Below, piece after piece: positions 1 to 58,512 of a stretch of DNA of 58,512 nucleotides. How positions within the stretch are numbered: position 1 is the first letter of the stretch; the number at the start of each line of letters is the position of its first letter. Both the position numbers and the translations under genes were made by a program. This stretch comes from Oceanospirillaceae bacterium (GTDB taxonomy: Bacteria; Pseudomonadota; Gammaproteobacteria; Pseudomonadales; Balneatricaceae). The notes beneath the pieces were generated by a model. It was given only the letters and a program-made list of their open reading frames with translations. It was not told the origin of the DNA and made no database searches. The stretch is from positions 1 through 58,512 of the forward strand of contig JABXIM010000242.1 of assembly GCA_013373085.1 (NCBI GenBank). Reading direction: 5' to 3'.

Positions 1-305
1 TCTTCTACAACAACTGCTTCAAGAACGGTCTGTTGCCGATCGTACTCGACGAGGCGCTGGTCGATCAGCTGTTCTCGGAAACCGAATCCGGCGAAGGTTA
101 TCAGCTGTCGATCGATCTCGAACGTCAGGTTGTGATCAAGCCGGACGGCAGCGAGTTGCCGTTCGAGGTCGACGCCTTCCGCAGGCACTGCCTGCTGAAC
201 GGCCTCGACGACATCGGTCTGACGCTGCAGTACGCCGATGACATCAAGTCATACGAAGCACAGCGTCGCGCCAGTGCACCCTGGCTGTTCGACACGATCA
301 AGTAA
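1..305 (+). CDS. leuD: 3-isopropylmalate dehydratase small subunit (C-terminal part)
   Basis: C-terminal part of LeuD, which with LeuC isomerises 2-isopropylmalate to 3-isopropylmalate in leucine synthesis. The reading frame is open from base 3 ([15 protein letters not shown]) to the TAA at 303-305, so only about the last 100 residues are in the window. The segment [10 protein letters not shown] is the typical LeuD swivel-domain stretch that holds substrate-binding residues, and the end ([17 protein letters not shown]) also matches the family. leuB follows after about 100 bases, consistent with a leuCDB order. Identification is by recall of the family; the truncation is only the window edge. 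Confidence 0.93.
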
Positions 306-408
306 ACAGAAGGAAGCTGCAGGTTTCGGTCAGCAAGCTGCATGGTTGCGGCTTGTCGCCTGATATTGACCGCTTGCGGCTTTCTTACTCTGAATGGGAT
401 TTGTACAG

Positions 409-1491
409 ATGAGCAAGAAAGTACTCGTTCTGCCGGGCGACGGCATTGGTCCGGAAATCGTCCGCGAAGCTCGCCGCGTCATCGAATGCGTCAACGGCCA
501 GTTCAACCTCGGTCTCGAGATCGAGGAGGCGCTGGTAGGCGGCGCGGCGATCGACGCCACCGGCAAGCCTCTGCCCGATGAGACCCTCGAAGCGGCCAGG
601 GCGGCCGATGCAATCCTGCTGGGTGCCGTGGGTGGACCGAAATGGGACAGCATTCCCGATTTCTCGATCCGGCCGGAGAAGGGGCTGCTGGGCATTCGCT
701 CGTCGCTCGGACTGTTCGGAAACCTGCGCCCGGCGATCCTGTATCCGCAGCTGGCGCACGCCTCGAGCCTGAAGCCGGAGGTGGTGTCGGGGCTCGACAT
801 CCTGATCGTGCGCGAACTGACCGGCGGCATTTACTTCGGTCAGCCGCGCGGTATTCGCGAGAAGGAAGGCGGGATTCGCGAGGGTTTCAATACCTACGTC
901 TACGACGAGAACGAAATCCGCCGCATCGGCCGCGTTGCGTTCGAGGCCGCGCGCGCCCGTGACAAGCGACTGTGCTCGGTGGACAAGGCCAACGTGCTGG
1001 AAGTGACCGTGCTGTGGCGCGAGGTCATGAACGAGCTGGCGAAGGAGTATCCGGACGTCGAACTTTCTCACATGTACGTCGACAATGCCGCGATGCAGCT
1101 GGTGCGCGCGCCGAAACAGTTCGACGTCATGGTGACCGGCAACATGTTCGGCGACATCCTGTCCGACGCCGCCGCGATGCTGACCGGTTCCATCGGCATG
1201 CTGCCGTCGGCATCGCTGGACGAAAGCGGCAAGGGCATGTACGAGCCCTGCCACGGCTCAGCGCCGGATATCGCCGGTCAGGGGATCGCCAACCCGTTGG
1301 CAACCATCCTCTCAGCCGCTATGATGTTGCGTTACTCTCTCGATGCGGGTGAGGCCGCGGACCGGATCGAAGCTGCCGTGAGCACGGTGCTCGATCAGAA
1401 TCTGCGTACCGCCGATATCATGTCCGCCGGCATGACCCGCGTCAGTACGTCCGAGATGGGAGATGCGGTCCTGACCGCACTCAACGCCTGA
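409..1491 (+). CDS. leuB: 3-isopropylmalate dehydrogenase
   Basis: Oxidises and decarboxylates 3-isopropylmalate with NAD in the leucine pathway. The 360-residue product starts [18 protein letters not shown], the usual N-terminal strand of beta-decarboxylating dehydrogenases; an upstream in-frame codon at 394 would only add a non-conserved MGFVQ. The catalytic Lys lies in [11 protein letters not shown] (about residue 193), and metal-binding Asp residues lie in DNAAMQLV and [14 protein letters not shown] (about 225-252). Length is normal for bacterial LeuB. It sits between leuD and asd; two GC-rich hairpins follow its stop, so asd may be partly uncoupled. Confidence 0.96.
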
Positions 1492-1499
1492 CGCGCGTG

Positions 1500-1567
1500 C
1501 CCCCGCCTGTTATCTGGGCGGGGGTGTCTTGGTCGCAGTGAGAGCCGGTTCCGCAGGGGCCGGCTTT
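1500..1567 (+). terminator. two consecutive GC hairpins after leuB
   Basis: CCCCCGCC (1500-1507) pairs with GGCGGGGG (1517-1524), and AGCCGG (1543-1548) pairs with CCGGCT (1560-1565) followed by a short T run. The T tracts are poor, so termination may be partial; position between leuB and asd fits a leucine/aspartate operon boundary. Confidence 0.45.
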
Positions 1568-1706
1568 CGTATATCAAGGGATTTCGAAAAATTCCGCCCC
1601 GGTCTTCAGCGGTCGGGAGTCGAGTTTCACCAGGAAGGCAGAATGTTCCGGCAGCGTACCGTACAGCCGGTGAGTTGCCATGCCTTCCATCAATATGGGG
1701 AAGATA

Positions 1707-2819
1707 ATGAAGCGTGTAGGTTTTGTAGGTTGGCGTGGCATGGTGGGTTCCGTGCTGATGCAGCGTATGCGAGACGAACGGGATTTCGACCTGATTGACG
1801 AGCCTGTGTTTTTCACCACCTCCCAGGTGGGTGAGGCCGGCCCGGATATTGGCAAGTCGATCCCGGCGCTGAAAGACGCCAACAGCATCGACGAACTGAA
1901 GCAGATGGATGCGATCATCTCCTGTCAGGGCGGCGACTACACCAAGGCCATCTTCCCGCAGCTGCGGGCCGCGGGCTGGCAGGGCTACTGGATCGATGCC
2001 GCCTCGTCGCTGCGCATGGACGACGACAGCCTGATCATCCTCGATCCGGTCAACCTGGACGTCATCAAGAACGGTCTGGCGCGCGGGGTCAAAAACTTCG
2101 TCGGCGGCAACTGCACCGTGTCGCTGATGCTGATGGCCCTCGGCGGTCTGTTCAAGGCGGGCCATATCGAGTGGCTGAGCTCAATGACCTACCAGGCGGC
2201 CTCCGGCGGCGGTGCGCGCCACATGCGCGAACTGATCAGCCAGATGGGTATTATCCACGCCTCCGTTGCGGACAAGCTCGATGCCAACAGCGCCATCCTC
2301 GAGGTGGATCGCATCGTTGCCGAGACCATCCGCAGCGCACAGATGCCGGTCGATAATTTCGGCGTGCCGCTGGCAGGCAGCCTGATTCCCTGGATCGACA
2401 CGGCCCTGGAAAACGGTCAGAGCCGCGAAGAGTGGAAAGGTCAGGCCGAGACCAACAAGATCCTCGGCCTGTCCGACAGCCCGATCGCGATCGATGGTAC
2501 CTGCGTACGTATCGGCGCGATGCGCTGCCACAGCCAGGCCTTCACCATCAAACTGAAGCAGGATATTCCGGTCGACGAGATCGAGGGCATGCTGGCCGAG
2601 GCCAATGACTGGGTCAAGGTGGTCCCGAACGATCGGGACCTGACCATGCAGGAGCTGACGCCGGCCAAGGTAACCGGAACCCTGTCGGTTCCGGTGGGTC
2701 GCCTGCGCAAGATGAATATGGGGCCGCAGTTCCTCAATGCCTTCAGCGTTGGTGATCAGCTGCTGTGGGGCGCAGCCGAGCCGTTGCGCCGCATGCTGCG
2801 CATCCTGATGGCCGGCTAA
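1707..2819 (+). CDS. asd: aspartate-semialdehyde dehydrogenase
   Basis: Reduces aspartyl phosphate to aspartate semialdehyde, the branch point to lysine/diaminopimelate, threonine and methionine. The 370-residue protein begins [21 protein letters not shown], the signature of the long Gram-negative Asd form. The catalytic Cys is in [10 protein letters not shown] at residue 136, equivalent to Cys135 of the E. coli enzyme; the catalytic His and Arg region is around [12 protein letters not shown] 1707 is chosen because GGGGAAG lies just upstream; the in-frame ATG at 1680 has no ribosome site and adds nine unconserved residues. A second Asd homologue follows directly. Confidence 0.95.
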
Positions 2820-2915
2820 GCAGCCGACTGCCAGTTGAATACGGGCGGGTGCCGTGATGGCGTCCGCCAGTCAACCAGCCCGACTCGTTCGGGCTGGTCT
2901 GCGTTTGGAGATAAG

Positions 2916-3932
2916 ATGACTCAGACTTACAACGTCGCCGTGGTCGGCGCGACCGGCCTCGTCGGTGAAGCCATACTCGAGTTGCTGGAAGAGCGTGATT
3001 TTCCGGTCGGGGACCTGTTTCCGCTGGCGAGCGCGGAATCCGCCGGCAAGCCGGTCTACTTCAAGGGGCGTTCGTTCAAGGTCGGCGTTCTCGCCGATTT
3101 TGACTTCGCGCAGGTGCAGATTGCACTGTTTTCCGCCGGTAGTGACGTGGCGGCCGAGTATGCGCCGCGTGCCGTCGAAGCGGGTTGTGTGGTGATCGAC
3201 AACAGCGCCTGCTTCCGCAATGAGCCCGAGGTGCCTCTGGTGGTACCTGAAGTGAATCCGGAACGGGTGCACGAGCACTGCGGCATCATCGCCAACCCGA
3301 ATTGTTCGACCATCCAGATGCTGGTGGCGCTGGCGCCGATCTACCGCAGTGTCGGTATCCGCCGTATAAACGTGTCGACCTATCAGGCTGTTTCCGGCGC
3401 CGGTCGCAAGGCCGTCGAGGAGCTCGCGCGACAGACCGCCTTGCTGCTCAATGCGCGCGATATCGACAACCAGCTTTTTGCCAAGCAGATGGCGTTCAAT
3501 GTGCTGCCCCAGATCGACAGCATGGACGACAGCGGCTACAGCGGCGAAGAGCTGAAGATGGTCTGGGAAACGCGCAAGATTCTCGAGGACGACGAAATCG
3601 GCGTCACGCCGACCTGTGTGCGGGTGCCGGTATTTTTCGGACACAGTGAAGCGGTGCATATCGAAACGCGCGATCAGATCAGTGCGCTTGAGGTGCGTGA
3701 GTTGCTGGAACAATCGCCGGGCATCGAGGTGATCGATGAGCCGGAAGGGGGCGGCTGGGCGACGGCGGTGACAGAGGCGGCGGGGAAGGACGCGGTTTTT
3801 GTCAGCAGGATCCGCGAGGACATCACCTGCGACAATGGCATCAACCTTTGGATCGTATCGGACAACGTGCGCAAGGGGGCGGCGCTGAACGCGGTGCAGA
3901 TCGCCGAGCTGCTGGTGCGGAACGGGGTCTGA
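2916..3932 (+). CDS. second aspartate-semialdehyde dehydrogenase family protein (Asd2/Usg-like)
   Basis: 338-residue protein of the short ASADH type. It starts MTQTYNVAVVGATGLVGE (NADP-binding loop GATGLVG) after TTTGGAG, and carries NPNCSTIQM with Cys130 as presumptive nucleophile, SGAGRKAVEEL and RVPVFFGHSEAVHIE with the catalytic His. In E. coli the Usg paralogue has lost its active site, whereas here all key positions seem kept, so activity is plausible. Pseudomonas has the same arrangement asd-usg-like-fimV. It may be a true second ASADH or a paralogue with another acyl-phosphate substrate; the sequence alone does not decide. Confidence 0.88.
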   Translation: MTQTYNVAVVGATGLVGEAILELLEERDFPVGDLFPLASAESAGKPVYFKGRSFKVGVLADFDFAQVQIALFSAGSDVAAEYAPRAVEAGCVVIDNSACFRNEPEVPLVVPEVNPERVHEHCGIIANPNCSTIQMLVALAPIYRSVGIRRINVSTYQAVSGAGRKAVEELARQTALLLNARDIDNQLFAKQMAFNVLPQIDSMDDSGYSGEELKMVWETRKILEDDEIGVTPTCVRVPVFFGHSEAVHIETRDQISALEVRELLEQSPGIEVIDEPEGGGWATAVTEAAGKDAVFVSRIREDITCDNGINLWIVSDNVRKGAALNAVQIAELLVRNGV

Positions 3933-4129
3933 CGCCGTTTTTCGGGCGGGTTCGTGATCTGTAGCGTGAAAACGCCCGAAAGTTCCGCCTCTCCGGGGGC
4001 GAATGCGTGCAAAGTTGGCCCCAGCCTTGACCGTTTCCGGGTTTATCAATAATACTTTGTCCGGTATTCGGAATCGCAACTTCCTGATTTACGGACGTAT
4101 CTCGGAAGTGGACTGAAAGGAACAGGCAA

Positions 4130-7100
4130 ATGTTTCGCAAACTTGCTGTAAGTCTAGCTGTAGCGGGAGTTCTGAGCGCCACCCAGGCAAATGCCTTGGG
4201 ACTGGGCCAGATCCGAATAAAATCGGCGTTGAACGAGCCGCTCGATGCGGAGATTCAGCTGCTCCGGGTGCGGGATCTCGACGCACAGCAGATTCAGCCC
4301 CAGATGGCTGATATGGATCAGTTTGCGATTGCCGGACTGGACCGCTCGCGCCTGCTCTCCAGTGTGCAGTTCTCCGTCGATGTGAAGTCCAACGGCACCG
4401 GGGTCATTCACCTGACGTCATCGCAGCCGGTGCGCGAACCCTTTCTGAATCTGCTGGTCGAGGTCAACTGGCCCAGCGGACGTCTGGTGCGGGAGTACAC
4501 GGTACTGCTCGATCCCCCGGTGTTCGAGGCGGCTCCGATTGCAGGGGCCGCTGCACCGGTGCAGGCGCCGGTCACGGTGGCGCCGGCCCGTCCGGCTTCT
4601 GCGCCGGTAGCCCTGGCGCCTGCGCCGCGTCGTCCCAGTGGTCCTGTCGACAATATCCGTACCCGTGCCGGGGCCAACCAGGTATTTGTCGAGACGCAGG
4701 ATACCCTCGGTCAGCTGGCGCGACGTTACTCGCCCGGTGGCGGCACGACGCTCAATCAGATGATGCTGGCGCTTCAGCGCAAGAACCCCCATGCCTTTCC
4801 GAGTAACAACATCAACTTCCTCAAAGCGGGCGTAGTACTGGACTTGCCGACGCTCGAGGAAGTCAGGGCCGTCAGTGCCGCTGACGCCACGCGTGAAGTG
4901 TCACGGCAGGTGCAGGCGTGGAAAACCGGTGCCAGCAGTGCGGCTACGACCAGTACCCCGCAGACGGACGGCTCAAAAAAAAAGCCGGTAGCCCCGTCTG
5001 AACCCCCGGCCGATGCGGCCCCTGCGTCGCAGCCGCAGCTGAAGATTCTCACCACCGAGGACAGCAGCGGCGACGAGAAGGTTGAGGAGTCGGTCGGGGC
5101 CCAGGAAGCTGCACCTTCTGTGCCGGCAACCCCCGAAAGCCAGGCACTGCTGCAGCGCAACGAGGCTTTGGAAAACCAGCTGGCGGTCACTCAGGAAACG
5201 GTTGATCGCGTCGAGCGGGAAAACGCCGAGCTCAACGAAAAGCTGACCGCCATCACTCAGCAGCTGGAAACGCTGCAGCGCCTGCTCGAGCTCAAGGATG
5301 AGCAGATGGCCGCGCTGCAGAATCAGCTGCAGCAGGTGCAGGAGGCGCCGGCACAGCCCGCAGCGCCCATCCCCCCGGCACCGCAGAAGCCCGCCGGTAT
5401 CGTCGAAACCCTTACCAGTTCTCCGGCCTACATGGCCGGTATCGGCGCTGCGGTCGGCGCCCTGCTGGTGGGGCTGATCGGTCTGCTGCGACGTCGCAAG
5501 GACGAGGCCAGGCCCTATAACGTCGAGGATGCCGAGACCGCAACGGTGATGCCGGGCGCCGCTGGGGCGGTGGGCGCCGCGGCGGCGGTTGCCGCAGGCG
5601 CCGTCGCCGCAGAGGTGTTGTCCGGTGAGGAGTCGGATGGGGATCGCGATGAGACGGTCGCGCGCGTTGCGGAAAATGCCGACAGTCTTGGTCCGAAAGC
5701 CGAGGTTGACGATCTCGATCTCGATATGGACCTGGATCTCGACCTGCCGCTCGATCAGGCATCGGCGGCGGCCAGCGTGGAACGGGGCGAGCAAGGCGAG
5801 ACCGCACTGGGGCAGCAGGACGATGATGAGTTCGACCTGACCCTCGATGGCGACTTCGAGGATGAGTTGCTGCCCAATGACCGTGTCTCGAACGTCGCTG
5901 AGGAAGAGGACGAATTCGACCTCAGCTTCGATTCCGAGCTTGATACCGAAGAGTCGTCTGCGGTGGTCGAGACGGCTGCGGATGAGGATTTCGATGAAAG
6001 CCTCGATGATATTCTCGGCACCGCAATGGGTGAAGAGGAAGAAGCCCAGCAGGCCGATTTGCGCTCCGGGATGGGGCAGCTGGAGTCCTTCGAAGATCTG
6101 GAGGATGACGAGCCGGAGGAAACGCTCGAGAGCCTGGGGCTCGACTCCGTTATCGCTGCGAGCGAAGTGCCGGAGGAGCCCGTAGAGGGCGAGACGGAGC
6201 TCGGCGCCCAGGATCGCGCCGCCGAGCTGGCGCGTTCCCAGGAGGAAGAGGAGGACTACCGGCTGTCGATGGTCCAGCCGGTGCTGCCGGATGACGACGA
6301 ACTGCTCGGTACCGAGACTGAAGCGGCGTCGGATGTCGACGCTGGGAAAGGTGAGGACACCGAAGAGGCGAAGGCCGAAGAGGCTGCTGCCGCTCCGCAG
6401 GCCCCGGCGTTCGAGATCGATGATGCTGCCGGCGAAGAGCAGATTGTCGGTGCGACGGAGTCGGCGTCCGAGGCCCCTGCATTCGAATTCGATGACGAGC
6501 TCGAGTCGGTTGCAGAAGAGGCTGCCTCGGAAGACCCTGAGTCCGCTGTTTCAGACGACGAGTTCGATATCGACGACATTCTGGCCGCTTCCGGCGCTGA
6601 GCTGACGCTCGAGGATGATGCGCCTGCACTCGAAGCGAAGCCGGATGCCGGTGAAGAGGATGCCGGGCTGAACCTGCATCCCGAACTGGAAGCGTTGCTG
6701 TCGGCCGATAGCGATGACGACGATGAAGAGGCGATCAGCATCGACGAAGAAACGTCTGGCGACAGCGATCTCGACGACATGCTGGCCGCGCTGGAGAAGG
6801 ATTTTCGGGAAGCGGGCGACACTGCTGCGGCTGAGGAGGACCTGAGCGAGGTCGAGGAAGAGCTGACCGCCAATATCGCCCATGATCTGGAGGATGACGA
6901 GTCCGACCTCGATTCCGAACTGGAAGCGCTGCTGGGCTCGGTCGACGACGAAATCGCGCTCGATGAATCCGGAGCCGAAGACGAGGACCTGGGTATGGAT
7001 GGCCTTGAGTTCCTCGACGGCACCGACGAGGTGGAGACCAAGCTCGATCTGGCAAGGGCCTACATCGATATGGAAGATCGCGACGGAGCCAAGGATATTC

Positions 7101-7174
7101 TCTCCGAGATCATCGAAGAGGGTAGCAACCAGCAGCAACAGGAAGCGCGCAAATTGATGGAGTCCCTGACCTGA
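4130..7174 (+). CDS. fimV: FimV/HubP-type peptidoglycan-binding polar hub protein
   Basis: 1014-residue inner-membrane protein. Visible in order: signal peptide ending near ANALG (1-23); periplasmic FimV N-terminal domain; LysM-like module (about 182-246); coiled coil rich in Glu/Gln/Leu (340-404); one transmembrane segment GIGAAVGALLVGLIGLL followed by RRRK (434-457); a very acidic Asp/Glu-rich cytoplasmic region (about 500-960) with repeated short motifs; and the C-terminal FimV TPR-like motif TKLDLARAYIDMEDRDGAKD (970-1010). In Pseudomonas and Vibrio, FimV/HubP organises cell poles, twitching motility and chemotaxis arrays. Codons 282-285 include a run of nine A. Between asd2 and truA as in Pseudomonas. 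Confidence 0.95.
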   Translation: MFRKLAVSLAVAGVLSATQANALGLGQIRIKSALNEPLDAEIQLLRVRDLDAQQIQPQMADMDQFAIAGLDRSRLLSSVQFSVDVKSNGTGVIHLTSSQPVREPFLNLLVEVNWPSGRLVREYTVLLDPPVFEAAPIAGAAAPVQAPVTVAPARPASAPVALAPAPRRPSGPVDNIRTRAGANQVFVETQDTLGQLARRYSPGGGTTLNQMMLALQRKNPHAFPSNNINFLKAGVVLDLPTLEEVRAVSAADATREVSRQVQAWKTGASSAATTSTPQTDGSKKKPVAPSEPPADAAPASQPQLKILTTEDSSGDEKVEESVGAQEAAPSVPATPESQALLQRNEALENQLAVTQETVDRVERENAELNEKLTAITQQLETLQRLLELKDEQMAALQNQLQQVQEAPAQPAAPIPPAPQKPAGIVETLTSSPAYMAGIGAAVGALLVGLIGLLRRRKDEARPYNVEDAETATVMPGAAGAVGAAAAVAAGAVAAEVLSGEESDGDRDETVARVAENADSLGPKAEVDDLDLDMDLDLDLPLDQASAAASVERGEQGETALGQQDDDEFDLTLDGDFEDELLPNDRVSNVAEEEDEFDLSFDSELDTEESSAVVETAADEDFDESLDDILGTAMGEEEEAQQADLRSGMGQLESFEDLEDDEPEETLESLGLDSVIAASEVPEEPVEGETELGAQDRAAELARSQEEEEDYRLSMVQPVLPDDDELLGTETEAASDVDAGKGEDTEEAKAEEAAAAPQAPAFEIDDAAGEEQIVGATESASEAPAFEFDDELESVAEEAASEDPESAVSDDEFDIDDILAASGAELTLEDDAPALEAKPDAGEEDAGLNLHPELEALLSADSDDDDEEAISIDEETSGDSDLDDMLAALEKDFREAGDTAAAEEDLSEVEEELTANIAHDLEDDESDLDSELEALLGSVDDEIALDESGAEDEDLGMDGLEFLDGTDEVETKLDLARAYIDMEDRDGAKDILSEIIEEGSNQQQQEARKLMESLT

Positions 7175-7207
7175 CCAGGGCGACCGTTTCCTTTCACAGA
7201 GCAGTAC

Positions 7208-8053
7208 ATGAAGTCCGATACTGAAAACACTACGGGGGCGATTTCGATCGCCCCCGTCCGTTATGCCCTTTGCGTCGAATACGCCGGTGCCGCCTATCGC
7301 GGCTGGCAGGCGCAGAAAACCGATAACGTCCCCAGCGTGCAGGAGACCCTGGAGCGGGCGCTGGCCAAGATCGCCAACGAGCCGGTCAGCGTCATCTGCG
7401 CCGGGCGCACTGATGCAGGCGTCAATGGCACCTACCAGATCATTCACTTCGACACCCGGGCGCGGCGTGACGAGCGGGCCTGGGTGCTGGGCACCAACAG
7501 CCACCTGCCGGATGACATCGCGGTGCGCTGGGCGCGTCAGGTGGACGAGCGTTTCCATGCGCGGTTTTCCGCCCGGGAGCGGCGCTACCGCTACCTGATC
7601 CACAGTGCGCCGGTGAAGCCGGCCCTGCTGGCCCGCGGTGTGACCTGGACGTATAAGTCGCTCGATGTTGCGCGGATGAACGCCGGTGCGGCCTATCTTG
7701 TCGGTGAGCATGACTTCACGTCCTATCGGGCGGTGGGTTGCCAGGCCAAAAGCCCGATCAGGGAAGTCCGTGCGCTGGAGGTCTATCGCTGTGGTGAGCT
7801 GATCGTGATTGACGTACGTGCCAATGCCTTTCTTCACCATATGGTCCGCAATATCGCCGGTGTGCTGATGAAGATCGGTGCCGGCGAGGCTGAGCCGTGC
7901 TGGGCGGAGCAGGTACTGCATGCGCGCGATCGCCGCCAGGGTGGTATCACGGCGCCGCCATGGGGGCTCTATTTCGTCGATGTCGCCTATCCTGAGGAGT
8001 TCGAGTTGCCGCCATCGGAGCTCGGGCCCTATTTCCTGCATCGTCCGGACTGA
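7208..8053 (+). CDS. truA: tRNA pseudouridine(38-40) synthase
   Basis: Forms pseudouridine at positions 38-40 of the tRNA anticodon arm. The catalytic Asp is in AGRTDAGV (Asp69), and FHARFSARERRYRYLI and FLHHMVRNIAGVL are family motifs. Length 281 residues is slightly more than usual because of a 17-residue N-terminal extension. The DNA for that extension contains a perfect 11-bp inverted repeat with a TTCG loop. There is no good ribosome site at ATG 7208 and no better in-frame start, so the beginning of this gene is the least sure part. It opens the truA-trpF-trpB-trpA run. Confidence 0.94.
   Translation: MKSDTENTTGAISIAPVRYALCVEYAGAAYRGWQAQKTDNVPSVQETLERALAKIANEPVSVICAGRTDAGVNGTYQIIHFDTRARRDERAWVLGTNSHLPDDIAVRWARQVDERFHARFSARERRYRYLIHSAPVKPALLARGVTWTYKSLDVARMNAGAAYLVGEHDFTSYRAVGCQAKSPIREVRALEVYRCGELIVIDVRANAFLHHMVRNIAGVLMKIGAGEAEPCWAEQVLHARDRRQGGITAPPWGLYFVDVAYPEEFELPPSELGPYFLHRPD
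7232..7257 (+). promoter_or_regulatory. perfect 11-bp hairpin with TTCG loop at the truA start
   Basis: ACGGGGGCGAT (7232-7242), TTCG, ATCGCCCCCGT (7247-7257). It lies within the first codons of truA, 58 bases after the fimV stop. No T run follows, so it is not a classical terminator; an RNA stabilising or translation-modulating stem is more likely. Confidence 0.6.
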
Positions 8054-8107
8054 CTTTCGCAACGGCGATCTGGTACCATCATTCGATTTCGGAGTCGAAG
8101 ACGTCCC

Positions 8108-8734
8108 GTGACGACACGTATCAAGATCTGTGGCATCACGCGCCTCGAGGACGCTCAGGCGGCTGTGGCGTACGGAGCCCATGCGCTCGGCTTTGTTTTT
8201 TATGAACCCAGCCCGCGCTATGTGGAGCCGGCGGTGGCCGCTGAGATCATCGCCCGGCTGCCGCCGTTTGTGACCACTACGGCACTGTTCGTCGACGCCC
8301 CTGCGGAGCGCGTCGAAACTGTGCTGGCGCAGACCGGTGTTGATTTGCTGCAGTTCCACGGGAACGAGAGCGAAGACGATTGCAGGGCGTATAATCGTCC
8401 CTATATCAAAGCGTTACGGATGAAATCAGGCCTTGACCTTGATGCCGCAGTCGCGGAATATCCCTCCGCCCGCGGCATCCTGCTTGATGCCTATCGTCCT
8501 GGTGTTCCCGGCGGGACCGGCGAGGCGTTCGACTGGTCCCGCATACCCGCTGAGCTGGCGTCGCATATCGTGCTCGCCGGAGGCCTGACACCGGAGAACA
8601 TAGCGGCCGGCGTCAGGCAGGTCAGACCTTATGCCGTCGATGTCAGCGGCGGGGTTGAACTGAGCCGGGGCGTCAAGGATCACAACAAATTGAAGCTGTT
8701 TATCGAAGAGGTGGCACGTGCCGACAAAAGCTGA
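8108..8734 (+). CDS. trpF: phosphoribosylanthranilate isomerase
   Basis: Third step of tryptophan synthesis, an Amadori rearrangement of phosphoribosylanthranilate. The 208-residue TIM barrel begins at GTG 8108 ([16 protein letters not shown]); Cys8 in KICGIT is the general base and the Asp in LLDAYRPG (about 128) the general acid. Phosphate-binding loops GGTGEAFDW and [10 protein letters not shown] are present. It overlaps trpB by 17 bases, which implies translational coupling. trpC and trpD are not in the window. Confidence 0.95.
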
Positions 8735-9938
8735 ACTGGCTGCGCTGATGCAGTTGCCGGATGATCGCGGACATTTCGGGCCCTACGGGGGGTGCTTCGT
8801 ATCCGAGACCCTTATCGGCGCGCTGCAGGACCTGGACCGCACCTACGAAGAGATGCGCAAGGATCCGGCTTTCCAGGCGGAATTCGATGCCGATCTTGCC
8901 CATTACGTCGGTCGGCCCTCTCCGCTGTACTTCGCCGAGCGCCTGTCGCGTGAGAACGGTGGCGCGCGCATTTATCTCAAGCGCGAGGATCTCAACCATA
9001 CCGGCGCCCACAAGGTGAACAACACCATCGGACAGGCGTTGCTGGCCAAGAAGATGGGCAAGCCGCGGGTCATCGCCGAGACCGGTGCCGGGCAGCACGG
9101 CGTCGCTTCGGCCACGGTGGCCGCCAGACTTGGCCTCGAGTGCCAGGTCTACATGGGTATCGAGGATGTGCGGCGTCAGTCGCTCAATGTCTACCGCATG
9201 AAGCTGCTCGGTGCCAAGGTCATCGCCGTCGAGTCAGGCACGCGTACCCTCAAGGACGCGATGAATGAGGCGATGCGTGATTGGGTCACCAACGTCGATA
9301 GTACCTACTACATCATCGGCACTGCCGCGGGCCCTCATCCCTATCCGAAGCTGGTGCGCGATTTTCAGTCCATCATCGGCCGCGAAGCCCGGCAGCAGTG
9401 CCTCGATCAGGTCGGGCGTCTGCCTGACGCGCTGGTCGCCTGCGTCGGTGGCGGCTCCAACGCCATCGGTCTCTTCCACCCGTTCATCGAGGACGAGGGC
9501 GTGCGTATGGTCGGCGTCGAAGCCGGCGGCTACGGGCTCGAAACGGGGCAGCACGCAGCGCCGCTGTCGGCGGGCCGACCGGGCGTGCTGCACGGTAACC
9601 GTACCTACCTGATGGAGGACGATGCCGGACAGATCATCGGTACCCACTCGGTATCCGCCGGTCTCGATTACCCGGGTGTCGGGCCAGAGCATTCCTGGCT
9701 GAAGGATTGCGGCCGCGCCGAATATGTCGCGGCGACCGATGAAGAGGCCCTCGCCGCCTTCCGCACGCTGACCCGGGTCGAAGGCATCATGCCGGCGCTG
9801 GAGTCGAGTCACGCGGTGGCGCATGCGCTCAAGATGGCCCGCGAAATGGACAAGGATGATGTCATCGTCGTCAACCTGTCCGGACGCGGCGACAAGGATA
9901 TCCATACCGTTGCCAGTATCGATGGCATCGAGTTCTGA
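8718..9938 (+). CDS. trpB: tryptophan synthase beta chain
   Basis: Condenses indole with serine in the TrpAB complex. 406 residues from GTG 8718, overlapping the end of trpF. PLP is bound by Lys99 in [11 protein letters not shown]; the phosphate loop GGGSNAIG and the catalytic Glu region (FVSET, LKREDLN) are present. RYGPYGG-like [10 protein letters not shown] at the N-terminus is typical of TrpB1. Followed at 22 bases by trpA. No trpI-like activator gene is visible next to it, unlike the Pseudomonas trpBA locus. Confidence 0.97.
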
Positions 9939-9960
9939 GCGGCTGGAGAACAGAGTACAG

Positions 9961-10764
9961 ATGAGTCGAATAGCAAACTGTTTCGCGCGCCTCGAGCAGA
10001 ACGGGCGCAAGGCGCTGATACCGTACGTCACCGGCGGTGACCCGGAACCGGCGGTCACCGTGCCGCTGATGCATGCACTGGTCGCGGCCGGCGCTGACAT
10101 TATCGAGCTGGGGGTTCCCTTTTCCGATCCGATGGCCGACGGCCCGGTGATTCAGCTGGCCTGCGAGCGCGCGCTCGCCCACGGCACCCGTCTGCTCGAC
10201 ATTCTCGAGATGGTGCGGGAGTTCCGTCAGCAGGATGACCAGACGCCGGTGGTGCTGATGGGGTATATGAACCCCGTCGAGGCAATCGGCTACGCCAACT
10301 TCGCGTCCCGCGCCAGGGAAGCGGGGGTCGACGGTGTACTGACGGTGGATCTGCCGCCGGAAGAAGCGGACGAGCTGGTCGAGGTCTTTCGCAAGGAAAA
10401 CCTCGACGTCATTTTCCTGCTGGCCCCGACCACCCAGGAGTCCCGTATTCGCTCGGTATGCGAAAAAGGCAGCGGCTATGTCTATTATGTATCGCTCAAG
10501 GGTGTCACCGGCTCCGCGGCGCTGGATGTAAAGGCGGTCGAGGAAAAGCTGGCGGAGGTGCGTCGTCACACCGATATGCCGGTTGGCGTCGGATTCGGCA
10601 TTCGCGACGAAGCATCCGCCCGGGCCGTGTCCGAAGTGGCGGACGGCGTTATTGTCGGTAGCGTGCTGGTCAACCGAATCGCTGAACTCACCAAAACGCC
10701 CGAAGCGATTCCCGAGCAGGTGTCTACCATTATCGCCGCCATGCGCTCGGCGATGGATGCCTGA
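9961..10764 (+). CDS. trpA: tryptophan synthase alpha chain
   Basis: Cleaves indole-3-glycerol phosphate to indole and glyceraldehyde 3-phosphate, channelling indole to TrpB. 267 residues from ATG 9961 ([11 protein letters not shown]); a longer frame upstream is only trpB overlap. The catalytic pair is Glu49 (IIELGVPF) and Asp60 (DPMADGP), at the same numbers as in the Salmonella enzyme. The phosphate loop VGFGIRDE and VIVGSVLV follow near the C-terminus. Last tryptophan gene before accD, 49 bases away. Confidence 0.97.
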
Positions 10765-10813
10765 GAACGCCTGAACAGATTGAACGTTTTTCCCGCACAG
10801 GGAATGGAGCAAC

Positions 10814-11677
10814 ATGAGTAACTGGCTGGAAAAAATTGTCCCTTCACTGGCCCGCAACGCCCAGAATCGTCGCGCCAGCGTTCCCGAAGGCCTCTGGAAA
10901 AAGTGTCCCAAGTGCGAAGCGGTGCTGTATCGTCCCGAGCTGGACAAGAACCTCAACGTCTGCCCGAAATGCGACCATCATATGCGGGTCGGTGCGCGTA
11001 AGCGTCTGGAAATGTTCCTCGACGAGGGCAGTCTGCGTGAAGTCGGAGCGGACGTCGAGCCGGTCGATCGCCTGAAGTTCCGGGACTCGAAAAAGTACAA
11101 GGACCGCCTTACCGCGGCGCAGAAGGAAACCGGCGAAAAGGATGCTCTGGTGGCCATGCGTGGCGAACTCGAAGGGTTGCCTGTGGTCGCCGTCGCCTTC
11201 GAATTCCGCTTCATGGGCGGCTCGATGGGTGCGGTGGTCGGCGAACGCTTTGTGCGCGCTGCCAAGATCAGCCTGGAGGAGGGCATCCCACTGGTCTGCT
11301 TCTCCGCCTCCGGCGGTGCCCGCATGCAGGAGGCGCTGATCTCGCTGATGCAGATGGCCAAGACCTCGGCGGCGCTGGAAAAGCTGCGTCTGGCCGGCAT
11401 CCCGTTCATCTCGGTGCTGACAGACCCGGTCTACGGTGGCGTATCCGCAAGTCTGGCGATGCTGGGCGATCTTAATATCGCCGAGCCCAAGGCGCTGATC
11501 GGCTTTGCCGGTCCCCGCGTGATCGAGCAGACGGTGCGCGAAAAGCTTCCGGAAGGCTTCCAGCGCAGCGAATTTCTGCTCGAACACGGTCAGGTCGACA
11601 TGATCATCGAACGTCAGGATCTGCGTACCCGGATCGGTTCGATCCTGCGCAAGCTGACCCATCAGGATGTCGCCTGA
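10814..11677 (+). CDS. accD: acetyl-CoA carboxylase carboxyltransferase subunit beta
   Basis: With AccA transfers the carboxyl group from biotin to acetyl-CoA, the first step of fatty acid synthesis. 287 residues. The N-terminal zinc ribbon has Cys31, Cys34, Cys50 and Cys53 (CPKC...CPKC), followed by the crotonase-fold domain with the GG motifs [13 protein letters not shown] and [11 protein letters not shown]. Preceded by GGAGCAAC before ATG. It is followed by 313 bases without a convincing gene and then folC, the same neighbour as in E. coli and Pseudomonas. Confidence 0.97.
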
Positions 11678-11990
11678 CAGGTAAGCAAGATCCGATAGCG
11701 GCCGGCGGCGATGAGGGGGGATAACCCTTTAGCGCCCCGGCCGCATTGGTTTCAGACCCGGGCTGCGGGCAGGGCGACAAGGCTTGAGATCCTGGCGTCT
11801 TGCCGGCGACATGCAGGTCGGATCTCAGCTTGCCTGCGTGCGCCATGATTTGTCGATGCGATGTGATGTTGAATAGAACGGCAGTGGTGCCCCGCTCCGG
11901 GGATTTCGCCGTCCGGGTAGTACCGCCCTTTTTGCACGGAGACCGGTTTCGCGGCTTGCGACCCGGCGCCGGATTATTTGTAGAGTTGCT
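11678..11990. other. 313-base accD-folC interval
   Basis: No supported gene. An 8-bp inverted repeat GCGGCCGG (11698-11705) / CCGGCCGC (11737-11744) brackets a G-run and could close a hairpin after accD; no T tract follows. The rest is GC-rich with several short self-complementary stretches, and I see no strong sigma70 promoter. It is unusually long for this otherwise compact gene pair. Confidence 0.4.
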
Positions 11991-13253
11991 ATGACACTGA
12001 ATGACTGGTTAAGTCGAATCGAAGCCTGCCATCCCAGCGATATCGAGCTGGGTCTCGACCGTGTCCGTGAGGTGGCTGACGCCCTGGCGCTCGATTTCGG
12101 TGATACCCGTATCGTGACCATTGCCGGCACCAACGGCAAGGGCTCGACCCAGACTTTTCTCGACGGCATGCTGCGCGCCAGCGGTCTGAGTACCGGTTGT
12201 TACAGTTCGCCGCATTTTCTGCGCTACAACGAGCGCGTTCGCTTTAGTGGCGTAGAGGCGGACGATAATGAACTCTGCGATGCCTTCGCCGCGGTTGAAA
12301 CCGCGCGGGGCGATATCCCGCTGACCTATTTCGAATTCGGTACCCTGGCCGCGCTCAAGCTTTTCGCCGAGCGCAGACCGGATGTTTTGCTGCTCGAGGT
12401 GGGGCTGGGCGGCCGGCTTGATGCAGTCAACATCGTCGATCCGGATGTCGCCGTGCTGACCACGGTGGCGCTGGACCATACCGACTGGCTCGGCGACACC
12501 CGCGATGCCATCGGCCGCGAAAAGGCCGGTATTTTCCGCCCCGGGCGTCCCGCGGTCTGCGGCGATGCGGATCCGCCCTCGAGCGTGGAGACGGTTGCCG
12601 GTGACCTCGGTGCCGCTCTTTATCAGGTCGGTCAGCAGTTTGACTGGCGAGCCGAGGGTGCGGGCTGGAGCTGGCAGGGGTTGGATGGCAGCGGCCGGAA
12701 GCTGAGCCTGGACGGGCTGCCGCTGCCCGGATTGCCGACGCCCAACGCTGCGACGGCATTGCAGGTTCTGCATCTGCTGCTGGAGTCGCCCGAGCGTGCC
12801 GCAATTGAAAAGGCGCTCGAGCAGGCGTCGATGACCGGCCGGATGCAGCGAACCCTGCTCGATGGCGCCGAGTGCATACTCGATGTCGCGCACAATCCGG
12901 AAGCGGCAGGCTATATCGCCGGCCGGCTGGCGCAGATGCCGGCCGGTGGGCGTCGTCACCTGTTGCTGGGCATGCTCGGCGACAAGGATGTGTCCGGTGT
13001 TATCGGCGCGCTGGCGCCGGTTACCGACCGCTGGTATCTGGCGGGGCTCGAAGGTCCCCGGGCGCAGAGCGGTGAGCGCTTGGCGCAGGTGCTTGAACAG
13101 CAGGTGCCTGGCGCCAGCAGCAGCGTCCATGATGATGTGGCCTCTGCGCTCCTGGCCCTGCGGCGCGAGCTGGAGCCGGGCGATCGAGTGCTGATTGCCG
13201 GTTCCTTCTTTACCGTGAGTGCGGCGCTGGCCGAACTCGAACTGACAGGCTGA
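11991..13253 (+). CDS. folC: bifunctional folylpolyglutamate/dihydrofolate synthase
   Basis: Adds glutamate to dihydropteroate and folates using ATP. 420 residues; the P-loop is GTNGKGS at residues 46-52, then the Mur-ligase-like signatures YSSPHFLRYNERV, EVGLGGRLDAVN, LDHTDWLG and the C-terminal DVAHNPEA. The start ATG 11991 gives the normal N-terminus. The stop is three bases before the next ATG, so folC and the SPOR protein are coupled. Confidence 0.96.
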   Translation: MTLNDWLSRIEACHPSDIELGLDRVREVADALALDFGDTRIVTIAGTNGKGSTQTFLDGMLRASGLSTGCYSSPHFLRYNERVRFSGVEADDNELCDAFAAVETARGDIPLTYFEFGTLAALKLFAERRPDVLLLEVGLGGRLDAVNIVDPDVAVLTTVALDHTDWLGDTRDAIGREKAGIFRPGRPAVCGDADPPSSVETVAGDLGAALYQVGQQFDWRAEGAGWSWQGLDGSGRKLSLDGLPLPGLPTPNAATALQVLHLLLESPERAAIEKALEQASMTGRMQRTLLDGAECILDVAHNPEAAGYIAGRLAQMPAGGRRHLLLGMLGDKDVSGVIGALAPVTDRWYLAGLEGPRAQSGERLAQVLEQQVPGASSSVHDDVASALLALRRELEPGDRVLIAGSFFTVSAALAELELTG

Positions 13254-13256
13254 TCG

Positions 13257-13820
13257 ATGAACGAAGCACTCAGAAAGCGTCTGATCGGCGCTGCGGCAGT
13301 GGTGGTCGCCGCGCTGGTGATCTTTCCGCTGCTATTCAACGGAGAGGGCTATCGCGAGCGCCATCTTCCAAGCAATATTCCCGAAGCGCCGGCGCTTCCC
13401 GAGGTGGTTGAGATCGAGCCGCAGTTGCCGGCACTCGACGACACCAGCGAAGTGGCGTCCCCTGTCGAGCCCCGTCCGATCGAGCCGATGCCGGCGCCCG
13501 AGATTGTCAGTGAAACGGCTCCGGCGCCAGAGCCGCTGCCGGATCTGGATCTGCATGAAGATACGCCGGTGCTCGATCAGCAGAATGTTCCGGTGGCCTG
13601 GACGCTGCAGCTGGCGAGCTTTCGCGATGAAGCGAACGCCAAGGCGTTGCGCAAGAAGCTGGTCGGCGCCGGGCACAAGGTCTATACGCGCCGCATTGGC
13701 GAGCTGGTCAAGGTATACGTCGGGCCGGATGTTCAGCGCAGCAAGCTTGAAGCGCTGCAGACCGAGCTCAAGGACGACTTCGGGTTGAACGGTATTATCG
13801 TTCGTTTTACGACGCAGTGA
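13257..13820 (+). CDS. dedD: SPOR domain protein, DedD-like
   Basis: 187-residue single-pass inner-membrane protein. A positively charged start (MNEALRKR) precedes one hydrophobic helix (about 10-27), then a Pro/Glu-rich periplasmic linker (35-105) and a C-terminal SPOR domain (about 110-187: WTLQLASFRDEANAKALRKK ... VYVGPDV). SPOR domains bind denuded septal peptidoglycan, and DedD helps cell constriction in E. coli. The folC-dedD-cvpA-purF order supports the symbol, though sequence conservation of the linker is low. Confidence 0.85.
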   Translation: MNEALRKRLIGAAAVVVAALVIFPLLFNGEGYRERHLPSNIPEAPALPEVVEIEPQLPALDDTSEVASPVEPRPIEPMPAPEIVSETAPAPEPLPDLDLHEDTPVLDQQNVPVAWTLQLASFRDEANAKALRKKLVGAGHKVYTRRIGELVKVYVGPDVQRSKLEALQTELKDDFGLNGIIVRFTTQ

Positions 13821-13823
13821 GCA

Positions 13824-13852
13824 TTGGGTTGTGAAAAACCCTCTGCTAGAAT
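13824..13852 (+). promoter_or_regulatory. putative sigma70 promoter for cvpA-purF
   Basis: TTGGGT (13824-13829), 17-base spacer, TAGAAT (13847-13852), the latter preceded by TGC, an extended -10. It ends 31 bases before the cvpA ATG. No clear PurR palindrome was found. Confidence 0.5.
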
Positions 13853-13882
13853 GCGCGCTGATTTCGGGATCCTATCGGAAAC

Positions 13883-14377
13883 ATGAACTGGGCTGACTGG
13901 ACCATCATCGCAATTATCGCCATTTCGGGCCTTTTCAGCCTGAAGCGAGGCTTCGTTCGGGAAGCACTGTCGCTGGCGACCTGGGTTGCGGCTTTCATTG
14001 TCGCCCGGCTCTTCACAGCGCCGTTGGCGCTGGTGTTGCAGGGCACTATCGAGACCCCTTCGGCGCGTATCGCCGTTGCCTTTGCTATTCTATTTCTGGC
14101 CACGCTGATCGTCGGCGCGCTGGTGAGCGCGCTGGTCGCAGCGCTGGTGCAGGCCACAGGGCTCAGCAGCACCGACCGTATACTGGGTGTCGGCTTTGGC
14201 ATCGCCCGGGGCGGTCTGCTGATCGTGGTGCTGGTCGCGCTGCTGGGGATCACGCCGGCGGTCGAGGATCCCTGGTGGCATGATTCCCAATTGATTCCCC
14301 ATTTCATCAAGATGGAGTCCTGGACGCGCGATCTGGCACAGGATGTGGTGCGCGCGATATGGAACGTTGGCGGTTAG
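13883..14377 (+). CDS. cvpA: CvpA family membrane protein
   Basis: 164-residue integral membrane protein with about four hydrophobic helices, starting NWADWTIIAIIAISGLFSLKRGFVREAL, which is the family signature (GFVRE). In E. coli it is needed for colicin V production and envelope homeostasis and is cotranscribed with purF, as here. The final quarter (DPWWHDSQLIPHF) matches the conserved tail of the family. The biochemical role is not established. Confidence 0.93.
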   Translation: MNWADWTIIAIIAISGLFSLKRGFVREALSLATWVAAFIVARLFTAPLALVLQGTIETPSARIAVAFAILFLATLIVGALVSALVAALVQATGLSSTDRILGVGFGIARGGLLIVVLVALLGITPAVEDPWWHDSQLIPHFIKMESWTRDLAQDVVRAIWNVGG

Positions 14378-14440
14378 TGGACATCCATACGTTTAAACCA
14401 GCTTTACTAGGCTTTTCTGAACCCGTTCGAGGTGCGTTGC

Positions 14441-15964
14441 ATGTGCGGTATTGTCGGCATTGTTGCCAAGTCCTACGTTAACCAGACGATTTTCGACGCC
14501 CTGACGGTGTTGCAACATCGTGGTCAGGATGCGGCCGGCATGGTCACCTGTGAAGGTAACCGTTTCTTTCTGCGGAAAGATAATGGCCTGGTCAATGAAG
14601 TGTTCCGTACCCGGCACATGAAGCGACTGGTCGGTAACTCCGGGATCGGCCATGTCCGCTACCCGACCGCGGGCAGCTCCAGCTCCGCGGAGGCGCAGCC
14701 GTTCTACGTTAACTCTCCGTACGGTATCGCGCTGGCGCACAACGGTAACCTGACCAATGCCGAAGAGTTGGCGGAGCAGATGTTCCGAGCCGACCTGCGA
14801 CATATCAACACCACGTCCGACTCCGAAGTGCTGCTGAACGTGGTCGCTCACGAGCTGCAGCGCCAGGGCAAGCTGCGGCCCACCGCCGAAGATATCTTCG
14901 AGACCGTCGAGCGGGTGCACGAGCGTTGCACCGGCGGCTATGCGGTGGTGGCGATGATCACCGGCTATGGCATCCTGGCGTTCCGTGATCCCCATGGTAT
15001 CCGTCCGCTGTGCTACGGCAAGCGCGAGACCGAGAATGGCTGCGAATACATGGTGGCGTCCGAGAGCGTGGCGCTGGATGTCTGCGGTTTCACCCGGGTG
15101 CGCGATATCGAGCCGGGCGAAGCGATCTACATCGACATGGACGGCAACGTGCATACCCAGCAGTGCGCCCGCGAGACATCCTACAACCCCTGTCTGTTCG
15201 AGTTCGTCTACCTGGCGCGCCCGGATTCGATCATCGACAACGTCAACGTGCACAAGTCGCGTATGCTGATGGGCGAAAAACTGGCCGCCAAGGTGCTGCG
15301 TGAACGCCCGGACCACGATATCGACGTCGTTATCCCGATTCCGGACACCAGCCGCACCGCGGCGCTGGAAATGGCCAAGGCGCTCAAGGTCGATTTCCGC
15401 GAAGGTTTCATCAAGAACCGCTACATCGGTCGCACCTTCATCATGCCGGGGCAGGTGGAGCGCAAGAAATCGGTGCGTCGCAAGCTGAACCCGATCGAGA
15501 TGGAATTCCGCGACAAGGTGGTGATGCTGGTCGACGATTCCATCGTACGCGGTACCACCTCCAAGCAGATCGTGCAGATGGCCCGCGATATGGGCGCCAA
15601 GAAGGTCTATTTCGCGTCGGCGGCGCCGGCGGTGCGCTATCCGAACGTTTACGGCATCGACATGCCGTCCGCCTACGAACTGGTAGCGCATGGCCGTACC
15701 GAGGACGAGGTGGGCGCGTACATCGGTACCGACTGGATGCTGTATCAGGATCTCGAGGACCTCAAGGAATCCATCAGTGCCGGCAATGACCAGATCCACA
15801 GCTTCGATACGTCTGTGTTCAACGGCCAGTACATTACCGACGACGTCGACGAGGCCTATCTGGCGCGGCTGGAAGCCAAGCGCAACGATGCCGCCAAGAG
15901 CACCGGCAGCAACCCGGAAGCGGCCAGCAACGACAGCAACGATCTGCACAACAAGATCGATTAA
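14441..15964 (+). CDS. purF: amidophosphoribosyltransferase
   Basis: First committed step of purine synthesis: PRPP plus glutamine to phosphoribosylamine. 507 residues starting MCGIVGIV, where the Cys after Met becomes the N-terminal glutaminase nucleophile; hence ATG 14441 and not the GTG at 14432. The glutaminase domain ([27 protein letters not shown]) is followed by the phosphoribosyltransferase domain with the PRPP motif [13 protein letters not shown] (about 361-373). The C-terminus ends in a low-complexity Ser/Asn/Asp tail of about 25 residues. Confidence 0.97.
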
Positions 15965-16039
15965 GGACAGCCGGTCGCTGGGTGCCGCGTTTGCCGAACG
16001 CGGCCCCGCACACCCGAATTTTGCAGTGGGGAGCGCAGT

Positions 16040-17251
16040 ATGAGCAGCTTCGAGCGCGAAGAACGCATCCAGTTTGATCCGGACGGCAGCGAGTTTGCCA
16101 CGCTGGCGGTCCGAGGCGGTCAGCGTCGCACCAGCGAGGGCGAACACGGCGACCCGATATTCACCACTTCCAGTTTCGTCTATTCGAGCGCCCGCGAAGC
16201 GGCCGCGCGCTTCAGTGGCGACGAGGAGGGTAATGTCTACTCGCGTTTCACCAACCCGACCGTGGCGGGATTCGAGCGTCGAATCGCCGCGCTGGAAGGC
16301 GGTGAACGTGCCGTGGCGACGGCATCGGGCATGGCCGCCATTCTCAGCGTCGGACTGTCGCTGCTCAAGCAGGGCGATCATATCGTCAGCTCGAACAGCA
16401 TCTTTGGCTCCATCGTTTCGCTGTTCGATAAATACCTGAGTCGTGCCGGCATCGAGACCAGCTACGTCGATCCGACCGATAACGAAGCCTGGCGTGCAGC
16501 CATCCGGCCGGAGACGAAGTTGTTCTTCCTGGAAACGCCGTCGAACCCGCTGGCGCAGCTCGCCGATATCGAGGCGGTCGCGGCGATCGCTCACGAGCGC
16601 GACATACTGCTGGTGGTCGACAACTGCTTCTGCACCCCGGCGCTGCAGCGTCCGATCGCACTCGGCGCCGATATCATTATTCATTCGGCGACCAAGTTCC
16701 TCGATGGCCAGGGCCGCTGCGTTGGCGGCGCGGTTGTCGGGCCGGACAAGCTGATGCAGGAGGTTCACGGTTTCATTCGCACCGCCGGCGCCTGCATGAG
16801 CCCGTTCAATGCCTGGGTCTTCATGAAGGGCCTGGAGACGCTGAAGCTGCGTATGGAGGCTCACTGCCGCAGCGCCCTGGCGATCGCCCGCTGGCTCGAC
16901 GAGCAGCCGGATATCGAGCATGTCTACTATTCAGGCCTCGAAAGTCACCCCCAGCATGCACTGGCGCTCAAGCAGCAGTCGGCGTTCGGGGCGGTGGTCT
17001 CGTTCGAGGTCAAGGGCGACCGCGATGCCGCCTGGCGCTTCGTCGACGCCACGCGCATGCTGTCGATCACCGGTAATCTCGGCGATACCAAGAGCACCAT
17101 CACGCACCCGGCGACCACCACCCACGGCCGCATGACGCCTGAGGATCGCGCCCGGGCCGGTATCCGCGACAATCTCATCCGTGTGTCGGTCGGTCTCGAG
17201 GACCTCGAGGATATCAAGCGCGATCTGGCGCTTGGTCTGGCGGCTATCTGA
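16040..17251 (+). CDS. metZ: O-succinylhomoserine sulfhydrylase
   Basis: PLP enzyme of the Cys/Met metabolism family that makes homocysteine from O-succinylhomoserine and sulfide. 403 residues; the PLP Lys219 lies in HSATKFLDGQGR, with SGMAAILSV and VDNCFCTPALQRP as further signatures. GQGR and FMKGLETL favour MetZ over MetB/MetC. The neighbour purF and the order purF-metZ match Pseudomonas. It is closed by a strong terminator. Confidence 0.93.
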   Translation: MSSFEREERIQFDPDGSEFATLAVRGGQRRTSEGEHGDPIFTTSSFVYSSAREAAARFSGDEEGNVYSRFTNPTVAGFERRIAALEGGERAVATASGMAAILSVGLSLLKQGDHIVSSNSIFGSIVSLFDKYLSRAGIETSYVDPTDNEAWRAAIRPETKLFFLETPSNPLAQLADIEAVAAIAHERDILLVVDNCFCTPALQRPIALGADIIIHSATKFLDGQGRCVGGAVVGPDKLMQEVHGFIRTAGACMSPFNAWVFMKGLETLKLRMEAHCRSALAIARWLDEQPDIEHVYYSGLESHPQHALALKQQSAFGAVVSFEVKGDRDAAWRFVDATRMLSITGNLGDTKSTITHPATTTHGRMTPEDRARAGIRDNLIRVSVGLEDLEDIKRDLALGLAAI

Positions 17252-17277
17252 CCGTTGCCGATTCAGCCTTAATTACG

Positions 17278-17306
17278 AAAAACGCCCTCGATCGAGGGCG
17301 TTTTTT
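17278..17306. terminator. bidirectional terminator between metZ and tetR gene
   Basis: Perfect inverted repeat AAAAACGCCCTCGA / TCGAGGGCGTTTTT with T runs on both strands. It ends the rightward metZ transcript and lies just downstream of the leftward TetR stop at 17309. Confidence 0.92.
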
Positions 17307-17308
17307 GG

Positions 17309-18040
17309 TCAGGGGGGCGGGGCTTTTGCAGAGTCTCCCGGGCGCTCCCAGGGAAAGGATTCGGGGGGCGTAACGCTATCGTTGTGGTGCTGCGCCAGCA
17401 GATTGAACATCATCAGCTTGAGGTCGCACAGGGTGCGGCGGCCGCGTTCCGGGTTCTGGTTGACCACCACCAGGAATAGCGCATGGGTGGTTTCGAGGTA
17501 GATGCGGGCGATACGGCCGCGTTCGTTGACGTGCCTGCGTATGCCGAGGCGCTTGAACACCTCCGCCATACGGTCAATTACCAGCTCGTCGTGCTTCAGA
17601 TCGAGTTCGCGCAGGTCCGGTACCGAAAACATCGCCTGCACCAGTGTCAGCATCGCTTTCTGGCGCCGGTAAACGCGTATGTTGAGGCTGATCAGGCGTT
17701 CCACCGCATCGGCCAGTTCAAGGCTCTCTAGCGGCCAGCGGTCGATTTCATCCAGCTGTGCCTCGACGCTCTCCAGCCACTGCGATGCCATGGCATAGAG
17801 GATGGCGTGCTTGTTGGGAAAGTAGTGGTACAGCGAGCCAACGGAGATGCCGACTTCCTTTGCGATGAGGGTGGTGTTGAGATCATCGAAGCCGACCCGC
17901 TCCAGCAGTTCGCCGGTGACGTCGATGATGCGCTGGGCGCGTTCACGCGATCGCTGCTGCACCGGGTCGTGGCGCGGTGACAGATGGTCCTCCGGCAGGC
18001 CGTCATCCTGCGCCTTGTATGGGGGTTTGCGATTGGCCAA
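17309..18040 (-). CDS. TetR family transcriptional regulator
   Basis: 243 residues. After a basic N-terminal stretch comes a TetR DNA-binding domain (about 28-85): RAQRIIDVTGELLERVGFDD, the recognition helix region IAKEVGISVGSLYHYFPNK, and then a helical ligand domain. The C-terminal part is divergent, so the ligand is unknown. It lies next to a leftward PuuB-like oxidase and may control the polyamine genes, but that is an inference from proximity (117-base gap). It has an unusually long N-terminal tail before the HTH for a TetR protein. Confidence 0.9.
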   Translation of the reverse strand: MANRKPPYKAQDDGLPEDHLSPRHDPVQQRSRERAQRIIDVTGELLERVGFDDLNTTLIAKEVGISVGSLYHYFPNKHAILYAMASQWLESVEAQLDEIDRWPLESLELADAVERLISLNIRVYRRQKAMLTLVQAMFSVPDLRELDLKHDELVIDRMAEVFKRLGIRRHVNERGRIARIYLETTHALFLVVVNQNPERGRRTLCDLKLMMFNLLAQHHNDSVTPPESFPWERPGDSAKAPPP

Positions 18041-18157
18041 TGTCCGGTCCCTGTCTGCTTTGTTGTCGGCGGGCGTATGGGCCGCGATTATACGGTATTG
18101 CCAGCGTCGCTCCCAAGGTGGCTGCGGCGCTCGGGGCGCCGCCAGCGCCGCGAGTGT

Positions 18158-19438
18158 TCAGAATCGGTCGCGCATCGAATAGTAGAGCATCCCCGCGACC
18201 AGGCCTGGCCAGCGCAGCAGGGTGCCGCCGGGAAATGTCGGTGTCGGTACCCGGGCGAAGGCGTCGAAGCGTTCCGCCGTCGTCTGCACGGCTTCGGCCA
18301 TGAGCTTGCCACCGAGTGTCGCCAGGGCGACTCCGTGCCCGGAATACCCCTGGGCGACGAACAGGTTGCCGTCGATACGGCCGAAATGCGGCATGCGATT
18401 GAGCGTAATCGCCAGGGTGCCCCCCCACCCATACTCGATCCGCGTTGTCGCTAGCTGGGGGAAGACCTCAAGCATGTACTTGCGCACGAACCCCTTGATG
18501 TCCTTGGGAAACTGGCTGCTGTAGTTTTCCCCGCCCCCCCACAGCAGGCGTCGGTCCGCCGACAGACGAAAGTAGTTGACCACGAATCGGGAATCGGCGA
18601 CGGCGACGTCATCCCGGATCAGCGAGCGCGCCAGCGCTTCCGACAGAGGCTCGGTTGCCAGCATGAAATTGTTGATTGGCATGATCTTGCCGGCAATCCG
18701 GGGTTCCAGTTTGCCGAGATAGCCGTTGCAGGCCAGCAGCAGATAGCGGGCCCTGACGCGCCCCTGGGCAGTGCGCACATCGAAGCGGCCGTCATCGCTG
18801 TAACGGCTGACCTGGCTGTACTCGAACAGTCGTGCTCCGGCAGAGGTGGCGGCGGCGGCGAGACCCAGGGCGTAGTTCAGGGGGTGCAGATGGGCCCCGT
18901 CCTGCCAAAGCTCGCCGGCGAAATAGTGCCGGGTGCCGAGCATCTCCCGCACCTCCTCCTCGGGTACGTATCTGACCCGCTCATAGGCATAGTCGCTGCG
19001 CAGTTTGTCGATGCTGCGGCGGTAGTCGTCGTTGACCGATCGCTTGGCTGCTGCATGCAGAATGCCCGGTTTGAGGTCGCAGGCGATGCCATGGCGCCGG
19101 ACCAGCGACTTGACCAGTTCCACCGACTCCAGCGACAACTCCCAGAGCATGCGCGCGTGTTTGCCGCCGAGCTTTTGCTCCAGGTCGGCCTGATCCATGC
19201 AGTGGCCGGCGTTCACCTGGCCGCCGTTGCGACCGGAAGCGCCCCAGCCGATGCGTTGCGCTTCCAGCAGAACCACATTCAGTCCCTGTTCGGCGAGGTG
19301 CAGGGCGGCCGACAGGCCGGTGTAACCGCCGCCGATGATGCAGACGTCGGCCGTGGTCTCACCCTGCAGGGCGGGGTATTCGGGGGCGGCGTTGGCGCTG
19401 GCGGCATAGTAGGAAGCGTCGTGTCCATTCAGACTCAT
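18158..19438 (-). CDS. FAD-dependent oxidoreductase, PuuB-like (gamma-glutamylputrescine oxidase)
   Basis: 426-residue DAO-family flavoprotein. The N-terminal Rossmann motif VCIIGGGYTGLSAALHLAEQ (about 31-50) binds FAD; GWGASGRNGGQVNAGH and the C-terminal FVAQGYSGHGVALATLGGK are hallmarks of PuuB/OrdL-type oxidases. In E. coli PuuB oxidises gamma-glutamylputrescine. A PuuA-like gene is transcribed divergently from the same intergenic region, which supports a polyamine role. Substrate range (putrescine, cadaverine, spermidine) cannot be read from sequence. Confidence 0.87.
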   Translation of the reverse strand: MSLNGHDASYYAASANAAPEYPALQGETTADVCIIGGGYTGLSAALHLAEQGLNVVLLEAQRIGWGASGRNGGQVNAGHCMDQADLEQKLGGKHARMLWELSLESVELVKSLVRRHGIACDLKPGILHAAAKRSVNDDYRRSIDKLRSDYAYERVRYVPEEEVREMLGTRHYFAGELWQDGAHLHPLNYALGLAAAATSAGARLFEYSQVSRYSDDGRFDVRTAQGRVRARYLLLACNGYLGKLEPRIAGKIMPINNFMLATEPLSEALARSLIRDDVAVADSRFVVNYFRLSADRRLLWGGGENYSSQFPKDIKGFVRKYMLEVFPQLATTRIEYGWGGTLAITLNRMPHFGRIDGNLFVAQGYSGHGVALATLGGKLMAEAVQTTAERFDAFARVPTPTFPGGTLLRWPGLVAGMLYYSMRDRF

Positions 19439-19731
19439 GGGGTGTCCTCGTCTGCGGCGGAGCTTGCTGTCTGTCGCCGCGCAGTCTTGTTGTTATGGTT
19501 GTTACGATTTTCAGGGTTCGTTTCTGTTGCTGATAATCGAATGATACTTCGGGATAAAAGTCTAATAAACCCCATTTAATCGTGAATTTAGTAAGCTTTC
19601 TGTTGATCGTGTGTGGCGTTGTATGTACTCTTGAACCCGAAAGAAAATTCGGTAATGAGTCATTCGGCTCCTGCCATTCCAACAATAAAGCGCCAGCAGG
19701 CGCGAATCACGAAACCGTCATAGGTGAACTC
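19439..19731. promoter_or_regulatory. divergent promoter region of the polyamine genes
   Basis: 293 bases between the leftward oxidase and rightward glutamine synthetase homologue, AT-richer than its surroundings. It holds a 9-bp near-perfect tandem repeat GTTGTTATG GTTGTTACG around 19489-19507. I infer shared control elements but cannot place a promoter with confidence. Confidence 0.4.
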
Positions 19732-21075
19732 ATGGAAGCCCTGGAAAGCTTTCTGAAAGAAAATGGAATTATCGAGATCGAATCGACGCTGCCGGACATG
19801 ACCGGCAATGCGCGTGGCAAGTTCTACCCCACCAGCAAGTTCCTGCGCGAGGAAAGTGGCCGCATACCTGAAGCGATACTGGTACAGACGGTCACCGGTG
19901 GCTGGGCCGACGACTTCGACCAGGTGGTGCATACATCGGACCGCGACATGGTGCTGGTGCCGGACCGTGCCACCCTGCGCTGGGTGCCCTGGGCGGAGGA
20001 GCCGACGGCGCAGATCATCAACGACTGCTACGATTCCGACGGCAACCTTCACCCGCTGTCCACCCGCAGTGTCTTGCGCAAGGTGCTGAAGCTGTTCGAG
20101 GCCGAAGGTTTGCGGCCGGTGGTCGCACCGGAGGTCGAGTTTTATCTGATCCAGAAGAATCTGGACCCGGACTACGAACTGAAGTCCGCGGTCGGACGTT
20201 CAGGGCGCCGCGAAACCGCCCGGCAATCCTACAGCATCGATGCGGTCAACGAATTCAATCCGATCATCGATACCCTCTACGAGTACTGCGAGGCGCAGGG
20301 GCTGGACGTCGATACGCTGATACACGAAACCGGCGCCGCCCAGATGGAGATCAACTTCCTGCACGGCGATCCGCTGAATCTCGCCGACCAGGTGTTCGTG
20401 TTCAAGCGCACTCTTCGGGAGGCGGCGCTGAAGCACGATATCTACGCCACCTTCATGGCCAAGCCGATGGAGCACGAGCCCGGCAGTTCGATGCACATTC
20501 ACCAGAGTCTGGTGGACGCGGCCACCGGGACGAATATCTTCAGCGACGGCAGTGGCGGCTACAGCGACGCCTTCTACCACTACCTTGGAGGCCTGCAGCG
20601 CTATATCCCGCATGCCATCAGCTTCTTCGCGCCCAACGTGAATTCCTACCGACGTTTCGTGCCCGATATCTCGGCACCGGTCAACATGCACTGGGGGATC
20701 GACAATCGCACCACCGGGCTGCGTTCGCCGGCCGGTGCGCCGGAGGCCACGCGCATCGAGAACCGTTTCCCCGGTGCCGATGCCAATCCCTATCTGGCGA
20801 TCGCGCTGACGCTGGCATGCGGCTATCTCGGTCTAAAGGGCGAGCTCAGACCCTCGCAGCCGATCGACGGTGTGTCATTCCAGCCCGGGGACCGCATCGA
20901 GCTGGCGCGAACCCTCGAAGAGGGGTTGCGGTTGCTGGACGAGTGCGAGCCGTTGAAGGAGATCCTCGGACACCGCTTCGTGCAGGCATATATCGGCGTG
21001 AAGCGCGCAGAATTCGAAACCTTCAACCAGGTGATCAGTTCCTGGGAGCGGGAGCACTTGTTGCTGAATGTCTGA
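19732..21075 (+). CDS. glutamine synthetase family protein, PuuA/SpuI-like (gamma-glutamylpolyamine synthetase)
   Basis: 447 residues of the glutamine synthetase fold, but with a short N-terminus and the signatures seen in gamma-glutamylputrescine synthetases: PDMTGNARGKFYPTSKF, PEVEFYLIQKN, METNFLHGDP-like MEINFLHGDPL, and HEPGSSMHIHQS, with the ATP/metal-binding Glu and His residues kept. The start ATG 19732 has AGGTGA upstream; a longer open frame to 19582 is not conserved. Probably ligates glutamate to putrescine or another amine before oxidation by the divergent PuuB-like enzyme. Confidence 0.86.
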   Translation: MEALESFLKENGIIEIESTLPDMTGNARGKFYPTSKFLREESGRIPEAILVQTVTGGWADDFDQVVHTSDRDMVLVPDRATLRWVPWAEEPTAQIINDCYDSDGNLHPLSTRSVLRKVLKLFEAEGLRPVVAPEVEFYLIQKNLDPDYELKSAVGRSGRRETARQSYSIDAVNEFNPIIDTLYEYCEAQGLDVDTLIHETGAAQMEINFLHGDPLNLADQVFVFKRTLREAALKHDIYATFMAKPMEHEPGSSMHIHQSLVDAATGTNIFSDGSGGYSDAFYHYLGGLQRYIPHAISFFAPNVNSYRRFVPDISAPVNMHWGIDNRTTGLRSPAGAPEATRIENRFPGADANPYLAIALTLACGYLGLKGELRPSQPIDGVSFQPGDRIELARTLEEGLRLLDECEPLKEILGHRFVQAYIGVKRAEFETFNQVISSWEREHLLLNV

Positions 21076-21101
21076 TTCCGGCCGATTGCCTGAGCCGTAA
21101 C

Positions 21102-21127
21102 GCCGCGCCTGACGCGCGGCCTTTTCC
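21102..21127 (+). terminator. terminator after puuA-like gene
   Basis: GCCGCGC (21102-21108) and GCGCGGC (21114-21120) form a 7-bp stem with a 5-base loop, followed by CTTTTCCTT. It lies 27 bases after the stop, between convergent genes. Confidence 0.75.
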
Positions 21128-21135
21128 TTATGCCA

Positions 21136-21657
21136 TCACGCCGCGGCGAACAGCGCTTCGATGCGGTGCAGTGCACCGGTGGGCTTGAGGATACTGCTCT
21201 TGAGGCAGAAAGTGTCGCACCCGAAGCGAAAGGACAGGTCCTGAAAACGTTCGGCGACACTGTCCAGTGACGGCACCAGATGGTGGTGATCAGTGCGCCC
21301 CAGGGTGACGTGAGGGTGGAAACGGCGTCCTTCGCCGGAGAAGGCTGCTTCCCTTAGCTGGCTGCTAATCTGCTGCTGCAAACGCCGTAGCGCATCGTTC
21401 TCGTCGATGCCGAGCCAGATAACGCCGGAACGGAAATGGCCGATACCCTGGCAGCAGAGGTTAAACGGCTCGAATTCGACCGCTTCCAGCGCCTCGAATA
21501 GATCTGGCAGTCGCCGATCCGGCTGTTCGCCCAGAAACTGCAGCGTGATATGCAGTCGCTCCGGCGGCTCCCATTTGAAGTTCCGCAGCGGCGTTTGCAG
21601 CCGGTGAATCCTGTCCTGCAGTTCCTCGGGCAGGTCGATCGCGACGAATAGACGCAC
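21136..21657 (-). CDS. thpR: RNA 2',3'-cyclic phosphodiesterase
   Basis: 2H phosphoesterase that opens 2',3'-cyclic phosphates on RNA (LigT/ThpR). 173 residues from GTG 21657 (VRLFVAIDLPEEL), chosen because AGGAG lies nine bases upstream; the longer frame from TTG 21708 adds 17 unconserved residues. The two catalytic HxTx motifs are HITL (about residue 43) and HVTL (about 124). Divergent from dusC. Confidence 0.9.
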   Translation of the reverse strand: MRLFVAIDLPEELQDRIHRLQTPLRNFKWEPPERLHITLQFLGEQPDRRLPDLFEALEAVEFEPFNLCCQGIGHFRSGVIWLGIDENDALRRLQQQISSQLREAAFSGEGRRFHPHVTLGRTDHHHLVPSLDSVAERFQDLSFRFGCDTFCLKSSILKPTGALHRIEALFAAA

Positions 21658-21750
21658 TTGGGTTGACTCCTGTCGCCGTTGTCCCGGGCTTCGGGTATTC
21701 CGCTTCAAGGTCGCACGCCAGGCATCGGGCCAGCTGTTTCCCGGGCCGGT

Positions 21751-21797
21751 GCCTGCAGCTGGTGGCGTATGGCCTGCAGCTGTTAAACCTCTATAAT
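21751..21797 (+). promoter_or_regulatory. direct repeat and -10 element upstream of dusC
   Basis: GCCTGCAGCTG occurs at 21751-21761 and again at 21772-21782, 21 bases apart (two helical turns), followed by a perfect TATAAT at 21792-21797. No good -35 is seen at the usual spacing, which would fit an activated promoter. Function is inferred. Confidence 0.4.
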
Positions 21798-21828
21798 AGG
21801 CTGCTTTCCCGCACCTTAGAATTCTGCC

Positions 21829-22797
21829 ATGAAAATTGTACTGGCCCCGATGGAGGGTGTGGTCGACCCTGTCATGCGCGACGTGCTGACGCGGATCGGG
21901 GGTATCGACCTATGCGTTACCGAGTTCGTACGCATCAGCGATCGCCTGCTGCCCGAACACGTCTTCTATCGCTTGGCGCCGGAGCTGCACAGAGGCGGTT
22001 GCACCGACGCCGGCGTGCCGGTGGTGGTGCAGTTGCTCGGCAGCGATCCGCAACTGATGGCAGAAAACGCCCAGCGTGCGGCCGAGCTGGGGGCGCCGGG
22101 CGTTGACCTCAACTTCGGGTGTCCGGCGAAGACGGTCAATAAGAACCGTGGTGGCGCGGTGCTGCTGGATACGCCCGAGGATATCCATGCCATCGTCAGC
22201 GCGGTACGCGCAGCGGTGCCGGCAGCGATCCCGGTCACGGCGAAGATGCGCCTTGGAAACCAGGACAAGTCGCTGGCATTCGAGAATGCCCGGGCCATCC
22301 GCGAGGCCGGAGCCGACGGTCTTGCGGTGCATGCCCGTACCAAGCTTGAGGGCTACCGTCCCCCGGCACACTGGGAGTGGATCGCGCGGATTCGCGAAAC
22401 CGTCCCCGGTATCCCGGTCACCGCCAACGGCGAGGTCTGGAGCTGGGAGGATTACCGTCGCTGCCGTGAAGCGAGCGGCTGCGACGATGTCATGATCGGT
22501 CGGGGTTTGGTGTCGCGGCCGGATCTGGCCCGCGCGATCCGCCGTCGGCTCGACGGACATGCAGAAGAGGCGCTCGGCTGGCGGCAGTTGCAGCCGGTAC
22601 TGCGCGGCTATTTCGAGCGCATGGTGTCGGAAATGGCGCCCGGTTACGTCCACGGTCGTCTGAAGCAGTGGCTCAACCAGATGAAGCGTCACTACCCCGA
22701 AGCCGAAGCGCTGTTCGGCGAGATCAAGCGGTTGCGTGATCTCGATGCGCTGCGTCAGGCGCTGGGCGAAGCCGAGGCCGCTGTCGCCGCTGCCTGA
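21829..22797 (+). CDS. dusC: tRNA-dihydrouridine(16) synthase
   Basis: FMN enzyme reducing uridine 16 of tRNA. 322 residues; MKIVLAPMEGVVDPVMRDVL is the DusC N-terminus, the catalytic Cys is in NFGCPAKTVNKNRGG (about residue 98), and VHARTKLEGYRPPAHW with the FMN-phosphate loop MIGRGLVSRPDL follow. The short C-terminal helical domain ends in an Ala-rich tail. DusC rather than DusA/B is chosen from LCVTEFVRIS and GYRPPAHW. Confidence 0.93.
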   Translation: MKIVLAPMEGVVDPVMRDVLTRIGGIDLCVTEFVRISDRLLPEHVFYRLAPELHRGGCTDAGVPVVVQLLGSDPQLMAENAQRAAELGAPGVDLNFGCPAKTVNKNRGGAVLLDTPEDIHAIVSAVRAAVPAAIPVTAKMRLGNQDKSLAFENARAIREAGADGLAVHARTKLEGYRPPAHWEWIARIRETVPGIPVTANGEVWSWEDYRRCREASGCDDVMIGRGLVSRPDLARAIRRRLDGHAEEALGWRQLQPVLRGYFERMVSEMAPGYVHGRLKQWLNQMKRHYPEAEALFGEIKRLRDLDALRQALGEAEAAVAAA

Positions 22798-22813
22798 GCC
22801 GTACCGTTATTCG

Positions 22814-23905
22814 TCAGGCGCGTGGGTGCATGCGAACCGGCAGGCGCTGCGGTCCCCAGGTGCCGGGTTGCGCTTCGAAGCGACCCGGCAGCTGCGTGCC
22901 GCACTTGAGGCAGCGGCCGTCGGCATCGAGGCCCCAGGCGCCAAGCTGATACCAGTCGCGTTCGATCAGCAGTTCGCCGCAACTGCTGCACCAGGTCGAG
23001 CTGCCATTGCGGTCGTGCACGTTGCCTGTATAGACATAGTGCAGACCGGCCTTCAGCGCGATCTCGCGTGCCCGCGTCAGCGTTGCCGGCGGCGTCGGCG
23101 GCTTGTCCATCATCTTCCAGTCCGGATGAAAGGCGCTGAAGTGTAGCGGCACGTCCGGGCCAAGGTTTTCCTGGATCCACTGACTCATCTGTTCGAGTTC
23201 GGCATCGGAGTCGTTTTCGTCCGGAATAAGCAGGTTGGTGATCTCGAACCAAACATCGGTCTCGTGGCGTAGGTACCTGAGGGTATCGAGCACCGGGGCC
23301 AGTTCGCCGCCGCAGATCTTCTTGTAAAAACGTTCGGTGAACGCCTTAAGGTCGACGTTGGCGGCATCCATGTGGCGGTAGAATTCGGCGCGGGGGGCCG
23401 GGCAGATATAACCCGCTGTCACCGCCACCGCTTTGATACCGCGCTCCCGGCAGGCGTCAGCCGCATCCATCGCGTACTCCATGAAGATCACCGGGTCGTT
23501 GTAGGTGAACGCGATCGAACGGCAGCCGAGGCGTTCGCAGGCATCCGCCAGGTCCTGGGGTGAGGCCGAGTCGGCGAGGGTGTCCATCTCCCGGGACTTG
23601 CTCATATCCCAGTTCTGACAGAACTTGCACGACAGGTTGCAGCCGGCGGTGCCGAACGACAAGACCGGCGTGCCCGGCAGGAAATGATTGAGGGGCTTCT
23701 TCTCGATCGGGTCGACGCAAAAGCCGCTGGAGCGGCCATAGGTGTAGAGCATGATCTGGTCGTTTTCGCGGCCGCGAACATAGCAGAGTCCGCGTTGGCC
23801 TTCGCTGAGCTTGCAGAAACGCGGGCAGACGTCGCACTGAATCTTGTCGCGATCGACGCGGTGCCAGTAACGGGTTGGCAGCGGCTGGAACTCATTGCCT
23901 TGCAT
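22814..23905 (-). CDS. amrS: AmmeMemoRadiSam system radical SAM enzyme
   Basis: 363-residue radical SAM protein of the three-part AmmeMemoRadiSam set, whose substrate is not known to me. The SAM-cluster motif is CNLSCKFC at Cys89, Cys93 and Cys96. N-terminal Cys residues at 24, 27, 31, 41 and 63 (CDVCPRFC) are typical of the family and resemble pyruvate-formate-lyase activases. A C-terminal pair of CxxC motifs (CSSCGE, CLKCG) suggests an extra metal site. It is divergent from amrB-amrA, the two other parts. Confidence 0.92.
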   Translation of the reverse strand: MQGNEFQPLPTRYWHRVDRDKIQCDVCPRFCKLSEGQRGLCYVRGRENDQIMLYTYGRSSGFCVDPIEKKPLNHFLPGTPVLSFGTAGCNLSCKFCQNWDMSKSREMDTLADSASPQDLADACERLGCRSIAFTYNDPVIFMEYAMDAADACRERGIKAVAVTAGYICPAPRAEFYRHMDAANVDLKAFTERFYKKICGGELAPVLDTLRYLRHETDVWFEITNLLIPDENDSDAELEQMSQWIQENLGPDVPLHFSAFHPDWKMMDKPPTPPATLTRAREIALKAGLHYVYTGNVHDRNGSSTWCSSCGELLIERDWYQLGAWGLDADGRCLKCGTQLPGRFEAQPGTWGPQRLPVRMHPRA

Positions 23906-24146
23906 GGGGATCTCCGGTGGCGAATGTGTCGGTGGTTAGCGGTTATTCGCAGGCTTCATCTGTATAAATATTAGTCAATGGGTGTCGTGTCGCTATGGCG
24001 TGTCGCAGGGATGCGCGGGAGCGGGGCTATACTGCAGGCAGCGACCACCGCTTCGCCGTATTTTTCGCGGGCGGTGTGCAGGGAGTAACACGCAAGGGAC
24101 TTATCCCGCAGCTCTGGCTGCAACCGACAAGGCGGGAGGGTGTACC

Positions 24147-24926
24147 ATGCAGACACGTCCGCCGGCGGTCGCCGGCGTTTTCTATCCCGATAACCCTGCA
24201 GAGCTCGAGACGCTGGTCGATCGCCTGCTGGGCGACAATACCCATCGTGGCCAGGCGCCCCGTGCGCTGGTGGTGCCGCATGCGGGTCTCGTCTATTCCG
24301 GCCCAGTCGCCGCCCATGCCTACAGTGTGTTGAAGCCATGGGTCAGCAACTTCGAGCGGGTTTTGTTGCTGGGGCCCAATCACCGGGTGCCGCTGGCCTC
24401 GATGGCGGTATCGAGCGCAGAACAGTTCACCTGCCCGCTGGGGAAGATGGCGCTCGACACCGACTCCATTGCCGGCTGGGTCGAACGCGGGTTGTTGGAA
24501 TACAACGACGAGGCGCACCGGCTCGAGCACTGTCTTGAGGTGCAGCTGCCGTTCCTGCTGCGGCTCAAATCCGACTGGAAACTGATTCCGGTGGTAGTGG
24601 GGCAGGTGAGCACTGAAAAGGTTGCAAGGCTGGTGGGCGAGGGGCTGGATGATCCGAGTACCCTGGTGCTGGTCAGCAGTGACCTGAGTCATTACCACGC
24701 CTATGACACTGCACGGCGCATCGATGCGGTGACGTCGCAGCGGATCGAGCGGATGGAGCCGATGCTGTCGCCGGAGCTGGCCTGTGGCTGCTATGCCATC
24801 AACGGCCTGCTGGATGCGGCGGGCCGGCGTGGGCTGCATATCGACAGGCTGGATCTGCGTAATTCGGGCGATACCGCAGGGCCAAAAGACCGGGTGGTCG
24901 GTTATGGCGCCTATGCCATCCACTGA
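24147..24926 (+). CDS. amrB: AmmeMemoRadiSam system protein B (Memo family)
   Basis: 259-residue Memo-like protein, related by fold to extradiol dioxygenases. ATG 24147 follows a perfect GGAGG; the longer frame upstream is not conserved. Family motifs are AVAGVFYPDNPAEL, VPHAGLVYSGPVAAHAY, LLGPNHRV, EHCLEVQLPFL and VSSDLSHYHAYDTA, carrying the His, Asp and Cys/His metal-site residues. The stop overlaps the start of amrA by 23 bases, indicating coupled synthesis. Confidence 0.93.
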   Translation: MQTRPPAVAGVFYPDNPAELETLVDRLLGDNTHRGQAPRALVVPHAGLVYSGPVAAHAYSVLKPWVSNFERVLLLGPNHRVPLASMAVSSAEQFTCPLGKMALDTDSIAGWVERGLLEYNDEAHRLEHCLEVQLPFLLRLKSDWKLIPVVVGQVSTEKVARLVGEGLDDPSTLVLVSSDLSHYHAYDTARRIDAVTSQRIERMEPMLSPELACGCYAINGLLDAAGRRGLHIDRLDLRNSGDTAGPKDRVVGYGAYAIH

Positions 24927-25524
24927 GACCGGCAACGCGTCGGTACCTTACAGCCGGTTGGAACGGCGGCGCATACTTGGGGTCGCGAGAGCGTCGATCG
25001 CGCACGGCCTCGAAACCGGCGTTGCCCTGAGGGTGTCGCTGTTGTCGGAGGCGGAAGCCCTGCAGGCGCCCCGAGCGACGTTCGTGACGCTGAAGCAGGC
25101 GGGTGAACTGCGCGGCTGTATCGGCAGTCTCGAGGCGCGGCAGGCATTGATCCAGGATGTTGCCGACAACGCCTGGAACGCGGCTTCGCGCGATCCGCGA
25201 TTCCCGCCGCTGACGGCGGCTGAATTGCCCGGGCTGGCGATCGAAGTATCGGTGCTGACGCCGCTGGAAGTGATGGAATTTGACGATGAAGCGGGGCTGC
25301 TTGCGCAGATACGGCCGGGGCGGGATGGCCTGCTGATACACTGGGGACGGCACCGTGGCACCTTCCTGCCGGCGGTCTGGGAGCAGTTGCCGGACGTTAC
25401 CGAGTTCTGGACGCACCTCAAGCGCAAGGCCGGTCTGCCGCCGGATTTCTGGGACGACGCGCTGCTGTGCTGGCGCTACGAGGCGATCAAGATAACCGAA
25501 TACGACACGGAAGGAGTGACATGA
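24904..25524 (+). CDS. amrA: AmmeMemoRadiSam system protein A (AMMECR1 family)
   Basis: 206-residue AMMECR1 domain protein. The invariant LRGCIGSL motif (about residue 72) is present as ELRGCIGSLEA, followed by NAWNAASRDPRFPPLTAAEL and the C-terminal LPDVTEFWTHLKRKAGLP. Start at ATG 24904 inside amrB; ATG 24913 is an alternative. Its stop TGA overlaps the next ATG (ATGA), so the cupin gene is translated with it. Function of the family is unknown. Confidence 0.92.
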   Translation: MAPMPSTETGNASVPYSRLERRRILGVARASIAHGLETGVALRVSLLSEAEALQAPRATFVTLKQAGELRGCIGSLEARQALIQDVADNAWNAASRDPRFPPLTAAELPGLAIEVSVLTPLEVMEFDDEAGLLAQIRPGRDGLLIHWGRHRGTFLPAVWEQLPDVTEFWTHLKRKAGLPPDFWDDALLCWRYEAIKITEYDTEGVT

Positions 25525-25886
25525 GTATTGAAACACGGAATCTGCTAAAGGATCTGCCCTCGACGCTGCCCGAAGAGTTGTTCGAGACGCTCCTGCAGCG
25601 GCGCGGACTACGTCTTGAGCGGATACTGTCCCTGGGGCACCAGAGCGAGCCTGGTCACTGGTACGATCAGCGTCAGGATGAGTGGGTGCTATTGCTAAGC
25701 GGAAAAGCGACACTTGAATTCGACGATGGCGCAATGCGGGAGTTGGTGCCGGGCGATGCTGTGCTGTTGCCGGCCCGGTGCCGCCACCGGGTCGCCTCGA
25801 CCGATCCGGAGCAGGTGTCGGTCTGGCTGGCGCTGCACCTGGATGCCGAGCAGCCGCATGGAGACGGGTACGATGACGAAGAGTGA
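25521..25886 (+). CDS. small cupin domain protein
   Basis: 121-residue single-domain cupin. The core runs from about residue 45 to 100: [18 protein letters not shown] and [20 protein letters not shown], the second carrying the usual PGD turn and a His (CRHRV). No signal peptide. It starts inside the amrA stop and overlaps the macrodomain gene by 14 bases. The specific substrate is unknown; a role linked to the neighbouring Memo/AMMECR1/radical SAM genes is inferred from the coupling. Confidence 0.83.
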
Positions 25887-26388
25887 CCGGCTGGAGGTGG
25901 TCGAGGGCGATATCACGCGGCTTGACGTCGAGGCCATCGTCAATGCCGCCAATCAGAGTCTGCTCGGGGGCGGAGGCGTCGATGGCGCCATTCACCGTGC
26001 CGCCGGGCCGGAGCTGCTGGCGGAATGCCGGACCCTGGGGGGCTGTGCCACCGGCGATGCGAAGATCACCAAAGGTTACCGGTTACCGGCGACGTGGGTG
26101 ATCCATACCGTCGGGCCGGTGTGGCACGGAGGCGAGCGTGGCGAGCCGGCGCTGCTGGCGGACTGCTACCGCAATTCCCTGGCGCTGGTGCGCAAGCACG
26201 AAATTGGCTCGGTGGCCTTCCCGGCGATCAGTTGCGGCGTCTACGGCTATCCGCTGGAGCAGGCGGTTCGTATCGCGGTCGATACCGTGCGTAGCGAGCT
26301 GGAGCGCTTCGAGCATCCACCGCGGGTGGTGTTCTGTTGTTTCGGTGAGCAGATGGCGCGGCTATATCGTGACGCGCTGGCTTCATAA
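25873..26388 (+). CDS. macrodomain protein, O-acetyl-ADP-ribose deacetylase (YmdB-like)
   Basis: 171-residue stand-alone macrodomain. [20 protein letters not shown] and [19 protein letters not shown] form the ADP-ribose-binding site with the catalytic Asn/Asp region, and [13 protein letters not shown] is the phosphate loop. Such enzymes hydrolyse O-acetyl-ADP-ribose or mono-ADP-ribosyl protein. It is the last gene of the amrB-amrA-cupin run and starts inside the cupin gene. A terminator follows. Confidence 0.92.
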
Positions 26389-26432
26389 ATACCCGGTCGG
26401 ATCTTTCGTGGCTTGAGGGCGTTAAAGAGGGT

Positions 26433-26455
26433 TTCGTCACATCGCTGCACCCATC
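26433..26455 (+). repeat. fragment of a dispersed palindromic repeat
   Basis: CATCGCTGCACCCATCCTGCA here is close to CATCGCTGCACCCACCCTACA at the right end of the larger element near 54.5 kb. Only one arm is visible. Confidence 0.6.
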
Positions 26456-26483
26456 CTGCATCACTGCGTATCGCGTCCAATGC

Positions 26484-26510
26484 AAAACGGGAGCCGCTGG
26501 CTCCCGTTTT
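26484..26510. terminator. bidirectional terminator between macrodomain and hsp20 genes
   Basis: AAAACGGGAGCC (26484-26495), GCT loop, GGCTCCCGTTTT (26499-26510); T runs on both strands. It serves the rightward amr operon and the leftward heat-shock gene. Confidence 0.92.
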
Positions 26511-26529
26511 CCTGTGCACTCAAACCCGA

Positions 26530-26958
26530 TCAGGCGGCCCCTTCGATGGCGATGCTGCGCGGCTTCATTGCTTCCGGAATCTCGCGTTCGAGATCGACGT
26601 GGAGCAGACCGTTGTCGAGGCTGGCGCGTACCACCTTGACGTGGTCGGCGAGCTGAAATCGGCGCTCGAAGCTGCGTGCGGCGATGCCCTGGTACAGGTA
26701 CTTGCGATCGCCGTTCTCCTGCTGCTTCTTGCCGACGATGATCAGCATGCCCTGTTCGCTCTGGATCGACAGCTCCTCGTTGGCGAAGCCGGCGACGGCC
26801 ATGGTGATGCGGTAGCGGTTTTCGTCGATCAGCTCGATGTTGTAAGGCGGATACGCGGGCTGGCTCTGCTCGTTGCGGGTGGCGTTATCGAGCATCGAGG
26901 CCAGGCGATCGAAGCCGATGGCGGAACGGTACAGCGGGGACAGGTCGAAATCTCTCAT
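26530..26958 (-). CDS. Hsp20/IbpA-type small heat-shock protein
   Basis: 142-residue ATP-independent chaperone. The start [19 protein letters not shown] is the IbpA N-terminus; the alpha-crystallin domain spans about 35-125 ([57 protein letters not shown]). ATG 26958 is preferred to 26964 because GAGGA lies eight bases before it. The leader has a sigma32-like promoter and a ROSE-like thermometer sequence, both expected for this family. Monocistronic between two terminating/regulatory regions. Confidence 0.94.
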
Positions 26959-27040
26959 GGTCATATCCTCAGTGAGCAATATGGTTGTACGCCCTTGTGG
27001 GCCGTTGGTGGCGCCAACCTTCGGGAAGCCTTGGCGCCTG
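26959..27040 (-). promoter_or_regulatory. ROSE-like RNA thermometer in the hsp20 leader
   Basis: On the transcript, an 8-bp stem GGCGCCAA/TTGGCGCC is followed, just before the start, by UUGCU-CACUG-AGGA. UYGCU facing the AGGA ribosome site is the diagnostic pairing of ROSE thermometers of small heat-shock genes. Sequence match is seen directly; temperature sensing is inferred. Confidence 0.72.
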
Positions 27041-27047
27041 TAAAAAT

Positions 27048-27076
27048 ATATAGGGATGCCGCCGGGGGCATTCAAC
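27048..27076 (-). promoter_or_regulatory. sigma32-like heat-shock promoter
   Basis: Reading leftward: GTTGAAT (27076-27070), 14-base spacer, CCCTATAT (27055-27048), close to the CTTGAAA N14 CCCCATNT consensus. It would start the hsp20 transcript near 27040. Confidence 0.7.
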
Positions 27077-27170
27077 CCTGATCGAGAAATTTTTTTCTGT
27101 GCGGTAGTGGTCTGTCGACGGCGCCGGGTCGCGGAGTGCTGCGGCTCGGCGCGGATAGAGGATGGGGCCG

Positions 27171-27569
27171 TTACGACTGATTGCCAAACGCGTCCGGATC
27201 ATTGGTGATGCTGACGTCGACGCTACGGGTGGGAATGCGAAAATCGTAGACCCGTTCCCAGTCGGCGCCCGGTACCCGCTCCCAGACGGTGCCGGCATTG
27301 TAGGCCAGCTTCTCTTCCAGTGTAGGATCCAGACCGCAGAGCTTGTCCAGTGGCACCGGCATCAGGTTGGTCGCTTCGTCGTCGAGAAAACTGTCGTCCT
27401 CGTAGCCCGTGAACAGTCGCCAGCCGGTATCGTTGAGATGTTCGGGCACGGTCTTGTACATGAAACGCACCGGCAGCTGCTCGTCGAACACCAGGCGCGA
27501 GACCAGCGCCAGAAAGCCGTTCTTGGTCTGATTGGTGTCGCCGCTGGTGGGTTTGTCGGATTCGGACAT
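27171..27569 (-). CDS. DUF2185 (immunity-protein-like) protein
   Basis: 132-residue cytoplasmic protein recognised as DUF2185 from [35 protein letters not shown] and [22 protein letters not shown] 27569 has a perfect AGGAGG six bases upstream. DUF2185 proteins are sometimes listed with immunity proteins (Imm33-like) of toxin systems, but no toxin gene is nearby, so here it is best taken as a protein of unknown role. It stands alone between hsp20 and a palindromic repeat. Confidence 0.8.
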
Positions 27570-27631
27570 GGGGCCTCCTGTGATTCTGTGCCCGATATTG
27601 TAACGCCAAACCGGCGCAATGTTCGCTTGGA

Positions 27632-27713
27632 TGCAGGGTGCCGGTGAGTGCAACGAACCGCATCGCCCTCTTCAGGGATTGGTGCGGCGCGCTTCGCTTA
27701 CCGGCACCCTACA
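27632..27713. repeat. 82-bp imperfect palindromic repeat (REP/MITE-like)
   Basis: Left arm TGCAGGGTGCCGGTGAGTGC and right arm GCTTACCGGCACCCTACA are inverted copies around a short centre. The right arm recurs near 48.47 kb (GCTTACCGGCACCCT), showing a dispersed family. No transposase is present. Confidence 0.75.
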
Positions 27714-27737
27714 ATGCGCCGATTCTACGGTACAAAA

Positions 27738-27765
27738 CGAAAACCCCGCCGGAGCGGGGTTTTGG
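27738..27765 (-). terminator. acnB terminator
   Basis: AAAACCCCGC (27740-27749), CGGA loop, GCGGGGTTTT (27754-27763). Lies 24 bases past the leftward acnB stop; T runs on both strands. Confidence 0.92.
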
Positions 27766-27786
27766 TCAGTCATGTTCTGAAGTCGA

Positions 27787-30384
27787 TCAGGCTTCGACGG
27801 TCGGGATCACGCTGGACGCTTTCTCGACGTAGTTCGGCATCTGATGGAAGTTCAGGTAGCGATAGATTTCGCCGGACATGCTGTTGAGGTTGGCGGCGTA
27901 CTGCAGGTACTCCTCGACAGTCGGCAGCTTACCCAGAACCGCGGCGACGGATGCCAGCTCGGCCGACGCCAGGTAGACGTTGGCGCCGGTACCCAGGCGG
28001 TTGGGGAAGTTACGGGTCGAGGTGGAGACCACGGTAGCGTTGTCCGCGACGCGAGCCTGGTTACCCATGCACAGCGAGCATCCCGGAGTTTCGATGCGGG
28101 CGCCGGCGCGGCCGAAGATGCCGTAGTAGCCTTCCTCGGTGAGCTGGGCCTGGTCCATCTTGGTCGGCGGTGCTACCCACATGCGGGTCGGCAGCGACTG
28201 CTTGGCGTTCTCCAGCAGCTTGCCGGCGGCGCGGAAGTGGCCGATGTTGGTCATGCAGGAGCCGATGAACACCTCGTCGATGTTTTCGCCGGCAACCTCG
28301 GACAGCAGACGGGCATCGTCCGGGTCGTTCGGCGCGCAGAGGACCGGTTCCTTGATTTCCGAGAGGTCGATCTCGATCACCGCAGCGTACTCGGCATCGG
28401 CGTCGGCGCGCATCAGGCTCGGGTTGGCCAGCCACTCTTCCATCGCCTTGATACGGCGGGAGATGGTGCGCTCGTCACCGTAACCTTCGGCGATCATCCA
28501 CTTCAGCATCACGATGTTGGACTGCAGGTACTCGGCAACGGAGTCTTCCGACAGGGTGATGGTGCAGCCTGCGGCGGAACGCTCGGCAGAAGCGTCGGAC
28601 AGCTCGAATGCCTGCTCGACGGTCAGTTCCTCGAGGCCTTCGATTTCCAGTACGCGACCGGAGAAGATGTTCTTCTTGCCGGCCTTGGCAACGGTCAGCA
28701 GACCCTGCTTGATGGCGTAGTACGGAATCGCGTGTACCAGGTCACGCAGGGTGATGCCGTCCTGGCGCTGGCCCTTGAAGCGCACCAGTACCGATTCAGG
28801 CATATCCAGCGGCATGACGCCGGTGGCCGCGGCGAAGGCGACCAGGCCCGAGCCTGCCGGGAAGGAGATGCCCAGCGGGAAACGGGTGTGGGAGTCACCA
28901 CCGGTGCCGACGGTGTCCGGCAGCAGCATGCGGTTCAGCCAGGAGTGGATAACGCCGTCACCCGGACGCAGCGACACGCCGCCGCGGTTCATGATGAAGT
29001 CCGGCAGGGTGTGGTGGGTGTTGACGTCGACCGGCTTCGGGTAGGCCGAAGTGTGGCAGAAGGACTGCATGGTCAGGTCGGCGGAGAAGCCGAGGCACGC
29101 CAGGTCCTTCAGTTCGTCACGGGTCATCGGACCGGTGGTGTCCTGAGAACCTACGGTGGTCATCTTCGGCTCGCAGTACATGCCCGGGCGTACGCCCTCC
29201 ATGCCGCAGGCCTTGCCGACCATCTTCTGAGCCAGGGTGTAGCCCTTGCCGGTATCGGCCGGCTGTTCCGGCTTGCGGAACAGGTCGGAGTGGCCGAGGC
29301 CCAGCGCTTCGCGGGCTTTCTCGGTCAAGCCGCGACCGATGATCAGCGGGATACGGCCGCCGGCGCGCACTTCGTCCAGCAGGACCTGGGTCTTGAGTTC
29401 GAAGCGGCCCAGCTCTTCGCCGGTCTCGTGGTTCTTGACCACGCCTTCGTACGGGTAGACGTCGATGACGTCGCCCATTTCCATCTTCTCGACCGGCATC
29501 TCGATCGGCAGGGCGCCGGCGTCTTCCATGGTGTTGTAGAAGATCGGGGCGATCTTGCCGCCGAAGCAGTAGCCGCCGGTGCGCTTGTTCGGCACGTAGG
29601 GAATGTCGTCGCCGAAGAACCACAGCACGGAGTTGGTGGCGGACTTGCGGGAAGAGCCGGTACCGACGACGTCACCGACGTAGGCGACCGGGAAGCCCTT
29701 GGCCTTGACCTCTTCGATCTGAGTCAGCGGACCGACTTCACCCGGCTTGACCGGTTCGATGCCCTCGCGCGCCATTTTCAGCATGGCGTTGGCGTGCAGC
29801 GGGATATCCGGGCGGGACCAGGCGTCCGGTGCCGGCGACAGGTCGTCGGTGTTGGTTTCGCCCGGCACCTTGAACACGGTAACGGTGATCTTTTCAGCGA
29901 CTTCCGGCTTGCTGGTGAACCATTCGCCATCGGCCCAGGACTGCAGGATCTGCTTGGCGAAGGCGTTGCCGGCTTCGGCCTTTTCCTGAACATCGTGGAA
30001 GGCGTCGAACATCAGCAGGGTGTGGGACAGCGCCTTGACGGCGGTGGCGCCGAGTTCCTGATCGTCGAGGCAGGCGATCAGCGGCTGGATATTGTAACCG
30101 CCCAGCATGGTACCGAGCAGCTCGGTGGCCTTGACCTTGTCGATCAGCGGCGAGTTGGCATCACCCGTGGTGATGGCGGCCAGGAAGCCGGCCTTGACGT
30201 AGGCGGCCTGGTCGACGCCGGCCGGTACGCGGTTGACGAACAGGTCCAGCAGAAACTCTTCTTCGCCCGCGGGCGGATTTTTCAGCAACTCAACCAGGGC
30301 AGCTGTCTGTTCAGGATCCAGGGGTTTCGGCGGCACGCCTTCCTGGGCCCGTTCCTCTACATGTTTGCGATAAGCTTCAAGCAC
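27787..30384 (-). CDS. acnB: bifunctional aconitate hydratase 2/2-methylisocitrate dehydratase
   Basis: Main TCA-cycle aconitase, isomerising citrate to isocitrate; AcnB apo-forms also bind mRNA. From GTG 30384 ([16 protein letters not shown]) the protein has 865 residues, the E. coli AcnB length; GAGGG lies eight bases upstream, and the extension from 30414 is unconserved. The HEAT-like N-terminus is clear ([20 protein letters not shown]), as are the swivel domain and the 4Fe-4S cysteines in [12 protein letters not shown] and [12 protein letters not shown]. Single gene with a strong terminator. Confidence 0.97.
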
Positions 30385-30766
30385 GATATAGCCCTCATCA
30401 GTTGTCGCTTCCAAAGCCTTTTAATGGCTCGTTGGGGCGGCTTTGGTCTTGCATCGACCCTGGCATGTCCAGACAGATTTGTAATGCCTGTACAGCGATC
30501 TGTTCCGGGATGGCCGAAAGATCGAATGTTGATTGGCGGCGCCAATAATATCCCAAGGGCGCTCTGAAGTTAAGATTTGTCGACAATTTCGTTGGTTATA
30601 CCTTAGCCGAAACCTAAGGTAATGTATCCATATAAAATCAATAAAAACAAAAGGATATAAAATATACCTCTCTATTTATGTTAACTATTTCCGGCATTTA
30701 TAATGGGTGTCGTATTTTCGTCAATCAATAACTTAGCGGTGACTGCGAAGATAGGCTCCCGTGCCA
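30385..30766. promoter_or_regulatory. 382-base acnB upstream region with palindrome
   Basis: No gene. AT-rich between about 30.60 and 30.72 kb. TACCTTAG (30599-30606) and CTAAGGTA (30614-30621) form a perfect 8-bp inverted repeat with a 7-base spacer, resembling an operator. The likely acnB promoter lies further upstream, giving a leader of about 300 bases. Confidence 0.5.
30697..30724 (-). promoter_or_regulatory. putative sigma70 promoter for acnB
   Basis: Leftward TTGACG (30724-30719), 16-base spacer, TATAAA (30702-30697). It is the best promoter match in the region and points to acnB. Confidence 0.5.
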
Positions 30767-31441
30767 TCAGTCGGCCCGGAGCAGTATTTTGTCGCCCGTC
30801 ATAACCGGCGTTTCCTTGTGTCTGGCATTGTTAATATGCTCATCGATTGGCCACAGCTCGAAGTCGCCCGGGAGCTGCGGCTGCAGATAGGGCATCAGGG
30901 ATTCGGTATCGGTATCCGGGCTCAGCCAGCGTTGCAACTGATCGGCCTCCAGCATGACCGGCATGCGGTTATGGATGCGACGGAAGCCCGGAACCGCGTC
31001 GCAGGTGACGATACAGCAGGAGAGAATCGAGCCCTCGCCATGGCCCCAGTGATCCCAGAGACCGGCGAAGGCGATTGCGCGATCGGTCGGGCGGATCAGC
31101 CAGGGCTGTTTCTTGCCGTCCTCGGTATGCCACTCGATAAAGGACGATGCCGGCAGGATGCAGCGCTGGTGGCGAAACGGCGCCCGGAAGGCGGGACTTT
31201 CGTTAACGGTTTCGGCGCGGGCGTTGAACATCGAATAGCGGGTACCGGGCTCCTTGACCCAGGATGGGATCAGCCACCAGCGCATTTCGCGGAGTTCGTA
31301 GCCGTGGTCTCCCCGACGGATCACCGGCACCTGTTCGGTCGGCGCAATGTTGTAGCGCGTCTCGAGGTGCCGGTCGATCCCGAACTCATCCAGTAGTGCC
31401 TGGGTAAAGGGGTCGTCGCTGATATTGTAGCGGCCGCACAT
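30767..31441 (-). CDS. SRAP domain protein (YedK/HMCES)
   Basis: 224-residue SOS-response-associated peptidase fold protein that forms a covalent link to abasic sites in single-stranded DNA. The catalytic Cys2 follows Met (MCGRYN); other active-site residues are Asn in RYNIAPTE, Glu in SSFIEW and His in HNRMPVML. AGGAGG lies upstream of the ATG. It is divergent from the sensory operon, separated by 363 bases. No LexA box was recognised. Confidence 0.93.
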   Translation of the reverse strand: MCGRYNISDDPFTQALLDEFGIDRHLETRYNIAPTEQVPVIRRGDHGYELREMRWWLIPSWVKEPGTRYSMFNARAETVNESPAFRAPFRHQRCILPASSFIEWHTEDGKKQPWLIRPTDRAIAFAGLWDHWGHGEGSILSCCIVTCDAVPGFRRIHNRMPVMLEADQLQRWLSPDTDTESLMPYLQPQLPGDFELWPIDEHINNARHKETPVMTGDKILLRAD

Positions 31442-31666
31442 GTCGGTCCTCCTGTGACGTTCAGATTTTAGCGTAGCAGCCGCTCCGCGCCGCGAGAGGC
31501 TTGGCGACGAAACGTCTGGGTGCCAGTCTATTTATACCGTTATCTATTTGGCAGCCACGATCACGCGAGGGTGATCATGCAGTGGGAGGGCTGGTTGACG
31601 AGCGATGAATATCTGAGCGGCGGATGTCGTTGGCTTGATAGACGTCAATAAAAGGGTTCGGCGGGT

Positions 31667-31695
31667 TTGCCGGCGTGCCGGCGCGCCGGTATACA
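31667..31695 (+). promoter_or_regulatory. putative sigma70 promoter of the six-gene sensory operon
   Basis: TTGCCG (31667-31672), exactly 17 bases, TATACA (31690-31695). It would start transcription near 31702, ten bases before a strongly paired leader element. The rest of the 363-base interval upstream holds only a small inverted repeat GATCAC/GTGATC (31559-31576). Confidence 0.5.
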
Positions 31696-31701
31696 GGTGT
31701 T

Positions 31702-31804
31702 GCTTTGGAATCTATGAATAAGTCCCAATGGGGCGCTGGAAGCCCCGTAGTGCGCTACTGGGACCTGTTCATAGGTTCCCTTTCAGGGACAGGAGGGGCC
31801 GAAA
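31702..31804 (+). promoter_or_regulatory. structured leader RNA (three-way-junction-like) before the sensory operon
   Basis: Nested perfect pairings: CTATGAA (31712-31718) with TTCATAG (31768-31774); GTCCCA (31722-31727) with TGGGAC (31759-31764); inside them hairpins GGGGC/GCCCC (31730-31746) and GTAG/CTAC (31747-31758). The two outer helices are separated by a TAA/CTG internal loop. A further stem TCCC/GGGA (31777-31789) abuts the AGGAGG ribosome site (31791-31796). I do not recognise a known riboswitch class. Several GGA triplets, one in the first hairpin loop, would also suit RsmA/CsrA binding. Confidence 0.65.
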
Positions 31805-32251
31805 ATGGAACCGTTCGGACAGGACGACACCAACCCGAGGGCGCAGGCCCGAATCCGCAAGCAACTGGCGTTGCTCAATACCCAGGAAGACCGCCGCCTG
31901 TTGTACCGCAGTGGCGACGAATCGACCGCAGTGTTGCGCTATCTGCAACGCAGTGTCGCGGCTCGACCGCAGGCGCTGCGCCAGCACATCAGGCGCATCT
32001 ACCTGGCGGTGCAGTGCCAGGACAGCCCACAGCTGTGCGGCGCAGTGACCGACCTGATGCTGGTGCTCAAGACGCGCGGGACCACGCTTCAGCGCCGAAT
32101 CATCGACCAGATCGAGCCGCTGCTGCAGCCCGAGCAACACGAGCGTTTTCGCACCGCGCTGGATCGCCGCGATCCGCAGGCGCTGGCGCAGCTGCCGATC
32201 GACGAGTCGGTGCTGTGCAACAGCGGCTACTTCCTGCGGATGCCGGCATGA
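31805..32251 (+). CDS. uncharacterised helical protein, first gene of sensory operon
   Basis: 148-residue soluble protein not recognised as any family. It is Arg/Gln/Leu-rich and predicted mostly helical (for example RAQARIRKQLALLNTQED, LRQHIRRIYLAVQCQDSPQL, RRIIDQIEPLLQPEQHERF), without signal peptide or membrane helix. A strong AGGAGG precedes ATG 31805 directly after the folded leader. Its TGA overlaps the next ATG (ATGA). The helical-repeat look suggests a scaffold or adaptor, which is an inference. Confidence 0.8.
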   Translation: MEPFGQDDTNPRAQARIRKQLALLNTQEDRRLLYRSGDESTAVLRYLQRSVAARPQALRQHIRRIYLAVQCQDSPQLCGAVTDLMLVLKTRGTTLQRRIIDQIEPLLQPEQHERFRTALDRRDPQALAQLPIDESVLCNSGYFLRMPA

Positions 32252-33399
32252 CCGCCCCGATCAACGATACCGTTGCGCTGATCGGATTTTCCGCGCGCGA
32301 ACAGAACCTGCTCGAAGTCTTTTTTTCCGGCAGCGATGCCCGGGGGCTGACGTTGCAGAACCCCGAGCGGGCCTCGGCGCTGCTGATCAACATGGATACC
32401 GATTCGTCGCTCAGATCGTTCCGCACCTGGGCCGAGGACCGCAAGGAACGGAGACCGGTCATCGCTGTGGTCGATTCGGAAACCGTGCCCGACGGTCTGA
32501 TAGCGTTGCCCCGGCCGCTGACGCTGACGGCTCTGAAACAGGCGCTGCACAAGCTGCGGGGAGAGCTCAAGCTGCGTCGCGACCGTGCCGGCACGGCCGT
32601 CGCGGCAGGCGCTGACAAACAGCACCGCGTGCCCGGCGCAGAAACGGCAGCGACTGCGGTCGACCAGGATACCTTCAGGGCGGTGGTGGCCGAGGCGCGG
32701 CTGACGTTGCCGCCGACAGGGCCTTCTGGCGGGCATACCGCTTCCGGCAGGCTGCGGCGACTGCTCGACTGGTCGGAGTCGCTGCGCCAGGAGCTTGAGC
32801 AGCAAAGCTGCGGTTCGCTGCCGGATCTCGACGTATCGCGCGAACCGGACCGCCGCCGGCTCGAATTCAGGCTGCAGGGCAGTTTTCTGGCAGCGGTGCT
32901 CAAGGCCGTGTCGGTGGCCCGCAAGCGCGGATGCGCCACGCAGGTGCTTGGCGTGCCGGGCGCGCTGATCTACTTCCCGGGACAGGACTGCTTCAGCTAC
33001 GACCTGGACCCGGAGCTGCTGCTGCAGATGACGCGGGCACGCTTTGGTCCGGACGAGTTGCGCACCGCTGAGCGGGCGGACCTGACCGAGCCCAGGGCAG
33101 CCAGCGCAGGCCGTGAGGAACTGCTCTGGTTCGTGGCGCTGATGAGCGCCCGCGGCCGGCTGCCGGCAGGGATGCGTCTCGATCACGCGCGGCAGCTGCA
33201 GCGTATGCCGGACTTCTCGCGTCTGCTTCGCACTCCCCACGGCAACAGTATCGCGGAGCTGTGGCGCTCGTCGCCGCACAGTGCCCTCGATGTGGCGACG
33301 CTGCTCGGCGTACCGCAGCGTTGCGTGATTTCGTTCATGGTCGCGGCGGAGGCTGCCGGGCTATTCAAGCGCAAACAAGGAGCAAGGAATGAGCGCTGA
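32248..33399 (+). CDS. uncharacterised protein with degenerate receiver-like N-terminus
   Basis: 383 residues. The N-terminal 110 (VALIGFSAREQNLLEVFF, SALLINMD, RRPVIAVVD, GLIALPRPLTLTALKQALHK) follow the strand order of a response-regulator receiver with a KP-like RPL end, but the phospho-acceptor Asp pocket is not evident. A basic linker leads to a C-terminal region (about 210-383) ending in a winged-helix-like segment (HSALDVATLLGVPQRCVISF). Start ATG 32248 is coupled to the previous stop; the frame is open far upstream but that part is shadow. It overlaps the next gene by 11 bases. Confidence 0.78.
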   Translation: MTAPINDTVALIGFSAREQNLLEVFFSGSDARGLTLQNPERASALLINMDTDSSLRSFRTWAEDRKERRPVIAVVDSETVPDGLIALPRPLTLTALKQALHKLRGELKLRRDRAGTAVAAGADKQHRVPGAETAATAVDQDTFRAVVAEARLTLPPTGPSGGHTASGRLRRLLDWSESLRQELEQQSCGSLPDLDVSREPDRRRLEFRLQGSFLAAVLKAVSVARKRGCATQVLGVPGALIYFPGQDCFSYDLDPELLLQMTRARFGPDELRTAERADLTEPRAASAGREELLWFVALMSARGRLPAGMRLDHARQLQRMPDFSRLLRTPHGNSIAELWRSSPHSALDVATLLGVPQRCVISFMVAAEAAGLFKRKQGARNER

Positions 33400-34039
33400 A
33401 TCCGTAACACCGTCCGAGCGCAGGGAGGCGGTGCGGTACTTCCAGGTGAGCCCGACCGGTGCCTTCTACGCCACCCTGAGCCCGGATTCCGAGCCGATGC
33501 GCATGCTGCTGTTGCAGGTGCTCAGTTCCGATATCCCGGTACCCCACGTCCCGCAGTTGCTCGGCCGTCTGACCGGGCTGTCGCAGGAGTCCGCCGAACG
33601 CCTGCTCGAACAGATGCAGGCGCGCGGTCTGCTGTCGCTGGTGGAGAAACCGCTTCCCGTCGCGGCCGGAGCGCTGGAAAAGGTTTTGCCGGAGCTGCTG
33701 GCGCCGCTCGGCGAAAACAAGGTGATGCTGGCCGACCAGCAGGGCTTCGCGCTGGCCAATTCCGGATTCGGCGCGGAAGAGGCGGAGGCCGTTGCCGGCA
33801 TGGCCGGCGACCTGATGGCGCTCGGCGATCGGCATCAGCGCCTGATCGACACCCACCTGGAACTGTCCGGCTGCTCCTGGGCGCTGGTCAACGCCGTGGG
33901 TCAGAGCGAACTGGGGTTCTGGGTCCTCTGCGTGGGCCGGGAAAAGTTTGTTTTGGTGATCGAAGGCATGCCTTACCTCAACCGTCAGCCGTTCGTGGAT
34001 CTGGCGTCACTGCTGATTCGTCGTTATCTCGATACCTGA
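33389..34039 (+). CDS. winged-helix plus roadblock-like protein
   Basis: 216 residues. Residues about 30-90 look like a small winged helix (LLLQVLSSDIPVPHVPQLL, GLSQESAERLLEQMQARGLL). The C-terminal 120 residues (KVMLADQQGFALANSGFG, EEAEAVAGMAGDLMALGDRH, LGFWVLCVGREKFVLVIEGM) have the strand-helix pattern of a Roadblock/LC7 or similar longin-type domain. No membrane helix. Family assignment is by pattern only. Together with the next gene it gives two such domains in one operon. Confidence 0.76.
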   Translation: MSAESVTPSERREAVRYFQVSPTGAFYATLSPDSEPMRMLLLQVLSSDIPVPHVPQLLGRLTGLSQESAERLLEQMQARGLLSLVEKPLPVAAGALEKVLPELLAPLGENKVMLADQQGFALANSGFGAEEAEAVAGMAGDLMALGDRHQRLIDTHLELSGCSWALVNAVGQSELGFWVLCVGREKFVLVIEGMPYLNRQPFVDLASLLIRRYLDT

Positions 34040-34085
34040 ACAGGTTCGTACGGAACCTGGCACGACCTTGAATAAGGAGATTTGT

Positions 34086-34448
34086 ATGCGTGCGGAAATG
34101 CTCAATTCCATCCTGCGGGACCTGAACAGCACCTCCGGTGAAATCGAAGCCTGTGCGGTGATTTCCACCGACGGTCTGGTGATCGATGCCCTGTTGCCGG
34201 TCGGTATGGACGAAGACCGCGTCGGCGCGATGAGCGCCGCCATCCTGTCGCTCGGCGAGCGCACCGCTCGGGAGCTGGCCCGGGGCGAGCTGGAGCAGGT
34301 GCTGGTGAAGGGCTCGGAGGGCTATATCCTGATGACCCACGCCAACGTCGAATCGGTGCTGACGGTGGTCGCCAAGCCCAACGCCCGGCTGGGGCTGATC
34401 TTCCTCGACGTCAAACGCGCCGCCGAGGCGCTCGCCAAAGTCCTCTGA
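34086..34448 (+). CDS. Roadblock/LC7 domain protein
   Basis: 120-residue single-domain protein with a good Roadblock/LC7 match: ILRDLNSTSGEIEACAVIST, DGLVIDALLPVGMDEDRVGA, MSAAILSLGERTARELARGE and LTVVAKPNARLGLIFLDVKR. AAGGAG precedes ATG 34086. In bacteria such proteins often regulate MglA-type small GTPases, as MglB does, but no GTPase gene is in the window. It follows the previous gene by 46 bases. Confidence 0.9.
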   Translation: MRAEMLNSILRDLNSTSGEIEACAVISTDGLVIDALLPVGMDEDRVGAMSAAILSLGERTARELARGELEQVLVKGSEGYILMTHANVESVLTVVAKPNARLGLIFLDVKRAAEALAKVL

Positions 34449-34476
34449 AGCCCGCTCGACACGACAGGAGGTGCCG

Positions 34477-34950
34477 ATGTCACAACACGCATCCCGCGAG
34501 GTCCTGATCCGTTATATGGACGGGCGCGAGCGGACGGCGATCGTGCGCGAAGATGAAGTGCCGTATCCCGACGGCAAACTGATCGTCTCGCGTACCGATC
34601 CAAACGGAATCATCACCCATGCCAACCAGGCGTTCGTCGACATGTCCGGCTACAGGCGGGACGAACTGATCGGCGCCAACCACAACATCCTGCGTCACCC
34701 GGACATGCCGGCGGCGGCGTTCCAGGGATTGTGGGAAACCATTCAAAATGGCGCCAAGTGGCAGGGGTACGTCAAGAACCTTTGCAAGGACGGCCGCTAT
34801 TACTGGGTCAAAGCCACGGTGATCCCCAATATCCGCCAGGGGCGGCTGGTGGGCTACACCTCGGTGCGGCGCAAACCCTCCCGCAGCCGAATTCGCGAAG
34901 CCGAGGCGCTTTATGCCGGGATGATGAAGGAGGGTCGACATGCCGTTTAA
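34477..34950 (+). CDS. stand-alone PAS domain protein, Aer-type
   Basis: 157 residues, almost only one PAS domain: NGIITHANQAFVDMSGYRRD, NHNILRHPDMPAAAFQGLW, WQGYVKNLCKDGRYYWVKA, VGYTSVRRKP. These stretches are very like the FAD-binding PAS of the aerotaxis receptor Aer (HNMVRHPDMP, WVKNR-type), but the HAMP, membrane and signalling parts are missing. ATG 34477 has AGGAG six bases upstream. It may sense redox or oxygen for the operon products. Overlaps the next gene by 11 bases. Confidence 0.88.
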   Translation: MSQHASREVLIRYMDGRERTAIVREDEVPYPDGKLIVSRTDPNGIITHANQAFVDMSGYRRDELIGANHNILRHPDMPAAAFQGLWETIQNGAKWQGYVKNLCKDGRYYWVKATVIPNIRQGRLVGYTSVRRKPSRSRIREAEALYAGMMKEGRHAV

Positions 34951-35686
34951 CTTTACCGTCAGTCCGGATTTCGGCCCGGATCACGTCTCCGGCTGGTTTT
35001 ATTTCAACACCTGGCTGCAGCGCCAGCTGGGCGTCGATATCCATCTGGAGCTATACGATGGCTTCGAACAGCAGCGGGCCGATATTCGGGCCGGCAAGGT
35101 CGACCTGATCTACGCCAATCCCTACGATGCGTCGATGCTGGTGCGCGAGCTGGGGTTCCAGGCGGTGGCGCGTCCTGCAGCGCGGCGCGACGAGGCGGTG
35201 ATCGCGGTGCCTGCCGACAGTGCGGCCAGCTGTGTCGAGGACCTGGTACCGGGTATGCGCCTGGCGACCACGGCAGATCCCGATGTCCATACCATCGGCA
35301 TGATCATGCTGGAGTCGGCGGATCTCGACAAAACCAATATCGAGCAGCGTGAGTACGAGTCCTACGTGCTGATCGCCAAAGCGCTGATCCGGGGCGAGGC
35401 CGATGCCGGCTTTTTCCTCAAGCAGAGCTATGACGAGCTGTCGGAGCTGATTCGCGGCCGGCTGCGGTCGCTGGTCAGCAGCCAGATCGGCGTCGTTCAC
35501 CATGCGCTGCTGGTCGGACCGCGACTGGCCGGGCGTGCCGGCGACCTCGCCGACCTGCTGATGACGATGCAGGACGATCCAAAAGGGGGCTATGTGCTGG
35601 AAAGCATGGATATACGGGGATGGGAGCGCATGAGCGTCGAACAGACGGAGTTCATGATCGACCTGATCGATACCCTGGTGGACTGA
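34940..35686 (+). CDS. PhnD-like periplasmic-binding-fold protein without signal peptide
   Basis: 248 residues resembling phosphate/phosphonate ABC transporter binding proteins: VSPDFGPDHVSGWFYFNTWL, DGFEQQRADIRAGKVDLIYANPYDA, MRLATTADPDVHTIGMIMLE, LIAKALIRGEADAGFFLKQS. No hydrophobic signal sequence precedes the domain and no permease or ATPase gene is nearby, so it should be cytoplasmic. Role as a ligand sensor is inferred. Last gene of the run; a weak stem follows at about 35.7 kb. Confidence 0.85.
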   Translation: MPFNFTVSPDFGPDHVSGWFYFNTWLQRQLGVDIHLELYDGFEQQRADIRAGKVDLIYANPYDASMLVRELGFQAVARPAARRDEAVIAVPADSAASCVEDLVPGMRLATTADPDVHTIGMIMLESADLDKTNIEQREYESYVLIAKALIRGEADAGFFLKQSYDELSELIRGRLRSLVSSQIGVVHHALLVGPRLAGRAGDLADLLMTMQDDPKGGYVLESMDIRGWERMSVEQTEFMIDLIDTLVD

Positions 35687-35774
35687 GAGTGCAGGGACGG
35701 GCAGGGCTATTTTCGCTTTGCCCTCCTGTGCAAACGATTGTACAGGGACGGTTAAAGCAAGGTTGCGTCAGCCG

Positions 35775-36218
35775 TTAAGCGTTCGGGCCCCGACCGGGTT
35801 GATACAGCTGAACGTCCTCCTGTTCGCTGGCGCAGTTGCGCGCCACCAGGCCGACCGCCTGTTCCTGGTCGCTCAGGTTGACCGCCTGATGCGGCACACC
35901 CTCCGGAATATAGAGAAAGTCGCCGGGACCGTTGATCACCGAGCGTGCCAGCTTTTCGCCGTAAAACGTTTGCACCCGGCCACTGAGCAGGTAGATGGCG
36001 GTCTCGAACCCGCAGTGCAGGTGCGGCTCGGAACGCGCCCCCGGCGGTATCACCACCAGGTTCATCGAGATCCCGTGGGACCCCGCGGTGCGCTCGGAAA
36101 TGCCGACGAAGTAGGACAGTTTCTGCAGCGTCTCGCTGCCGGCGGCCGGATGCACGGTCACGACCTCGTCATTCGAACGTGGCTGCTTGTTGCGCCATTT
36201 TCTTCGGCCCTGTGACAT
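35775..36218 (-). CDS. cupin domain protein
   Basis: 147-residue single cupin. Start ATG 36218 (MSQGRRKWRNKQ) has AGGAG upstream; the frame to 36257 is not used. The core has the metal-binding motif HLHCGFETAIYLLSGRV and the second motif GPGDFLYIPEGVPHQAVNLS. A basic N-terminus is followed by HPAAGSETLQKLSYFVGISE. Convergent with the sensory operon. The substrate is unknown. Confidence 0.86.
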   Translation of the reverse strand: MSQGRRKWRNKQPRSNDEVVTVHPAAGSETLQKLSYFVGISERTAGSHGISMNLVVIPPGARSEPHLHCGFETAIYLLSGRVQTFYGEKLARSVINGPGDFLYIPEGVPHQAVNLSDQEQAVGLVARNCASEQEDVQLYQPGRGPNA

Positions 36219-36450
36219 CTGAGGCTCCTGCTGTTCCGATGTCTTTCGATATTCCAAGTTTAGGACAGTCGATTGCCCGCATGATCGCCAACCATTCTAA
36301 GGGCGGTTTATTCAGGCAGCCGGCGGGCTGACAGGTGCTGTCTCGGAAAGGACCATTTCTATGTGGGGTGGCGATGGGCTGCAGTTGGCTGCAGGCTGTG
36401 TGGAGTCGACAAAAAACGGGGCGGACGGGGCGAACACTGCAGTGGGTCGA

Positions 36451-36495
36451 TTAAAATAGTCGCACATCGCCAGACCACTGTGCTCTGGCGATGTG
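36451..36495 (-). terminator. terminator of the small Cys-rich gene
   Basis: Perfect 12-bp stem CACATCGCCAGA (36463-36474) / TCTGGCGATGTG (36484-36495) with a 9-base loop; reading leftward it is followed by CGACTATTTTAA. Fits the end of the leftward gene at 36515. Confidence 0.72.
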
Positions 36496-36514
36496 TCGGA
36501 CGGCTCTCGCCGCG

Positions 36515-36784
36515 CTATCGTTCGATAAGGGTTTCGTGTGCCTTAAGCTTTGCGAGAAGGGACTGACGCTTTTCGTCGCTCAGCCAGTCATTTATCCAGG
36601 CGCTGATGTGGGATCTGTGATTGGGTGTTTTTTTCCACGCCTTATACGCCTTGATATGCGACCCGCAAATGCAAGACGAGCCGTCAGTCTTGACTACGCA
36701 GTCGCATGGAAAAAGCGAGCTCGACTCGAACTGCTTGTCGATCCAGTTTATGACGACCGTCTTTTGCGGCTTACTCAAATCCAT
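36515..36784 (-). CDS. small Cys-containing hypothetical protein
   Basis: 89 residues, MDLSKPQKTVVINWIDKQFE at the start, AAGGA upstream of ATG 36784. A compact Cys motif CDCVVKTDGSSCICGSH could bind zinc or iron. The rest (YKAWKKTPNHRSHISAWIND, WLSDEKRQSLLAKLKAHE) is helical and Lys-rich. I do not recognise the family. Base composition is lower in GC than the neighbours, hinting at transfer; a terminator follows it, supporting that the gene is real. Confidence 0.62.
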   Translation of the reverse strand: MDLSKPQKTVVINWIDKQFESSSLFPCDCVVKTDGSSCICGSHIKAYKAWKKTPNHRSHISAWINDWLSDEKRQSLLAKLKAHETLIER

Positions 36785-37109
36785 CGATGATAATTCCTTA
36801 GGGGCTGTTTTCGCTCGCGTGATGTGTCTGGGTGACCTTCCAAGCACGCGGCGGCATTCTAGTGCGGACTGTCGCCAATTGCTGCAATCGGGCGTTAGAC
36901 TTTGGTCATAAAAGAAGGCTCGACATGGACCGACTTAGCGATAAGTCGGCGTCTAATCACCCATTCACGGTTCAGTTCGAATCTATTTGTGACGTCACCG
37001 TTGCGGTTGGAGCTGTGAGTGGCCTGCGGCCTGATTATGGTTGCCGTCAGCTTTTCCAAAGTGGCGGCGGGCATCCGGCATCCTTCTTGGGCTGAGGCGC
37101 CCCGGCCTG
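36785..37109. other. AT-richer interval with GNRA-type hairpin
   Basis: No confident gene. CCGACTTA (36930-36937), GCGA, TAAGTCGG (36942-36949) is a perfect 8-bp stem with a GNRA tetraloop. A 56-codon frame starts at ATG 36925 after AAGAAGG, but nothing supports it. The region ends in the miaE promoter. Confidence 0.4.
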
Positions 37110-37115
37110 TATAAT
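37087..37115 (+). promoter_or_regulatory. sigma70 promoter of miaE
   Basis: TTGGGC (37087-37092), 17 bases, perfect TATAAT (37110-37115); transcription would start near 37122, leaving a very short leader. Confidence 0.7.
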
Positions 37116-37144
37116 CCGCCCGTTTTTAAAACATGGCGGATTCC

Positions 37145-37753
37145 ATGGACACCCTCGACGAAATCAAAGCATTCCTCGGCTGCGAAACCCCCGACAGCTG
37201 GATACAGGCGGCGCTGGAGAACCAGGACGTGCTGCTGATCGATCATGCCCACTGCGAGAAGAAGGCGGCATCCACGGCGATGTCGTTGATGTTCCGTTAC
37301 GTCGAGCGTACCGATCTGCTGAACAAGATGTCGCGCCTGGCGCGCGAGGAGCTGATTCATTTCGAGCAGGTGCTGGCGATCATGGAGAAGCGGGGGATTG
37401 TCTACGATCACATGTCGCCGGCGCGTTATGCCGGCGGGCTGCGGTCCGAGGTGCGAACCTACGAACCGGGCAAGCTGGTGGATACGCTGATCGTCGGTGC
37501 CTTTATCGAAGCGCGCTCGTGCGAGCGCTTCGCCAAGCTGGCGCCCTACCTGGACCCGGAGCTGTCCAAATTCTACCGCTCGCTGCTGAAGTCAGAGGGG
37601 CGCCATTACCAGGATTACCTGGGGTTGGCGCAGGATGCGGCGGGGGAGGCGATCGACGCGCGCATCGAGACTTTCCGTCGGATCGAGAACGAGCTGATCC
37701 TGTCGGAAGACGATAGCTTCCGTTTCCACAGCGGCGCGCCTGCGGCGGCCTGA
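37145..37753 (+). CDS. miaE: tRNA-(ms2io6A)-hydroxylase
   Basis: Diiron enzyme hydroxylating the isopentenyl group of 2-methylthio-N6-isopentenyladenosine at tRNA position 37. 202 residues; Glu and His ligands are visible in DHAHCEKKAASTAMSL, EELIHFEQVL, GAFIEARSCERFA and SEGRHYQDYLGLA, the ferritin-like four-helix set. ATG 37145 is chosen since GGCGGA precedes it; ATG 37133, four codons earlier, is possible but has no ribosome site. Single gene with its own promoter. Confidence 0.92.
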   Translation: MDTLDEIKAFLGCETPDSWIQAALENQDVLLIDHAHCEKKAASTAMSLMFRYVERTDLLNKMSRLAREELIHFEQVLAIMEKRGIVYDHMSPARYAGGLRSEVRTYEPGKLVDTLIVGAFIEARSCERFAKLAPYLDPELSKFYRSLLKSEGRHYQDYLGLAQDAAGEAIDARIETFRRIENELILSEDDSFRFHSGAPAAA

Positions 37754-37761
37754 ATAAACCT

Positions 37762-37845
37762 GTGGGAGCGGCGTACCCAAAGGGCACTTCCGCGCCGCGA
37801 ATAGGTCTTGGTGCATCTTGATTCGCACCGGGGCGCCGCTCCCAC
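37762..37845. repeat. REP-like inverted pair
   Basis: GTGGGAGCGGCG (37762-37773) and CGCCGCTCCCAC (37834-37845) are perfect 12-bp inverted copies, similar to the GTGGGAGCGG core of Pseudomonas REPs. A related remnant GGGGTGCCGCTCC is at about 41.06 kb. Lies between convergent miaE and lpxH. Confidence 0.75.
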
Positions 37846-37868
37846 GCGAATACCCCAAGGGAAAGCCA

Positions 37869-38594
37869 TCACTCGATCGGGAAGTCGATCAGCTCGAACC
37901 CCGAATCGTCGAGCTCCAGATACCAGCCGCGCCGGTCCCAGTCGCCGAGCACAATGCGGATGCCGCTGCCGTCACCCAGCTGATTCCGGTGCACCGCCGG
38001 GCGGTGGGTGTGGCCGTGAATCAGTTGCTCGACACCGGCGTCCAGCATCGCCTCGCGGACGGCCTGCGGATTGACGTCCATGATCTCGTCGGATTTCTCC
38101 ATGCCCCGGGCCTTGCTGGCTTCGCGCAGCTGGCGCGCGATCGCCATGCGCTGTTCGACGGACTGCGCCAGGAACTGGCGTTGCCAGTTGGCATCGCGTA
38201 CCTGGTTGCGAAATGCCAGGTATTCGGCATCGTCGGTGCAGAGCTGGTCACCGTGCATCAGCAGGATCGGGCCGGCCGGATGCTCGATGCAAAACGCCTC
38301 GGGCAGCAGCTCGCCACCGATTCGGGCCATGAGCGCTTCGCCGACGAGAAAATCGCGGTTGCCGTGCTGGAAGTACAGCCGGGTGCCGCTGGCGGAGAGG
38401 TGCGCCAGCGCACCGTATACGTCATCGAGCCCCGGCATCGGCGCGTCATCGCCGATCCAGGCCTCGAAGATGTCGCCGAGCAGGTAAAGCTCGTCGGCGC
38501 CGCTGGCCGTTTCCCGCAGAAAATGGAGAAACGCCCCGGTCAGGTCGGGGCGTTCCGGGCGTAGATGAAGATCTGACGCAAAGAGTCGTCGCAT
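37869..38594 (-). CDS. lpxH: UDP-2,3-diacylglucosamine diphosphatase
   Basis: Lipid A synthesis enzyme cleaving UDP-diacylglucosamine to lipid X. 241 residues; calcineurin-like metal motifs are SDLHL (Asp8, His10), GDIFEAWIGDD, HGNRDFL, HGD and HGHTHRPAVH. Length and the order ppiB-lpxH match Pseudomonas. It starts nine bases after the ppiB stop, so the two are cotranscribed leftward. Confidence 0.95.
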   Translation of the reverse strand: MRRLFASDLHLRPERPDLTGAFLHFLRETASGADELYLLGDIFEAWIGDDAPMPGLDDVYGALAHLSASGTRLYFQHGNRDFLVGEALMARIGGELLPEAFCIEHPAGPILLMHGDQLCTDDAEYLAFRNQVRDANWQRQFLAQSVEQRMAIARQLREASKARGMEKSDEIMDVNPQAVREAMLDAGVEQLIHGHTHRPAVHRNQLGDGSGIRIVLGDWDRRGWYLELDDSGFELIDFPIE

Positions 38595-38603
38595 GCCGAG
38601 AGA

Positions 38604-39098
38604 TTAGTCTTCCAGCGTTGCGGATTCGATGATGACGTCCTCGACCGGAACGTCCTGGTGGCCGGCGCGGAAGCCGGTCTTCACGGCCTTGATCTTGTTG
38701 ACCACGTCCATGCCTTCGACGACCTTGCCGAATACCGCGTAACCCCAGCCCTGGGTGGTCTTGGCGGTGTGGTTGAGGAAGCTGTTGTCGTTGACGTTGA
38801 TGAAGAACTGGGCGGACGCCGAGTGCGGGTCCATGGTGCGGGCCATGGCGATGGTGCCGGTGTCGTTCGACAGACCATTGTCAGCTTCGTTTTCGATGCT
38901 GGTGCCGGTCTTCTTCTCTTTCATGCCCGGTTCCATGCCGCCGCCCTGGATCATGAAGCCGTCGATGACGCGATGGAAGATCACGCCGTCATAGAAGCCT
39001 TCGCGCACGTACTTTTCGAAGTTGGCGGCGGTTTTCGGCGCCTTGTCGTGGTTGAGTTCGATCTTGATGACGCCGTGATTGGTGTTGAGAATTACCAT
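38604..39098 (-). CDS. ppiB: peptidyl-prolyl cis-trans isomerase B (cyclophilin)
   Basis: 164-residue cytoplasmic cyclophilin without signal peptide ([21 protein letters not shown]). Catalytic Arg and surrounding residues are in [15 protein letters not shown], with [20 protein letters not shown] and [17 protein letters not shown]. Divergent from glnS and upstream of lpxH. Confidence 0.95.
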
Positions 39099-39205
39099 TC
39101 GTACAGTCCTGATAGGATTTTTATGAACGCCGCCATTATAACGAAATGGTGGCGATTCGCATCCCGGGAAGTGTCACGCGCCTTCGCTCGACCGGACGAT
39201 ACGTA

Positions 39206-39211
39206 TATAAT
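39206..39211 (+). promoter_or_regulatory. -10 element of glnS
   Basis: Perfect TATAAT 48 bases before the glnS ATG; the -35 at 17-base spacing (TTCGCT) is weak, so confidence in the full promoter is limited. Confidence 0.45.
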
Positions 39212-39258
39212 ATTGCGACTTTTTCGCTGTCAGGACAGACTTGGACGCCCAGCCGACT

Positions 39259-40941
39259 ATGAGCAAACACGAAACCGTCAAGCCGACGAACTTTATCCAC
39301 CAGATCATCGAGAAAGACCTTGCAGAAGAAAAGGTTGCCGGTGGTCAGGTCATCACACGTTTCCCGCCGGAGCCGAACGGCTATCTGCATATCGGTCACG
39401 CCAAGTCCATCTGCCTGAACTTCGGCACCGCCGAAAAATACCAGGGCACCTGCCACCTGCGCTTTGACGACACCAACCCCGAGAAGGAAAGTCAGGAGTA
39501 CATCGACGCCATCGCCGAGGACGTGCGCTGGCTGGGCTTCAAGTGGGGTGGCGATATCCGCTACACCTCGGACTACTTCGACCAGCTGCACCAGTGGGCG
39601 GTATACCTGATCGAGCAGGGCAGGGCCTACGTCGACAGCCTCAGCGCCCATGAGATGCGCGAGTTCCGCGGCACCCTGACCGAGCCGGGCAAGAACAGCC
39701 CCTACCGCGAGCGTTCCGTCGAGGAGAACCTGGAGTTGTTCGAGCGCATGCGCAACGGCGAGTTCGACGAGGGCGACTGCGTGCTGCGCGCCAAAATCGA
39801 CATGGCGGCGCCGAACATCAACCTGCGTGATCCGGTGATCTACCGTATCCGCAAGGCGCACCATCACCAGAGCGGCGACAAGTGGTGCATTTATCCGTCC
39901 TATGACTTCGCCCACGGTCAGTCCGACGCCCTCGAGGGTATCACCCACTCGATATGTACCCTGGAGTTCGAGGACCACCGTCCGCTGTACGACTGGTTCA
40001 TCGAGAACCTGCCGGTGCCGGCACAGCCCCGCCAGTACGAATTCGCGCGCCTGAACCTGAATTATACCGTTACCAGTAAGCGCAAGCTGAAGCTGCTGGT
40101 CGAGGAAAAGCACGTCGCGGGCTGGGACGATCCGCGCATGCCGACCATCTCCGGTCTGCGCCGTCGCGGCTACACGCCGGCGTCGATCCGCAACTTCTGC
40201 GACATGATCGGCGTGACCCGCTCCAACGGCATCGTCGACATGGGCATGCTGGAAGCGGCGGTACGGGACGACCTGGATGCCAACGCTCCGCGCGCCATGT
40301 GCGTCACCCGTCCGCTGAAAGTGACTGTCAGCAACTTCGCCGAGGGCGGCGAAGAGTGGTTCGAACTGCCGGCACACCCGAAGGACGAGTCGATGGGCCT
40401 GCGCAAGGTGCCTTTCACCCGCAACCTGCTGATCGAGCAGGAAGACTTCGAAGAAGAGAAACCGCGCAAGTGGAAGCGTCTGGCGCCGGGCGATGCGGTG
40501 CGCCTGCGTGGTGCCTACGTCATCACCTGCGACGAGGTGATCAAGGACGAGGCGGGTAATGTCGTCGAACTGATCTGCAGCTACGACCCGGCGACCAAGG
40601 GCGAAAACCCGACCGGGTACAAGCCCAATGGCGTTATCCACTGGGTCTCGGCCAATCACTCGGTGCCCTGCGAAGTGCGCCTGTACGACCGCCTGTTCAC
40701 CGAGGCGAACCCGGACGGCGACAAGGAGCGCGACTTCCACAACTTTATCAACCCCGAGTCGCTGGAAGTGCTGACCGACAGCCGCGTCGAGATCGGTCTC
40801 AAGCACGCGGTCGCCGAATCCCACTTCCAGTTCGAGCGTCTGGGTTATTTCAGCGTCGACAAGGATTCGGACGAATCGCGTCTGGTGATCAACCGTACTG
40901 TGACGCTGCGCGACTCCTGGGCCAAGATCCAGGGCAAGTAA
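39259..40941 (+). CDS. glnS: glutaminyl-tRNA synthetase
   Basis: Class I synthetase charging tRNA-Gln. 560 residues from ATG 39259 ([20 protein letters not shown]); the TTG at 39241 is not needed. HIGH motif in [17 protein letters not shown] equivalent in [11 protein letters not shown], and the GlnRS signature [11 protein letters not shown]-terminal beta-barrels bind the anticodon. Ends in a strong palindromic terminator. Confidence 0.97.
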
Positions 40942-40972
40942 GGCTTCAGGCGACAGGCTTCAGGCTGCAAAC

Positions 40973-41005
40973 ACAGGGCCCCGCAATTGCGGGGCCCTGT
41001 TTTTT
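40973..41005 (+). terminator. glnS terminator
   Basis: ACAGGGCCCCGC / GCGGGGCCCTGT around AATT, followed by six T. Just upstream, GGCTTCAGGC is directly repeated (about 40942-40965). Confidence 0.93.
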
Positions 41006-41065
41006 GCGGGCTTGCCGATAGACAAGCTTTCCTGGCTGGATAGCCTTCGTGACGGGGTGCCGCTC

Positions 41066-41872
41066 CTAGGTGGATTCCACGGCTCCATCCAGCTCCGCCT
41101 GCCATCGCGCGATATGCTCGATCACCCAGTCCGGGTCATCCTGGGGCAGGTCGTGGCCGGCATCGGCGTGGAAATGCAGGCGTGCGCCCCAGTGTTTGGC
41201 GATAGCGGTGCTGCAGACGGGGCTCACCAGCCGGTCCCGGTCGCTGGCGAGGATCAGGGTCGGCGACTGCGGCGTATTGTCACCGATGCGACAGCAGGCG
41301 GACGCGAGCAGCTGGCGCAGGAAATTCATCCGGCTGACCGGGCACTCCCGGGCATAGCCGATCCAGGCCTTTATAGTCTCATCGCGCAAATCCCGGCGAT
41401 TGCAGGTGAGGTCATAGATGCAGCCTTCACGCCTCTCCACCCGGACCGGGAGCGCCGCCAGCAGACGCAGCAGCGCTGGTGGTCGGATGCGGCGCCAGGG
41501 TGGGCTCAGGTCGCCAAAGCTGCTATTGATCAGCACCAGGCGGCGGACTTCGTGCGGGTGATGCAGCGCCCAGAGCGCCGCCACCATGCCGCCCATTGAC
41601 AGCCCGAGCAGATTCACCGCGCCCTGATGCTGCAGCGGTTCGCGAATTGCCTCGAGGGCCGTGCGCAGACTGAGCGGGCTTGGCTCCCGACAGCGGGTGC
41701 CGTTACCGGGCAGGTCCGGGCAATAGACCGTTGCTTGCAGGCGGTCGGCCAGGCCTTGCGCGAAACTGCCCCAGTGGCGGTGTTCGCGCACCAGTCCCCG
41801 CAGCAGTACCCAGCTTTGCGCGGGCTCGGCGGCAGCCTTTGCGGGTTCGAAGCGTGCGAGCGTCGGAGCCAT
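41066..41872 (-). CDS. alpha/beta hydrolase
   Basis: 268 residues. Nucleophile elbow GLSMGGM (Ser about residue 93), catalytic Asp region LILASDRDRLVSP and His in DAGHDLPQDDP make the triad; the oxyanion region is VLLRGLVREHRHWG rather than the more usual HGLF. BioH-like by size, but no biotin gene is close, so the substrate stays open. Its ATG directly follows the stop of the upstream M14-like gene, so the two are translated together. Confidence 0.85.
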   Translation of the reverse strand: MAPTLARFEPAKAAAEPAQSWVLLRGLVREHRHWGSFAQGLADRLQATVYCPDLPGNGTRCREPSPLSLRTALEAIREPLQHQGAVNLLGLSMGGMVAALWALHHPHEVRRLVLINSSFGDLSPPWRRIRPPALLRLLAALPVRVERREGCIYDLTCNRRDLRDETIKAWIGYARECPVSRMNFLRQLLASACCRIGDNTPQSPTLILASDRDRLVSPVCSTAIAKHWGARLHFHADAGHDLPQDDPDWVIEHIARWQAELDGAVEST

Positions 41873-42958
41873 TCAGCGCCTGTCCGGCCAGGCCCAGCGG
41901 CGTTCCGCCTGGCGTTGGTGAGTTCTTCTGTCGTCATCGTACGGTACCCAGCTTTGCCAGGAGCGGGTGGCGCGGATCAAAAAATCCAGCAGCAGGCTGT
42001 GACGGCGCAGGATACGCTTGTGCCGGTGCGGCACCATCGGGTTGAACAGGCCTTTGAAACTCGTCAGCTGGCGCAGGTTTTTCTTGACCCAGAGCCAGGA
42101 CCCCATTTCCAGCGTCAGCGGCATGAACAGGCCCGGACCTTTATCGCGCCGAATCCGATAGAGGTAGTCCCAGAGATCGCCGTGCGTCCGGTACTGATGG
42201 AACTGGGGTTCGATAACATAGGGATGGTGGGGTAACGCGCGCTCGAAAAGCCGGGTCAGGGCGTGCATCTCGGCGGCATTCTCGAACAGCCGGTTATTCC
42301 CGGCATAGGGAAACCAGATGCGGTCGCGCATGCCGAAGCCCGAGTGGCAGTCGAGCGACAGCGCGAACGGCGCGGCGCTGATTTGCGACTGCACCAGAGC
42401 GCAGAGCGCCTGCGCTTCGGGTTGCATCGGGTCCTCCCGGGGCCCCCTGTACCAGGGCAGCCAGCGGCTAATGCGGTGGCCCGAAACCAGCCAGGGGCCG
42501 GGCTGTTCGGCGTCGATGGGGGCGTTGCGCATCAGGTCGACGCCGTTGCCGTTACTGCGCCAGCCGTGGGCCATGCCGACCGGGTTGACCAGCGGACACA
42601 GCACCAGGCGGATATGTTCGAGGTCCTGTCTCAGGCCCTGGTCCCATTCAAGCCGGCTGAGCAGGTTGCGCAGCTGGGCCAGTACCAGTTGCGTGCCGAT
42701 GCGTTCGACGCCGTGAATGCCGCCGCTCAGCAGCAGCACCGGCGCATCCGGAGCCGGGTTGCCGATCGTCAGCGCGTAGACCGGCAGCGCCAGGTTGCCA
42801 TCGCAAACCTCGGCCAGGACGCTGGACTGCAGGCGCGGCTCGCCCTTGCGAATCAGGCGTTCGAGGCGGTGAAGCTCCGGCAGCTGACGGCGGTAGTAGG
42901 CCGTGAGGGAGTCGGGTGGATCGGTTCGGCGTGCGACGGCGAGCAGGGATTCCATCAT
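41873..42958 (-). CDS. M14-type zinc carboxypeptidase-like protein
   Basis: 361 residues. The zinc site HxxE is in SGGIHGVERIGTQ, the third ligand in LDCHSGFG, and the catalytic Glu in LTLEMGSWLW. NPVGMAHGWRSNGNGVDLMRN matches the substrate-binding Asn-Arg of M14 peptidases. No signal peptide, so probably cytoplasmic. Related proteins act on amidated or peptide substrates; the target here is unknown. Coupled to the following hydrolase gene. Confidence 0.83.
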   Translation of the reverse strand: MMESLLAVARRTDPPDSLTAYYRRQLPELHRLERLIRKGEPRLQSSVLAEVCDGNLALPVYALTIGNPAPDAPVLLLSGGIHGVERIGTQLVLAQLRNLLSRLEWDQGLRQDLEHIRLVLCPLVNPVGMAHGWRSNGNGVDLMRNAPIDAEQPGPWLVSGHRISRWLPWYRGPREDPMQPEAQALCALVQSQISAAPFALSLDCHSGFGMRDRIWFPYAGNNRLFENAAEMHALTRLFERALPHHPYVIEPQFHQYRTHGDLWDYLYRIRRDKGPGLFMPLTLEMGSWLWVKKNLRQLTSFKGLFNPMVPHRHKRILRRHSLLLDFLIRATRSWQSWVPYDDDRRTHQRQAERRWAWPDRR

Positions 42959-43102
42959 GGCGGGCTTGGGTGGCAGGCTTCCATTGAGGTCTTAGTCTAG
43001 CAGGGCTTTGCGGGCTCGGCGGCCGGTAGCGCTTCCACTCTCGGTCGGCGTTGACGAAATGCAAGCGCGATCTGTTATGCTCGCGGACATTCGAGGCGGT
43101 AG

Positions 43103-44065
43103 GTGAGAAAAGCGATGGCAGGGAAGGGGTATCTTGGGGCTGCGCTGGCTGCGGCAGCGATAACGATGAGTGGCTGTTCCTCTGTGGCGACGACCGACAC
43201 CGGCGCTGTTTCCCTGGCCGGGGATATCGCCATTACGCGCGTCGCGCTGCTGCCCGAAGAAGTGCTCGAAACCTCCGGCCTTGCGTTAGTTGACGGTCGC
43301 CTCTGGACGGTCAACGACAGCGGCAACGAGGCTGCGCTTTACGGCCTGGGACACAATGGCGCGGCTCTCGAGAAAGTGCTGTACCTGGCCGGTGCAGAGA
43401 ATGTCGACTGGGAGGCCGTCGCGGCCGATGGCCAGTATCTGTTCGTGGCCGACTGCGGCAACAACCGCGGCAATCGCGCGCAGCTCGATCTCTACCGGGT
43501 CGCGTTGGCGGACCTCAGTGCGCCGGATGGCAGCCGCGTCGATTATCGTCGCATGCATTTCCGCTATGGGGAGCGCCTCGAAGTGACCTCGTCGGGCGAC
43601 CACAACTATGATTGCGAAGCGCTGACGGCGGTCGACGACAGCCTGTGGCTGTTCAGCAAGGATCGGGGCGACGGGCAAAGCCGCCTTTACCGGCTGAGCG
43701 GTGCGGCCGACGAACAGTCGGTATTTCCCGTGGCGACCTACCCGGTGGACGGGCTCGTCACCGGGGCAGACTTCGATCCGGTCAGTCGTCGCCTGGCGTT
43801 GATCGGCTACAGTCGCGAGCGGCTGTTCGGTCACAGCTTCCTGTGGCTTGTGCCGGTTCCGGGCGAGCTGCCGGACTGGTCGGCGGCGCGACGTTACCGC
43901 CTCGGCATCTATGCCCAGTGGGAGGCGGTGAGCTGGGATGGACCGCAGCGGCTGCTGCTGACCGCCGAGCGCAGTGTGCTGACGGATACCATGCTGGGCG
44001 AAATCCGCCTTGACGCGCGGGGTGAGCCACGGCCGGCTCGCCAGGCCACCGAGGATCTGTGGTGA
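43103..44065 (+). CDS. predicted lipoprotein with beta-propeller-like body
   Basis: 320 residues from GTG 43103 (GAGG upstream); ATG 43115 is a possible alternative start. A signal sequence with lipobox MSGC (Cys about residue 25) predicts a lipid anchor. The body has repeated strands such as LVDGRLWTVNDSGNEAALYG, QYLFVADCGNNRGNRAQLDL and SLWLFSKDRGDGQSRLYRL, resembling WD40/propeller folds. I do not recognise a named family; role unknown. Confidence 0.78.
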   Translation: MRKAMAGKGYLGAALAAAAITMSGCSSVATTDTGAVSLAGDIAITRVALLPEEVLETSGLALVDGRLWTVNDSGNEAALYGLGHNGAALEKVLYLAGAENVDWEAVAADGQYLFVADCGNNRGNRAQLDLYRVALADLSAPDGSRVDYRRMHFRYGERLEVTSSGDHNYDCEALTAVDDSLWLFSKDRGDGQSRLYRLSGAADEQSVFPVATYPVDGLVTGADFDPVSRRLALIGYSRERLFGHSFLWLVPVPGELPDWSAARRYRLGIYAQWEAVSWDGPQRLLLTAERSVLTDTMLGEIRLDARGEPRPARQATEDLW

Positions 44066-44186
44066 TTGGGTTAAAAGGGTCGCGCATGGACGCAATCAAT
44101 TGATTTATAATGGGCGCTAATTGTGCCGTCGCGGGGACCCAATGTCCGGCGGCGGATCGGCAACTTGAAAAGCAAAAGCTGGTTTG

Positions 44187-45572
44187 ATGCTGCAAATCTA
44201 CAACACTCTGAGCAAGGAAAAGGCGCCGTTCGAGCCGCTCGAGGCGGGCAAGATCAAGATGTACGTCTGCGGGGTGACCGTATACGACTACTGTCATATC
44301 GGGCATGCCCGCGTGATGGTCGCGTTCGACGTCATCACCCGCTACATGCGCGAGCGTGGCTGGGACGTAACCTACGTCCGCAACATTACCGACGTCGACG
44401 ACAAGATCATCAGGCGCGCCGCCGAGAACGGCGAGGCGCCGGACGCCCTGACCGCGCGCATGATCGATGCCATGCACGAAGACGAGGATCGCCTCGGGGT
44501 ACTGCGTCCGGACCAGGAACCGCGTGCCACCGGGCACATGGATGATATCGTCGCGCTGGTGCAGACCCTGATCGACAAGGGCTACGCCTACCAGGCGTCG
44601 AATGGCGACGTTTACTACCGCGTCGAGAAGTTCGCGGAATACGGCAAACTGACGCGCCAGAACATCGACGAGTTGCGATCCGGCGCCCGTATCGAGGTCG
44701 GTGAGGTCAAGGAAAGCCCGCTCGACTTCGTACTCTGGAAAGCGGCCAAGCCCGGCGAGGTGAGCTGGCCGTCGCCCTGGGGCGAGGGGCGGCCGGGCTG
44801 GCACATCGAATGCTCCGCGATGTCCAAGTGCTGCCTCGGCGATACCTTCGACATCCATGGCGGCGGTCCGGACCTGCCGTTCCCGCACCACGAGAACGAA
44901 ATCGCGCAATCGGAGGCGGCCAACGGCGTCACCTTCGCCAACAGCTGGATGCACGCCGGTCCGGTGCGGGTCAACAGCGAGAAGATGTCGAAGTCGCTGG
45001 GCAACTTCTTCACCATCCGCGATGTGCTGGAGAAGTACAACCCGGAAGTGGTGCGTTACTTCCTCGCCAGCGTTCACTATCGCAGCTACATCGACTACAG
45101 CGAAGACAGTCTGCGGGAAGCGAAGAGCGCGCTGGAGCGCTTCTACCAGGCGCTGGCATCGGTCGAGGTTGCTGACAGCGAGCCGGAAAACGATGTCGAG
45201 GCCCGTTTCTTCGCGGCGATGGATGACGACTTCAACACGCCGAAGGCGCTGGCGGTGCTGTTCGAGCTGGTGACCGAGCTCAACAAGGCGGTGCGCGAAG
45301 GCAGTGCCGAGGCTGGCCGGATGGCGGCGCAGCTGAAGCGTCTGGGCGGTATTCTCGGTCTGCTGCAGCAGGACCCCGACGCCTTCCTGAAGGGCGAGGA
45401 TCGCGCCGGCGAGCTCTCGTCCGATGCGATCGAGGCATTGATCGAGCAGCGCAACGCGGCGCGCCGCGACAAGGACTTCGCCGAGTCCGACCGCATTCGC
45501 GACGACCTGGCCGCACAGGGGGTGATCCTCAAGGACAGCCGTGAAGGCACCACCTGGTACCGAGAAGGCTGA
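44187..45572 (+). CDS. cysS: cysteinyl-tRNA synthetase
   Basis: 461 residues from ATG 44187 (MLQIYNTLSKEKAPFEP). The zinc site begins with Cys in KMYVCGVTVYD, HIGH motif is HIGHARVM, and KMSKS is EKMSKSLGNFF. GWHIECSAM and HHENEIAQSEAAN carry further zinc ligands. A TATAAT at 44106-44111 may be its promoter. Ends in a strong terminator. Confidence 0.97.
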   Translation: MLQIYNTLSKEKAPFEPLEAGKIKMYVCGVTVYDYCHIGHARVMVAFDVITRYMRERGWDVTYVRNITDVDDKIIRRAAENGEAPDALTARMIDAMHEDEDRLGVLRPDQEPRATGHMDDIVALVQTLIDKGYAYQASNGDVYYRVEKFAEYGKLTRQNIDELRSGARIEVGEVKESPLDFVLWKAAKPGEVSWPSPWGEGRPGWHIECSAMSKCCLGDTFDIHGGGPDLPFPHHENEIAQSEAANGVTFANSWMHAGPVRVNSEKMSKSLGNFFTIRDVLEKYNPEVVRYFLASVHYRSYIDYSEDSLREAKSALERFYQALASVEVADSEPENDVEARFFAAMDDDFNTPKALAVLFELVTELNKAVREGSAEAGRMAAQLKRLGGILGLLQQDPDAFLKGEDRAGELSSDAIEALIEQRNAARRDKDFAESDRIRDDLAAQGVILKDSREGTTWYREG

Positions 45573-45584
45573 TCCGGCCACTCG

Positions 45585-45610
45585 AAGGCGACCCCCGGGG
45601 TCGCCTTTTT
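45585..45610 (+). terminator. cysS terminator
   Basis: AAGGCGACC / GGTCGCCTT stem with a CCCGG loop, followed by TTTT. Twelve bases after the cysS stop. Confidence 0.9.
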
Positions 45611-45694
45611 CGTTCCGGGGCGTGATTGCCCGTTTGCGGCAGAGGCTTTTCGAGCGGCCTTTTCAGCTCCGTTTCACCAGCGGCTTTTACACTC

Positions 45695-46348
45695 ATGTCC
45701 GTGACCCTGATACTTTTCTGCAAGAAACCCGCGCCCGGCATCGGCAAGCAACGGCTGGCCGAAACGCTCGGTACGAATGCGGCTTTGCGCATCGCAAGCC
45801 TGTTGCACGATTGTGCCCTGGAGCAGCTGCGCCTATGGCGCGGTCCTAAGGTGCTGGCGACGGCGGTCGCGGCGGATGTGGACGGTTACCGCCAGTGCTA
45901 TCCGGACATCGACCGGGTGCTGGCGCAGCCGGCCGGCAGCCTCGGCGAGCGTATTAATCATATCGATCGGATAATGCGCAGCGAGGGGCATGAGCGCCAG
46001 ATTATCATCGGCTCCGATACCCCCGAGCAGACACCGGCGCGGCTGGAGGAGGCTGCGTCCGGTCTCGAGCGGCACGATATTTTTCTCGCGCCGGCGACCG
46101 ATGGTGGTGTATCGCTGATGGCAACCCGTCGCGGCTGGCCCGACCTCGGGCCGCTGCCCTGGAGCACGGGTGAACTGGGTGAGGCGCTGGCGCGTAGCTG
46201 TGCCGATTCCGGGCTCGATGTCGGTTGGGGTCATGCCTGTCCCGACGTCGACCTGCCGTCCGACCTGGTGCGCCTGAAACGCTCGCTGGCCGCGGACCGG
46301 CGGCCTGCGCAGCGGGCGCTGCACGCATTACTGCAGGAGTTGATCTGA
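45695..46348 (+). CDS. DUF2064/TIGR04282-type glycosyltransferase-like protein
   Basis: 217 residues. LILFCKKPAPGIGKQRLAETLG is the nucleotide-binding start of the family, then IIIGSDTPEQTPARLEEA and FLAPATDGGVSLMATR, with the Asp residues that bind nucleotide-sugar and metal. ATG 45695 is used; no strong ribosome site is seen. In other genomes such proteins pair with a TIGR04283 glycosyltransferase, as here two genes later. It overlaps the radical SAM gene by one base. Product unknown. Confidence 0.85.
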   Translation: MSVTLILFCKKPAPGIGKQRLAETLGTNAALRIASLLHDCALEQLRLWRGPKVLATAVAADVDGYRQCYPDIDRVLAQPAGSLGERINHIDRIMRSEGHERQIIIGSDTPEQTPARLEEAASGLERHDIFLAPATDGGVSLMATRRGWPDLGPLPWSTGELGEALARSCADSGLDVGWGHACPDVDLPSDLVRLKRSLAADRRPAQRALHALLQELI

Positions 46349-47259
46349 TGGAGCGAATTCGCAGCCGGGACTGGTACCAGACCCCCGAAGGTGAGCCGCG
46401 TGGTTACATACGCCCGCATGCGCTGCGGGAGCTGTGGTTTCATACCGGGACCGCCTGCAACCTGAGCTGTCCCTTTTGCCTCGAAGGATCCGCGCCTGGC
46501 GACGACCGGCTGCAGATTGTCAGGCTTGCCGATGTCGAGCCTTTTCTGCGGGAAGCGCGGGAGCTGGGCGTCGAGCGGATCTCCTTCACCGGCGGCGAAC
46601 CCTTTCTCGCCAAGGACCTGGTGCGGATTCTGCTGGCCGCCAGCGATATCGCCCCCTGCCTGGTGCTCACCAACGGCACCGATGCGCTGCACGCCCGCGC
46701 GCAGCAGCTCGAGCCGCTGCGTCACAGCCGCCATCCGGTCAGCTTTCGCGTCAGCATCGACTATCCGGATCAGGAAACGCACGATGCCGGGCGAGGGGAG
46801 GGGAATTTTCAAAATGCCCTCGATGGACTGCGTATTCTGCACGCCGAAGGATTTCATATTTCGATCGCGCGGCAGATGCAGCCCGATGAAGACCGCGACG
46901 CGGTAGAGGCCGCCTATGCCCGGCTGCTGCAGGCGAATGGTCTGCCGGCGGATACGCGGCTGGTGGCGTTCCCGGATTTTCTGCCGCCGGGTGCCAGTGC
47001 CGATGTGCCGGCGGTCAGCCAGCACTGCATGACAGCTTTCCAGACCGAAGAGAGTCGTCGCGCCTTCATGTGTGCCTTCAGCAAAATGGTGGTGAAACAG
47101 CACGACCGCATGCGTGTTTACGCCTGCACCCTGGTCGACGACGACGCCGAGTACGACCTGGGCGGCACGCTGCGCGAGGCCATGGAGCAGCAGATCAGCA
47201 TGAAACACCACCGCTGCTTTTCCTGCTTCCGTTACGGCGCATCCTGCAGCGAGATATAG
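46348..47259 (+). CDS. radical SAM protein
   Basis: 303 residues. SAM-cluster motif CNLSCPFC (Cys about 36, 40, 43), GGEPFLAKDL as the SAM-binding GGE, and FRVSIDYPDQ. The C-terminus has CFSCFRYGASC, a possible second cluster site, with MCAFSKMVVKQHDRMRVYAC before it. AGGAG precedes ATG 46348. It is not ArsS-like in sequence although its neighbours resemble arsenosugar-type glycosyltransferases. Substrate unknown; operon with the two glycosyltransferases. Confidence 0.88.
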   Translation: MERIRSRDWYQTPEGEPRGYIRPHALRELWFHTGTACNLSCPFCLEGSAPGDDRLQIVRLADVEPFLREARELGVERISFTGGEPFLAKDLVRILLAASDIAPCLVLTNGTDALHARAQQLEPLRHSRHPVSFRVSIDYPDQETHDAGRGEGNFQNALDGLRILHAEGFHISIARQMQPDEDRDAVEAAYARLLQANGLPADTRLVAFPDFLPPGASADVPAVSQHCMTAFQTEESRRAFMCAFSKMVVKQHDRMRVYACTLVDDDAEYDLGGTLREAMEQQISMKHHRCFSCFRYGASCSEI

Positions 47260-47262
47260 CCC

Positions 47263-47973
47263 GTGTCCGATAATCCTGAGCTGAGCTTGATCATACCGGT
47301 CGGGCCCGGGGAGGCGGCGGATTTTCCGTTGCTTCGGCAGCTCTCTCTGCTGCCGTCGAACTGGGAAATCCTGTTCGCCCTGTGCGAGCCCCGGGCTGAT
47401 CTTTCGTCGCTGGTTGAACGCGATTTTTATACCGTTATCTCCAGTGCCGACCGTGCTGTGCAGATGAACCGTGCCAGCGAGGTCGCCAGGGGGCGCTGGC
47501 TGTGGTTCCTGCACCTTGATTCGATACTGACTGCCGGGATGATCAGCGGGTTGCAGCGGGCGCTGGTCGTCGCGCCCGAAGCGCTGCATTACTTTCGGCT
47601 CGGCTTTGCCGCGGATGGTGCGGGGCCTACGCGGTTCAATGCCTGGGGCGCCAACCTCCGATCGCGCTGGCTTGGGGTGCCGTTCGGCGATCAGGGGTTC
47701 TGTTTGCCGGCGCAGGTTTTCAGTGCACTTGGTGGATATCCCGAGCGAGTATCCTACGGGGAGGACCATCTGCTGGTATGGTATGCCAGGCAGGCCGGCA
47801 TAGCCCTGCACGAGGTCGATGCGACGCTCGTCACCAGCGCTCGTAAATATAAGCGGGGCTGGTTGCGCCTGACCCTCCTTTACCAGTGGCGCTGGCTGAG
47901 GCAGGCGGCCCCCGAGTGTGGTCGGCTGCTGGTCCGGCGCCTGGCTCGTAGATGCCTGCGCAAGACCGCATAA
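47263..47973 (+). CDS. family 2 glycosyltransferase (TIGR04283-like)
   Basis: 236 residues from GTG 47263, three bases after the previous stop. GT-A fold signs: SLIIPVGPGEAADFPLLRQL, VQMNRASEVARGRWLWFLHL with the DXD-like HLDS, and PFGDQGFCLPAQVFSALGGYP. Cytoplasmic. A pairing with the DUF2064 protein and a radical SAM enzyme suggests modification of a small sugar-containing compound, which is inference only. Confidence 0.87.
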   Translation: MSDNPELSLIIPVGPGEAADFPLLRQLSLLPSNWEILFALCEPRADLSSLVERDFYTVISSADRAVQMNRASEVARGRWLWFLHLDSILTAGMISGLQRALVVAPEALHYFRLGFAADGAGPTRFNAWGANLRSRWLGVPFGDQGFCLPAQVFSALGGYPERVSYGEDHLLVWYARQAGIALHEVDATLVTSARKYKRGWLRLTLLYQWRWLRQAAPECGRLLVRRLARRCLRKTA

Positions 47974-48060
47974 TGTCGGTTCGGTAGTCTAATTGTTTCG
48001 AGATGGTCAATGTCCTTTTTGTCCGCCAATAAATTCGCGGCGTGTCACTGGAGTACCTGA

Positions 48061-48357
48061 ATGACGAACGTCGATATCCATAATCCCCGGGTCGAGATCG
48101 AATACTGTCCCGGATGTCGCTGGCTGCTTCGGGCGGGCTGGATGGCGCAGGAGCTTCTCAGTACCTTCGAAGGACAGTTGGGCGAGGTGGCGTTGATTCC
48201 GAGCAAGGTACCCGGCGCCTATCAGATACGTTTCGATGGCGAGCTGCTTTGGTGCCGCAAGCGTAACGGCGGCTTTCCGGAGGTCAAGACGCTCAAACAG
48301 CTGGTGCGGGACAAGCTGGACCCGGAGATGAACCTTGGGCATCTCGACCGCGAGTAG
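48061..48357 (+). CDS. SelT/SelW/SelH family (Rdx) thioredoxin-like protein
   Basis: 98 residues. Redox motif CPGC in VEIEYCPGCRWLLRAGWMAQ; selenoprotein relatives have U in the second position, here a normal Cys. The family core SKVPGAYQIRFDGELLWCRK and GGFPEVKTLKQLVRDKL follow. GGAG precedes the ATG. It is 87 bases after the glycosyltransferase gene and may be part of that cluster or independent. Confidence 0.92.
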   Translation: MTNVDIHNPRVEIEYCPGCRWLLRAGWMAQELLSTFEGQLGEVALIPSKVPGAYQIRFDGELLWCRKRNGGFPEVKTLKQLVRDKLDPEMNLGHLDRE

Positions 48358-48454
48358 TGACATCTTGGGTGGGCTTCTTGGAGTAGCTGTGACTGCCATG
48401 GATGTTGGGAATCCTGAGGCTGCCGGAGCAGTCTCGAGCGAAGGGCATCGACAA

Positions 48455-48495
48455 CCCGGTGGGGTGCGGTGCGTTCCGCTTACCGGCACCCTGCG
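48455..48495. repeat. arm of dispersed palindromic repeat
   Basis: GCTTACCGGCACCCT and the preceding TGCGGTGCG match the right arm of the 27.6 kb repeat. The TAA read leftward at 48482-48480 within it is the stop codon of the methyltransferase gene. Confidence 0.7.
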
Positions 48496-49145
48496 GAACA
48501 GGGGCGGCGTTGCAGGATCACCGCGTCGGCGGCGACGAACTCCAGGCTGCAGTCGAAGCGTCGGGCCAGATACTCGAAGGTCCGGTCGCTGAAGAAGCAG
48601 ACATGGGTCTGGTCGTTCTTGTAGTGCCAGCTGCTGAAGGCCTTGGCGTCCAGAACCCGTTTGGTCATCAGGCCGAGATATCCGCCGGGACGTAACAGGT
48701 CCATAAGCCGTGCGAGTTCCTCTCCCGGGCAATACAGGTGTTCGATAACCTCGGTGGCACAGATAAAGTCGTATTGCTGCTGCAGTGCCGATGCGTCCGG
48801 TGCGTAGTAGAGGTCGTAGAGGCGCACTTCGTGACCGGCCTCGCGCAGCATCATCGCCAGTGCCGGTCCCGGTCCGCAGCCAAAATCGAGTCCGCTGCTG
48901 CCGGGTCGCAGGCGAACGTTGAGCGGTTCGAACAGGCGTGACAGGAAGCGCCGGTAGCCGCTGTCCCCGGGATCGTTTTCGTGCGTGTCGTAGATCGCTT
49001 TTTCAGCCTCGGCGCCGAGGCGTTGCTGCGGCGGGACGAAGACCAGGTCGCAGTCGGCGCACTGGAAGTAGTCCCGGCGCCGGTCGCGGTGATAATGCTG
49101 GCAGTCGCTGCCCGCGCAAAGCGGACAGGCGAGGCAAGGGTCCAT
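48480..49145 (-). CDS. class I SAM-dependent methyltransferase with N-terminal zinc ribbon
   Basis: 221 residues. CPLC (about 7-10) and CADC (about 29-32) form a zinc ribbon; the SAM site is LDFGCGPGPALAMMLREAGH, followed by ATEVIEHLYCPGEELARLM and LRPGGYLGLMTK. The last residues (RPCSAGCR) and stop come from a dispersed repeat, so the C-terminus may have been altered. Its ATG overlaps the stop of folD by one base, indicating cotranslation. Substrate unknown. Confidence 0.87.
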   Translation of the reverse strand: MDPCLACPLCAGSDCQHYHRDRRRDYFQCADCDLVFVPPQQRLGAEAEKAIYDTHENDPGDSGYRRFLSRLFEPLNVRLRPGSSGLDFGCGPGPALAMMLREAGHEVRLYDLYYAPDASALQQQYDFICATEVIEHLYCPGEELARLMDLLRPGGYLGLMTKRVLDAKAFSSWHYKNDQTHVCFFSDRTFEYLARRFDCSLEFVAADAVILQRRPCSAGCR

Positions 49146-50002
49146 CAGGACTTGCTGGTGGCGTTGCAGGCTTCGAGGGTGTTTTCCATCAGGCAGGCGA
49201 CGGTCATCGGCCCGACACCGCCCGGTACCGGCGTGATCCAGCTGGCGCGTTCAGCCGCTGCGCTATATTCGACATCGCCAACCAGCTGCCCGTCATCGAG
49301 GCGGTTGATGCCGACGTCGATGACCACCGCGCCCGGCTTGATCCATTCACCCTTGACCAGTCCCGGAATGCCGACGCCTACCACGACGATTTCTGCGCGT
49401 CCAACGTGCTTGTCGAGGTTGCGGGTGAAGCGGTGGGTAGTGGTGACGGTGCAGCCTGCCAGCAGCAGTTCCAGCGACATCGGTCGACCAACGATATTGG
49501 AAGCGCCTACCACGACCGCTTCCTTGCCATGCAGTTCAACCCCGGTGGAATCCAGCAGTTTCATCACACCCTTCGGCGTGCAGGGACGCAATGCCGGCAG
49601 GCGCTGCGCCAGACGACCGAGGTTGAACGGATGGAAGCCGTCCACATCCTTATCGGGGCGGATGCGCTCGAGAATTTCGTTGGCCTCCAGCTGCTCCGGC
49701 AGCGGTAGCTGTACCAGTATGCCGTCAACGTCAGCGTTGGCATTGAGTTGGTCTACGAGATCGAGAAGCTGCTGTTGAGAGGTAGAGGCGGGCAGGTCAA
49801 AGGAAAGGGATTCAATGCCGACTTCTTTGCAGGCATTCTTCTTGTTGCGGACATAGACCTGGGAAGCGGAATCGTCGCCGACCAGAACCACCGCCAGGCA
49901 GGGCGCGCGCTTGCCAGCTGCGAGGCGCTGCTGGACACCGTCGGCTACCTGTTGGCGTACTTCGGCCGCGATTCGCTTACCGTCTATAATGTGTGCAGTC
50001 AT
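49145..50002 (-). CDS. folD: methylenetetrahydrofolate dehydrogenase/cyclohydrolase
   Basis: Bifunctional one-carbon enzyme interconverting methylene- and formyl-tetrahydrofolate. 285 residues; Lys in [14 protein letters not shown] is the cyclohydrolase catalytic residue, and [26 protein letters not shown] and [20 protein letters not shown] are the family signatures. Upstream of the methyltransferase gene and divergent from the tRNA pair, as in Pseudomonas. Confidence 0.97.
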
Positions 50003-50193
50003 CGTTGAGCTGTCTTCCTGGAACCAGAGGCTAGTAATCTGGGGCGGATTTTCTCATGGTTACAGCTGTGGGGCCAAGTGGGGATTTCCATAAATAGAGG
50101 AAGGCTGTTACCCCGCTGGTGAAAACGCTAGTCCAAAGTGTCTGTATATTCTCTAACCAGTTTGATTTTGCTGAAAAAAATTCGAATTGGGTG

Positions 50194-50222
50194 TTGACGT
50201 CGGTCGGGAGCAGGCTTAGTAT
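50194..50222 (+). promoter_or_regulatory. promoter of tRNA-Arg/tRNA-His
   Basis: TTGACG (50194-50199), 17 bases, TAGTAT (50217-50222), followed by ACGCACC, a discriminator shared with the tRNA-Gly promoter at the window end. Confidence 0.75.
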
Positions 50223-50279
50223 ACGCACCTCCTTCGGACGGGTCGCCTACAAGGCGGCGTAAAGAAGGCGGGCAGCAAG

Positions 50280-50356
50280 GCGCCCGTAGCTCAACCGGAT
50301 AGAGCAACGGCCTTCTAAGCCGTAGGTTGCAGGTTCGAGTCCTGCCGGGCGTGCCA
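50280..50356 (+). tRNA. tRNA-Arg (anticodon TCT)
   Basis: 77 bases with encoded CCA. Acceptor GCGCCCG/CGGGCGT, anticodon stem ACGGC/GCCGT with loop CTTCTAA, T stem around TTCGAGT. Anticodon TCT reads AGA. Confidence 0.97.
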
Positions 50357-50398
50357 TTTGCAACCTTGCTGTTCCGGTGGAGTGAAAATCAGGTAGTG

Positions 50399-50474
50399 GT
50401 GGGCGTAGCTCAGTTGGTAGAGCCCAGGATTGTGACTCCTGTGGTCGTGGGTTCAAGTCCCATCGTCCACCCCA
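50399..50474 (+). tRNA. tRNA-His (anticodon GTG)
   Basis: 76 bases with encoded CCA, plus the G at 50398 as the usual extra G-1. Acceptor GTGGGCG/CGTCCAC, loop TTGTGAC with anticodon GTG, discriminator C73. Confidence 0.97.
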
Positions 50475-50774
50475 TTTTCCCTTCTTTAATTCGCAATTCA
50501 TTCGCTGGCGCCTTTGGGGCGCAATTTCCCGTTGTTATCTCTGTCCTGTTGCTGTTAACGCCTTTTCTCGAAGGGTAGCGGAGCTCTGTAGTATCAGGGG
50601 CGGCCCGCTTGACTATTCGGGGTAACTGGCACAGAATTTCGCGCTTTAGAATTCAGTCTGCGGCGTCTGTGTCAGGTCGGGAAACGATGTTACCGCCTTG
50701 CGGATCACTCAGGGACGGATGCGTGCCCGCAGATCTCGATCCAATATGCTGCAAGTTTTTTTGTGAGGAATTCC
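50475..50774 (+). promoter_or_regulatory. 300-base tRNA-tig interval with promoter
   Basis: A short stem GCGCC/GGCGC (50508-50522) may end the tRNA transcript. TTGACT (50609-50614), 17 bases, CAGAAT (50632-50637) is the best promoter for tig, leaving a leader of about 130 bases. No gene seen. Confidence 0.5.
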
Positions 50775-52118
50775 ATGCAAGTTTCTGTTGAAGCGACTTC
50801 GGGCCTCGAGCGTCAGATGACGATCACTGTTCCGGCCGAGCGTATCGATAATGATGTAGCCAAGCGTGTGCAGGAGACTGCCCGTCGCGTCCGTATCGAT
50901 GGCTTCCGCCCGGGCAAAGTACCGGTCAAGATTGTCCAGAAGCGCTACGGTGCAGGCATTCGCCAGGAAGTCCTGGGTGAAGTCGTCCAGCAGAGCTTCT
51001 ATGAAGCGGCTCAGCAGGAAAAGCTGATCCCGGCGGGCGGTCCGAACATCGAATTCAAAACCGACAAGGCCGGTGAGGACCTCGAGTTCGTCGCTACTTT
51101 CGAAGTGTACCCGGAAATCGCCCTGGCGGATTTCTCCGAAGTCGAAATCGAGAAGCAGAGCGCCAGCGTGACCGACGCCGATCTCGAGAAGATGATCGAT
51201 ACCCTGCGCAAGCAGCAGGCCAGCTGGAATGTGGTCGAGCGTGCGGCGGAAGACGGTGATCGCGTCAAGATCGACTTCGAAGGCTTCATCGATGGCGAGG
51301 CGTTCGAAGGCGGCAAGGGCGAAGGCATGGACCTGGTGCTGGGCTCCAATACCATGATCCCGGGCTTCGAAGCAGGCCTGATCGGTGCCTCCGCCGGTGA
51401 AGAGAAAGAGCTGAACGTTACTTTCCCGGAAGACTACCAGGCCGAGAACCTGAAAGGTAAGGATGCTGTCTTCAAGGTCAAGGTGCAGAGCGTTTCCGCT
51501 TCTTCCCAGCCGGAACTGAACGAAGAGTTCTTCGCCAAATTCGGCCTGGAAGGCAAGACCGAGGAAGAGTTCCTGGCTGAAGTCCGCGCCAACATGGATC
51601 GCGAACTGAAGCAGGCGCTGAAGATGAAGCTGAAGGAACAGGCCTTCGGCAAACTGGTCAAACAGAACAACATCGACGTTCCGAGCGCGCTGGTCGACAA
51701 CGAAATCGACAATCTGCGCAAGCAGGCGCTGCAGCAGTTCGGCGGTGCCAGCGCCAACCTGGATCCGAGCATGCTGCCGAAGGAACTGTTCGAAGAGCAG
51801 GCCAAGCGTCGTGTCAGCATCGGCCTGCTGGTGCAGGAAGTGATCAAGGCCAACAGCATCAAGGTTGATGACGACCGCGTCCGTGCCCAGATCGAAGAGC
51901 TGGCCTCCACCTACCAGGAGCCGCAGCAGGTTATCGACTGGTACTACGGCAACAACGACATGCTGAACCAGATCCAGAGCATGGTGATGGAAGATCAGGT
52001 AGTTGATCAGCTGCTCGCTTCTGCTAAAGTCGTTGAAGTCGAAGTCAGCTACGAAGACGCGATCAAGCCGGCTCAGCCCGAAGCTGAAGCCGAGGGTGAA
52101 GACGCTGCCGCTGAATAA
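50775..52118 (+). CDS. tig: trigger factor
   Basis: Ribosome-associated chaperone with prolyl isomerase activity. 447 residues from ATG 50775 (MQVSVEATSGLERQMTITVP; GAGGA upstream). The ribosome-binding motif is FRPGKVPVK (about 44-52); the FKBP-type domain is at about 150-240 (GDRVKIDFEGFIDGEAFEGG); the helical C-terminal arms follow, ending in an acidic Glu/Ala tail. First gene of tig-clpP-clpX, closed by its own terminator. Confidence 0.97.
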   Translation: MQVSVEATSGLERQMTITVPAERIDNDVAKRVQETARRVRIDGFRPGKVPVKIVQKRYGAGIRQEVLGEVVQQSFYEAAQQEKLIPAGGPNIEFKTDKAGEDLEFVATFEVYPEIALADFSEVEIEKQSASVTDADLEKMIDTLRKQQASWNVVERAAEDGDRVKIDFEGFIDGEAFEGGKGEGMDLVLGSNTMIPGFEAGLIGASAGEEKELNVTFPEDYQAENLKGKDAVFKVKVQSVSASSQPELNEEFFAKFGLEGKTEEEFLAEVRANMDRELKQALKMKLKEQAFGKLVKQNNIDVPSALVDNEIDNLRKQALQQFGGASANLDPSMLPKELFEEQAKRRVSIGLLVQEVIKANSIKVDDDRVRAQIEELASTYQEPQQVIDWYYGNNDMLNQIQSMVMEDQVVDQLLASAKVVEVEVSYEDAIKPAQPEAEAEGEDAAAE

Positions 52119-52150
52119 GCCGGTTGCGATCACGCTCTAACAGATCAAGG

Positions 52151-52188
52151 AAAAACGACAGTTGGCGCAGGCTGGCTGTCGTTTTTTT
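52151..52188 (+). terminator. tig terminator
   Basis: AAAACGACAG / CTGTCGTTTT with a 14-base loop and seven T. It lies 32 bases after tig and before the clpP ribosome site, so clpP is partly separated. Confidence 0.88.
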
Positions 52189-52216
52189 CGCTTTTCAGGC
52201 TAAGGAGAGAAGTTGA

Positions 52217-52852
52217 ATGTCAGATATCTTTAAGGGGCAGGGCGCATCCACCATCACCTCCAATCTGGTGCCGATGGTGGTCGAGCAGACCGCACGCGGA
52301 GAGCGGGCCTACGATATCTATTCGCGGTTGCTGAAGGAGCGCGTGATTTTCATGGTCGGCCCGGTAGAGGATCACATGGCCAACCTGATCGTGGCGCAGC
52401 TGCTGTTCCTCGAAGCCGAGAACCCGGACAAGGATATCCATCTTTATATCAACTCTCCGGGCGGTTCGGTCACGGCGGGCTTGGCGATTTACGATACCAT
52501 GCGCTTCATCAAGCCCGATGTCAGCACCATGTGTATCGGTCAGGCTGCCAGCATGGGGGCTTTCCTGCTGGCCGGCGGTGCCACCGGCAAACGCTATGCG
52601 CTGCCGAATTCGCGGGTAATGATCCATCAGCCGCTGGGCGGTTATCAGGGTCAGGCGACCGATATCGAAATTCATACCAAGGAGATCCTGTCGATCCGTC
52701 ACAAGCTCAACGAGCTGCTGGCGTATCACACCGGGCAGGACCTCGAAACCATCGCCCGCGACACTGACCGCGACAACTTCATGGGCCCGGCGGCGGCCAA
52801 GGAGTACGGTCTGATCGATGCGGTGCTGGATCAGCGGGTAACCGAAGGCTGA
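52217..52852 (+). CDS. clpP: ATP-dependent Clp protease proteolytic subunit
   Basis: Serine peptidase forming the ClpP tetradecamer. 211 residues; catalytic Ser112 in [11 protein letters not shown], His137 in [10 protein letters not shown] and Asp in [22 protein letters not shown] is the strand-binding loop. The first residues before [13 protein letters not shown] are a propeptide. Precedes clpX by 134 bases, within which a TATAAT (52905-52910) lacks a clear -35. Confidence 0.98.
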
Positions 52853-52986
52853 TAGCGCACAAGGGCTCGCCGGACATCCGAGGGTGTTCGGCGCTCCTGG
52901 CGGTTATAATTGGCGTATCGGGTTGAAATCGTGCGACCATGCCGTTATCTATAAAGTTTACGCTATCGCACAGTTGAGGTAGTCGA

Positions 52987-54273
52987 ATGTCCGACGTTAT
53001 GAAAGGTAAAGGCGGAGACGGCAGCAAGCTGTTCTGCTCGTTCTGCGGCAAGAGCCAGGACGAAGTACGCAAGCTGATCGCCGGCCCGTCCGTCTTTATC
53101 TGTGATGAGTGTGTCGATCTGTGCAACGACATCATTCGTGAAGAGATCCAGGAAATCGAGAGCCAGGAGCAGAGCGACCGCCTGCCGATCCCGGCCGAGA
53201 TCAAGAAGAACCTGGACGATTATGTTATTGGCCAGGAGCAGGCCAAGAAGGTTCTCTCGGTTGCCGTCTACAACCACTACAAGCGCCTGCGCTTCAAGGA
53301 GCGCCGGGAGCAGGGTGTGGAGCTCGGCAAGAGCAATATCCTGCTGATCGGCCCGACCGGCAGCGGCAAGACACTGCTGGCGCAGACGCTGGCACGCATG
53401 CTCAATGTGCCGTTCACCATCGCAGACGCCACCACGCTGACCGAAGCGGGCTATGTCGGTGAGGATGTCGAGAACATCATCCAGAAGCTGCTGCAGAAGT
53501 GCGACTACGACGTCGAGAAGGCGCAGCTGGGGATCGTATACATCGATGAGATCGACAAGATCTCGCGCAAGTCCGATAACCCGTCCATTACCCGCGACGT
53601 GTCCGGTGAGGGCGTGCAGCAGGCGTTGCTGAAACTGATCGAGGGCACCGTGGCCTCGGTCCCGCCGCAGGGTGGCCGCAAGCATCCGCAGCAGGAGTTC
53701 CTGCAGGTCGATACCTCGAACATCCTCTTTATCTGCGGTGGCGCCTTTGCCGGCCTGGATCAGATTATCCGGGCGCGTTCGGAGAAGAGTTCGATCGGTT
53801 TCAGTGCCCAGGTCAAGGGCAAACAGGATCAGAAATCGATCGGCGAAACCCTGATGGGTGTCGAGGCCGACGACCTCGTCAAGTACGGCCTGATTCCGGA
53901 ATTCGTCGGCCGTCTGCCGATGGTTGCGGTGCTGTCCGAGCTCGACGAGGAAGCGCTGATCACCATTCTGACAGAGCCGAAGAACAGCCTCACCAAGCAG
54001 TACGCTGCACTGTTCGAGATGGAAGGCGTCGAGGTCGACTTCCGCAAGGAAGCCCTGCGTGCGGTGGCGCGCAAGGCCCTGGAGCGTCGTACCGGTGCCC
54101 GCGGCCTGCGTTCGATCCTGGAGGCGGTGCTGCTCGATACCATGTATCAGCTGCCCTCGCTCGAGAACGTCAGCAAGGTGGTGATCGACGACGGCGTGAT
54201 CGAAGGCGAGTCGGAACCGTTGCTGATCTACGAATCGCCGGAGCAGTCGCCTCGCGCAGCAGCCGAAGACTGA
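52987..54273 (+). CDS. clpX: ATP-dependent Clp protease ATP-binding subunit ClpX
   Basis: Unfoldase feeding ClpP. 428 residues. N-terminal zinc domain with CSFCGKS and CDECVDLC; Walker A GPTGSGKT (about 121-128), Walker [10 protein letters not shown], pore loop region [10 protein letters not shown] and sensor/arginine regions [19 protein letters not shown], and the IGF loop IGFSAQ for ClpP docking. A strong terminator follows, so lon, the usual neighbour in Pseudomonas, is not next to it here. Confidence 0.98.
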
Positions 54274-54288
54274 TCGATAGTCGATTCG

Positions 54289-54318
54289 AAAAAAGGGACG
54301 CGCCAGCGTCCCTTTTTT
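54289..54318 (+). terminator. clpX terminator
   Basis: AAAAAAGGGACGC (54289-54301), GCCA, GCGTCCCTTTTTT (54306-54318). Confidence 0.93.
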
Positions 54319-54435
54319 GTTGTGTCCGGACGGTTGGTTTGGCCTTCTGTCCGGAGGCTGGTCAGGGCGGAAAAGCTGCGTAACCCAACATCAGCAATGG
54401 TTCGTCCCATGGTCAATCGATCTGCAATACGATCG

Positions 54436-54563
54436 CTAGGGTGGGTTCACTGAAAACTGCTCCTGCATTTTAAGTATTTCCACCTTCCTTGGCGGTTCCG
54501 CGATGCCTGAATCATGTCGGTTGCGTTGATTCCGCATGCATTGCATCGCTGCACCCACCCTAC
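54436..54563. repeat. 128-bp MITE-like element with terminal inverted repeats
   Basis: Ends are CTAGGGTGGGTTCA and TGCACCCACCCTACAG, inverted copies of TAGGGTGGGT. Interior is AT-richer and non-coding. A one-arm relative lies at 26.43 kb. The TAG read leftward at 54562-54560 is the stop of the DUF1853 gene. Confidence 0.65.
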
Positions 54564-55465
54564 AGCTCGGAGCTGGCGCTGACGGCGCGCTCAGGCCAGT
54601 TATCAGGCACCACAAAGCCACGCTGCCGTTCAATCCATTCGGTGCCGTCGGCTGTCGGCTGTAGCAGGCTGAGCAGCGCCGGTTGTGACTGCCGTGTCAG
54701 GTATTCCAGGAGTTCCGGCTGTTCGAGGCTGTCGTCCAGGGCCAGGCGCGCAGGTGCGAGCCAGCGCAGTTTCGGCAGTACCGCATAGCGGGTTGCAGGC
54801 TGTGGCGGCAGGTCGCGAAATTCGTTCAGCGTGCACCAGAAGCCGCGCAGGTGACTGGGATTGATATCCGGATGCAGCCGCTTCGGCGCACCCGAGCCGA
54901 GGCGGTAGAACAGGTATCCCGGCATCAGCAGCTCGACAACGGGGTCGATGGCACCGAGATTAGCCAGGGTACGCTGTCCGGCCGGATTGAGCGACAGCCG
55001 TAACTGGTGTTGCTGCAGCCGCTGCCACTTGATATCCAGGCGGTCACGCAACCCGGGACCGACGAAGTGCCGCAGTTCGCTGCCGTCGCCGGTACAGAGG
55101 TAGAATTTGACCGCTGTCTCGAGGTGATGCCAGCGTCTCTGGCGACGGTAGACGAAGTCGAATTCGCCCAGCGTTCGACCCTCCTGTCGGCACTGGATAT
55201 TGCGGTGCAGTTCGTCGACAGAACCTTGCAGCAGCTCGGCGATCAGGTCCTCGAAATACAGACCCAGACGGCGGTGCCGTGGCGGCATGAATGGCTCGGT
55301 AATCGCAGGATCTTTGCCGAGGAGATCGCGCAGGGAGGTGCAGGCGGCGTTCATCAGCGCCGGTGCGCCGATTGCCCAAAGCCTTTCGCGGCGCAGGGCA
55401 TCGGGCTCGTCGAGCAGTTGGCAATAAAGATGAGGCGGCGCCTGGTCCGTATCCAGTGGGTTCAA
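54560..55465 (-). CDS. DUF1853 family protein
   Basis: 301 residues. Recognised as DUF1853 by RRLGLYFEDLIAELLQ, RTLGEFDFVYRR, WHHLETAVKFYLC and FVGPGLRDRLDIKWQRLQ, a pattern that recalls restriction-endonuclease-like nucleases (Glu, Asp, and EtxK-type LETAVKF). No function is established. Its stop codon is donated by the adjacent repeat. Divergent from the small gene before uvrC. Confidence 0.83.
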   Translation of the reverse strand: MNPLDTDQAPPHLYCQLLDEPDALRRERLWAIGAPALMNAACTSLRDLLGKDPAITEPFMPPRHRRLGLYFEDLIAELLQGSVDELHRNIQCRQEGRTLGEFDFVYRRQRRWHHLETAVKFYLCTGDGSELRHFVGPGLRDRLDIKWQRLQQHQLRLSLNPAGQRTLANLGAIDPVVELLMPGYLFYRLGSGAPKRLHPDINPSHLRGFWCTLNEFRDLPPQPATRYAVLPKLRWLAPARLALDDSLEQPELLEYLTRQSQPALLSLLQPTADGTEWIERQRGFVVPDNWPERAVSASSEL

Positions 55466-55520
55466 AAGCTTGGTAAACTCCCCAACTAATCAGGTTTGAT
55501 GATAAGGAAGATCTGTCCCG

Positions 55521-55859
55521 ATGACCTTTGTGCAGAAGCGCTCCACCAATACCAAGCCTGTCAAAGCCCAGGACCGCCGGCTGATGGTATCGGATACCGA
55601 TATCAATTATATCCTGGTCAATGGGGCCCAATTGTCGCTGGGCAAACTCAAGCGGGCCAAGTCGTTCGATGCGCGCCTCTACTATTTTGCCGAGATCGGC
55701 GTCTACCTGGAAGTGTCGCTGTCCCGCGGCGCCGGTATCAGCGACGCGACCCGCGAAACACTGCAGGAAATTCATAAGCAGGCGCTGTATTTGCATATGG
55801 AGGCGAACAAGGCCGAGCATCTTCATAAATTCGAAAGCGATGTGTCCGGCGCGAAATGA
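55521..55859 (+). CDS. hypothetical 112-residue protein before uvrC
   Basis: Cytoplasmic, no signal or membrane segment. It begins MTFVQKRSTNTKPVKAQDRR after AAGGAAG, has a beta-rich centre (INYILVNGAQLSLGKLKRAK, ARLYYFAEIGVYLEVSLSR) and ends helical (EIHKQALYLHMEANKAEHLH). I do not recognise it. It sits 27 bases before uvrC, in the place where a gacA/uvrY response regulator gene lies in many relatives, and is probably cotranscribed with uvrC. Confidence 0.72.
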   Translation: MTFVQKRSTNTKPVKAQDRRLMVSDTDINYILVNGAQLSLGKLKRAKSFDARLYYFAEIGVYLEVSLSRGAGISDATRETLQEIHKQALYLHMEANKAEHLHKFESDVSGAK

Positions 55860-55886
55860 TCCCGAAGACAGGATTGCAACAGAGCA

Positions 55887-57725
55887 GTGACTGAAACTAC
55901 CACTCAGGACTTCGATGCCAAGGCGTTTCTGGCGCGGCTGACCTCCAGGCCCGGTGTCTACCAGATGTACGGGGCCGACGACGCGATCCTGTATGTCGGC
56001 AAGGCCAAGAACCTCAAGAAGCGTGTCAGCAGTTATTTTCGCAGCACGGGCCTCGCGCCGAAGACGCGGGCGCTGGTCGCGCGTATCGCCCACGTCGAGG
56101 TGACGGTCACCAACAGCGAAACCGAAGCATTGCTGTTGGAACAGAACCTGATCAAGGAGCAGCGCCCGCCCTACAATATCCTGCTGCGGGACGACAAGTC
56201 CTACCCCTACATCTTTGTCTCCGACCAGGATGCCTATCCCGCAATGCGTTTTCATCGGGGCGCGCGGCGCAGGAAAGGGCGCTACTTCGGTCCCTATCCC
56301 AGCGGCGGAGCAGTACGCGAGACGCTGAACCTGATGCAGAAGCTGTTTCGCATCCGCTCCTGTGAGGACAGCTTTTACCGTAATCGTACCCGGCCCTGCC
56401 TGCAGTACCAGATCGATCGCTGCACGGGTCCCTGCGTCGATCTGGTGACGCCCGAGGACTATGCCCGGGACCTGCGCCTCGCGACGCTGTTTCTCGAGGG
56501 AAAAAGCCAGATGGCGATGCAGGAGCTGGCAGAGCAGATGGAGGCCGCCGCGGCCCGGCTCGACTTCGAGCAGGCGGCGCGTTTTCGCGATCAGATATCG
56601 CAGCTGCAGCGCATTCAGGAGCAACAGTATGTCAGCGGCCTTGAGGGTGACGCCGATGTTGTCGGCTGTGCGCTCAAGGCCGGTGCCGTCGGCGTGCATA
56701 TGCTGTACGTACGCGGCGGCCGCATTATCGGCAGCAAGGTGTTCCATCCCAAGGTTTCGGTCGAAGACAGCGAGTCCGATGTGCTGTCGGCGTTTCTTGC
56801 GCAATGGTACCTCGGTTCGGCGCGGGAGATCCCCGACCAGGTGATCGTACCGTTCGAGCTGGAGGATGCCGATGCACTGGAGCAGGCGCTGGCGCAGCGC
56901 CGCGGGCGCAAGGTGGCGGTCCAGTACCGGGTGCGGGGCGACAAGGCCGGCTGGCAGCGGCTGGCCCAGACCAACGCCGAACAGCAGCTCGCCAGTCACC
57001 TCGCCAGCAAGCAGAACGTCTACAACCGTTTCCTGGCGCTGCAGCAGGTGCTGGGGCTGGATGCGGTACCCCGGCGTCTCGAGTGCTTCGATATCAGCCA
57101 CAGTTCCGGCGAAGCGACGGTGGCGTCCTGCGTGGTGTTCGACCACAACGGGCCGCTGAAATCGGACTACCGGCATTTCAATATCGATGGCATCACCGCC
57201 GGCGATGATTACGCGGCCATGCATCAGGCCCTGACCCGGCGCTATACCCGGCTCAAGAAGGGGGAGGGCAAACTGCCGGATATCCTGCTGATCGACGGTG
57301 GCAAGGGGCAGGTCAGTCAGGCGCGGGATGTGCTGCAGGAACTGCAGATCGACGACGTGCTGATCGTCGGTGTCGCCAAGGGGCCGAGTCGGCGGGCCGG
57401 GCTTGAAGTCCTGGTGATGGCCGATTCCGGCGAGGAGGTCACACTGGCGGGCGACGACCCTGCGCTGCACCTGATCCAGCATATCCGTGACGAGGCGCAC
57501 CGCTTTGCGATTACCGGCCACCGTGCCCGGCGTGGCAAGGCCCGGCGTCAGTCCAGGCTCGAGGGTATTCCCGGGGTCGGCCCCAAGCGCCGGCGCGAAT
57601 TACTGCGGCATTTCGGCGGAGTCGCCGAGGTAGAGCGCGCCAGTATTGAAGAAATTGCAAAAGTCTCTACCATAAGCCGCAAGCTCGCGGAGGAAATCTA
57701 TGCCGCGCTACATCCCGATCTCTAG
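55887..57725 (+). CDS. uvrC: excinuclease ABC subunit C
   Basis: Makes both incisions in nucleotide excision repair. 612 residues from GTG 55887. N-terminal GIY-YIG domain ([20 protein letters not shown]), the UvrB-interacting UVR motif (about 205-240), the RNase-H-like C-terminal nuclease domain ([20 protein letters not shown], with catalytic Asp residues), and helix-hairpin-helix [18 protein letters not shown]. Followed by pgsA after 11 bases. Confidence 0.97.
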
Positions 57726-57736
57726 CGGCAGGTATT

Positions 57737-58297
57737 ATGCTGTTTTCGATGAAAATCCCCAATCTGTTGACCCTTGCGCGTATCATCCTGATTCCCGTTT
57801 TCGTCCTGCTCTACTATCTGCCCCAGGCCTGGTCGCCGATCGCCGCGGCGATGGTCTTCGGGCTGGCGGCGCTGACGGACTGGTTCGACGGTTACCTGGC
57901 GCGACGCCTCAACCAGTCGTCGCCGTTCGGTGCCTTTCTCGACCCGGTCGCCGACAAGCTGATGGTTGCCGTGGCCCTGGTTCTGTTGGTCGAGACCTTT
58001 GACGAACCCTGGATCACCATTCCGGCCGCAATCATCATCGGCCGGGAGATCGTGATCTCCGCACTTCGTGAATGGATGGCGGAACTCGGCGAGCGTGCCA
58101 GCGTGGCGGTGTCCTACATCGGCAAAGTGAAGACTACGCTGCAGATGGTGGCGATCCTGTTGCTGATCGGCTTCACGCCGTACTCGGCACTCTCCTGGAT
58201 CGGCGTCGTGGCGCTGTATGGCGCGACGTTGCTCACCCTCTGGTCCATGGTGCAGTACCTGGCAGCCGCCTGGCCGTTGTTGCGCGAAGATATCTGA
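57737..58297 (+). CDS. pgsA: CDP-diacylglycerol-glycerol-3-phosphate 3-phosphatidyltransferase
   Basis: Membrane enzyme making phosphatidylglycerophosphate. 186 residues from ATG 57737; ATG 57749 ([12 protein letters not shown]) is the usual N-terminus in relatives but lacks a ribosome site. The CDP-alcohol phosphotransferase motif is [10 protein letters not shown] ... [10 protein letters not shown], with several transmembrane helices. Order uvrC-pgsA-tRNA-Gly is the common gammaproteobacterial one. Confidence 0.95.
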
Positions 58298-58426
58298 TAT
58301 TTCCGCCCAACGGCAGGAACCATAAGCCGTGAGAGGTACGCTGGTGGCGCGTGCCTCGCGCACTCCCATTTGAGTGTTTTTTGACCTAAGTGCTTAATCT
58401 CTAAGTAAAAATATTCTATTTCAGTG

Positions 58427-58454
58427 TTGACACATTCGCCGAGGTCTCTATAAT
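58427..58454 (+). promoter_or_regulatory. strong sigma70 promoter of tRNA-Gly
   Basis: Perfect TTGACA (58427-58432), 16 bases, perfect TATAAT (58449-58454), then ACGCACC as in the tRNA-Arg promoter. Confidence 0.92.
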
Positions 58455-58474
58455 ACGCACCACTTACGACGCAG

Positions 58475-58512
<38 letters not shown>

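Follow-up and report, generated by a model that had tools for sequence, protein, structure and literature searches.

A six-gene Roadblock, PAS and PhnD-like operon of an Oceanospirillaceae bacterium, possibly a Group 3 mgl-type operon that has lost its GTPase

The window, the whole stretch of DNA that we analysed, comprises 58,512 nucleotides of an Oceanospirillaceae bacterium (assembly GCA_013373085.1, contig JABXIM010000242.1, forward strand). It contains six close or overlapping plus-strand open reading frames, here called g1 to g6, all of which the window sequence confirmed as real and intact. Together with two upstream elements, they are:

31635..31648, plus strand: FNR-type box, TTGATAGACGTCAA, one mismatch to TTGATN4ATCAA
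31707..31781, strand not assigned: inverted-repeat hairpin in the 5' leader, a dispersed MITE-like repeat
31805..32251, plus strand: g1, helical protein of 148 aa
32248..33399, plus strand: g2, 383 aa; degenerate receiver at about residues 5-126, then a linker modelled at low confidence and a C-terminal domain whose last helices are HTH-like
33389..34039, plus strand: g3, 216 aa; N-terminal HTH-like part and divergent Roadblock/LC7 domain
34086..34448, plus strand: g4, Roadblock/LC7 (MglB-like) protein of 120 aa
34477..34950, plus strand: g5, Aer-like PAS protein of 157 aa with an RHPDMP motif
34940..35686, plus strand: g6, PhnD-like solute-binding fold of 248 aa, no signal peptide

From g1 to g6 the junctions are a 4-base ATGA overlap, an 11-base overlap, gaps of 46 and 28 bases, and another 11-base overlap. 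A sequence-only reading of this DNA had already counted three overlapping junctions out of five, as the ORF coordinates confirm, and was right about the composition of the set. It had also claimed that the operon holds no kinase, GTPase or transporter gene, and this stands: no kinase catalytic domain, such as that of the conservon histidine kinase CvnA, was found in the six genes, kinase models matching only the PAS part of g5. Neither g1 nor g2 has a Pfam match.

The most conserved protein of the operon is g4 (Pfam Robl_LC7, 2.7e-16), whose Asp29-Gly30 pair is kept in 81 of 81 sequences. Action on MglA (GAP activity) is expected of a Group 3 MglB. Because the Asp of the corresponding MglB pair is predicted to lie near MglA, according to the available text of PMC4316618, a GTPase-like partner could still exist. 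The Pfam matches of g3 to Robl_LC7 (0.006) and to an HTH model (0.007) are both below curated cut-offs, and the profiles of g3 and g4 did not match each other. The top Foldseek matches to its predicted structure (pLDDT 89.3) are MglB and Ragulator subunits, the best MglB at E 2.5e-5 and TM 0.54 by target. In g2, an N-terminal receiver fold is followed by a linker that varies among relatives, and the model places helices at 332-369, in a putative HTH-like C-terminal part. Foldseek found no match to g2 at E 0.001 or better; the receiver is assigned from rank, probability and the VIA-align Z, with VIA-align rows that covered the receiver part only.

The PAS domain of g5 (Pfam PAS_3, 1.4e-16) matches that of Aer (8dik) at E 8e-35 over residues 27-148, RHPDMP motif included, and is a candidate flavin (FAD) redox sensor. 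Aer has membrane and signalling parts, whereas g5 is a free PAS protein without them. The sixth protein, g6, belongs to the Phosphonate-bd family (PF12974, 7.2e-37), which it shares with AioX/ArrX and PhnD/PtxB; unlike these, as the available text of PMC5908839 presents them, it has no signal peptide and no transporter or kinase partner in its operon. The lack of a signal peptide had been claimed before and was borne out. The first ATG, GTG or TTG after the stop in this frame is at 34940, with no in-frame start upstream, and the first residues of the product already belong to the initial domain strand, which leaves no room for a signal peptide. The N-termini also align without a leader in nine of nine proteins, with the starts of the eight relatives set at the nearest Met. 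An oxyanion ligand, likewise proposed earlier, keeps weak support: the nearest solved relatives, ArrX (1e-4) and PtxB (0.001, both over the whole sequence), bind oxyanions, but these scores are marginal and the Ser-Thr-Ser of PtxB has no equivalent in g6. A literature search on 7F8M led nowhere.

We then looked at relatives. Of 20 fetched loci, 17 have all six genes in unchanged order, so the arrangement is not due to chance; the exceptions are two loci with g1-g4 only (L041, L045) and a rearranged one (L050). The gene-neighbourhood comparison suggested by the sequence-only reading thus finds the genes conserved together, PAS and PhnD-like parts included, and their order is kept in the Marinobacterium-Amphritea-Neptuniibacter-Nitrincola group. 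Among 46 loci of the group, frames are broken in L084 only, and the other gaps are contig ends, except for g6 missing in L093. These loci come from related species and their counts are not independent; L049 and L108 are one contig, and L031-L047, which share genomes with L051-L096, were kept out of the 46. Two of the 51 genomes in the first search (G027, G051) gave weak partial matches, unconfirmed by a later profile. A first scan of genome contigs with g2 led nowhere, and a plasmid search with g6 returned one distant match.

The operon is dispensable, since it is absent from all six same-genus genomes searched; in one of them, the sister genome G005, the flanks of the entire operon lie about 70 bases apart. 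Contamination as the cause of this absence was ruled out by GlnS, encoded on the same contig as the operon, which is 94% identical to that of G005 and 89-90% to those of the five other genomes, with one full-length copy in the window's genome (G000).

What the window lacks is a gene that its relatives have. Although the operon had been read as a new kind of system, the same operon outside the family carries a Ras-like GTPase gene between g2 and g3. All 34 loci outside the group have this gene and none of the 46 inside does; a class-wide sample has it in 19 of 21 loci. The operons with it belong to several families and include the same-order relatives L048 and L049; the GTPase-free arrangement recurs in two other families (L165 and L167 of the class-wide sample). 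The operon GTPases are orthologous and sit at one position, with 59-74% identity to the first aligned row and the motifs GTPGQ, T[RQ][MT]D (replacing [NT]KxD) and DAR. We rejected relocation of a related GTPase within the window genome because a sensitive profile finds no MglA-like GTPase elsewhere in it; in 23 operon-bearing genomes the best scrap scored E 0.0028, versus 7.7e-76 in the positive control.

Several features differ along with the GTPase. The g1 protein measures 148-173 aa in the window and 14 GTPase-free loci versus 224-263 aa in 14 GTPase-bearing loci, where its C-terminal part is weakly TPR-like (TPR_19, E 0.012, under cut-off). The window and 14 loci lack a basic amphipathic C-terminal tail of g2 that 12 GTPase-bearing loci have. 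The acceptor-like Asp48 of g2 is found in 16 of 44 group loci versus 30 of 31 GTPase-bearing loci (L084, L087, L093, L101, L116 and L128, which are fragmented, truncated or have odd starts, are omitted), a pattern indicating that the receiver acceptor site is eroding in the Marinobacterium-Amphritea group. These differences are not all shared by two further GTPase-free operons of other families (G315, G270): both have the g2 tail, and only one has a short g1. The genes themselves are maintained: median dN/dS in six GTPase-free Marinobacterium, with dS saturating, is 0.081 for g1, 0.158 for g2, 0.043 for g3, 0.011 for g4, 0.029 for g5 and 0.052 for g6, values that indicate purifying selection on all six genes without the GTPase. 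Between the window and M. litorale pS is saturated, and only for g4 (0.07) is the ratio of some use.

Upstream regions differ as well. An FNR-type box with at most one mismatch lies within 300 bases upstream of g1 in 35 of 44 group loci versus 0 of 31 GTPase-bearing loci, and in 2.2% of shuffled sequence; the count comprises the window and 75 of the 80 loci, the others lacking a g1 match or 200 bases of upstream sequence. The window's box, which falls outside the coordinates first assigned to the operon (31667..35686), precedes a TATACA -10-like hexamer (31690-31695) by 41 bases and can be aligned with the box of five further upstream regions. An FNR-like protein with cysteines at its N-terminus is encoded in G000, and the operon is probably under FNR (oxygen) control in the Marinobacterium-Amphritea group. 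The promoter originally placed before the operon did not hold up, as a consensus scan found no sigma-70 promoter upstream and the FNR-type box stands there instead. The folded leader fared similarly. Its hairpin is real and stable (z -4.2) but is a genome-dispersed repeat (26 matches in G000, itself included) rather than part of the operon. A known or conserved RNA was rejected on the same ground, together with the absence of Rfam matches at gathering scores in 27000-41000 and of any visible counterpart in the upstream regions of 13 relatives.

The parent type is described. Group 3 MglA systems of beta- and gammaproteobacteria (Wuichet and Sogaard-Andersen, 2014; PMC4316618) combine two coupled MglB with a receiver-like/winged-HTH protein of variable linker, according to the available text, and this partner matches g2; their GTPGQ, atypical G4 and DAR motifs match the GTPase flanked by g1-g4 orthologues in our relatives. 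Where Group 3 calls for one or two coupled MglB, the window operon has g4 by Pfam and g3 by predicted fold. With no Group 3 MglA-family GTPase in operon or genome, it is a derivative rather than a member, and the available text of PMC4316618 mentions neither g5 and g6 nor an FNR box. The Snodgrassella Group 3 locus holds mglA with a coupled pair of mglB genes and a further, orphan mglB, and an mglB-3 allele altered colony spreading on soft agar; unlike the window it retains mglA, and PAS and PhnD genes are unmentioned in the available text (PMC11112851). Those actinobacterial conservons (Group 2) that lost the adjacent GTPase gene kept an MglB-type gene, but conservons carry a histidine kinase and their losses are patchy rather than family-wide, going by the same partial source (PMC4316618). 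The statement that no described system has this composition therefore fails for the parent, which is in print, while our literature search found no GTPase-free form, no Roadblock protein with PhnD or PAS, and no PAS-PhnD pair.

We cautiously favour the view, at somewhat better than even chance, that the window operon is a Group 3 mgl-type operon that has lost its GTPase and that the remaining proteins form a cytosolic sensing complex. The fuller operon consists of g1, g2, a small Ras-like GTPase and the Roadblock proteins g3 and g4, often with g5 and g6. Comparison with it shows that operons of the Marinobacterium-Amphritea group have no GTPase gene, a shorter g1, no basic tail on g2, an eroding receiver acceptor site and an FNR box upstream; the absences are probably losses in this group rather than gains elsewhere. 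The six proteins probably still act together, with the g3-g4 platform possibly read by g5 as flavin redox sensor and g6 as small-ligand sensor. Such a complex might be made under FNR control at low oxygen and might signal through the pseudo-receiver and HTH of g2 rather than a GTPase cycle. More tentatively, the GTPase may have been lost in apparently three lineages, leaving in each a GTPase-independent sensing complex whose Roadblock pair relays to the pseudo-receiver/HTH protein, FNR-controlled in the window's group.

The platform might instead still regulate a GTPase in trans, a related one encoded elsewhere in most members and an unrelated one in the window species. We think this unlikely, though it draws on a marked co-occurrence: in the family, related GTPases lie elsewhere in 41 of 62 g3-bearing genomes versus 0 of 54 g3-lacking ones, so that all 41 GTPase-bearing genomes also carry g3 (6 of 9 versus 0 of 7 at genus level, Fisher p 0.011; 10 of 13 versus 0 of 4 within genus g15 among the genomes listed, p 0.015). 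The invariant Asp-Gly pair of g4 points the same way. Against it, the sensitive profile finds no related GTPase in 21 of the 62, the window's genome included, and six of those 21 show purifying selection on g1-g6. The extra GTPases are encoded by open frames of 176-379 aa, and many of them are extended at the C-terminus by 140-155 aa. Their being GTPase-Roadblock fusions is unsupported: the extension matched neither the g3 nor the g4 profile in 12 sequences, a weak test that also missed g3 versus g4, and no Pfam Roadblock model in one sequence.

A relic drifting towards deletion after GTPase loss is improbable. It would account for the missing operon in same-genus genomes and the near-joined flanks in G005, the reductions in g1 (C-terminus) and g2 (receiver acid pocket and tail), and the repeat in the leader, but hardly for the intact frames of the window and nearly all group loci, the low dN/dS or the conserved group-specific FNR box. 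That the GTPase-free form is ancestral, with the GTPase inserted later in other lineages, would fit its recurrence in two other families; the orthologous GTPase, which all 34 loci outside the group, from several families, have at one position, makes this very improbable. We give almost no credence to an unrelated, newly assembled complex, the original reading, which fits the window's composition alone and is refuted by the orthologous seven-gene operons with a GTPase.

If the more tentative reading of a GTPase-independent relay is true, this would be a bacterial Roadblock system signalling without its G protein. Group 3 MglA systems are widespread in gamma- and betaproteobacteria, and almost uncharacterised in the literature found; the operon suggests two candidate inputs for them, one through its Aer-like PAS protein and one through its cytosolic PhnD-like protein. 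It also offers a natural experiment, since in this lineage the switch is gone and its regulators remain under purifying selection. Roles of MglB-type Roadblock proteins beyond the GTPase become testable by comparing relatives with the GTPase in the operon, elsewhere or absent, and sisters lacking the operon. Where the GTPase is kept, the same platform would most likely regulate it, with a probable role in the polarity of the cell or in how type IV pili behave, as suggested by characterised mgl systems and by neighbouring genes. PilT is present in 12 of 12 genomes, with or without the operon, and does not discriminate for a pilus link; an ORF family represented by bactofilin lies upstream of 20 of the 34 GTPase-bearing loci, and one represented by FimV/HubP downstream of 21.

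The operon consists of six genes, encoding a helical protein (g1), a receiver-like/HTH protein (g2), a divergent Roadblock protein (g3), an MglB-like Roadblock/LC7 protein (g4), an Aer-like PAS protein (g5) and a PhnD-like protein (g6). The gene overlaps claimed in the sequence-only reading were borne out. The features of the locus are as follows:

31805-35686, + strand: six-gene operon g1-g6, six intact genes with all frames intact
31635-31648: FNR-type box (one mismatch), upstream of g1
31707-31781: MITE-like inverted repeat (the hairpin before g1), dispersed in the window genome

In Pfam, g4 (Roadblock), g5 (PAS) and g6 (Phosphonate-bd) scored above cut-off, g3 gave only a weak match, and g1 and g2 gave none; the PAS box of g5 was the sole NCBIfam match above its cut-off among the six genes. 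The Pfam Roadblock model found g4 as its single place in the window genome and had no match in G005, the closest same-genus sister. Marginal scores placed g6 nearest to ArrX and PtxB, and the Ser-Thr-Ser stretch of PtxB is not retained in it.

Whether the six genes are conserved together elsewhere was answered by gene neighbourhoods: all six lie in the same order in 17 of 20 fetched loci of relatives. Counting the window genome itself, g3 is present in 51 of 144 relatives' genomes (two of the 51 weak) and, by profile search, in 62 of 116 same-family genomes. A g4 profile search of genome contigs gave at least 545 relatives, and in the best 80, which we retained, the order g1-g2-g3-g4 is kept wherever the contig permits. 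These comprise L051-L096, from Marinobacterium, Amphritea, Neptuniibacter, Nitrincola, Pontibacterium, Neptunomonas, Motiliproteus and other Oceanospirillaceae/Oceanospirillales (presumably the family Nitrincolaceae in GTDB; hereafter ‘the group’), and the outside loci L097-L130, from Thiothrix, Leucothrix, Methylococcales, Halothiobacillus, one Burkholderiaceae MAG and others. Genes g5 and g6 go together: 70 of the 80 loci extend 3 kb or more beyond g4, and among these both occur in 41/42 inside the group (g5 alone in one) and in 16/28 outside it, the other 12 having neither. In two same-family loci (L041, L045) g1-g4 are present and g5 and g6 are not nearby. Five loci of other families (L177-L181) carry a g1-g3 pair, with no g2, GTPase or clear g4 within the stretch seen, possibly a separate derivative, and in L176 g3 lies inside a 481 aa open frame.

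Clustering of flanking ORFs in the outside set brought up a small GTPase, which a profile search located between g2 and g3 in 34/34 of those loci. It also lies there in L048 and L049, from the same order as the window species. The same search found it in that position in 0/46 group loci and 0/17 loci of L031-L047. The GTPase keeps the motifs GPVG[AS]GK, GTPGQ and DAR, with T[RQ][MT]D replacing [NT]KxD; GTPGQ, DAR and the altered [NT]KxD motif agree with published Group 3 MglA. In a class-wide sample, g3 occurs in 26/274 genomes (own included), and the GTPase is present in 19 of the 21 other loci where g2 or a GTPase adjoins g3; the two without it (L165, L167) belong to different families, and six further loci are a g1-g3 pair or g3 alone within the stretch seen.

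The GTPase-free operon is under purifying selection: median dN/dS across six GTPase-free Marinobacterium ranges from 0.011 (g4) to 0.158 (g2), at a median dS above 1, between 7 and 15 of the 15 pairs being usable. Other genomes of the window genus have no operon (0/6), and the contig bearing it is native to the window genome. Since the operon has the same flanking genes in other genera, an ORF family that includes aconitase-like members, its loss from the sisters is more probable than its gain by the window species. In G005 (L145, about 12011-12082) the whole operon is cleanly absent, with ~70 bases between the flanks. The downstream gene at 37133-37753, whose ORF family lies near the operon in 19 loci, resembles MiaE, an oxygen-dependent tRNA hydroxylase.

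Several changes accompany the missing GTPase. In 14 loci measured on each side, g1 is 153-173 aa inside the group (148 in the window) and 224-263 aa outside. The window and 14 group loci lack the basic amphipathic tail on g2, which 12 outside loci have, and receiver strand 3 ends in an acceptor-like Asp in 16/44 inside versus 30/31 outside. Inside the group g4 is more uniform (94 versus 71 columns reach at least 95%), perhaps just because the group is younger, and it retains Asp29-Gly30 in 81/81. The g1 and g2 changes are not obligatory, since both GTPase-free operons from other families retain the g2 tail and one of them has a short g1.

A related GTPase could act from elsewhere in the genome. 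One is encoded at another locus in 41/116 family genomes, and g3 is present in 41/41 of these; a related GTPase was found in 0/54 g3-lacking family genomes, and none was found elsewhere in 21 g3-bearing ones, the window's included. By Fisher test the association gives p 0.011 at genus level and p 0.015 within genus g15, the genome-level value being inflated by relatedness. With E up to 1, a broader GTPase profile gave just short P-loop scraps in the 21, G315 and G270 (best 0.0028), and 7.7e-76 in the positive control G012. L131 carries tandem genes of ~320 aa (99-1055 and 1495-2457), each with a Group 3-like GTPase domain, a ~140 aa C-terminal extension and a small ORF after it; in the family, GTPases of this type were found only in g3-holding genomes. 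Marinobacterium G025 has a second, diverged g2-GTPase-g4 set (L152, 4684-6662), and G030 (L151) a GTPase similar to that one, with a Roadblock-like neighbour.

Around the GTPase-bearing operons, an upstream ORF family with bactofilin as its tested member occurs in 20/34 loci and a downstream one with a FimV/HubP-like tested member in 21/34. Bactofilin and FimV/HubP are tied to cell poles or the cytoskeleton, also by NCBIfam name. PilT is present in 12/12 genomes tested, whether or not they carry the operon. In Snodgrassella, a Group 3 orphan mglB allele altered soft-agar spreading (PMC11112851). Among the titles and abstract openings covered by a literature search, none dealt with the PAS+PhnD pair or with a Group 3 operon lacking its GTPase.

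Upstream of g1, 35/44 group loci have an FNR-type box with no more than one mismatch (shuffles expect 2.2%), as against 0/31 GTPase-bearing loci, the loci being related and the counts therefore not independent; a small number of the 35 could be chance matches. Neither of the GTPase-free operons from other families has such a box. The window genome encodes an FNR-like protein that carries a cysteine motif at its N-terminus. The putative oxygen-linked promoter and the Aer-like PAS protein point the same way. The six proteins would form one complex that would take flavin and ligand input, and its output would run through g2.

The hairpin repeat before g1 has 26 matches in the window genome (itself included), 16 in G005, 15 in G003 and 7 in G006, and is dispersed in three of six same-genus genomes besides the window's. 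Its arms are frequently paired, ~230-265 bases apart.
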